This document shows, in pieces, positions 1 to 33,021 of a stretch of 33,021 nucleotides of DNA; positions within the stretch are counted from its first letter, which is position 1, and each line of letters starts with the position of its first letter. This DNA is from a virus. The stretch lies in IMG/VR virus record IMGVR_UViG_3300034101_003515, positions 1 through 33,021 of that record; one strand, 5' to 3'. The position numbers and the translations under genes were made by a program. The notes below the pieces were generated by a model. The model saw nothing but the letters and a program-made list of their open reading frames with translations, was not told where the DNA came from and did no database searches.

Positions 1-16
1 ACGTCCAGTACGGAGA

Positions 17-1372
17 TCATCCAAGAGCGGGCTTCCTAGAGGCGAACGATGCCACCTCATTTGCGGTAGGTGCCTTGAACTTATCTTCACGAATCTGCGG
101 ACCAGCTACTACATTGAAACTCACTGCAGGTCGAGCATCCAAGAAGAACCCATCAATATTCACCTCTCGGGTAGCGGGAAGTGAGATAGCGATGTGCGTG
201 TCACCCTCGGGAGTTTTGACCTTCTGAGTACGAATCACGAAGTCCGCATCTTGGATTGGACCCATTGACATACCAACGTCTGAGTAGTCATCCGCGTTGT
301 CTTTGCTGACATCGCGTTTGACGCCTGTTCGATTGGCTTGGTGCGTTCCAATGAGAGGAACCTGGTGCCTATGGCAGAGAGCTTTGAGATCCTGAGAGAT
401 GTGGCTGAGACTCTTCCAGTCGTTGCTACGCTGACCGGGCCGCTCGTCCCTGAGCAGATATATGCCATCCACAAACACGATATCAGGATCAAACTCTTCC
501 ACAGCCTTCATCACAGAAGAGATACCGGCGTTCTCGGGTTTGATTACCCGAATATTCCGGCGCCTATCTGGATTATCCGCAGAAAGTTCCGCGTAGAGCC
601 CCAAGCAGGTCTGCTCAAACCTCTGACGGCTAATCGCGTCAAGAGTGCCTGATACTACATGCTCGTAGTCTACTTGCGCGAACCTAGAGTAAATGCGTCG
701 ATACATCTGGGTGACAGGCATTTCCATGCTGACAACCAAGCATCGAGCATTCGCGTATAAGAACGGATGAACTACCGCAATCTCCAGCGCAATCCAAGTC
801 TTCATAGACTTAGCAGGACCGTAGATGAGATAGAACTCGCCCTTACTCATACCCCTAGTAGCGAGATTGAGCGGCTCCCAAGGGAATGGGATTCCCAAGT
901 AACCGTCAGTGTCGCTGATTAGGTTCACGCTCTCCAGCACTGACAATGCTGCATCTCGCGCATCCAATTGAAGATGCCCATACTCAGCGTTGTCTGCGCG
1001 GAGTTTGGAAGCAGCCGTATGCAAGTAGTCGATTGCTGTCCTCGGGTCTACTTCTTTAAGCTGCTCTACATCATCTTGAATCGCGCTAAGACACTTGCGC
1101 AGATACCTATCCTTCATCTCGTAGATGATTGAGTGAAGGCTATCGTCTGGCGGCGATTCCCCGGCAGGGAAGTTAGGGAACCGCGTAGAGATAAGGTGCA
1201 GCGACGGAACTTGTCCGTAGCTGTCCTTAGCCTTTGCGTACTTCTCTATGAACTGGAAAACCATTAGGTTCTCCGGCGACATAAAGTAGTCCGCTTTTAC
1301 ACCGTTGCTGGTGGCGGTCTTTAGATCCTTAGAATGTAGGATCTGTAGGAGAAACTTGATCTCCAGGTTCAT
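17..1372 (-). CDS. DnaB-like replicative DNA helicase
   Basis: A 451-residue RecA-fold helicase of the DnaB family, expected to unwind the phage replication fork as a hexameric ring. The N-terminal ~150 residues are helical and resemble the DnaB N-terminal interaction domain. Residues 185-192 (GPAKSMKT) form the Walker A loop. The VVSMEM segment near 213-218 carries the DnaB-type catalytic glutamate. DIVFVDG near 297-303 is Walker B, and GTHQANR near 342-348 matches the DnaB sensor motif, where Q-x-N-R is usual. The length is normal for phage DnaB-type helicases. The ATG is preceded by GGAG about 11 bases upstream, and its first 44 bases overlap the small gene before it. It is the last gene visible in the leftward operon. 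No primase or DNA polymerase is seen here, so these are probably encoded outside the window. Confidence 0.9.
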   Translation of the reverse strand: MNLEIKFLLQILHSKDLKTATSNGVKADYFMSPENLMVFQFIEKYAKAKDSYGQVPSLHLISTRFPNFPAGESPPDDSLHSIIYEMKDRYLRKCLSAIQDDVEQLKEVDPRTAIDYLHTAASKLRADNAEYGHLQLDARDAALSVLESVNLISDTDGYLGIPFPWEPLNLATRGMSKGEFYLIYGPAKSMKTWIALEIAVVHPFLYANARCLVVSMEMPVTQMYRRIYSRFAQVDYEHVVSGTLDAISRQRFEQTCLGLYAELSADNPDRRRNIRVIKPENAGISSVMKAVEEFDPDIVFVDGIYLLRDERPGQRSNDWKSLSHISQDLKALCHRHQVPLIGTHQANRTGVKRDVSKDNADDYSDVGMSMGPIQDADFVIRTQKVKTPEGDTHIAISLPATREVNIDGFFLDARPAVSFNVVAGPQIREDKFKAPTANEVASFASRKPALG

Positions 1373-1526
1373 TGATTGTTTTCTCCATCTCCTTTAGGAG
1401 AGCCTCTACGAGAGTTTTTGCTGAGTCGCTTAGGCGCAACATATTTGCGCTGGACTGGAATGATAGCGTAGGAGACCTTGCCACGAAATTGAGGTTTACC
1501 CTGCCTGCGTTCGGCAAAATCTCCAT
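1329..1526 (-). CDS. Small hypothetical protein, 65 aa
   Basis: An ATG-initiated frame of 65 residues that fills the otherwise empty 188-base gap between the 111-residue gene and the DnaB-like helicase, then overlaps the helicase start by 44 bases. The composition is protein-like: a beta-like N-terminal half followed by an amphipathic Lys/Glu helix (residues ~36-50) and a short polar tail. The ribosome site is weak (GAGATC a few bases upstream). The same frame stays open upstream to position 1673, but that extension lies antisense-like over the neighbouring gene in poor composition, so the internal ATG is preferred. No family is recognised. Confidence 0.5.
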   Translation of the reverse strand: MEILPNAGRVNLNFVARSPTLSFQSSANMLRLSDSAKTLVEALLKEMEKTINEPGDQVSPTDPTF

Positions 1527-1560
1527 AGAAAGGATCTCGATGGAGAACTTCGTCTGGATC

Positions 1561-1896
1561 TTACTTGCCACGGAACAACTCTGACTGAAGCTCCATGATC
1601 TCCGGAAGAAGCTCCAAGTACATATTCTTGTGGAAGTGGAGCAGCTTCCGATGCCCCTCGCGGATGAAATCATCCGTCTGTGATACCCCCACGGAGGTGA
1701 ACATCTGCACGCTCACCCCCTTCCCGAAGTCCATGTTCCCCACATTCAGCGTGCTGCTGATCGTGGCCTTGGGGAACTCCGGATCAAAGATCAACCCCTC
1801 AAATGCTACGAGCTCATCTGGCGTCATATCCCTACTTAGCTCCTTTACGACCTTTTTGTCTTTGCGGAAGGTCACTGTTACTTGGCCATTGGCCAT
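1561..1896 (-). CDS. Hypothetical protein, 111 aa
   Basis: A 111-residue protein of unknown function in the leftward replication operon. It starts 3 bases after the stop of the 166-residue gene, which implies co-transcription and probable translational coupling, because the ribosome site is only a weak purine run (AAGAAG). The N-terminus is rich in Thr/Val/Lys and predicted beta, and the C-terminal half (about residue 75 on) is helical with HHK and LELLPE segments. There is no signal peptide, membrane segment or Cys motif. I recognise no family. Its position between DNA repair and replication genes suggests a role in DNA metabolism, which is inference only. Confidence 0.75.
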   Translation of the reverse strand: MANGQVTVTFRKDKKVVKELSRDMTPDELVAFEGLIFDPEFPKATISSTLNVGNMDFGKGVSVQMFTSVGVSQTDDFIREGHRKLLHFHKNMYLELLPEIMELQSELFRGK

Positions 1897-1899
1897 GGT

Positions 1900-2400
1900 T
1901 TACTTCTTCTTTGTTACGGTTACGTCACGCAGGACAACCTGCATCGCAGAGTTGAAAACCATTCTCTCCTCCTCCGGTAACTGCGCAAGCTTCTCCTTGT
2001 CTAGAGTTGTCTCCACAGTAATTATCCCAGTACTTCGGAGCTTTTCTACAAGCCCTCTCTGCACCGCGATTTCCTGGACTCTGTCCAAGTCGTACACGGT
2101 GCTTTGCCGACACCGTACATCAATGTCGCCAAACTTCTCAGAGTAGAACGTACCGTGCGTGTCGTAGTGGTTACGCGCTACTTGCTGGAAGTGCTGCTTG
2201 AGCGCGTTAAACGCCGCATCTTTTGCGGCAGTTTTCTCCGCATGAGTCTCCTGCATGTTGAGGAATCTCTGGCGTACAATATAGAAGATATCGGGAGGAA
2301 CGATGTGCTTTAGGAAGTCTCCGGTGGACCAAGCTTCATCAATCTCCGCGAACTCTTCCGACGCCACTCTGTACTGCTCTTTAAGCTGTTCCGCGTCCAT
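1900..2400 (-). CDS. Hypothetical protein, 166 aa, helical N-terminus
   Basis: A 166-residue soluble protein. The N-terminal ~85 residues are charged and strongly helical (coiled-coil-like, Glu/Lys/Ala-rich). The C-terminal half has a beta-like segment (GDIDVRC) followed by helices and a Lys-rich tail ending TKKK. The ATG at 2400 has a good ribosome site (GGAGAG) and overlaps the end of the glycosylase-fold gene by 20 bases, so the two are coupled. The coiled-coil plus small C-terminal domain is loosely reminiscent of phage Gam-type nuclease inhibitors, but I see no diagnostic motif and do not assign it. Confidence 0.78.
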   Translation of the reverse strand: MDAEQLKEQYRVASEEFAEIDEAWSTGDFLKHIVPPDIFYIVRQRFLNMQETHAEKTAAKDAAFNALKQHFQQVARNHYDTHGTFYSEKFGDIDVRCRQSTVYDLDRVQEIAVQRGLVEKLRSTGIITVETTLDKEKLAQLPEEERMVFNSAMQVVLRDVTVTKKK

Positions 2401-3085
2401 TCATTCTCTCCACGATCTCAAAGGCGCTTGCTAGCGCGTTGAAAGTTTTCATCGACACACTCTCTTTAGCGTCGTGGTCCCCTCGCAGCATAGCGATCTC
2501 TAGATCATACGAGGGAAGAACAGGGTACACGACGGGCATCGATTCACCTGTTATCTCAATATGAATCATAGATTCAGGAGCCCCATTCAGATTTATCTTG
2601 GGTGGTTTGCGGGTTAATCCAGCAAGACTGTACTTACCGAAGGCTACAATAATCCAAGGGTCGATCTGGTAGATAAGCCTATGCAGATGCTCCCTACAAT
2701 TATTGAGCTCCGTAGTGGCAGGCACTCGATACTTACCGGCATCATCTCCCTGCGTGAGGACTCCTCGGCATAGTACGGGAGAAGTTATGAACACTTCCTG
2801 TAAGAAGTATTCCCGCAGAGCGCGGTAGTTTACTGCACCACCCTTTGCCGATTTCTTCTTCCATGCAGCGAGCTCTGGACGATCTACCGCATGGAGGTAC
2901 ATACTCAGCAACCAGTTTGAGTATTCCCCCACAAAGATGCGACCTTGCCGATCTTCATCCTCGCTGATCCCATCCTTGACGATAAGGATCTTTGCCGAAG
3001 GGTTGCCCACACCCTGCACAATATTTCTTCTACATGCGACTAGTTTATCGCACTTGGCGCACTCCAAGGGTTGGAGATTTTCCAA
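2381..3085 (-). CDS. Uracil-DNA glycosylase-fold protein (family 4/5-like), TTG start
   Basis: A 234-residue protein resembling Fe-S uracil-DNA glycosylases. C9-x2-C12 near the N-terminus plus C106 and C130 are placed like the four cluster ligands of family 4. The stretch from G25 to G53 (GVGNPSAKILIV, then EDEDRQGRIFVG) matches the family active-site region and following helix. DPWIIVAFGKYS near 142-153 is the conserved central strand. Two catalytic motifs are altered: the usual GEAPG-type loop is KDGIS (37-41), and the usual HPS motif is LPS (190-192). It may be a weak, altered or non-catalytic member. The start is TTG at 3085, supported by GGGAGG six bases upstream. It overlaps the SF2 helicase gene by 41 bases. 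Confidence 0.8.
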   Translation of the reverse strand: MENLQPLECAKCDKLVACRRNIVQGVGNPSAKILIVKDGISEDEDRQGRIFVGEYSNWLLSMYLHAVDRPELAAWKKKSAKGGAVNYRALREYFLQEVFITSPVLCRGVLTQGDDAGKYRVPATTELNNCREHLHRLIYQIDPWIIVAFGKYSLAGLTRKPPKINLNGAPESMIHIEITGESMPVVYPVLPSYDLEIAMLRGDHDAKESVSMKTFNALASAFEIVERMNGRGTA

Positions 3086-4394
3086 GACTTGCCTCCCTAC
3101 GAGATTTTATCTCAGTAAATGGGTAACCCCATTCGCGCAGACGAGTTTGCATTTGCCTTACTAGGCTTCTGCACATTCCTATATGAACGTCATTCAGTAC
3201 AACTACATCAGGGTGTAGCTTACCCGGGAACTTGCGCTGGATTCTTCCAAGAGCCTGCTGAAGAATATTTCCATGCTCCCTAGAGCCGATGGGCGTAGCA
3301 ATCAACAAGTAACTCAAGGAAGGTGCATCTAACGCCTCAGCAGCAACATCAACTGTAGCAAAAGTTACCTTGTGCTGTCTAATGATTTGCGTACGGGTGT
3401 CCTTGTCGCTGTCACCATTAATAGCAGCAGCATCTCCAGAATGAACCTCATTATACGCATCTGCTAGAGTATGCGTGTGCTCCTTGGAGTGTGTGAGCAC
3501 TAGACAATGGTGGCCCGTAGCGATGGCCGCCTCTATCCGAGAGATGATTCCCTTGTTTCTGACAGCGTGCTTACCTAGCCAAATGCACAGCTTTTTGTAG
3601 TGCACTTCCCCAGACTTGTCCGTTATCTCGGGCTGGTCTGCGTCGAATACCCAAGTATCCGCAGCCTCAAACTTTATGGAAGGTATGAGCTGCTGCGTAA
3701 CATCGGTATAGAAAACAGGGCCGAGGTGCATAGTGAAGAGGAAATCTCTACCATCTTCTCGGTTAGGCGTAGCGGACAATCCCAGACGTAGTCCAGAGAA
3801 CAGCGGGACTACTTGAATGAAAGTAGGCGCGGCGAAGTGGTGACACTCATCGAATATGACCAGGCCATATTCTTTGAAGTCATCTTCTGACAACTTACCA
3901 TCCTTCAACCTATTGATTAGGGTTTTTGCGCTGATGATAAGAATGTCTGCACCGATCTCATTGGTGCCTTCTTGGAGCACGCCTACGTTGACTCCTTGTG
4001 TGTGCTCAGCAATTGCTGACTTCCACTGAGCTAGGAGACCAGATTTATCCACAATAACCGCGGCCTTTACCCCTACGGTCAGGATAATCTCAAGAGCGAT
4101 CCGCGTTTTACCTTTGCCACACCCTAAACAAAGAATACCAGAGCCTGCTTCAAGTGCGGCAAGATACGGGGAGTATTGTTCCTCCCACAGGGATGTGCGC
4201 GAAATCCCATTCGTAATAGCGGGGTAATCCCACGGTAGTGTGGTGATGGGCACACCCAGGCGTTCCCAAGCTAAATAAGCGCGAGGGAGAAGAACATTTT
4301 CTCCCTCGCGCTGCACCGAACCTATATCGGCTCGGACGGCCGACAGGTTTACTAGGTGCGCGGGCACCGAGGCCCACCGGCCGAGATGAATCAT
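3045..4394 (-). CDS. SF2 DNA/RNA helicase (XPB/UvsW-like)
   Basis: A 449-residue superfamily 2 helicase with both RecA lobes. Motif I is GCGKGKT (residues 91-97), motif II is DECHH (182-186) and motif III is SATP (207-210), followed by NRED as in XPB/UvsW-type enzymes. Motif VI is the QALGRIQR segment near residue 388, with the expected arginines. The N-terminal ~85 residues resemble the short damage-recognition-like domain of such helicases. Roles known for this type are branch migration, recombination-dependent replication and R-loop removal; which applies here is unknown. The start ATG overlaps the stop of the upstream gene by 4 bases and is preceded by AGAGG. A perfect 14-base-pair hairpin lies at codons ~28-39 (listed separately). 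Confidence 0.88.
   Translation of the reverse strand: MIHLGRWASVPAHLVNLSAVRADIGSVQREGENVLLPRAYLAWERLGVPITTLPWDYPAITNGISRTSLWEEQYSPYLAALEAGSGILCLGCGKGKTRIALEIILTVGVKAAVIVDKSGLLAQWKSAIAEHTQGVNVGVLQEGTNEIGADILIISAKTLINRLKDGKLSEDDFKEYGLVIFDECHHFAAPTFIQVVPLFSGLRLGLSATPNREDGRDFLFTMHLGPVFYTDVTQQLIPSIKFEAADTWVFDADQPEITDKSGEVHYKKLCIWLGKHAVRNKGIISRIEAAIATGHHCLVLTHSKEHTHTLADAYNEVHSGDAAAINGDSDKDTRTQIIRQHKVTFATVDVAAEALDAPSLSYLLIATPIGSREHGNILQQALGRIQRKFPGKLHPDVVVLNDVHIGMCRSLVRQMQTRLREWGYPFTEIKSRREASLGKSPTLGVRQVR
4278..4312 (-). terminator. Intragenic 14-bp perfect hairpin with U-rich flank
   Basis: Arms 4278-4291 (AGCGCGAGGGAGAA on the plus strand) and 4299-4312 are perfect reverse complements with a 7-base loop. 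Read on the minus strand, the stem is followed by TATTTAG, a moderately U-rich tract. It lies 83-117 bases into the SF2 helicase gene. It looks like an attenuator or RNA-processing hairpin; function is inferred. Confidence 0.5.
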
Positions 4395-4801
4395 TTACGC
4401 CTCTGAGTTGTGTAGTTATTTCTAGCAGCACCGACAAGATGCCGTAATTCTACGCATAGAGTATCGAGGAATGAAAATCCTAGATAGGCGCCGAATTGCT
4501 CAGCAACAGGCTGAGTGAAATCATACGCGCCGGGGGCAGGATAGTTCATGCCGCTGTGTTGCTGGTAACTAGGTGGTTGCTGGTATTGCGGAGTGGCGCC
4601 AGTATATATAGGGCGCGGTGGTTGTGTAGGTGGAATAGGTGGAGGACTGCCATATGATGGACGAGGAGCTTGCAATCTTGCAGATATCCTTTGTATTTCC
4701 TGAGCGCAGTCAAGTCTGTGGCTGCAGCCCGAGCAGGGGGTACGAGAAGTAGGACTGTCGTCGTAGTCGAGTGAGTTACCGTAACAATGGGGACGCTTCA
4801 T
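4391..4801 (-). CDS. Pro-rich hypothetical protein with N-terminal Cys cluster, 136 aa
   Basis: First gene of the leftward operon. The N-terminal third has C6, C23, C26 and C32 (C-x16-C-x2-C-x5-C), a possible zinc or iron-sulfur site. A Pro/Gln/Tyr-rich low-complexity stretch (residues ~45-90, PP, QPP and QQ repeats) looks disordered. The C-terminal ~45 residues are helical (FGAYLGFSFLDTLCVELRHLV). The ATG has a strong ribosome site, AGGAGG, 9 bases upstream. The architecture suggests an adaptor with a metal knuckle, a flexible arm and a helical docking segment, but no family is recognised. Its 4-base overlap with the SF2 helicase indicates coupled translation. Confidence 0.75.
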   Translation of the reverse strand: MKRPHCYGNSLDYDDSPTSRTPCSGCSHRLDCAQEIQRISARLQAPRPSYGSPPPIPPTQPPRPIYTGATPQYQQPPSYQQHSGMNYPAPGAYDFTQPVAEQFGAYLGFSFLDTLCVELRHLVGAARNNYTTQRRK

Positions 4802-4912
4802 GCGATAGGGCCTCCTTAGTGGTGTATACTAATTATGCCACTTTCTATTTATTCCTTTTCACCCTATACTTACCTGCAGTAAAAGCGGTATTCCGTTAAT
4901 CCGAGGTATCAC
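4802..4912. promoter_or_regulatory. Divergent intergenic region with candidate promoters
   Basis: A 111-base gap between the leftward replication operon and the rightward block. It holds the AGGAGG ribosome site for the minus gene (4811-4816, complement). Plus-strand TATACT elements occur near 4825-4830 and 4865-4870. A short inverted repeat AGTGG...CCACT (4818-4822/4838-4842) brackets the first. TATACT is one base from a bacterial -10 box, but no convincing -35 is visible, so polymerase usage is unclear. It is the most likely origin of transcription for both directions. Confidence 0.45.
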
Positions 4913-5509
4913 ATGTCCAAGTTTACGAAGCTGGCCGAGCACTTCGAGCAGTACTGCTACGAATACCCCGCAGTGACTAGGGGAGAGTACGCAGTTAAAA
5001 TTGCGAGCATAGACCCCGCTCATGCGGCAGAGTACAAGAGATTAGCTTCCTACTCTGGCCAGATTCCCCGTCCTTTTGAGAAGATATCTGGCCTAGAGGC
5101 TCGCGAGGGTTATGTTTCCGATGAAGGTAAGGAAGTATTGCACCAGCTACAGAAGCTGGCGCATCAGATGACTCCTTACGAGCTAGAGGCAGTCCTTACC
5201 GAGTTCGATACGACATTCAAGTTGGCGCAGTACAACTACTACCCAAATCCTCACGAGACTGTATTCTATCCTCTCGGTGTTAAGATTGCGGAGAGGTGGA
5301 CAGGCGGTACGGAGACTGTTACCTCAGAAGATCTAGATAAGTACCTCGCATCAGAAAATGCTTATCATATCGAGGCAAGATTCTCCAAGGAACTGCTGGA
5401 GGGGATGAAGCAGGACGCCTGGCCAGTATTCTTGTCTCTTCCAGAGCCCTCTAAAACCATCATAGCGCGACTTGTAAACGGACACAAAATCAGCAATGAA
5501 CGTATCTGA
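4913..5509 (+). CDS. Hypothetical protein, 198 aa (virion-associated by context)
   Basis: A 198-residue acidic-to-neutral protein, mainly helical and Tyr-rich (QYCYEYP near the N-terminus, QYNYYPNP near the middle). It holds five K-[LI]-A tripeptides (TKLAEH, VKIASI, QKLAHQ, FKLAQY, VKIAER), a motif enriched in several virion-type proteins of this genome. There are no Cys pairs and no membrane segment. It starts the rightward block ending in the portal gene and overlaps the next gene by 14 bases. The ribosome site GAGGT lies just upstream of the ATG. Small terminase and head-associated protein are both possible, but there is no recognisable DNA-binding motif, so I leave it unnamed. Confidence 0.78.
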   Translation: MSKFTKLAEHFEQYCYEYPAVTRGEYAVKIASIDPAHAAEYKRLASYSGQIPRPFEKISGLEAREGYVSDEGKEVLHQLQKLAHQMTPYELEAVLTEFDTTFKLAQYNYYPNPHETVFYPLGVKIAERWTGGTETVTSEDLDKYLASENAYHIEARFSKELLEGMKQDAWPVFLSLPEPSKTIIARLVNGHKISNERI

Positions 5510-6263
5510 CGAGAGGTGGAATCCGCTCGCGCTGTTCGTCTTTACAAACTCTGTTCTTCCCGCCGACTGGCTTTCTTGGGAAACAATTAGCGTCTATCGT
5601 GCGCTAGAGGACATGGGGTTTGGTAAGATAACGGAGAAGAACGCGTGCAAGCTAAATGCGGTGCGTACCTTACGCACATCGCTACTAGCGTGGTCTGAGT
5701 GGGAAGTATTCGAAAAGGTCGGTCACGGCTTGTTTGGATTTATCCCTAATTTTTCTCAGGTCGAGCCCTTATCATTACTGCAATGCGCGGTAACTCGGCA
5801 CGTAATGAACGCCATTAAGGAATCTCCTTGCGCAGAGGAGGTACTATCTTACATAGCGGCTTGTGCTGCGAAAGATGAAATTTCTTATCTTCCGAAACCT
5901 CTTGAGGACGCGCAGATTAAATTATCTCCACCTATGTACGAGTGCCTCGATTGTGGGTACAAGGAAACGGCTGACCTTGAGGACGGAAAGTGCGATAGGT
6001 GCGTAGGAAGATACAAAGACCAAACTGCGCTGGGACAGAGTAACGTCAATGCGGCAGTCGGTACTAATGTGGCATTCCACAATTCTTTACCTTTTGTAGA
6101 GGTAAAAAAGATGTATGATGCGCTGGTATCTCTGCCGCATAATACATTTGATCTAGATATGGATGCTACCAGTATTCAAGTAGAGAAACTGCTGGATATA
6201 CGGGAAGCATTGAGGTATTTTGATACAGAGGTAAAGGAGCAAGTACGTGCATTACCTAGATAA
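5496..6263 (+). CDS. Hypothetical protein with zinc ribbon, 255 aa
   Basis: A 255-residue protein with three visible parts: a helical, Trp/Leu-rich N-terminal domain (~1-140), a rubredoxin-like zinc ribbon with C150-x2-C153 and C166-x2-C169, and a C-terminal helical tail (~205-255). It overlaps the upstream gene by 14 bases with no strong ribosome site, so it is probably translationally coupled. Its own 3' end contains AAAGGAG, used by the next gene. The ribbon suggests protein or nucleic-acid binding, but nothing in the sequence gives a specific function. The location just before the portal makes a packaging or head-assembly role plausible by context only. Confidence 0.75.
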   Translation: MNVSDERWNPLALFVFTNSVLPADWLSWETISVYRALEDMGFGKITEKNACKLNAVRTLRTSLLAWSEWEVFEKVGHGLFGFIPNFSQVEPLSLLQCAVTRHVMNAIKESPCAEEVLSYIAACAAKDEISYLPKPLEDAQIKLSPPMYECLDCGYKETADLEDGKCDRCVGRYKDQTALGQSNVNAAVGTNVAFHNSLPFVEVKKMYDALVSLPHNTFDLDMDATSIQVEKLLDIREALRYFDTEVKEQVRALPR

Positions 6264-6723
6264 TGAAACGCTACGGGATATGGCTACCTACGCGGCGCAG
6301 TCTGCGATAGTCAAAGTAGCGGGCTTTAAAGAAGTGGGCGCTGAAATCGCAAAGAGAGGCGTAAATCCGGCAACTTGGTTGAAGAGGGGATGGGACACAT
6401 ATGGTGAGATGGCGCACCCCACCGCGAAAGCAACTAGGGGTTGGATGGGCTCATCTAACTGGTCCAAGTATATCCCCATCGGCCCCAAGTCTCTTACTGT
6501 AGGGTTAGGCGCGGCGACGGCGCCAGCAGCATTTGCAGAGGAGGATCCCTCCGGAGAAGGTAAATCTCGCGGACGGCGCATTGGTGGGTGGCTCGGCTCC
6601 ACTCTAGGTTCCGTAGCGGGTAGCATGCCAATGAAGGCAGGTCTTGCTGGTGTTGTCCCGATACTTGGAGCAACTGCTGCGGGTCAGTATGGCGGCGAGA
6701 TTATTGGTGGAAAATTGGGCTAA
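6247..6723 (+). CDS. Gly-rich hydrophobic protein, 158 aa, GTG start
   Basis: A 158-residue protein. The N-terminal half is soluble and helical with KVAGFKE. The C-terminal ~75 residues are Gly/Ala-rich and hydrophobic (GGWLGSTLGSVAG, later AGVVPILGATAAGQ), a glycine-zipper pattern typical of membrane-inserting or oligomerising peptides. The GTG at 6247 is chosen because AAAGGAG ends 7 bases upstream; an ATG at 6280 is the alternative. It overlaps the previous gene by 17 bases and ends 3 bases before the portal. Candidate roles are membrane-active ejection protein or internal virion protein, both inferred from composition and position. A similar glycine-zipper protein occurs at 27748-28455. 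Confidence 0.72.
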   Translation: MHYLDNETLRDMATYAAQSAIVKVAGFKEVGAEIAKRGVNPATWLKRGWDTYGEMAHPTAKATRGWMGSSNWSKYIPIGPKSLTVGLGAATAPAAFAEEDPSGEGKSRGRRIGGWLGSTLGSVAGSMPMKAGLAGVVPILGATAAGQYGGEIIGGKLG

Positions 6724-6726
6724 TTC

Positions 6727-8775
6727 ATGATCAGGAACGACTCACTAGTCACGAATCCAACGATGGCGAGATCCGGAGGAGCAGGAAACTCCCCTAGATA
6801 CCCGCATCCATTTTTCGATTTGGGACAGTCGTACCTACCAAATGATATCAAGCAGCTATTTCATTGGTGCAAATACTACTTCATGACTAACCCAGTCGTG
6901 AACGCAGCTATTAGCAAGATGGCGGAGTATCCTGTAACTCCTCTAGTATTTAAGACCAATGACGCGGCACAGCGCGCCAAGTATGAAGAACTTGCTCGTC
7001 TATTGCAGCTCAAGTCGCTGCGTATTGAAATCGGGTTAGATTACTTTACATACGGAAACGCATTCGTATCCATTATGTTTCCCTTTAAGAAGCATCTTGG
7101 GTGCGTTAGCTGCGGCCATGAAGTACATATAAAGAATTCAAATTACAAGTGGGTATCCATGAGATACCAGATAACTTGTAAGAAGTGTAATACAACCGGA
7201 TTTGCCAAAGTACGTGATGTGTACGTGAGAAGCGTGCGCGAGATCCGGTTAATGCGTTGGAATCCCGAAAACATCGATATCAACTACTCAGAGCTTTCTG
7301 GTAAGAAAACCGTCATCTACAACATTCCTGTAGGAGTGTCTAACGACATTATACAGGGTAAGCCTGATGCAGTGGATGAGCTGCCGGATACCTTCATTGA
7401 GGCGGTAAGAGCTAAGAAGAAGGTTTACTTCCACCCAGACAATGTATTCCATTTCCGGCGTCCCACCCTATCCCAGAAGATTCCTGGATGGGGCGCACCC
7501 ATTCTGCTACCTGTTCTCAAGGATCTACACTATCTAGGCGTTCTTAGAAGAGCGCAGGAAGCAGTGGCGCAGGAGCATATCGTTCCTCTGCGAGTCGTAT
7601 ATCCTTCTGCCGCGGGCGGAAGCTCTGACCCATTCAGTAATATCAATCTTACTGACTGGAAAACAGAGGTTGAGGATCAGCTAACTCAGTGGAAGCGAGA
7701 TCCCAACAGAATCCCTGTCATGCCTCTCCCACTAGGCATTCAGAGTATGGGCGGCGACGGTAGAGCTCTAATTCTCCACCAAGAGTATAGAGTTTGGGCA
7801 GAGCACATCGCTGCTGGTATGGGTGTACCTCCGGAGTTTATCTTCGGCGGCATTCAGTACTCCTCTACCAACCTAACCATGTTCCAGCTCCATAACAAGA
7901 TGCTTGGGTACTATGAGGAGCAAAAAGACCTAGTGTATGGATTCGTATACGCACGTATATGTTCCTACATGGGGTGGCCTGCGCCAGAGGGCGACTTTAA
8001 GCCTTTCAAGATGGCAGATGATCTTCAGAGAACCATGCTTTACTTCCAGCTGAATCAGGCAAATAAGGTGTCTGATGCTACGCTATTGGAAGATATTGGT
8101 ATGGATATCGATATGGAGCGTACGAGACTGCAAGCAGAGCGGTCTAGAACAATTGACCTGCAGAGTAAGCTCCAGCAAGAACAAGCCCACATACAGGGCG
8201 CCGTATCTGTCATCCAGAACAAGTACCAGATGGAAGTGCAGCGCCTGCAGGCTGAGATGCAGAACGAGATTCAGCAGCAGCAGATGCAGATGCAGCAACA
8301 AATGCAGCAACAGCAGGCGCCACAAGGAGAAGGCCAACCTCCACAAGAGCAGCCTCCGCAGGAACAGCCACCCGCGCCAGAGGGTGAGCAGCAAGAAGCT
8401 CCCGGAGGTGCTCTTATGGGGGAAGAAGTAGCGCCAGGGTTCCCAGCGGAAGCGACGGCATATCCTAACAATGCCCAAGCTGCGCCAGAAACAGGCGTGG
8501 AGCCTACAATTGGAAATCCCGAAGAGACTACTACCTCGGGGCTAAACTTAAATTACGTAGCTAAAAGAGCAGCGAACTTTTTAAGTTCCCTGCCCGCAGA
8601 GGATAGATCGCTGCGAATGACAATCATGCAATCTCAAAATCCTCGACTAGCGGGACTGGTAAATCAAATACTACAGTCTAGCGTAGGTTCCCAAGCAGAC
8701 ACCTTTAACGCGCAGCAGATGCCTCTGCCGCAGCAGCGTCCACAGCGGCGCAAGCAAGTCATAGGACCTGGTTGA
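6727..8775 (+). CDS. Portal protein with internal zinc ribbon
   Basis: A 682-residue protein with the hallmarks of phage portals, the dodecameric ring at the capsid vertex through which DNA is packaged and ejected. The N-terminal region (F46-Y108) has the portal-like pattern of new-helix and TNPVVNAAISKMA segments. The central region has the characteristic AAGMGVPPEFIFGG stretch (residues ~362-375), followed by SSTNLTMF as in portal family members. The C-terminal ~220 residues are a long coiled coil, then a Gln-rich and Pro-rich tail. Unusually, C126-x2-C129 and C151-x2-C154 form a zinc ribbon inserted in the clip/wing region. The length is within the large-portal range. The gene ends one base before the convergent minus-strand gene. 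The polymerase gene follows ~760 bases downstream. Confidence 0.85.
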   Translation: MIRNDSLVTNPTMARSGGAGNSPRYPHPFFDLGQSYLPNDIKQLFHWCKYYFMTNPVVNAAISKMAEYPVTPLVFKTNDAAQRAKYEELARLLQLKSLRIEIGLDYFTYGNAFVSIMFPFKKHLGCVSCGHEVHIKNSNYKWVSMRYQITCKKCNTTGFAKVRDVYVRSVREIRLMRWNPENIDINYSELSGKKTVIYNIPVGVSNDIIQGKPDAVDELPDTFIEAVRAKKKVYFHPDNVFHFRRPTLSQKIPGWGAPILLPVLKDLHYLGVLRRAQEAVAQEHIVPLRVVYPSAAGGSSDPFSNINLTDWKTEVEDQLTQWKRDPNRIPVMPLPLGIQSMGGDGRALILHQEYRVWAEHIAAGMGVPPEFIFGGIQYSSTNLTMFQLHNKMLGYYEEQKDLVYGFVYARICSYMGWPAPEGDFKPFKMADDLQRTMLYFQLNQANKVSDATLLEDIGMDIDMERTRLQAERSRTIDLQSKLQQEQAHIQGAVSVIQNKYQMEVQRLQAEMQNEIQQQQMQMQQQMQQQQAPQGEGQPPQEQPPQEQPPAPEGEQQEAPGGALMGEEVAPGFPAEATAYPNNAQAAPETGVEPTIGNPEETTTSGLNLNYVAKRAANFLSSLPAEDRSLRMTIMQSQNPRLAGLVNQILQSSVGSQADTFNAQQMPLPQQRPQRRKQVIGPG

Positions 8776-8776
8776 T

Positions 8777-9151
8777 TTAAGTATTCCAGGGAAGCGCATC
8801 CTCATCGATGTAGCACGAGGCGCAGTCTGGGTGCATGTAGACCTCGTAGAACTTCTCGTGCATCTCCACAATCTCTGAATCCGAGCCCAGCACACCCAAG
8901 CGGATCCTGAGCATCTCATCATCTTCTTTGATGCTTGTGGTGCATAGCACACAATTATCTACATCCTTTGCCTCAGTGACAAAGTGAGGTGTCATATCAT
9001 TCCATACGCTGCACTCTCGATGCTGCATGACTTCGTCGCATAGCTGAAAATATACATGCTTCATCTTTGACGAGAATCTCTGTCTACCAGTCTCAAAAGA
9101 GACGCACAGCTCCCCCGGAAGCATCTGCTTACTGCACACATCGCAACGCAT
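8777..9151 (-). CDS. Cys-rich protein with treble/zinc-finger pairs, 124 aa
   Basis: A 124-residue protein with several metal-binding pairs: C3-x2-C6 at the N-terminus, CVLC in the middle and CASC near the end, plus His residues (QHRE, MHPDC) that could complete two zinc sites. The pattern resembles small zinc-finger adaptor or anti-host proteins, but I recognise no family. The ATG has a strong ribosome site, AGGAGAG, 6 bases upstream, located inside the preceding gene, which it overlaps by 23 bases. It is the last gene of a three-gene minus-strand cassette wedged between the portal and polymerase genes. The stop is one base from the portal stop. Confidence 0.75.
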   Translation of the reverse strand: MRCDVCSKQMLPGELCVSFETGRQRFSSKMKHVYFQLCDEVMQHRECSVWNDMTPHFVTEAKDVDNCVLCTTSIKEDDEMLRIRLGVLGSDSEIVEMHEKFYEVYMHPDCASCYIDEDALPWNT

Positions 9152-9359
9152 ATATAGCTCTCCTAACTATCCGATATTCCCCGCAGTATGGACATTCCCC
9201 ATCTGAGAAATACCCCAGTACTTTCATATCTGCAGGTATCTCACAGAACGAGCATATCCACGAAACGTCCGGGTACGTTGCAGTAAAGAACCCACAACTC
9301 TGGCAATCTACATGACTACACAGAGTTGTGGGACTGAGCCAGCAGGTTACCCGACTCAC
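9129..9359 (-). CDS. Small multi-CxxC zinc-ribbon protein, 76 aa, GTG start
   Basis: A 76-residue protein with three Cys pairs: CQSC near residue 19, CSFC near 36 and CPYC near 56, plus nearby single cysteines. This is typical of a zinc ribbon plus an extra knuckle. The GTG start at 9359 overlaps the TGA of the upstream 31-residue gene (GTGA), a classic termination-reinitiation arrangement, and no independent ribosome site is visible. A perfect 12-base-pair hairpin occupies bases 28-69 of the gene. Function is unknown. Small zinc-ribbon proteins of phages often bind host or phage transcription factors, and this one lies just upstream of the divergent RNA polymerase gene, but no link is demonstrated. 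Confidence 0.65.
   Translation of the reverse strand: MSRVTCWLSPTTLCSHVDCQSCGFFTATYPDVSWICSFCEIPADMKVLGYFSDGECPYCGEYRIVRRAIYALRCVQ
9291..9332 (-). terminator. Intragenic 12-bp perfect hairpin with U-rich flank
   Basis: Arms 9291-9302 (CCCACAACTCTG) and 9321-9332 (CAGAGTTGTGGG) are perfect reverse complements around an 18-base loop. On the minus strand the stem is followed by TTCTTTACTG. It sits early in the 76-residue gene, just after the membrane-peptide gene. It could let the first gene be expressed without the two Cys-rich genes, which is inference. Confidence 0.5.
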
Positions 9360-9451
9360 GAGACGGGCAAGAACACTGATAGAAATCCGATAAGGAATGA
9401 GAAAAAGAACAAGCCAGCAATACGCGAAATAGGGTCTCTAGTATCTTCCAT
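9356..9451 (-). CDS. 31-residue single-pass membrane peptide
   Basis: A short gene with a strong ribosome site (AAGGAG, 6-base spacing to ATG at 9451). The product starts with a charged segment, MEDTRDPISR, followed by about 19 hydrophobic residues (IAGLFFFSFLIGFLSVFLP) and stops at TGA, which overlaps the GTG of the next gene. This is one transmembrane helix with an N-terminal charged anchor. Such peptides in phages may be holin-like, superinfection-related or regulators of membrane complexes; nothing here decides between them. It is the first gene of the minus-strand cassette and shares an 82-base intergenic region with the divergent RNA polymerase gene. Confidence 0.65.
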   Translation of the reverse strand: MEDTRDPISRIAGLFFFSFLIGFLSVFLPVS

Positions 9452-9533
9452 AACAACTCCTTGTAATTTGCCACTACGGCATATACATTATCCCCAGTAA
9501 ACTGGTAGAATTTCGACGTCAGGGAGGCTGCGC
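9452..9533. promoter_or_regulatory. Divergent region between membrane peptide and RNA polymerase
   Basis: An 82-base gap containing both ribosome sites: AAGGAG on the minus strand and GGGAGG before the polymerase ATG. An AT-rich core (CATATACATTATCC, near 9479-9492) reads as GGATAATGTATATG on the minus strand, with a -10-like GATAAT. No clear -35 is seen. It probably holds the promoter for the leftward cassette and possibly one for the polymerase. Confidence 0.4.
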
Positions 9534-12500
9534 ATGACACCATTCAAGCCTGAGTCTATCTTCGCAAATATGAAAGAGAAGACCGTAGAGGCAGTGAAGA
9601 ACACCTTCACAATCAACGGTAAGAAGAATTCACTCGTTGTCGAGGACGTAACAATCACAGACGACAAGGATCCTCTGAACTTCCCCGAGCAGAATACCGC
9701 GAAGGACAAGGGCAACACATGGGGAGTTCCTGTCCACGCCAAAATATCTCTGATCAATAACGCCTCTGGTAACAGAATCAGCACACAGAAGATTAAGATA
9801 GCTGACCTCCCTAAAATTACTGGTAGACACTCCTTCCTAGTAAAGGGAGATGAGTACCAGGTACAGCATCAGTTCCGTAGAGCTCCCGGCGTATATACAA
9901 GAGTCGCGGATAACGGACACATTGAGGCTGTAGTAGGCGGCGGTATGCAGAAGCAGTTCCGCATGGGATTTAATCCCGACAGCAGAGAACTGCACATGCA
10001 GCTTGACCCAGATAGCACCTCAGTTGCCCCAATCATTCCTATGCTCCACATGGCTGGGGTAACTGAGGATGCCCTACACAAGACATTTGGAAAAGAGATC
10101 GTACAGGCTAACACTACTAAGAAACACATGGAGAAGGCCAAGACGGCCCTTACTAAGTTAGCTGGAGGAGTTCCTGTAGTACCGGGCCAGCACGCATCGC
10201 AGGTACTAAACACTCACTTGGATAAATGGAAGCTGACGCCAGCAGTAGTAGAGGACGTCTTGGGTAAGCCCAAGAACAGTTTTGACGTTGAAGCACTCGC
10301 ACTCACGGCGCACAAGCTCATTGGCGTATCAAAGGGTACTGTAGTACCGAGTACCTACGATAACGTCGGACACAAGCAGTTCCTCGATCCTGGAGATATT
10401 CTTTACGACACTCTAACGAGGACGAAAGTTAAGACTCAAATAAAACTACGCGGAAAGATTGATAGAGCTACAGACGTATCTGAGGCAATTGGTTCAAATA
10501 CGCTAACCAAGCCTATTGAGCAGTTCTTTCGTAACTCAGGTAAGGATGCCAGCGGTCTGTCTATGCGAGCAGACCAGATTAACCCACTTGCTATGATCGT
10601 AGGAGCTTCGCAGACCACTGTAATGGGTGCCGGCGGGATCAGCGAAGTTGTAGGAAGCGGTATCAATACTTCTCAGCTCGTACATGGCTCGCATATCGGG
10701 CATCTCGACCCGCTGGATACGGGCGAAAAGAAAGAATCCGGCCTAACCCTACCTTTACCACTTGGCGCGCAAAAGACAGGTAGCACTATCTCTGCGCAGC
10801 TATTCAATCTAAAGACTAGGAAGATGGAGCTTGTACCGGCTCTTGTATCTTACAAGGCGTATATCGCACTACCCGATGACGTAGCTTTTTCGGGTGGGAC
10901 CTACCAGCCTACTACAAAAGATAAACTGGTACGTGCGTCAGTCCCGGGCGGTAAGGTAGAGAGAGCTTCTTTCGCGAAAATTCAGTATGTCATGCCCTCT
11001 GCCATACAGCAGTTTGGCCTGGCCACCAATATGTTGCCGTTCTTGAATAATAATAACGGTAACAGAATGATGATGGCGGCCAAGCACGCTCGTCAAGCAG
11101 TAGCATTGCTAGACAAGGAAGAGCCGCTAGTACAGGTAACGTCCTCTCCAGGTTCTACGTTTGAGAAAGATGTAGGAAAGGCGGTAGCCCACGTTGCTAA
11201 TGCTGATGGTGTCGTAGAAAAGATTACGAAGGAACAGATCGTAGTCACCGATGCTAAAGGTCAGAAGCACATAACCTATCTATACGACCGCTTTATTACT
11301 ACTGAGAAAAAGACTGCGCTTAACTCCGTGCCGATAGTGAAGGTGGGAGACAAAGTGAAGAAGGGTCAGGTCATTGCGGACCAGACCTTCACAAAGAATG
11401 GAACTCTCACACTCGGTACTAACCTGCACATTGGTTATATGCCTATGCAGGGGTATAACTTTGAGGACGGTGTAGTAATCTCCGAATCGGCTGCGACTAA
11501 ATTAACGAGCGTACACACGTACCCTATAGACATTGAGTTTGCTGTACCTGTAGGCACGCTATTCAAGAGCACCAGTGAGCTGGAATCATTGGACTTTGGC
11601 TCCGAGGTTGCCTCCAAGTCGCTATATCAGGGATGGTGTGCAGTAAGCGCAGGTAAGCTCAATCTGACTAATATCTCTGACGACGGTATTGTCAAAGAAG
11701 GTGTCACAATACATCCAGGCGAGCCGCTTGCTTTGGCCATACGAAAGTCTCGGCCAGATTCAGCTCTCGCAGGTATGCGCGGTATGACAAAGAAGGCTAA
11801 GCCCCAGTGGGCCAGAGCGGATACTCTGTGGGAGTATGGGGTAATTGGCAAGGTCACTAAGGTATTTAAGAACGGCAAGAAGATCAGAATACTCGTAGAG
11901 ACCAAAGAAAAAATGTCTCTCGGCGATAAGCTGGTGGGCCGCTACGGAAATAAGGGAGTCGTTACCAAGATTCTCCCAGATAAGGAGATGCCCTTCGTAA
12001 AGCAGGGTAATACTTCCAAGCCACTAGAAGTTATTATGAATCCCATAGGTATTCCTGGCCGTATAAATCCCGGCCAGGTTTACGAATTGGCTGCGGCCAA
12101 GATAGCGCAAAAGACTGGCAAGGTTTACGAGGTAACTAACTTCGACCAGCACACCCCAGATATGACGTCCAAGCTGGAGAAAGAGCTGAAGAAACACGGA
12201 CTCTCGGACACCGATGATGTGTACGATCCTCAGCATGGCTATGTGGGTAAGGTGACGACAGGACCTCAGTACATACAGAAGCTGGTGCATCAGGTAGACA
12301 AGAAGCTAGGTGCTCGCGCAGGTGGCGCATCTTTGTCTGGAAGTTATAAGTACACGCCAGACAAGCAGCCTGCGAGAGGAGACGGTACAGGTGGTCAGTC
12401 ACTCTCTGCTCTAGGCTTGTACGCCCTACTTGGCCACAACGCCAGAATGAACATACAGGAACTACAGACACACAAATCAACCTACGAGAATGACCCTACG

Positions 12501-15500
12501 GATAGAACAGGCTATAACTCAGATGATTTCTGGATGAGCCTAATGTCCGGAGCTCCGCTTCCCCCGCCAAAGCCCACGTTTGCGTACAGCAAATTCCTCG
12601 GACATTTAAAGGGTATGGGCGTAAATATTGTAAAGAACGGAAATGAACTTCAGATGGTTCCTCTGACAGATAAGGAACTTCTGTCCGAGAAGCCGCATGA
12701 AGTAAAAGATCCTGCCAAGATATTGAAGGGTAAATCTGCCGAGCCGGATACAGGCGGCTTGTTTGATTTCCCGCAGGGAGGCATGGACTCTAAGAAGTGG
12801 GGCTATCTAAAGCTTGCAGAACCACTACCTAACCCCGTTATGGAGTCGGCAATAGAAACTCTGTTGGACTTGGGTAAGGGCGGAGTAACTTCAGTAATGA
12901 AGGGGGAGAAGAAGGTAGGAAACGCCACGGGCGGCATAGCGATTCAGAAGGCTCTGGCGGCAATTGACCCTACAAAGGAGATTGATAAGCTCAAGACCCT
13001 ACTCACGTCTAAGATCCCCGCAGACCAGAAGGACAAGCTCTACAAAAAGATAAAGCTGCTCAATAACCTTAAGAAGCTAAAAGTCTCTCCAGACGAGGCG
13101 TATGTAACTAATTATATGCCCATCCTTCCACCTGTCTTTAGGCCAATAGGTCTATCCGCAGCAGGAAGCATCGAGCAGGCAGATATCAATAGCTTGTACA
13201 AGACTACCGGATTGGCTAACGCGGCGTTGCGCGAGTTCGATCCGGCAGGTCTGCCAGAGAAGCGGGACGCTCTACGTGGCGAGCTATATGACTCTCTTAA
13301 GATGACATATCTAAATGGCATGCCCAACAGCCGTGGAGATCACATCTCAGGTTTGATGCAGTCTATCGCTAAGAAGCCCGGGGGACAGAGCAAGGACGCT
13401 ATGTACCAGGCTAAGATAGTAAAGCGTAGGTCTGATCTATCTGGTCGTGGCGTTATCATTCCAGAGCCTGCGCTCACGCTGGATGAGGTAGGACTGCCTC
13501 GTAAGATGGCAATGGAAATTTATAAGCCCTTCATAGTTAGAGAGCTTAGCGCGATGGGCTACTCTCACCTAGAGGCGCTCAGTCTCGCAGAGAGTGATCC
13601 GCAGAACCCTTCCGTAAAGCTTGCGCTCGACAAGGCTGTGTCCACTCGACCAGTTATGATTAAGCGAGATCCGGTACTCCACAAGTACGGCATCCTAGCG
13701 TTCAAGCCACAGATACACGAAGGAAAGGCCATGATGATTCACCCACTAGTCTGCTCTGGATTCAACGCAGACTTTGACGGTGACACTATGGCTACCTTCG
13801 TACCCGCATCGGATAAGGCAGTAGAGGAAGCTAGAAAAATGCTTCCTTCTAACAACCTGTTCAGCTCGACAACGTTCAAGCTGATGAATATGCCTGCGGC
13901 TGAAATGATTTACGGTATCTACCAGATGTCAGAAATGGGGAAGAAAACTAATTTGACTTTCCCCACTATCGCGGCAGTCGTAGAAAGCTACCACGGCAAG
14001 AAAACAGGGCTCACAGACCAGGTTAAGGTTGGCAGCAACCTCACCAACGCAGGTCGGTGTATGTTGTATAATTCTCTAACAAGCTCCGTAAAGGCGGACC
14101 CACTAGCACAAAAGATCCTATACGGACCCACACTCACTAAGAAACAACTTGACGAGTTCTTGTCTACCGTAGCCCGTACGCACAAGTCGGATTACCCCAC
14201 CATTTTGGACGCATGGAAGAATCTGGGAAATAAGTACGCTACTCTGCTCGGATCTTCATTCGCTCTAAAAGATTTCCGTTCGTACTCCGGTATCCGAGAT
14301 AAACATCTCGCTGCCGCTGATGCGGCGGTTTCCAAAATTAAGAATGTTACGGATAGAGATAAGACAGATATATATCTGAAGGCCGCGGATACTATTACAA
14401 AAGAAGTGGCGCAAGCAGCCAAGGCAGATAACAATTCATGGTACAAGTGGACCGAAGGATCCGGCGCATCTAAGAAGTGGAACCAGATAACTCAGTTGGT
14501 GGCTTCTCCTCTTATGGTTGTATCTGGTGATGGTGGCGTTGTCCCAGAGCCGATTAGAAAGTCTTACGCTGAGGGTCTGAGCACGGCGGATTACTGGACA
14601 GCAGTAAACGGTGTTCGTACAGGTACGCTATCTCGCGCCAAAGAAACCATGGAGCCTGGTGCACAGGCCAAGCGAATTATGAACCTCGGCGTAAATCTAC
14701 CTGTTACAAAAGAGGACTGTGGAACTACTGAGGGTATATTCATTAGTACAGGACAAGTCGACGCAGAAGGTAGATACTTAGCCGGTGACGTAGAGAAGTA
14801 TAAAGCCGGTGAGCTTGTCACATCTGAGGTGCTGCTGTCCGTGAGAGATAAGCATCCACAGATTAAGGTTCGCAGCCCTCTAAAGTGTAAGCTGCTAGAT
14901 GGTGTCTGTGCTAAGTGCTGCGGCATAAATGAGGATGGGCAACTACACCGCAAGGGAATGAACATGGGTGTACTTGCTGGCCAGGCTATGTCGGAGCCGC
15001 TGACCCAGATGAGCATGAACAGTTTCCATACAGGCGGTTCTGCGATGGGCGCTGGGGCAAAGGCTGCTGGCGAGTTCGAATCAGTGCAGCAGCTTCTTAA
15101 TATCCCAAAGCCCGAATCTATGAAGGTCAAGGCAACTATTACGCAGAAGAGCGGTAAAATCACCCGAATCTACCCAGATACTGCGGCAGGCGGCTTCTTT
15201 ATCACAGTAGACGATGCCCCGTACCGCGTACCTACCGGATTAAAGATTCTTGTGAAGGTAGGAGACTCGGTAACTGCGGGCCAACCTCTGTCCGAAGGTC
15301 CCGTATCTCCACATGAGCTACTACAGGCAACGGATATTGATACTGTACGTGGTTACCTAGTTGACTCTCTACACGAGATATACGATAAGAAGGGTGTGCG
15401 TAGAAGAAACATAGAGACCATCGTAAAGAACCTTACCAACACCGTGCGCGTAACCAAAGATCCTACGTTTGAGTATACTCCCGACGAGGTCATTAGCGAG

Positions 15501-15767
15501 ACTGAGGCTAAGAAAGAGAATGAGTCTCGTAAGCAGGATAACCTGCCTCCCATAGAGTACAAGAATGAAATCAAGGGTATCTCGGAAGCGGCGAAGGCTA
15601 TAGGCGGGACTGACTGGCTTGCGCGAATGAACCACATTGGACTAGAGCAGGTAATTAAGACAGGCGTAACTCATGGATATGTTTCAAATATCCACGGCGC
15701 GCACCCAATTGCAGGCATGGTTTATGGTGCGGAGTTCGGTGAGGGACAGGAAGACTGGGAGTACTAA
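9534..15767 (+). CDS. Single-chain DNA-directed RNA polymerase, fused beta and beta-prime
   Basis: A 2,077-residue multisubunit-type RNA polymerase catalytic chain. Beta half (~1-1036): FLVKGDEYQVQHQFRRAPGV (101-120), fork/Rif region around N350, GYNFED (640-645), GDKLVGRYGNKG with the two catalytic-site lysines (797-808), NPIGIPGRINPGQ (836-848), and the clamp segment near 917-985. The beta C-terminal motif (GMGVNIVKNG, to ~1036) runs into the beta-prime start (~1044) with almost no linker. Beta-prime half: GGLFDF (1074-1079), MPILPPVFRP (1195-1204), SGRGVIIPEP (1303-1312), catalytic NADFDGD (1411-1417), bridge helix from about 1693, second zinc site C1729/C1785/C1792/C1795, and trigger-loop FHTGG (1831-1835). 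The first beta-prime zinc finger is absent. It is about 25% shorter than E. coli beta plus beta-prime. The GGGAGG ribosome site is strong. It lies between portal and spike genes, and the next gene overlaps it by one base (TAATG). Confidence 0.95.
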   Translation: MTPFKPESIFANMKEKTVEAVKNTFTINGKKNSLVVEDVTITDDKDPLNFPEQNTAKDKGNTWGVPVHAKISLINNASGNRISTQKIKIADLPKITGRHSFLVKGDEYQVQHQFRRAPGVYTRVADNGHIEAVVGGGMQKQFRMGFNPDSRELHMQLDPDSTSVAPIIPMLHMAGVTEDALHKTFGKEIVQANTTKKHMEKAKTALTKLAGGVPVVPGQHASQVLNTHLDKWKLTPAVVEDVLGKPKNSFDVEALALTAHKLIGVSKGTVVPSTYDNVGHKQFLDPGDILYDTLTRTKVKTQIKLRGKIDRATDVSEAIGSNTLTKPIEQFFRNSGKDASGLSMRADQINPLAMIVGASQTTVMGAGGISEVVGSGINTSQLVHGSHIGHLDPLDTGEKKESGLTLPLPLGAQKTGSTISAQLFNLKTRKMELVPALVSYKAYIALPDDVAFSGGTYQPTTKDKLVRASVPGGKVERASFAKIQYVMPSAIQQFGLATNMLPFLNNNNGNRMMMAAKHARQAVALLDKEEPLVQVTSSPGSTFEKDVGKAVAHVANADGVVEKITKEQIVVTDAKGQKHITYLYDRFITTEKKTALNSVPIVKVGDKVKKGQVIADQTFTKNGTLTLGTNLHIGYMPMQGYNFEDGVVISESAATKLTSVHTYPIDIEFAVPVGTLFKSTSELESLDFGSEVASKSLYQGWCAVSAGKLNLTNISDDGIVKEGVTIHPGEPLALAIRKSRPDSALAGMRGMTKKAKPQWARADTLWEYGVIGKVTKVFKNGKKIRILVETKEKMSLGDKLVGRYGNKGVVTKILPDKEMPFVKQGNTSKPLEVIMNPIGIPGRINPGQVYELAAAKIAQKTGKVYEVTNFDQHTPDMTSKLEKELKKHGLSDTDDVYDPQHGYVGKVTTGPQYIQKLVHQVDKKLGARAGGASLSGSYKYTPDKQPARGDGTGGQSLSALGLYALLGHNARMNIQELQTHKSTYENDPTDRTGYNSDDFWMSLMSGAPLPPPKPTFAYSKFLGHLKGMGVNIVKNGNELQMVPLTDKELLSEKPHEVKDPAKILKGKSAEPDTGGLFDFPQGGMDSKKWGYLKLAEPLPNPVMESAIETLLDLGKGGVTSVMKGEKKVGNATGGIAIQKALAAIDPTKEIDKLKTLLTSKIPADQKDKLYKKIKLLNNLKKLKVSPDEAYVTNYMPILPPVFRPIGLSAAGSIEQADINSLYKTTGLANAALREFDPAGLPEKRDALRGELYDSLKMTYLNGMPNSRGDHISGLMQSIAKKPGGQSKDAMYQAKIVKRRSDLSGRGVIIPEPALTLDEVGLPRKMAMEIYKPFIVRELSAMGYSHLEALSLAESDPQNPSVKLALDKAVSTRPVMIKRDPVLHKYGILAFKPQIHEGKAMMIHPLVCSGFNADFDGDTMATFVPASDKAVEEARKMLPSNNLFSSTTFKLMNMPAAEMIYGIYQMSEMGKKTNLTFPTIAAVVESYHGKKTGLTDQVKVGSNLTNAGRCMLYNSLTSSVKADPLAQKILYGPTLTKKQLDEFLSTVARTHKSDYPTILDAWKNLGNKYATLLGSSFALKDFRSYSGIRDKHLAAADAAVSKIKNVTDRDKTDIYLKAADTITKEVAQAAKADNNSWYKWTEGSGASKKWNQITQLVASPLMVVSGDGGVVPEPIRKSYAEGLSTADYWTAVNGVRTGTLSRAKETMEPGAQAKRIMNLGVNLPVTKEDCGTTEGIFISTGQVDAEGRYLAGDVEKYKAGELVTSEVLLSVRDKHPQIKVRSPLKCKLLDGVCAKCCGINEDGQLHRKGMNMGVLAGQAMSEPLTQMSMNSFHTGGSAMGAGAKAAGEFESVQQLLNIPKPESMKVKATITQKSGKITRIYPDTAAGGFFITVDDAPYRVPTGLKILVKVGDSVTAGQPLSEGPVSPHELLQATDIDTVRGYLVDSLHEIYDKKGVRRRNIETIVKNLTNTVRVTKDPTFEYTPDEVISETEAKKENESRKQDNLPPIEYKNEIKGISEAAKAIGGTDWLARMNHIGLEQVIKTGVTHGYVSNIHGAHPIAGMVYGAEFGEGQEDWEY

Positions 15768-16867
15768 TGCTTGGCTATACGTCCCCGGTTGTCCGCATTG
15801 AAAGCGCAGTAATCACCCAAGTATATCCATCACTGTACCTAGTAGATGCTGTAACCACCAAGAACGGAAGAATCTTTCGGAAGATACCTTACTCCACTGC
15901 TATGTCCGGTAGTGGTTATGGTATTAACTTCGTTCCGAAACGAGGGTCTCTGTGCTGGGTGATGCTGTCATCCTCAGATCCATCAAACTCAAATATCCAA
16001 CTTATCCCCAGCATCATTGGCTTTCAATCTTCACAAGAAGGCGGATCGCACAAGGATGGAAGAAGAGACCTGGATGAATCTGATATAGTTATGGATACCC
16101 CTGGTGGCGCTACCGTGCTACTTCGGGCAAATGGACTAGTTGAGATTAGCGGCGGCGCACTCGCAAGGACGCTGTATCTACCAGTCTCAAACACTATTTT
16201 TAGCCTATGTCAGAATCACCAGATAACTACTCCTACGGGAGAGTTTAAATGGAGTACTGTTTCTGACGAGGACTCTGATGGAGCCTCATCAGTATCCTTT
16301 GCCCTCAAAGAGTTGGGCGGTGACGCATCGGCATTTCTACGGGTGAGCGCGGGAGAATCGTCCGGTGGGCTAGAAATAATCCTGCTAAAAGATGGAGAAG
16401 AGTCTAGCGCGGAGAGTGGGGATGATGGGTTGCCCACAGGATTGGCTTGCCAGTGGAAGATTGATAAACGTGGTAACGTGGAGATGCGCGCAAAGAGCAA
16501 GATGCTTCTTCATGCAGATGAAACTCTCGACATAGAATCCTCGGCAATCACTCTTTTTGCGGATACCTCAATATCACTTGTATGCGGTACATCTAGAATC
16601 GATATAACACCCGATTCTATTTCTCTGAGTTCCCCAACTCTTGCGCTATCTACGGGGGGAATGTCGGTGACTACCCCAGAAGGCTCAGAATTATTGATGC
16701 TTTCCCCTAGATCACCTAAGCTGGTGACTGAAGCAATCATTCCATTCATAAAAACACACACGCACAACATCACTGCACCTGTTGCGGGAGAAATAACTAC
16801 CCCTCCCACACAGGCACCGAGTATAGTAGAATCCTTGCTGACTACCAAATCCACAGGAATTGTATAA
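15767..16867 (+). CDS. Baseplate spike / assembly protein V-like
   Basis: A 366-residue protein with an N-terminal OB-fold-like region (residues ~8-85: beta strands, RGSLCWVMLSSSDP), a Gly/Asp/Ser-rich middle, then a beta-repetitive stretch (about 225-310: NVEMRAKSKM, DITPDSISLSSP) like the triple-stranded beta-helix of gp5/VgrG/gpV spikes. The C-terminus THTHNITAPVAGEI resembles the tip region of baseplate proteins, where paired histidines can bind a metal. It would form the membrane-piercing tip at the end of the tail, implying a contractile or otherwise spike-bearing tail. Translation is coupled to the polymerase by a TAATG overlap with GGGAG upstream. The exact family should be treated as probable. 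Confidence 0.65.
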   Translation: MLGYTSPVVRIESAVITQVYPSLYLVDAVTTKNGRIFRKIPYSTAMSGSGYGINFVPKRGSLCWVMLSSSDPSNSNIQLIPSIIGFQSSQEGGSHKDGRRDLDESDIVMDTPGGATVLLRANGLVEISGGALARTLYLPVSNTIFSLCQNHQITTPTGEFKWSTVSDEDSDGASSVSFALKELGGDASAFLRVSAGESSGGLEIILLKDGEESSAESGDDGLPTGLACQWKIDKRGNVEMRAKSKMLLHADETLDIESSAITLFADTSISLVCGTSRIDITPDSISLSSPTLALSTGGMSVTTPEGSELLMLSPRSPKLVTEAIIPFIKTHTHNITAPVAGEITTPPTQAPSIVESLLTTKSTGIV

Positions 16868-18811
16868 ATGGAACCACTTTTCTTCTACAAGAAGGCCGCA
16901 CTCGTGATGGCCGCAGATTCCAATCTTCCCAGTGATTCAAACCAGTGGTCATCTAGCATCCTAGATGAGCTACTGAAGCAGGCTCCATACGTAAATTCAT
17001 TTTCCCCAATGGTCCAGTTGGACAAAATTGATTCCAATAAGGGGTATGGATTTGGAATGATCAAGATCGAGTCGAACGGTAACTCAGCTTCGATTCCAAT
17101 AGTGATCAAGGACGGTAAGCTAAGTCCGCTCGACGTATTCTTCGATAGTAATGGCAAGGGGTTCCCTCTCTCGGAAGAGAGATTCAACGAGGTTCTCTTA
17201 AATCCCACGCTATTCGGCGGCACCATTTCGGCAGAGAGCGCCACCAATAAGCACCTCGGTAATATGCTTACTCCTCCGTGGGAGAACCTCGGTGGCTTCC
17301 AGCACCTAGACCAGAACCTATCCTTCTATGAGAAGACGTCCATGTTGGCCGCACTCCGCGGAACAGTCCGTAAAGAGGACGTCGCTAAGTTGGCTTCATG
17401 GGTTAACTCTATGGAAGGCAAGGTTTGCCTAGATAGTGCACCAGCAGAGAAGTTTTTAGCGGCGTCTGTTCTTGAGGTAGCCCCTAGCCACCATACTAGG
17501 TCTGTAAAAACCGCGCACGTTATTCAATTCCGTAAGTCTGGAGACAGCTATTTCGTCAAGGTAGCTGCTCCCAATGACTTTGCCCCCGCTCCTGAGATGG
17601 AAGTACCTCAGAGAGAGGTACAAGAGGCGCTTCCCCCACAGGAGATGGCGCAGTTGGAGCAAGAGGGCGATGTAACAATACAGAGCCCCCCAAATGCAAT
17701 ACCTCCTGCAACACAGGTTGTGCAGGATGCGCAATTCATCCCTGCCGTTAATTACGGGGTATACAGAGTCCAGACTGTTACAGGCGAGGACAACGTGGGT
17801 TGGGTATTCCCACAGGTATTTACCTACGCAATGCAGCCTCTCCCAGTTAAGCTATTTGCGGACGGCAGGCAGCACGCGATTCAGCAAGAGATTACGGGTG
17901 TTCCCGTGGGCCAAGGTTCGTCGCTGCCCAATGCTCCCATCACAGGAGCGGGTTTCTTTTACCTCACAAAGGGAGCTACAACTGTAGCGTTTGCCCCGGT
18001 AATGGTTAAGGGAACCAGTGTAGACCCCTCCGGAAATACTGTCTATATGTGCCAGGGTATGCTAACTGGCGCAAATATCAATATCTCTCTCGTTCCAGGC
18101 GTGGCGATGCCGATGGAGTTCGGCCCAGAGTCGTATGCCATACCACCTGAGTGTGGGTTTATGCCTCTAGGCGATCCTTCCCACAAGCTCCTCGGAGACG
18201 CCGCGCAGGCTACGTCACTAAACTCTACGGAGCAGCAAAAGCAGGCGAGCGGACAGGTAATCAAGGCTCGTGTTACAACTGATGGTTCAGTATCCCTAGC
18301 CGGCCCTGCTCTAAATGGCGTGGAAGCAAACTTCCTAAAGGTCGCAGAAGCGAAATTCCTACTAGCCTGTATGGGTGTATCTCCTAGAGATTCCGCGATT
18401 AAGCTCGCTAATGCTTACAAGACTCGAGGAATGACTAACTTCTTCGTGAGTTCTCCAATAACACCGCGGCATTTCAACAAGATCGCCAAGAGCACGCAGC
18501 ACATTGACTCTTTCATAGCTAACATCAAGACTGCTCTTTACAAGGAAGCCGCTGAGGTAGCTTCGGTGGATCCAGGGTCGGCTGACGCGATTCTCAGCCT
18601 ATCCTTCCTGTCTGCGGATAACCTACAGAGATTTATCTCTTACCTCCCACAGCTACAGGACGCTATGAGCGCTCTCGCAAACTTGCTGCTCGCCAGCAGA
18701 CTTGGCCTCGCCCAGATCCCCGAGGATTCCTGCTCAAACGCTCTTAAGGCGTTGGACAAGGCAGTACAGGGGCTAAAGCTAATGCAGGTTTCCGACCAGA
18801 CCGCAGCCTAA
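16868..18811 (+). CDS. Large hypothetical virion protein, 647 aa
   Basis: A 647-residue protein starting immediately after the spike gene stop. Residues ~1-200 are mixed alpha/beta; ~220-290 are Pro/Gln/Glu-rich and probably disordered. Residues ~290-450 are beta-rich with Gly turns, and ~480-647 are helical. It carries seven K-[LIVT]-A tripeptides (for example VKTAHV, VKVAAP, LKVAEA, NKIAKS). No catalytic motif, signal or membrane segment is recognised. Its place behind the polymerase and spike genes suggests a structural or tail-associated protein, or a partner packaged with the polymerase; this is inferred from neighbourhood only. The stop overlaps the convergent minus-strand gene by 4 bases. 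Confidence 0.75.
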   Translation: MEPLFFYKKAALVMAADSNLPSDSNQWSSSILDELLKQAPYVNSFSPMVQLDKIDSNKGYGFGMIKIESNGNSASIPIVIKDGKLSPLDVFFDSNGKGFPLSEERFNEVLLNPTLFGGTISAESATNKHLGNMLTPPWENLGGFQHLDQNLSFYEKTSMLAALRGTVRKEDVAKLASWVNSMEGKVCLDSAPAEKFLAASVLEVAPSHHTRSVKTAHVIQFRKSGDSYFVKVAAPNDFAPAPEMEVPQREVQEALPPQEMAQLEQEGDVTIQSPPNAIPPATQVVQDAQFIPAVNYGVYRVQTVTGEDNVGWVFPQVFTYAMQPLPVKLFADGRQHAIQQEITGVPVGQGSSLPNAPITGAGFFYLTKGATTVAFAPVMVKGTSVDPSGNTVYMCQGMLTGANINISLVPGVAMPMEFGPESYAIPPECGFMPLGDPSHKLLGDAAQATSLNSTEQQKQASGQVIKARVTTDGSVSLAGPALNGVEANFLKVAEAKFLLACMGVSPRDSAIKLANAYKTRGMTNFFVSSPITPRHFNKIAKSTQHIDSFIANIKTALYKEAAEVASVDPGSADAILSLSFLSADNLQRFISYLPQLQDAMSALANLLLASRLGLAQIPEDSCSNALKALDKAVQGLKLMQVSDQTAA

Positions 18812-19098
18812 GTCAACCAAGCGGGAACCTTCTTTGGTATCAGCACTACTGATACCCCCGAGGTTTCAATGTCCCATGACTTAATCGAGAAGAACTTGTA
18901 CTTCCTAGTCTGAAGTACCTTCTTCAAGCCGAGTTTATCCACGATAGGTTCGGTGCTAAAAAAAATCCGAGTATGAGGAATGGAATCTTTCTCATACTCG
19001 GATACTGTTTTTAACTGAGCAGAGATGAAGCAGAGCTCCAAGACCTTCTTTAAGTCTTGTACCACTCCTTCAATCTCTGCCACATCCTGTCCTGCCAT
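18808..19098 (-). CDS. Hypothetical protein, 96 aa
   Basis: A 96-residue basic protein: an N-terminal amphipathic helix (residues ~5-30), then beta-like segments (TRIFFSTEP, YKFFSIKSWDI, GVSVVLIPKKV). It overlaps the end of the transglycosylase gene by 49 bases and the convergent plus-strand stop by 4 bases, typical of the tight packing here. A modest ribosome site (CAGG) precedes the ATG. A perfect 13-bp hairpin with a U-tract lies inside it, so full-length transcription may be partial; if that hairpin is a strong terminator the gene could be rarely expressed. Partnership with the lysis enzyme is plausible from order only. Confidence 0.6.
   Translation of the reverse strand: MAGQDVAEIEGVVQDLKKVLELCFISAQLKTVSEYEKDSIPHTRIFFSTEPIVDKLGLKKVLQTRKYKFFSIKSWDIETSGVSVVLIPKKVPAWLT
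18958..19003 (-). terminator. Intrinsic-terminator-like hairpin inside a gene
   Basis: Arms 18965-18977 (ATCCGAGTATGAG) and 18991-19003 form a perfect 13-bp stem with a 13-base loop. On the minus strand the stem runs directly into eight consecutive T (18965-18958), the textbook layout of a Rho-independent terminator. On the plus strand it is followed by ACTGTTTTT, so it could also stop rightward transcription that passes the 647-residue gene. Confidence 0.7.
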
Positions 19099-19535
19099 GT
19101 TACCTGTATCTTTGTTATGTTACTTTCGACTAGGTTGATATACCTAGTCTTGGTACATTCTCTCCGCAAGCATTGTTGCAGCTTGCTGGGGCCATGAGCA
19201 TACACGCACAAGGTACCCCGTAGCGAATGCTTCTGCAATAGACTTTTAAGAAAGTCTACGCCCACTTGAATTGGGTCGCACTCTCCTACCTTTGGACAAA
19301 GATATTTAGGCGTTATCTGTAACGGACCAGTTACTCCATTCTTTCTGGTCACATCAAGGAACCCGCTCTCTGTCATGGCGAGTCCAATTGGGATTGCCGA
19401 ATCAACTCCAGAGATTTCTGCCTTTGCCCCGATCTGAAGACAGATTAAGAATCTAGAGCCGTACCCAGGAGCATCTGGAACAGCCGCGCCGCACTGGGAA
19501 AACAGTGTGAGCACAATGGATAGTAGTTGTAGCAT
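19050..19535 (-). CDS. Secreted lytic transglycosylase (SLT-like), probable endolysin
   Basis: A 161-residue protein beginning with a hydrophobic Sec-type signal (MLQLLSIVLTLFSQCGAA) with likely cleavage after the AA near residue 18. The mature part has SLT/goose-lysozyme-like motifs: catalytic glutamate E56 in AMTESGF, and GVTGPLQITPKY matching the family G-x-x-G-x-x-Q-[IL]-x-P signature. Such enzymes cleave the MurNAc-GlcNAc bond of peptidoglycan. A signal-bearing lysozyme suggests export to the periplasm for host lysis, though a virion-tip muralytic role is possible. Seven cysteines suggest disulfides after export. AGGAGG lies 6 bases before the ATG at 19535. The gene diverges from the terminase gene. 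Confidence 0.75.
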   Translation of the reverse strand: MLQLLSIVLTLFSQCGAAVPDAPGYGSRFLICLQIGAKAEISGVDSAIPIGLAMTESGFLDVTRKNGVTGPLQITPKYLCPKVGECDPIQVGVDFLKSLLQKHSLRGTLCVYAHGPSKLQQCLRRECTKTRYINLVESNITKIQVTWQDRMWQRLKEWYKT

Positions 19536-19597
19536 TGTTACCTCCTATTCGTTATTATTCCAAGCAACTGTCACAATTTGTAACCACTCGGGGATGC

Positions 19598-21343
19598 ATG
19601 CCTGTAATCAAGAACACCGCGCATAATCGTGACCTGCTCGGAACATCGTCCGTCATAAGCAAAGAAGGCTCCGCGCTCGATCAGCTTGAGGTGGAGTCTT
19701 TGGTGGATGATACCCACGTTAAATATGTAGATCAGGGTCCAATAACCGAGATTCTCCCTAGTGACTTCGTAGAATTCGCAATCAGAATTCCAGATCCGGC
19801 AACAAAGCAGCTTCTTCCTTTCTCGTTTGACCAACGCCGGTATCTGCGACCGATCTACGACTCTACGAGCCCCCGAGTGTTATTCAAGTGCGGACGACAG
19901 GTAGAGAAGTCTACCTTCTTAGGGAATAGAATTCTAGCCCTCACCTGTATCCAACCTTCCTTCACAGCCCTGTACGTTAGCCCAACTAACCAACAGGCGA
20001 AAGTTTTTTCTAACGATAGATTGCGGGAAGCTATAGAAACTTCTGAGAAATTGAAGGCGTGGACAGCCGACAACGTATCCAACGTGTTCAACAAGAAGTT
20101 CATCAATCGCTCGCAGATTGTTCTGCGCTACGCATACTTAAATGCTGACCGTGTCCGTGGTATCGCGGCAGACAGCGTATCCATTGACGAGATACAGGAC
20201 ATTATCGGAGACAACATCTCCGTTATCGAGGAATGCGCATCTCACTCCGCTTTCAGATTGTTCATGTACTCAGGTACTCCGAAGTCTCTGGACAATACGA
20301 TTGAAAGCATTTGGGTAAACGAATCTACTCAGAATGAATGGGTAGTTCCCTGCGACTCCTGCGGTGGCGGGGATTTCCGGTACTGGAACGTAGGACTAGA
20401 CGAGGACAATATCGGCAAGCATGGCTTGATGTGTCGTAAGTGCAAGCAGCTTATTGACCCGATGCATGCAGATGCTCAGTGGGCAGCTCTAGTAGAGAAT
20501 CCTAATGTCCCTCACCCATTTGACGGGTATCGAGTAAGTCAGCTTATGGTGCCCTGGATTAAGTGGCCCGACATTCTCCAGAAGCAATTAACTTACTCCA
20601 GATCTAAGTTCTTCAACGAGGTGCTTGGACTTAGTTTCGATTCTGGTTTGCGTCCCTTGACACGCCAGGACGTCATGGACAACTGCGATAGCGCTCTTAG
20701 TATTTCTACCAGCGAGCTGGAGAAAAATATTCGGGCCACAGAAGGTAGATACGTTTTCGCGGGGATAGACTGGGGAGCAGAAAACTCAAAAACAGTAATG
20801 GTGATAGCATCCTATACGGGCACTGATAAGTTCTCCATTATCTATGCGCATAGATTTGAGGGACGGGAGAGCGAGCCGCAAGTTCAGCTAGAGCTAATCA
20901 ACCAGCTTATTGATAAGTTTAGGGTTGCTCTGGTGGGCGTTGACTACGGTGGCGGTCTGGATAGAAATGACGCGCTAATCCGTAAGTGGGGACCGACCAA
21001 GATAGTTAAGTATCAGTACTCTCCACTATCTTCTGCTAAGTGGAAGTGGGAGGAAGGTCTTAAGAGATTCCAAGTGAATCGTACCGAGGTAATGTCTGAC
21101 ATATTTAACGCAATTAAGCGCAGAAACGTATTCAGATTCCCTAACTGGCCAGAGTTTGAGCGGCCTTATGCGCAGGATATGCTTAACATCTTCTCTGAGT
21201 ATTCAGAGGAGCGGAGATGTAACGAGTATAAACTTACTCGCGGCCTTACCGACGACTCGTTTCACGCGCTAGTTCTTTGCTTCCTAGTGTCGCAGATAAA
21301 GCAGCTTAGGCCCGATGTATTTGTACCCCACAAGGAAACTTAA
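19598..21343 (+). CDS. Terminase large subunit (packaging ATPase and nuclease)
   Basis: The DNA-packaging motor. From the chosen ATG it has 581 residues. Walker A is GRQVEKST (99-106). Walker B is the SIDEIQD segment with D197 and E198. A zinc ribbon of two CxxC pairs (PCDSCGG and MCRKCK) lies between ATPase and nuclease domains, as in GpA-like terminases. RNase H-fold nuclease acidic residues are D391 (GIDWG), D449 (VGVDYG) and D552/D553 (TDDSFHA). An upstream in-frame TTG at 19535 would add 21 residues, but it has no ribosome site and overlaps the divergent gene start, so the ATG at 19598 is preferred. No small terminase is recognised nearby. The 3' end overlaps the convergent regulator by 4 bases. 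Confidence 0.92.
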   Translation: MPVIKNTAHNRDLLGTSSVISKEGSALDQLEVESLVDDTHVKYVDQGPITEILPSDFVEFAIRIPDPATKQLLPFSFDQRRYLRPIYDSTSPRVLFKCGRQVEKSTFLGNRILALTCIQPSFTALYVSPTNQQAKVFSNDRLREAIETSEKLKAWTADNVSNVFNKKFINRSQIVLRYAYLNADRVRGIAADSVSIDEIQDIIGDNISVIEECASHSAFRLFMYSGTPKSLDNTIESIWVNESTQNEWVVPCDSCGGGDFRYWNVGLDEDNIGKHGLMCRKCKQLIDPMHADAQWAALVENPNVPHPFDGYRVSQLMVPWIKWPDILQKQLTYSRSKFFNEVLGLSFDSGLRPLTRQDVMDNCDSALSISTSELEKNIRATEGRYVFAGIDWGAENSKTVMVIASYTGTDKFSIIYAHRFEGRESEPQVQLELINQLIDKFRVALVGVDYGGGLDRNDALIRKWGPTKIVKYQYSPLSSAKWKWEEGLKRFQVNRTEVMSDIFNAIKRRNVFRFPNWPEFERPYAQDMLNIFSEYSEERRCNEYKLTRGLTDDSFHALVLCFLVSQIKQLRPDVFVPHKET

Positions 21344-22002
21344 TCGGTTTCTCGGTTCCTTGCGCGCATTCTGGTGAGCACTATCGAGGTAAGGTCGGGA
21401 GCTACAGTGATTCCCGATACTGCGGCAAAGGAAGCTAGTTTGTGTTTTGCGGTAATGAGATTGTCCTTAGTGCGCAATAGTTCCTCTGTTGCTTCGGCAG
21501 TTAGGTATATTTCGTACACAGACAGCAGATGCTCGACTAAGGAATATAGCAATCTAATGCCCACCACCTTAGCGTCCTCGTAGGAGAATCTGCTAAGATC
21601 TGCCGCCCAAGAGATAAGAGTGTCTAGCTGCGCGGGACTTCCTGAGTTAGAATCCTGCAGTTCTTTTACAGCGAGTTTACGGATCTCTAGTAGATCCTCT
21701 CTAGTATGTGCTTCTTGATCTTCGGCGCGAGAAAGAAGTACATCTTCTAGTAGTAAGATTCTAGCTTCAAGCTCTCCGCACAGAGATAGTAATCTCTGTA
21801 TACTCTTGGCGTCGCTTGGTCTACGATCTTTTATATGGAGAGAACTGAGAAGAACATCTCTTGTGATGTACGAGTTTCCATCAGTATCAGTATTAGCTAC
21901 TAATCTGCCATCGGATAACATCGTTTTTATGGTATTCTCATTTACTCCTAAAACCTTTGCACTTTCGCGTAGAGTAAATATGTCAGACTTCTTGATAGTC
22001 AA
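21340..22002 (-). CDS. Helix-turn-helix protein, 220 aa, TTG start
   Basis: A 220-residue protein with an N-terminal excisionase/MerR-like helix-turn-helix (residues ~8-48: FTLRESAKVLGVNENTIKTM, then a DGR wing). Long helical segments follow (~60-200) that look like a dimerising coiled coil. It probably binds DNA as a regulator, or acts as a small-terminase-like DNA recogniser given its position against the large terminase; both are inference. The TTG at 22002 is chosen because GGAGGG lies 5 bases upstream. The frame also extends to an ATG at 22158, but that part overlaps the divergent gene and has no ribosome site. It shares a divergent promoter region with the head operon, so it could control it. 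Confidence 0.7.
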   Translation of the reverse strand: MTIKKSDIFTLRESAKVLGVNENTIKTMLSDGRLVANTDTDGNSYITRDVLLSSLHIKDRRPSDAKSIQRLLSLCGELEARILLLEDVLLSRAEDQEAHTREDLLEIRKLAVKELQDSNSGSPAQLDTLISWAADLSRFSYEDAKVVGIRLLYSLVEHLLSVYEIYLTAEATEELLRTKDNLITAKHKLASFAAVSGITVAPDLTSIVLTRMRARNRETD

Positions 22003-22040
22003 CAGGCCCTCCGAAAACAAAAGAAACGCACTCTCTACGT

Positions 22041-22087
22041 TTTCAATTTCTCCAATGCCTGTATAATAATAGCGACACGGAGAACTT
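22041..22087 (+). promoter_or_regulatory. Candidate promoter and ribosome site of the head operon
   Basis: A perfect TATAAT lies at 22062-22067 in the divergent gap. The -35 match upstream (TTTTCA or TTTCAA, spacing 15-16) is poor. The predicted start would leave a leader of about 15 bases with CGGAGA before the ATG at 22088. ATAATAATAG here recurs at 25034-25043. Confidence 0.5.
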
Positions 22088-22927
22088 ATGGCTAACGCAA
22101 AAGACGATTTCATCAGAATGCTATCAAGCGGGAATGGCGCGAGTACTTTAAGCGCCAATGAGTTGTCCTCGATGGGAAAGCGGGCAAGTTCACTTTACCT
22201 GTCAGGCGGCTGTGATATGCCTACCGCTATTACGAAGATAGCTTCAGAGAATCCCGCCGTCACTGACCACCATCTCCGAAGAATAACAGAGCAGGCAAAC
22301 ATAGCTACCTTTGAGACATTGTTCAAGGGTGGTAATAAGCACGCAGAATTCTCCGTGGCGGATCCAGAAGAAGTAATCTCGATCTTTAGGAAGAGCGCTT
22401 CTGTAGTCGAAGATGATTATATTGGCGCACTAGATCCCCCCTTCATTGACTACGGCTTCTTTGATACACCAAAGACAGCCGCAGCAGTTGCAGAACCTAC
22501 GGTTACAGAGCTCTGGAAAGAGCATTCCAAATATGCTTCTGCTCACCAGTACATTGCTAGAGAGGCAGAAGTAGCTGACCATCTATATGGCGAGGAGCTG
22601 GTAAAACTAGCCAAGATGGTTGATAGAACTGTCCGTGATGGATCAGCTATTGGCGATATATACCGGCTATGTAAGACAGCGTCTTCCAACATGACTCTGT
22701 GCAATGAGATCATGCTTGAGCTGTCAGATTTCGGCACTATTAAGACAGCTTCCTATTCGCCAACTGTAGGAGGAGTAGCAAATACTACTCACCCTATTTA
22801 CGTACAGTATGGTGTTGTTGAGAAACTTCTTAATGAGAGAAATAGACTTAAGACGGCAGCAGCCTCGTTAGGGAATTCGACCGAGGTGACAAAGAACAAC
22901 CTGCGAAAAGCGGTAGTCGTTAAATAA
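22088..22927 (+). CDS. Hypothetical head-operon protein, 279 aa
   Basis: First gene of the long rightward head operon. It has 279 residues, is mostly helical and Ser/Ala-rich, with no Cys pairs, signal or membrane segment. Six K-[LIT]-A tripeptides occur (TKIASE, PKTAAA, VKLAKM, CKTASS, IKTASY, LKTAAA), spaced along the chain, which is suggestive of repeated processing or docking sites. A ribosome site CGGAGA lies 5 bases before the ATG. The position immediately upstream of the maturation protease region suggests a head or core protein. No family is recognised. Confidence 0.75.
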   Translation: MANAKDDFIRMLSSGNGASTLSANELSSMGKRASSLYLSGGCDMPTAITKIASENPAVTDHHLRRITEQANIATFETLFKGGNKHAEFSVADPEEVISIFRKSASVVEDDYIGALDPPFIDYGFFDTPKTAAAVAEPTVTELWKEHSKYASAHQYIAREAEVADHLYGEELVKLAKMVDRTVRDGSAIGDIYRLCKTASSNMTLCNEIMLELSDFGTIKTASYSPTVGGVANTTHPIYVQYGVVEKLLNERNRLKTAAASLGNSTEVTKNNLRKAVVVK

Positions 22928-22951
22928 TAATCAATAGGAGCGATTGTACTT

Positions 22952-23470
22952 ATGTCCAGATCGAATGCCACGAAGACTGCGCAGTATCTACGAAATAACC
23001 CATTCCTCACGGAGAAGCACGCGGCGTTTGCCGACCTCTCAAAGCAGATAGGCAAGCAGATTGCGTACGTAGCTGCGGGAACTCTTACTGCCGCAGGTAT
23101 CAATAAGGGTCTAAGTGTCTTGGGCAGCAAGATGGACCAAAATAAGAAGTCGGGAAACATCGCCAAGATGTACGCTGTCGCCCCTCAGCTTCGCGCAGTT
23201 GACCCTAAGATGGTCTCTCTAGTCTATGACTCCCTAGCCACCGTGGCTCCTACAGTAGCAGCTGATCCGCTTCTCGCGAGTCAGTACATCCTACAGTACG
23301 CACAGAGAAACCAGCACGATCTTACCACTCTCTCATTCATGGGCAAGATGGAACCTCGTAACAATAATCTAGGTTCTGACCTCCGTAATCGCATGGTAGT
23401 TGATATCGGTTCGGTCATTGCCAATGCACCTGCGCTTGAGCGCCAGATGGGGCGCAAGAAGTCGCCGTGA
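22952..23470 (+). CDS. Hypothetical head-operon protein, 172 aa
   Basis: A 172-residue protein. An N-terminal segment with TKTAQY is followed by a hydrophobic helix (residues ~32-52, KQIAYVAAGTLTAAGINKGL) that could be a membrane or core helix. A helical Ala/Leu-rich middle and a basic end (GRKKSP) complete it. AGGAG is 11 bases before the ATG, a long spacing. The TGA stop overlaps the GTG of the protease gene (GTGA), so the two are translationally coupled, suggesting a protein needed in fixed ratio with the protease. Function is unknown. Confidence 0.72.
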   Translation: MSRSNATKTAQYLRNNPFLTEKHAAFADLSKQIGKQIAYVAAGTLTAAGINKGLSVLGSKMDQNKKSGNIAKMYAVAPQLRAVDPKMVSLVYDSLATVAPTVAADPLLASQYILQYAQRNQHDLTTLSFMGKMEPRNNNLGSDLRNRMVVDIGSVIANAPALERQMGRKKSP

Positions 23471-25008
23471 TCAAGCACTCTCTTTTCTCGGGGAAAAGCC
23501 CCTCTGGGGAGCAGTTGATTAATATCATCACCCCCGGAAATGATTTTGTTAAGACGGCTGGTATCCACCCAGAGATCCAGGCGTACAAACAAAACTTATC
23601 ACCAGAACCCAACAAGACATATTTGCATATTCTTGCATTGGGGGCTGGTGAATACTATGGTTCTAACTTGAACCATGACTATTTTCCTTGGGATGGTCTA
23701 GTACACGATCATACGAGAGTCCCACACAAGTACGTACACGGGTATAAGACGTTCCTAAATGCGCATGCTTTTGCGCACCATCAGAATAATGACCCAACTA
23801 AGGCGTACGGCGACGTACTTGTTTCAGTTCTCAACGAGAAGATGAAGCGAGTGGAACTCATCGCTGTAGTTGATCATGCAAAGTGTAAGGCTCTTGGTGG
23901 CGAAAAGATTCTGGAGAAGTTGATCGAAGGTAAGGATATGGCAACCTCGATGGGTTGTAGAATTCCTTACGATGTGTGCATGATTTGCGGAAATGTTGCG
24001 CCTACTCGTAGAGAGTACTGCGAATGCATGCTAAAGAGAGCGGGACAGATATTACCAGACGGCAGAAAAGTCTGCGTGAGTAACCCGTTCCCCAGATTCT
24101 TTGATATCAGTTTTGTGTATATCGGAGCTGATAGGACGTCGCACGTACTAGAAAAGATAGCGACGGTGGTGGACATGGGCGCGCATACTGGTCTAACTAA
24201 AACAGCGAGCGTGACACCTATGATCTCTCCACCAAAAGTAAAGATTGCCGCAGAAGAAAAGCTGAGCGAGATATTTAAAGAGATTGACGGGTATCCACTA
24301 GGGCAGGCAGTAAATCTATTGCACGAAAATGAGTGCAGCATGCCCGAAGAAGAAATTCAGAGAATTGCGGAAACTCCAAATCTACCTCATGCGCTTTCTA
24401 ACCTAGCCGGTAACGGCGTAATTGTATCTCCTCGGGAGTTTACACGAATAATAGTAATCCGCGGCGGAGCACCACGGCATACGCCATTGCATGTAGAGCC
24501 GGAACTAAATCACGACGTCGATGATGACTTTCTGCGTAAGATGATTCAGTTTGGCGCGACACCCATGCGGCATAGCCCTCTTCTAGAATCCCGTTCTTAT
24601 TTAGCCCCATACTTCTTTAGGAGATTAATTTCTCCCACAAAATTGGCGAACAAAGAAGTAAGAACTAAGGTTGCTATGCCTGATATCTCTAGGCTATACA
24701 ATGCTTACAGATATGGCGTTCTTTACAACATGGATAAATACGCTGAGATAGCGTGTGGCTGCGATCCCAGTGAGGAACTATCCTCAGAGGATATGCAGGT
24801 AGTATCTGCGCTATCTAGTATTCCACTAATGTATGCTATGCACTCTTACTGGGGTAAGTCTCCAGAAGAAAACAAGCTGTTTTTGCGTGACTTCCTACTT
24901 CACAGTCCTGTAGTATCTTCTGCATTGCTGTCTGCAGGTAATGGCATGACCGTACAACAGCTTTTAGCCAAGTATCCAATTGAAAAAATAATGCAGTGGA
25001 TACATTGA
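23467..25008 (+). CDS. Putative capsid maturation (prohead) serine protease, GTG start
   Basis: A 513-residue protein whose first ~235 residues resemble prohead proteases of large tailed phages. A His-rich segment (HAFAHHQNNDP, H100/H104/H105) and a KAYGDV strand are followed by the TSMG motif with candidate nucleophile S161. A zinc knuckle, C171-x2-C174 with C185 and C187 (CMICGNVAPTRREYCEC), and the conserved FFDISFVYIGADRT strand complete the core. These proteases cut head proteins before DNA packaging. The C-terminal ~280 residues are helical and unassigned, longer than simple proteases, and could be a scaffold extension. It contains six K-[LIVT]-A tripeptides itself. The GTG overlaps the previous stop. 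Confidence 0.7.
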   Translation: MIKHSLFSGKSPSGEQLINIITPGNDFVKTAGIHPEIQAYKQNLSPEPNKTYLHILALGAGEYYGSNLNHDYFPWDGLVHDHTRVPHKYVHGYKTFLNAHAFAHHQNNDPTKAYGDVLVSVLNEKMKRVELIAVVDHAKCKALGGEKILEKLIEGKDMATSMGCRIPYDVCMICGNVAPTRREYCECMLKRAGQILPDGRKVCVSNPFPRFFDISFVYIGADRTSHVLEKIATVVDMGAHTGLTKTASVTPMISPPKVKIAAEEKLSEIFKEIDGYPLGQAVNLLHENECSMPEEEIQRIAETPNLPHALSNLAGNGVIVSPREFTRIIVIRGGAPRHTPLHVEPELNHDVDDDFLRKMIQFGATPMRHSPLLESRSYLAPYFFRRLISPTKLANKEVRTKVAMPDISRLYNAYRYGVLYNMDKYAEIACGCDPSEELSSEDMQVVSALSSIPLMYAMHSYWGKSPEENKLFLRDFLLHSPVVSSALLSAGNGMTVQQLLAKYPIEKIMQWIH

Positions 25009-25088
25009 GTATTTACTGTGTGAGAAGGTAAGGATAATAATAGGGTGTTTTTTACAAAATATGTCGATCCACATAGGAGTTTTTTTAG
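25009..25088 (+). promoter_or_regulatory. Intergenic region with candidate internal promoter
   Basis: An 80-base gap inside the head operon. It contains GATAATAATAG (25033-25043), sharing ATAATAATAG with 22063-22072. A T-run (TGTTTTTTAC) and AGGAG (25075-25079, 9 bases before the ATG) follow. There is no stable hairpin. It is a plausible internal promoter for the abundant downstream proteins. Confidence 0.4.
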
Positions 25089-26735
25089 ATGAATACTGAC
25101 GATCAGATCAAGCTAGCACAGGCACAGCTAATCCAGCACACAGCGGAGCAGCTAGGTGTAGATGTCAACGAGCTCGATGATAACGAACTTGCTAAGTTCG
25201 CATCGCAGGTACTCGCAGGCCAGGGTATGGCTGCGGAGAGCCCCGAAGTTCAGGAAAAGATTGCAGAAGCAGACGCACTGGGCAGACTAATGGCCCGTTC
25301 TTTCATAGAGGAGCAGCAGAATATGTCATTTGCAGGTGATGTGCAGGAGAAGGTCGCAGAGGCTATCGAGGATATCAGCGATTTCTGGGCAGTAAAGATT
25401 GCCGAGGAAGAGATGATGGACGAAGAGGATGATGAGGAAGACGATATGGAGGATGAGGACGAGGATGAGGATGAGGACGGTACCGACGTGATCGCCAAGA
25501 CCGCCATGCTCAATCTCGCAGAAGCCCTTGCTCGGGAGGGTGAGTTTGACGCTGCCATAAAGGTCGCGGCTAGCGTACCAGCTCCTGTAGGCCCAAGCTT
25601 TATCGAAAACAGATCTATGGCAGATCTAAAGTCAATTGGTCTTGCTGGTGACAAGACCAAGAGCATGTTGGCCCACCTCCCCGGCGCGCAGAATATCGCC
25701 GCTGGTCTCGGTGGCCTCGGAATCGGCGGTACTTCTGAAGCTAAGTACATGAGGGGCGCGGATAAGGCTATCGCCCAAGGCAACAAGCTCATTACAAAGC
25801 TTGAGAAGGATCTCACCCAGTTCACAAAGGGTACGCGGAAGCACACCCAGGCCCTTGCTGCTCTAAAGGCGCAGAAGAAGCACACCGCAGATCTCATTAA
25901 GTCCACGAAGGGCTACCGTATGGCGGGCTATAAGAACCTCGCCGCTGGCGCGGGCAAGTCCCTCGGCGCGGCAGGTGCGCTCGGTCTAGCAGGTTACGGG
26001 TTGTACCGAGGGCTCGGTGGTGGCGAGAAGACGGCAGCCAGGAACCCGTTAGCCAAGAACCCGTTCCCCGAAGTATCTTTGGTGGAGGATTTCAGCCCTG
26101 AGAAGCTAAAGAAGCTCGGCCTTACCAGCGGGAAAAATCCCAGCTTCCTTAGCCACCTTCCTGGTGCGCAGAACCTCGGAATGGCGAAGGCTCTCCTCGG
26201 CAAAGACGTCTCGGGGGGAATGCAAAAGTTCATCAACAAAGCAGATAAGAACGTTGCTAAGGCAGAGAAGGCTCTAAAGGCGGTCGGCACCAAGGATCCT
26301 AGATACAAGGGACTCCAGGCCGCGCTTAAGGCCGCAAAGAAAGATCGTGCTGGAGTACAAAAGCTTTATGGCTATGGCAGATCAGCTGGCTACAAGCACC
26401 TTGCCGCTGGCGCTGGCAAGGCTCTAGGCACGGCAGGTCTCGTGGGCGGGGCGGGCTACGGTCTATACAAGGCTCTCGGTGGTGGTGACTCCGAATACAA
26501 GACGGCTGGCTATGAGTTCGCCAAGCTCGCCGAAGAGCGGGCCGCTGAGATCATGCTTGCCAATGGTATTCACCCTGAGACCTTTGAGCAGGTTTACCCC
26601 ACTGAGGTAAAGATCGCTCACGTCGTCACCCCCGATGACGTTTGGTCTTTGGAAGAGAAGCTTGCTGCAGCAGAGTTCAACGAGCACCTTGATGAGGCGG
26701 CAATGCACATCCTTGAGTCTATTGGTCTTGTGTGA
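25089..26735 (+). CDS. Acidic virion/core protein with internal tandem domain duplication, 548 aa
   Basis: A 548-residue protein of unknown family. Residues 1-105 are helical and acidic. Residues 106-130 are almost pure Asp/Glu. Two homologous domains follow, about 174-312 and 335-467, each beginning with a [LK]KxxGL segment, then HLPGAQN, a long Lys-rich helix, and a glycine-zipper end (LAAGAGK[SA]LG...GYGLY[RK][GA]LGGG). The C-terminal ~80 residues are acidic and helical. Eleven K-[LIVT]-A tripeptides occur. The polyacidic tract and helical content resemble scaffold or core proteins; the Gly-rich repeats resemble membrane-inserting ejection proteins. AGGAG is 9 bases upstream. The stop overlaps the next GTG. 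Confidence 0.78.
   Translation: MNTDDQIKLAQAQLIQHTAEQLGVDVNELDDNELAKFASQVLAGQGMAAESPEVQEKIAEADALGRLMARSFIEEQQNMSFAGDVQEKVAEAIEDISDFWAVKIAEEEMMDEEDDEEDDMEDEDEDEDEDGTDVIAKTAMLNLAEALAREGEFDAAIKVAASVPAPVGPSFIENRSMADLKSIGLAGDKTKSMLAHLPGAQNIAAGLGGLGIGGTSEAKYMRGADKAIAQGNKLITKLEKDLTQFTKGTRKHTQALAALKAQKKHTADLIKSTKGYRMAGYKNLAAGAGKSLGAAGALGLAGYGLYRGLGGGEKTAARNPLAKNPFPEVSLVEDFSPEKLKKLGLTSGKNPSFLSHLPGAQNLGMAKALLGKDVSGGMQKFINKADKNVAKAEKALKAVGTKDPRYKGLQAALKAAKKDRAGVQKLYGYGRSAGYKHLAAGAGKALGTAGLVGGAGYGLYKALGGGDSEYKTAGYEFAKLAEERAAEIMLANGIHPETFEQVYPTEVKIAHVVTPDDVWSLEEKLAAAEFNEHLDEAAMHILESIGLV
25608..26490 (+). repeat. Tandem duplicated ~135-residue domain
   Basis: Two copies, roughly 25608-26024 and 26091-26490, encode parallel domains. 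Shared landmarks in order are HLPGAQN, YKNLAAGAGK or YKHLAAGAGK, and GYGLYRGLGGG or GYGLYKALGGG. The copies are diverged at nucleotide level, so the duplication is old. Confidence 0.8.
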
Positions 26736-26947
26736 GTCCGTTCTGGGCAGCGTTCCTCGATGAGGTGAAATTGGCGTATACGCTAAAATCCACCATTCCA
26801 GAATCACTCAAATTTGAGTCGGTTCCCGGAAAGAACGTGGTGGATTCTATGCGGCCAATTCCACCTTCTCGTAGACTTGCCCCCGCGATTAACAAGAGAC
26901 ACGTAAACGCAGAAGGATCTAGCATAGACCCCCAACAACCGAGGTAA
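26732..26947 (+). CDS. Small hypothetical protein, 71 aa, GTG start
   Basis: A 71-residue basic protein that fills the 211-base space between two larger genes. GTG at 26732 overlaps the TGA of the 548-residue gene (GTGA), the same coupling seen at 23467 and 9359. The N-terminus is helical (FWAAFLDEVKLAYTLKS). The rest is Pro/Arg-rich and probably extended. It ends 2 bases before the next ATG, and its last codons supply that gene's ribosome site (CCGAGGT). No family is recognised. The convincing packing and protein-like composition support it being real. Confidence 0.62.
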   Translation: MSPFWAAFLDEVKLAYTLKSTIPESLKFESVPGKNVVDSMRPIPPSRRLAPAINKRHVNAEGSSIDPQQPR

Positions 26948-26949
26948 AT

Positions 26950-27741
26950 ATGAGCACACTAAAAGAAATAATTCAGAGAGCCTTGGGAGGGGAGGAGTCC
27001 AAAGTCGCCTCTTACGAGGCTACTGAAGACTACACCTATGACTACGAGGAAAACTACACAGAGAAGCTGGCGTCAAGCCTAGAGTATCTGGCGCAGAATC
27101 TACATGCGATTGAAGCTCCTGTAGAGCAGAAGGTTGCAGAGTTCCAGGAATTCCTAATTAAGATGGCGGAAGATCCCATGGTCGCACAAGGGGCCATGGA
27201 AGATTCTATCGATCCAACAGTAATTCCTAACGATTATGGCGTAGATATCACTGGTGGTGAGCTTCCTCCTAGACCTGTCGCACAGTCCAGAGTAGTCCTT
27301 CCCGGTAACATTCCAGTAAGACCTGTTTTTGATATGTCTCCAACATCAATACCAGTTGATGAAGAACAGCCGGGAGTAATTCCTCTCGATGAGCAGAATA
27401 AGGTTGCAGGTGTTCTCAGGGTCTTTGATCTACTAAAGACTGCGTCTGCGCTTGATAACCCCCCGAATATCGTAGGCACCAGAGAGGATGAGCCCGGTCT
27501 AATAATCTCTTCTCCCGATGGTGGTGGTACTCCAGCGGGTGGCGGCTTCATGATACCGGAAATCCAGTCAAATGCTGCCGCAATACAAGCGCAGGGGCGC
27601 GCACTGGTACGCCAGAATAATGCGGGCATTCTGAACTACATTACCGAATCAGGCGAAGATCCTACTGAAGACCTACTCCTTGACAATGCGAAGACTGCGT
27701 CTCTTGTGAGAATACTGGGTATTCTCCCTGGTAGGGGATGA
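26950..27741 (+). CDS. Acidic hypothetical head protein, 263 aa
   Basis: A 263-residue acidic protein. The N-terminal ~90 residues are helical and Tyr/Glu-rich (YTYDYEENYTEKLASS). Residues ~95-150 are Pro/Val/Asp-rich with short repeats of an IPV-type pattern, and a Gly-rich loop near 195-205 follows. The C-terminal helical part ends LLGILPGRG-like. Six K-[LVT]-A tripeptides are present (SKVASY, EKLASS, QKVAEF, NKVAGV, LKTASA, AKTASL). There is no Cys, signal or membrane segment. It lies between the duplicated-domain protein and a glycine-zipper protein, before the capsid gene. Scaffold, core or internal head protein would fit the context. Confidence 0.75.
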   Translation: MSTLKEIIQRALGGEESKVASYEATEDYTYDYEENYTEKLASSLEYLAQNLHAIEAPVEQKVAEFQEFLIKMAEDPMVAQGAMEDSIDPTVIPNDYGVDITGGELPPRPVAQSRVVLPGNIPVRPVFDMSPTSIPVDEEQPGVIPLDEQNKVAGVLRVFDLLKTASALDNPPNIVGTREDEPGLIISSPDGGGTPAGGGFMIPEIQSNAAAIQAQGRALVRQNNAGILNYITESGEDPTEDLLLDNAKTASLVRILGILPGRG

Positions 27742-27747
27742 GCGCAT

Positions 27748-28455
27748 ATGAATCTACGGGAGGTACTAGGTGACTCACTGGGCGTGCAGCATGCAATTGA
27801 TGCTGCGGGTCTGACACAGGCGGAGCGTGAGAGGGCACTCAATAGAGTGGGCATAGGATCACGCATAGCAAGTGGACTCGCACTCCCTGTGGGATATACG
27901 GCGGGAGGTACTTTAGGGTATGTGGCAGGAGAGGCCCTCCGCGAAACCAGACCTTTGTTTAGCGTAGGACCCTTCGAATTCGTCGAACGCACTCCGGTGG
28001 GCAGCATGCTACTAGGGGCTACTTTAGGCACTGCCGGGGCAAAGTACCTTGTGGATAGGATTCGCGGTAAAATGCTAGCAAATCAGATTCGTAAGGAGCG
28101 GGCTAAGCTGGCGTGGTATATTCCTGACAGCGTACTCGAGGGGACTCCCGGCGCCATCGCCGGGGCCGCAAGCGCTGCCGCCGGCAGGAGATCTGCGCTC
28201 AGAAAGGCTAACCTAACCGATGCGCAGTACGCGGAAGCCGTACGCCGAGCTGGAGTCGGTCACGTCGCCCTCAACTCGGCGCTCGGCGCGCTGGGGGGCG
28301 GCGTGGCGGGCAACGTCATCGCTAGAATGGTACCCGATAGTAGGGCGGGGGCGATGGCGACACTGGGAGGGCTTATAGCAGGGGGAGCTATACCAAATTA
28401 TCTGCTTGGGAAATCCCAAGGAGAGCGGTTGGCCAGGCAAGTACGCGGTGAATAA
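27748..28455 (+). CDS. Glycine-zipper hydrophobic protein, 235 aa
   Basis: A 235-residue protein with three Gly/Ala-rich hydrophobic stretches: ~38-70 (ASGLALPVGYTAGGTLGYVAG), ~90-108 and ~170-222 (LGALGGGVAGNVIA and LGGLIAGGAIPNYLLG). Basic linkers (DRIRGKMLANQIRKERAK) separate them. The pattern suits a membrane-inserting or channel-forming virion protein such as an ejection protein, but no family is recognised. The stretch 28130-28340 is visibly richer in G and C than its surroundings and contains a 7-bp GC hairpin with a CCAT loop (28147-28164). That may reflect Ala/Gly codons or a later insertion. A purine-rich ribosome site (AGGGGATGAG) precedes the ATG. Confidence 0.73.
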   Translation: MNLREVLGDSLGVQHAIDAAGLTQAERERALNRVGIGSRIASGLALPVGYTAGGTLGYVAGEALRETRPLFSVGPFEFVERTPVGSMLLGATLGTAGAKYLVDRIRGKMLANQIRKERAKLAWYIPDSVLEGTPGAIAGAASAAAGRRSALRKANLTDAQYAEAVRRAGVGHVALNSALGALGGGVAGNVIARMVPDSRAGAMATLGGLIAGGAIPNYLLGKSQGERLARQVRGE

Positions 28456-28482
28456 TAGTTAAGTCGGCTAACAGGAGTGTCT

Positions 28483-28830
28483 ATGTCATTACTCAACCAA
28501 AATGCAGTATCTACAATGCTAAAGACTGCCTCCCATAGATTACGGGAACAGGAAGCAGAGATTTTTGAACTACGCGAAAAGCTAGCAGCTTATGAAACTT
28601 CGTACGCTGCCAGCGAAGTAGTCGATGATCTAATTTCGCGAGGAATTATTGATCAAGATGAGCGTGGCGCAAAAATAGCTGAATTTGCATCAGACCCTGA
28701 GCAGCTTCCTGTAATCCAGAAGGCGGCAGAGCTTGCCAGCAACAATTTCAAACTTGCTGGTATTCTCAATGTAGATCTAACAGGCAATAATCCACGTAAC
28801 AGCTTTGAAGCATTTCTTTTAAGCAACTAA
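28483..28830 (+). CDS. Small coiled-coil head protein, 115 aa
   Basis: A 115-residue helical protein. Residues ~12-45 form a clear coiled coil (HRLREQEAEIFELREKLAAYE), followed by a second helical region and a C-terminus ending FEAFLLSN. The ATG at 28483 is preferred because AGGAG lies 5 bases upstream; a GTG six bases earlier sits inside that ribosome site. Four K-[LIT]-A tripeptides occur, including FKLAGI. Size, coiled coil and position just before the decoration and capsid genes suit a scaffold or assembly chaperone. That assignment is inference. Confidence 0.72.
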   Translation: MSLLNQNAVSTMLKTASHRLREQEAEIFELREKLAAYETSYAASEVVDDLISRGIIDQDERGAKIAEFASDPEQLPVIQKAAELASNNFKLAGILNVDLTGNNPRNSFEAFLLSN

Positions 28831-28846
28831 GTAAAGAGGTATTCTC

Positions 28847-29413
28847 ATGGCAAGCAGCAGAAGTTTTTTTGAGATTGTTGGTCCAGGCTTTCTACAGTGC
28901 TGGGTTCCCAGCCGCGTTTACGCAGGAGATGCGGCACATCTAACAGGCCAGTCTACAACCAGACTCCGCCCGGGCGAGTTCCTTGAGCTAAATGTTGACG
29001 GCAAGGTCGTCCGTGGCACCCCCGCAGCAGCAGGCAAGGCCGGTGTTAATCCCGCGTTCCCCTACTTCTCGGAGACGGGTCGTGGTGACATTGTCACAGG
29101 TGGCAAGGTTCCTGTTATCTTTGGCCCTACTTACGAGGCAGAGACAAAGCTCGTCGCACGTAAGGCCGATGGTACAGTTGACGCTGACGCAAACAATGCA
29201 GGAAATGCATTCGCAGTGGGCGATAGACTTTGCGTTTGTGACGTATTCGCACCGGACGATCTAGTAAATAAGGTCTACCGCGGTCTCCGTAGAATGACGG
29301 CGACCGAAATTAACCCTGCGGAAGATACCACCAAGGCGGAAACCGTCGTCTGCGTAGGTTTCGTCACTCGCGTATTCTCGGATCGCATTCGCTTCATAAG
29401 CACCCTCTGCTAA
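28847..29413 (+). CDS. Probable capsid decoration/stabilisation protein, 188 aa
   Basis: A 188-residue beta-rich protein immediately upstream of the capsid gene. It has many short strands and Gly/Asp turns (GPGFLQCWVPSRVY, LRPGEFLELNVDG, GDIVTGGKVPVIFG) and no long helices. It has a strong ribosome site (AGAGGT). Its codon choice is skewed like the capsid gene, consistent with high expression. Position and fold type match head decoration proteins that trimerise on the capsid surface, but no diagnostic motif is visible. A head-fibre or minor capsid role remains possible. Confidence 0.6.
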   Translation: MASSRSFFEIVGPGFLQCWVPSRVYAGDAAHLTGQSTTRLRPGEFLELNVDGKVVRGTPAAAGKAGVNPAFPYFSETGRGDIVTGGKVPVIFGPTYEAETKLVARKADGTVDADANNAGNAFAVGDRLCVCDVFAPDDLVNKVYRGLRRMTATEINPAEDTTKAETVVCVGFVTRVFSDRIRFISTLC

Positions 29414-29435
29414 GAAATATACAGGAGAGAAACAG

Positions 29436-30602
29436 ATGAATCTATTAAACAGCAATTTCGTTGCCCATGCGAACTCAGAAGAGGGTCGCCAGAAGCTTGC
29501 TGAGCACGGCAGCGGTCTAATCCGTGACCGTCTCCGCGAACTCTCTTTCGCTCGCGGCATCATTCCCCCCCTTCCCATCACACCAGCTGAGTGCCAGATC
29601 TCCACAGAGCACGATGGTCTCGTAAAGATCGAGCACCTTGAGCCAGAGTCGAAGGCGATGGTTGTTGACTTCCGTGGCGCGAGCCGCGCTCGCTACGTCA
29701 GCGCTCCCCGCGTAGCAGTCAGCTTCTTCACAATTGAGTCTGAGCACTACCAGAAGACCGAGCAGGAGCTTCTCTCCTACCCAATCCCCATCACAAAGAT
29801 GATTGAGGATTTCACGGCCACAGACCTTCAGGACGTAGAGGACCGCCAGTTCCTCATCTACGCTGAAGCTGGTGTTCAGCTCATGCAGGAAGATGCCAAC
29901 GTCAAGGCTGGCAAGCCTCACGATGGCTTCAACATAACCAATATCAACGCCGGTAACGTTGCTGCTGACCTATCCTTCAAGCCTTCTGTAACAAAGGGCG
30001 CGGGCGTTATCCAGGCTGCCGCTGGCGGCGCTGTTGCCAACTGGACAATTTATCCAGTTGCAAAGTCTGACTTCGTTAGACTTCGCCAGATGCTTGCAAT
30101 GCGTAAGCTCCGTCTAGAGGTCGTTCTCATGAACGACGTAGACTTCCAGGACATTCTCCAGTTCACACTTGAGGATCTTGGCGACAAGCTCACCAGCGAG
30201 ATCGTAGTTGATGGTTACAAGTACTCCACTCTTCTCGGTAACAGATTCGTCCGTACCATCAAGAATGAGATCCTCCGCAGAGGTAACATCTACGCTTTCA
30301 CAGCCCCAGAGTTCCTCGGCGTGTTCTACATCCTCAACAACACGAAGTTCTTCGTCAAGAAGGAGTGGAACAAGATCGAGTGGGGCGCTTGGGAAGACAT
30401 TGGTATGTCCCTCATCAACCTCAACTCCCTTGTCAAGCTTGAGCTCTATGCTGGTTCCGTCACCCCCGGCCACCTAGACCTTGCAGCAGACCCCAACGGT
30501 ATGGAGTACACCTCCAAGCTTGTCGCAGACGAGGAAGATCTCGGCCAGAAGAACAACAAGGCAGAGGACGGCTTCGTAAGCCCTCTCGTCAGACAGTTCT
30601 AA
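29436..30602 (+). CDS. Major capsid protein (HK97-fold, probable)
   Basis: A 388-residue protein with features of HK97-type capsid proteins. The N-terminal helical arm (residues ~1-50) is followed by an extended strand region, an alternating alpha/beta core (MRKLRLEVVLMNDVDFQDIL, then a KYSTLLGNRFVRTIKNEIL segment), and strands near the C-terminus (KKEWNKIEWGAWEDIGMSL, LELYAGS). Its codon usage is strongly restricted (CTC/CTT, CGC/CGT, AAG, GCT), the strongest bias in the window, which fits the most abundant protein. AGGAGAG precedes the ATG. It has only one K-[LIVT]-A tripeptide, unlike its neighbours. A large regulatory-looking double hairpin follows its stop. The family call rests on size, context and composition. 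Confidence 0.75.
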   Translation: MNLLNSNFVAHANSEEGRQKLAEHGSGLIRDRLRELSFARGIIPPLPITPAECQISTEHDGLVKIEHLEPESKAMVVDFRGASRARYVSAPRVAVSFFTIESEHYQKTEQELLSYPIPITKMIEDFTATDLQDVEDRQFLIYAEAGVQLMQEDANVKAGKPHDGFNITNINAGNVAADLSFKPSVTKGAGVIQAAAGGAVANWTIYPVAKSDFVRLRQMLAMRKLRLEVVLMNDVDFQDILQFTLEDLGDKLTSEIVVDGYKYSTLLGNRFVRTIKNEILRRGNIYAFTAPEFLGVFYILNNTKFFVKKEWNKIEWGAWEDIGMSLINLNSLVKLELYAGSVTPGHLDLAADPNGMEYTSKLVADEEDLGQKNNKAEDGFVSPLVRQF

Positions 30603-30611
30603 TATAAACCA

Positions 30612-30673
30612 TTCCCCTTACAAAATCTCCAGTAAGGGCCTTTTGTAAGGGGAACAAACTGGAGATTTTGTAA
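30612..30673 (+). promoter_or_regulatory. Overlapping mutually exclusive hairpins covering a ribosome site
   Basis: Hairpin A pairs 30612-30625 (TTCCCCTTACAAAA) with 30641-30654, 14 bp perfect. Hairpin B pairs 30618-30633 with 30658-30673 (ACTGGAGATTTTGTAA), 16 bp perfect, enclosing the GGAG ribosome site and the A of the next ATG. They share 30618-30625, so only one can form. A smaller stem, 30615-30621 with 30632-30638, is a third alternative. No U-tract follows A, so it is not a standard terminator. Confidence 0.7.
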
Positions 30674-31074
30674 TGTTCAGAGTCACGAACAAGTCCGCTA
30701 AGCGGGCGGATGGTTTTTTCATTTTCCTCCCAGACGGCCGCAGGGCTCGTCTTTCTGGAAACTTCTCACATCTCCTATCCAGCCAAGTATTCGAAGCCAA
30801 CAAGAATAGAATTCTTGCTGCTGGGTGTACCGTACAGGACCTGCGGTCCTCTGCGCCTGAGGCACCTGTAGAGGTTCCTGTTGTCGCAGAGCCCGTAGTG
30901 GCCCCTGTCGCGGTAGAGCCTTCTCCAGTAGTACCTGTAGAAGAGCCTGTAGTAGATGCCTCTCCCGAGGTTTCTGTAGAGGATTCTGCTGTATCAGCAG
31001 ACGATTCCTCTGACGCTCCAGCTTCGTCTGACGAAAAGGTTACTCGCCGTCGTCGTACCCGAGCTGCGGAGTAA
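30673..31074 (+). CDS. Virion-associated protein with Pro/Val/Glu repeat tail, 133 aa
   Basis: A 133-residue protein. The first ~58 residues are a small folded domain (FRVTNKSAKRADGFFIFLPD, then GRRARLSGNF). Residues ~60-122 are a low-complexity tail of Pro-Val-Glu/Ala repeats, then Asp/Ser-rich, ending with a basic TRRRRTRAAE. This is typical of a capsid-bound domain with a flexible arm. Its ribosome site GGAG (8 bases before the ATG) is inside the 16-bp hairpin B, so its translation is probably controlled by RNA folding or by ribosome movement from the capsid gene. Function is unknown. The position after the capsid gene suggests head completion. Confidence 0.72.
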   Translation: MFRVTNKSAKRADGFFIFLPDGRRARLSGNFSHLLSSQVFEANKNRILAAGCTVQDLRSSAPEAPVEVPVVAEPVVAPVAVEPSPVVPVEEPVVDASPEVSVEDSAVSADDSSDAPASSDEKVTRRRRTRAAE

Positions 31075-31077
31075 AAA

Positions 31078-31551
31078 ATGGCGCAACAACAGTCTTTGTA
31101 TGAATTCGTCCGCGAAGTACGCATGTACTTGAGGGACTTCTCCGAGCTTAACAGGCTAATCACTGGGGAGGAATCATCGGATAGGATGATTGCATGGGCT
31201 GTTATTGACGCACTTGATGATATCAATACATCACCCCCACTAATATCAAAGTACACCGTAGAAAACTTTCCCAATAGAAGCCTTCTATTGAGAGGAGCTG
31301 TTATATCTCTATTAGAGTCTGTGGGTATTATGCAGACTAGAAATCAGCTAAACTTCTCTGATGGTGGTATACAGGTCAGTGTGAGCGATAAAGCTCCAAT
31401 GATTTTACAGTGGCTTAATTTCCTCAAAGGTTCTTACGAGGATAAGAAAACAAGATGGAAAATAGCCACTAATATCCAGATGGCCATGACTGGATCTGGT
31501 ATAATCTCGGATTACTATTTCTTAGGCGGAATCTACCATTTGGAGACTTGA
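31078..31551 (+). CDS. Hypothetical connector-like protein, 157 aa
   Basis: A 157-residue helical protein: N-terminal REVRMYLRDFSELNRLI, a central RGAVISLLESVG and a C-terminal TRWKIATNIQ. It ends with a Tyr/Gly-rich strand (DYYFLGGIYHLET). The all-helical layout with a terminal strand resembles head-tail connector or adaptor proteins located after capsid genes, but no signature motif is present, so that is a guess from order. GCGGAG is 8 bases before the ATG. There is a 3-base gap from the previous gene, and its last codons carry the GGAG ribosome site of the next gene. Confidence 0.68.
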   Translation: MAQQQSLYEFVREVRMYLRDFSELNRLITGEESSDRMIAWAVIDALDDINTSPPLISKYTVENFPNRSLLLRGAVISLLESVGIMQTRNQLNFSDGGIQVSVSDKAPMILQWLNFLKGSYEDKKTRWKIATNIQMAMTGSGIISDYYFLGGIYHLET

Positions 31552-31553
31552 TT

Positions 31554-31697
31554 ATGGTGCTACGTGCAGTGTCGTTCGCGGGCCATGCTCCCGCAAGAGA
31601 TTTGGCAGAATTCGTCAACGCCAAGGGCATTGATAAAGCCAACATTGAGCATATCGACATCTTTGACGGTACTTGGTACCTCTTTTACTGGGAGTAA
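31554..31697 (+). CDS. Small hypothetical protein, 47 aa
   Basis: A 47-residue gene (MVLRAVSFAGHAPARDLAEF, then a short helix and DIFDGTWYLFYWE). It lies 2 bases after the connector-like gene's stop, with GGAG 9 bases upstream of the ATG. Its own end provides GGGAG for the following gene. The aromatic C-terminus (WYLFYW) is unusual and suggests a strand that packs against a partner. No family is recognised. It is too short for length-based gene prediction but fits the operon exactly. Confidence 0.62.
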   Translation: MVLRAVSFAGHAPARDLAEFVNAKGIDKANIEHIDIFDGTWYLFYWE

Positions 31698-31702
31698 TAT
31701 TT

Positions 31703-33021
31703 ATGCAGAATGATCAGTACATACTTTATTCCCGGTTGGTAAAAAACTCTAATCCAGAGCTTACTCTCAAAGTAGCCGCTCTTAATGGAGTCGTATCACC
31801 AGAAGAGTACGAGATGGTCAAAGAAGCCGTTACCCTCAGTGGCGTAGGTACGGCCGTAACAAATGTAGGAAAGGCAATTGGTAGAGGAGCGAGAGGCGTA
31901 GCTGCGGGCGCAAGAAGTGTGGGGACTGGTATTGGTAATGTCGTAAATAAGGTGCGCCCCATACCTAAATCAATGTCGCCAGCACAATACCAGCAAGTAT
32001 TGAACCTAGAGCGGAGTGCTGCCACCCCCTCTATACCAGGACAACGCGGTTTAGATTTTCGTAACGCACGGGCTGGAAAGCCTGTAGTACCTCCCCAGCC
32101 TAAAGTAAAACCCACGGATCCCATGGCGGGCTATACCCAGTCGCGTGGAGTCGCGGCACCCGCTCCCACTGCCACGGGCGCGGGAGCTGCATCTGGGGGC
32201 AGGAAAGTGCTACGAAAAACCCGGCTCTCCAGATCGCGTAGCATGCCTCCACCAGCCCCACAAACGGCAGCCCCGGCTACCACGGCAACCCCGGCGCCTG
32301 CGGCAGCAGCGCGTCCCGCAAGTGGCCCAAGTCCTTTTGAAGCTTCTCGTCCCGCCAGCGCCCCTGCGGCAGCAGCGCGTCCCGCAAGTGGCCCAAGTCC
32401 CTTTGAAGAGCGTTTCCTAGCAGCCAGAGAGAGATTCTTCGGAAATGTAAGAAAAGACGTCGAAGGTCAACTAGCCGCAAGACCTGGACCATCTCCATTC
32501 TCCCCCACAGCACGTCCCACCACCACAGCACGTCCTGCCCCCACTACCACTGCGGCACCCACACCTTCCGCAGCATCTACTGGAGCGGCCCCCACACCCG
32601 ATGCGCGGACTCAAGAGACACTTGCGCGGTTCGAGGGGCTTTCCGCTAGGGCGAAGGCGCCTGTGGCAGGGGCACGCCCCGCACGGGGGCCTGATAACCA
32701 AGAATTTTTAGCTGCCCGCGATAGGTTCTTCGGGAATGTAAGAAAAGACGTCGAAGGTCAACTAGCCGCAAGAGGTGGCGCTGCTCCTGGTCGTGCCCGC
32801 GGCCCAAGTCCTTTTGAAGCTTCTCGTCCCGCCAGCGCCCCAAGTCCTTCAACTGCCGCCGCAGTGACTGCTCCTGGCCCAAGTATTATTGGATCTGGAA
32901 TTGCGCCTCCAGCAGCACCCGCGGCTACCGCCGCAGCACCAGCGGCTACCGCCGCTGGGCGCGCACAGGCAGAGGCGTTTGCTAGGCTAAACCCAAGAGC
33001 TCAGGCCGCGCTCGTCGACGC
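31703..33021 (+). CDS. Ala/Pro-rich repeat virion protein, partial (C-terminus off window)
   Basis: An open frame from ATG 31703 to the window end, 439 codons without a stop. Residues ~1-95 are folded-looking: a helical start with TLKVAALNGVVSPEEY, then a Gly-rich hydrophobic segment (GVGTAVTNVGKAIGRGARGV). The rest is Ala/Pro/Arg/Ser/Thr-rich low complexity. It carries repeated units: SGPSPFEASRPASAP, ARPASGPSPFE, and a helical RFFGNVRKDVEGQLAAR module present twice. This looks like a flexible, entropic chain with sparse docking helices, perhaps a tail or internal head protein. Exact DNA repeats show recent duplication. The GGGAG ribosome site is 8-9 bases upstream. The end of the gene is not seen. 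Confidence 0.7.
   Translation, partial: MQNDQYILYSRLVKNSNPELTLKVAALNGVVSPEEYEMVKEAVTLSGVGTAVTNVGKAIGRGARGVAAGARSVGTGIGNVVNKVRPIPKSMSPAQYQQVLNLERSAATPSIPGQRGLDFRNARAGKPVVPPQPKVKPTDPMAGYTQSRGVAAPAPTATGAGAASGGRKVLRKTRLSRSRSMPPPAPQTAAPATTATPAPAAAARPASGPSPFEASRPASAPAAAARPASGPSPFEERFLAARERFFGNVRKDVEGQLAARPGPSPFSPTARPTTTARPAPTTTAAPTPSAASTGAAPTPDARTQETLARFEGLSARAKAPVAGARPARGPDNQEFLAARDRFFGNVRKDVEGQLAARGGAAPGRARGPSPFEASRPASAPSPSTAAAVTAPGPSIIGSGIAPPAAPAATAAAPAATAAGRAQAEAFARLNPRAQAALVD
32297..32400 (+). repeat. 38-base direct repeat, two in-frame copies
   Basis: 32297-32334 and 32363-32400 are identical over 38 bases and 66 bases (22 codons) apart. They encode an Ala-Arg-Pro-Ala-Ser-Gly-Pro-Ser unit in the Ala/Pro-rich gene. 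Confidence 0.85.
32324..32841 (+). repeat. 41-base direct repeat, two distant copies
   Basis: 32324-32364 and 32801-32841 are identical over 41 bases (starting GGCCCAAGTCCTTTTG), 477 bases apart and in frame. They encode GPSPFEASRPASAP. This points to recent in-frame duplication or recombination within the gene. Confidence 0.85.
32444..32773 (+). repeat. 39-base direct repeat encoding a helical module
   Basis: 32444-32482 and 32735-32773 are identical over 39 bases (AATGTAAGAAAAGACG onward), 291 bases apart and in frame. They encode NVRKDVEGQLAAR inside a longer similar helix that begins FLAAR[ED]RFFG. Confidence 0.85.

Follow-up and report, generated by a model that had tools for sequence, protein, structure and literature searches.

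The beta and beta' subunits of RNA polymerase are separate proteins in almost all bacteria, and the fused RpoBC of Helicobacter and Wolbachia, which also runs from beta to beta' with the end of one joined to the start of the other (models NF007172 and NF011417), is a cellular enzyme far closer to those of other bacteria that works with alpha, omega and sigma. Among phages, the vRNAP and nvRNAP of the phiKZ/AR9 type are multisubunit-class enzymes without alpha or omega, one form of which is packaged; unlike the enzyme described here, they consist of four or five chains with cuts inside beta, have no sigma and are far more divergent (PMC7598289, PMC7824862). The polymerases phi14:2 gp66 of crAss-like phages, P23-45 gp64/gp96, YonO and QDE-1 are also single chains with both barrels, some of them virion-packaged, but form the other major two-barrel clade, which lacks the bacterial domain set (PMC10770324) and shows little similarity beyond DxDxD; beta/beta' HMMs miss the crAssphage enzymes (PMC7481178). 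Deep-branching phage beta and beta' that cellular HMMs do recognize are known from the mReC phages (Weinheimer and Aylward 2020), which are set apart from our lineage by description only: they are described as having beta and beta' subunits, with fusion mentioned only for crAssphage, and capsids of PF07068 (gp23-like), and their reported capsid and terminase families differ from or only partly overlap those found here. A search with Rhizobium Y65 beta', intended to lead to mReC contigs, turned up no relatives. Split phage polymerases have been viewed either as a cyanobacterial inheritance (PMC7598289) or as pre-LUCA remnants (PMC7824862), in both cases partly from the positions of the cuts. 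Our literature search, within a limited collection of papers, found no earlier report of a fused bacterial-type phage beta/beta'; one paper mentions in passing multisubunit derivatives "with fused DPBB domains", and the accessible part of the report on Salmonella phage Arash labels its gp206 "beta" with no mention there of fusion (PMC10585845).

Here, we describe a polymerase gene in a 33,021-nucleotide viral sequence (the window; features lie on the plus strand unless stated). Positions 9534-15767 form one frame of 2,077 codons, with an ATG at 9534, a stop at 15765-15767 and a Shine-Dalgarno sequence, GGGAGG, at 9522-9527, and encode a complete bacterial-type beta followed by beta' in a single chain. 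The beta part (residues ~1-1043; 9534-12662) matches the separate bacterial rpoB models TIGR02013 (6e-90) and PRK00405 (1e-91), and within the beta' part (residues ~1044-2077; 12663-15764) the rpoC model TIGR02386 covers residues 1126-2023 (1e-138), in the same order as in bacteria. Pfam places Rpb2_6 at residues 554-932, Rpb1_2 at 1370-1437 and Rpb1_5 at 1681-1974. The two parts meet without a linker at residues 1037-1046 (12642-12671), exactly where the bacterial chain break maps, so that the near-linkerless fusion proposed from sequence alone holds, as does its contrast with the split phiKZ/AR9 and the crAss-type enzymes: the window encodes one chain, similar over its full length to bacterial beta and beta'. 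The proposed closeness to the bacterial enzyme applies to the domain plan and not to the sequence, which is only ~25-30% identical and places the phage clade on a long branch.

Both halves of the active site are present, as the sequence-only reading had recognized. The lysines K799 and K807 of the beta barrel lie in GDKLVGRYGNKG (residues 797-808; 11922-11957) and the Mg-binding D1413, D1415 and D1417 of the beta' barrel in NADFDGD (residues 1411-1417; 13764-13784), and these catalytic residues are identical in every member examined. The trigger loop NSFHTGG (residues 1829-1835; 15018-15038) keeps the catalytic His 1832, with Asn at the position equivalent to Arg933; the bridge helix, flap and clamp helices are likewise kept in sequence and model, as is the second zinc site, whose four cysteines (1729, 1785, 1792 and 1795; 14718-14918) are invariant. 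Residues 1076-1090 (12759-12803) mark the site at which the zinc ribbon of the bacterial beta' N-terminus has been lost, a loss common to the whole phage clade. AlphaFold2 models, built without alignment rows from annotated records, match bacterial beta' (TM ~0.77; 0.77/0.80 to 8i24_D) and beta (TM ~0.70), and cover the first ~260 residues of beta, where the sequence has diverged. A Foldseek search with the fold of residues 878-2077 returned 618 PDB chains at E<=0.001, and the resemblance is thus not due to chance; at the junction, the model forms a beta-hairpin (residues 1030-1043, pLDDT 92-95). Sequence and model together mark the protein as the predicted catalytic core of a bacterial-type (multisubunit-clade) RNA polymerase, in which two double-psi barrels would supply one active site.

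Portal, terminase and capsid genes share the contig with the polymerase gene, bearing out its assignment to a phage, and the polymerase gene lies between those for portal and capsid. The portal protein (6727-8775), a homologue of Arash gp204, is the polymerase's upstream neighbor in the relatives examined as well, and the virion-gene neighborhood is also common to them. Between portal and polymerase lie two small minus-strand genes (8777-9151 and 9129-9359) and a putative promoter-like block, TATACATTATCC...TGGTAGAATTT (9482-9515), that includes an extended -10 of bacterial type, all three conserved in the relatives L004 and L090; the block has a single perfect copy in the window, which does not establish a family of such promoters. 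Downstream, a 366-residue protein (15767-16867) occurs solely in members with the single chain (L090, L017, L091, L014, L013 and L089), followed by a 647-residue homologue of the Arash virion protein gp218 (16868-18811), the terminase large subunit (19535-21343), homologues of Arash virion proteins gp221 (22952-23470) and gp222 (23467-25008), the major capsid protein (29436-30602) and a homologue of gp233 (31078-31551). A scan of genome contigs for hosts yielded only two binned fragments.

The best-supported role for the window polymerase, by analogy with Arash, would be that of a virion enzyme for early transcription. All of the packaging evidence is from mass spectrometry of Arash, a two-chain relative at ~30% identity: gp206 has the most spectra of any virion protein (3516), with 1210 for gp216 and 467 for the sigma factor gp10, or ~2.3, 2.0 and 2.0 spectra per residue, and its authors caution that abundant enzymes could be carry-over (PMC10585845). 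This abundance of the Arash homologues, combined with the position of the gene between portal and capsid, suggests a virion polymerase. The same single-chain enzyme might instead go unpackaged and be synthesized after infection to transcribe middle or late genes, as the non-virion polymerases of phiKZ and AR9 are; the window fragment holds no direct sign of packaging, and the extended -10 upstream would fit expression by the host polymerase. We consider this unlikely, since in Arash the homologues are the top virion proteins with sigma at matching spectra per residue, the gene sits among virion genes, and only one polymerase was found per relative. Neither alpha nor omega was found in 15 records that include the isolate genomes of Arash and D69, in line with the sequence-only reading. 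The apparent lack of sigma, none being recognized in the window, reflects a fragment of only 33 kb and does not extend to the lineage: sigma matches over the cut-off occur in 5 of 14 related records by region 2 and in 4 of 15 by region 4. The single-chain relative L089, with a 243-residue sigma, is among them, and Arash packages one.

The fusion, first noted as unusual, does not stand alone: the window carries the one-chain version of a polymerase belonging to a broad lineage of large tailed phages, some of them cultured and partly fused. It shares with Arash the fused junction, the portal gene upstream, the terminase family (phrog_675) and the capsid family (phrog_2522, as Arash gp226); Arash (gp206 and gp216) and Vibrio phages D69, D181 and D148 all have beta fused to the beta' N-terminus at the same junction, with the portal gene upstream and no alpha or omega. 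This junction is fused in all 34 phage members, and two break positions are shared among relatives, giving three architectures. The single chain of the window is uncut at both; Arash, D69 and others are cut in beta' at residues 1500-1502 (14031-14039 in the window) to give two chains; and three-chain relatives are further cut at residues 1130/1131 (12921-12926). In D181 and D148, beta is also cut, beside a homing endonuclease.

The order of these events can be read from the tree and from a scar in the proteins themselves. Three-chain forms make up a clade (99/99) nested within the two-chain forms, a two-chain clade being rejected (p-AU 1e-61), and profile comparison identifies a beta' N-terminus at the end of "beta" in the three-chain forms (probability 93.8, E 1.8e-7). 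These nested architectures and the scar suggest that fusion came first and fission later, at new sites: one fusion of beta and beta' would have founded the lineage, with relatives later cut inside beta' at ~1500 and then at ~1130. A clade of all two- and three-chain forms has 97/99 support in one tree and support of 1 without the two longest rows; given this instability, a single fission at ~1500 is likely, not proven. The outgroup comprised chromosomal rpoB/rpoC from Acinetobacter "phage" MD-2021a and two Salmonella phage-collection records, which we rejected as phage members because these genes adjoin ribosomal-protein genes and are bacterial, and the unannotated wastewater contigs L006 and L009, which group like bacteria in the tree. 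An opposite history, in which multi-chain forms are primitive, the two- and three-chain phages keep the ancestral state and the single chain was fused afterwards, would accord with the pre-LUCA split origin argued for phiKZ-type polymerases (PMC7824862), and the deep root order of our tree is not firmly resolved. We judge it improbable, given that neither the ~1130 nor the ~1500 cut is present in the bacterial outgroups, all phage members are fused where bacteria are cut, and the three-chain forms both nest inside the two-chain forms and bear the beta' scar.

If a Helicobacter- or Wolbachia-like host had recently donated its fused rpoBC, this would explain the identical order and join, and the fused Helicobacter-type model NF007172 is indeed the best single NCBIfam match (3e-149). 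The match scores only 498 bits, however, where the curated cut-off is 5372, so that the window enzyme does not count as the fused one of these bacteria; the phage sequences form a monophyletic group on a long branch (in a tree without Helicobacter or Wolbachia sequences), and zinc ribbon, alpha and omega are missing, making such a capture very improbable. That an assembly error or read-through joined two genes, a concern since the contig is metagenomic, can be dismissed: L004, an independent contig 84% identical over residues 1-1130, runs through the junction, where purifying selection is strong (pS=0.80, pN=0.09 at residues 1001-1090), the frame is open end to end as a single chain in six relatives from other metagenomes (L013, L014, L017, L089, L090 and L091), and cultured Arash and D69 share the fusion site.

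Our overall account, which we consider probable as a whole, joins a one-chain catalytic core, packaging, early transcription, and fusion followed by fission. In this model, beta passes directly into beta' through the short hairpin, and the barrels would bring K799/K807 and D1413/D1415/D1417 together in one active site. Holding both large subunits in one chain would make alpha- and omega-assisted assembly unnecessary and fix their stoichiometry at 1:1; against this reading, the single chain might be cut by proteolysis after translation. As in Arash, virions would carry the polymerase, probably along with a small phage-encoded sigma factor, and deliver it into the cell to transcribe early genes.

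As a single-gene bacterial-type core free of alpha and omega, the enzyme is a simple construct with which to study structure and transcription, and cultured Arash likely provides a virion holoenzyme. Beyond this, the lineage provides an observable series of one-, two- and three-chain forms, together with an outgroup that lacks the cuts and a scar left by the fusion, making the direction of change testable. The cyanobacterial rpoC1 and rpoC2 models lie on either side of the ~1500 site, and phiKZ/AR9-type enzymes are cut after the beta' barrel at a similar site. We lean towards the view that split phage polymerases can be derived, with a fused ancestral chain from which subunits were regenerated by scarred fission inside beta'; the recurrence of the ~1500 break in cyanobacteria and phiKZ-type phages would then mark a hot spot of fission and be evidence neither of descent from cyanobacteria nor of a pre-LUCA relic. 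The fissions seen among these relatives suggest a possible origin for the odd splits in giant-phage polymerases.

The window encodes a bacterial-type RNA polymerase whose kind is known but whose single-chain form is new; it is the only polymerase in the 33,021-base contig. Its frame (9534-15767, plus strand; 2,077 residues) is uninterrupted and opens with an ATG preceded by GGGAGG. In agreement with the motif order given by the sequence-only reading, separate bacterial profiles match the frame with beta first and beta' second: NCBIfam rpoB on the beta half (6e-90) and rpoC on residues 1126-2023 (1e-138), with the Pfam domains Rpb2_6, Rpb1_2 and Rpb1_5 at residues 554-932, 1370-1437 and 1681-1974. 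Both active-site halves that this reading recognized, the beta lysines (K799, K807) and beta' aspartates (D1413, D1415, D1417), are invariant across the clade, as are four zinc cysteines and the trigger-loop histidine. The equivalent of trigger-loop Arg933 is Asn in the window and variable among relatives, being Ser, Gly or Asn in those with two or three chains; at the position of Phe935 all 25 such relatives have Lys.

The near-absence of a linker, also proposed from sequence, is borne out by aligning 34 phage with 4 bacterial sequences (38 in all), which maps the bacterial break between beta and beta' to window residues 1037-1046. Here the beta C-terminus '...GVNIVKNGNELQMVP' runs into the beta' N-terminus 'LTDKELLSEKPHEVKDPAKI', and the phage protein lacks both the beta' zinc ribbon and the residues that bacterial beta' has in addition at its N-terminus; none of the 34 phage rows is cut at the bacterial junction. 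An assembly artefact joining two genes is ruled out by L004, an independent contig 84% identical to the window that spans residues 1-1130: synonymous sites are saturated between the two and pN is 0.09 over residues 1001-1090, like the rest of the protein, which shows that translation continues across the junction and that this stretch is constrained.

An AlphaFold2 model of residues 878-2077 (27-row alignment; pLDDT 82.9, pTM 0.79) places a hairpin at 1030-1043, with pLDDT of 92-95 in the 10-residue blocks flanking the junction, and in Foldseek it matches bacterial beta' (8i24_D, TM 0.77/0.80). A model of residues 1-1100 (pLDDT 80.9, pTM 0.73) matches bacterial beta (TM ~0.70), with lower confidence at the junction because the chain is cut shortly after it. 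Artificial joining of E. coli beta and beta' can yield a working chain, so by analogy an active fused core is plausible.

Searching annotated phage records by tblastn identified the cultured Salmonella phage Arash and the group of Vibrio phage D69. In these, beta and the first half of beta' form one chain, and the gene for a second chain with the remainder of beta' lies a few genes away. Profile scans of IMG/VR added ~90 further loci, duplicates among them. Reading frames, determined in all IMG/VR loci found, define three architectures: one chain (the window, L013, L014, L017, L089, L090 and L091), two chains (cut at ~1500) and three chains (cuts at ~1130 and ~1500). L069 is also a single-chain phage, and its polymerase extends across the ends of its contig. 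Two records filed as phage, CAKLQH020000005 and AFYI01000006, were rejected as bacterial chromosome segments with an rpoBC operon, and polymerase fragments found in genome bins of an uncultured bacterium and of a Woesearchaeota (L133, L134) are probably mis-binned phage contigs.

Individual members show further elaboration. Beta is cut near window residue 506 in Vibrio phage D181 (L008, 3959-9473), where the cut adjoins a homing endonuclease gene, and in L030; this is a further and apparently recent split. Beta' C-terminal chains at L025:13002-16325 and L082:6360-9287 carry extensions of ~380-500 residues. Intein-like insertions of ~330-520 residues occur in L014 (~residues 1367-1890) and, by window residue, in L091 (two, at 837 and 1417), L089 (402), L097 (801) and L090 (1833); several interrupt active-site motifs (NADFDGD, GNKG, trigger loop), and LAGLIDADG or intein-splicing domains were detected in them, some under the curated cut-off.

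With bacterial beta/beta' as the outgroup, the tree recovers the phage members as monophyletic (100/100), and three-chain members form a single clade (99/99) within a two-chain grade; a constraint that unites the two-chain members is rejected (p-AU 1e-61), and three changes are required, the minimum possible. The careful tree supports the two- plus three-chain group at 97/99, but dropping the two longest single-chain sequences removes that support; one fission at ~1500 is therefore probable rather than certain. Evidence that does not rest on the tree comes from the three-chain 'beta', whose C-terminal tail extends past the end of the beta profile and in profile comparison matches the beta' N-terminus (probability 93.8, E 1.8e-7); the match covers beta' 29-126 and lacks the zinc ribbon. 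We read this tail as the scar of an earlier fusion.

Cyanobacterial rpoC1 and rpoC2 models meet at the ~1500 cut (the TIGR02387 match ends at 1500, TIGR02388 starts at 1533). A review of jumbo-phage enzymes reports that phiKZ-type beta' is broken where the cyanobacterial subunits divide, and it proposes a cyanobacterial origin (PMC7598289); split phage subunits have alternatively been argued to be pre-LUCA relics (PMC7824862). Since the same break arises within a lineage that has uncut single-chain members, where it falls says little by itself about ancestry.

The lineage is partly represented already by Arash; we found no earlier description of its beta/beta' fusion in the literature searched. 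The mReC phages, a group with deep-branching beta/beta', are defined by a beta' with NADxDGD, which the window's beta' contains, but their capsid family differs from that of the window's phage, and fusion is mentioned for crAssphage only (PMC7481178).

The polymerase gene of the window has the portal gene on one side and terminase and capsid genes on the other, and its neighbors are homologous to Arash virion proteins gp204, gp218, gp221, gp222, gp226 and gp233. Beside it, 15767-16867 encodes a 366-residue protein with a weak DUF2345 match that occurs only next to single-chain polymerases, at the place where Arash has the packaged helicase gp217. Upstream, a conserved non-coding block (9482-9515) with an extended -10-like TGGTAGAAT, shared with L004 and L090, is a possible promoter or operator.

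The absence of alpha and omega noted from sequence held across 15 records in searches that did detect the bacterial controls, whereas that of sigma did not extend to the lineage: several relatives carry sigma region 2 or 4, and single-chain L089 encodes a 243-residue protein with both. In L069 the sole sigma match is region 4, in a helix-turn-helix protein; this 438-residue protein (L118:748-2064), with N-terminal HTH resemblance, may be an unusual initiation factor. In Arash virions, polymerase chain gp206 gave 3516 spectra, the highest of all virion proteins, gp216 1210 and sigma factor gp10 467 (PMC10585845). By our semi-quantitative estimate this is 2.3, 2.0 and 2.0 per residue (lengths 1525, 606 and 234), suggesting near-equal amounts. 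The best-supported role is that of a core-sigma complex carried in the virion for early transcription, a role that by analogy would also fall to the window's enzyme.
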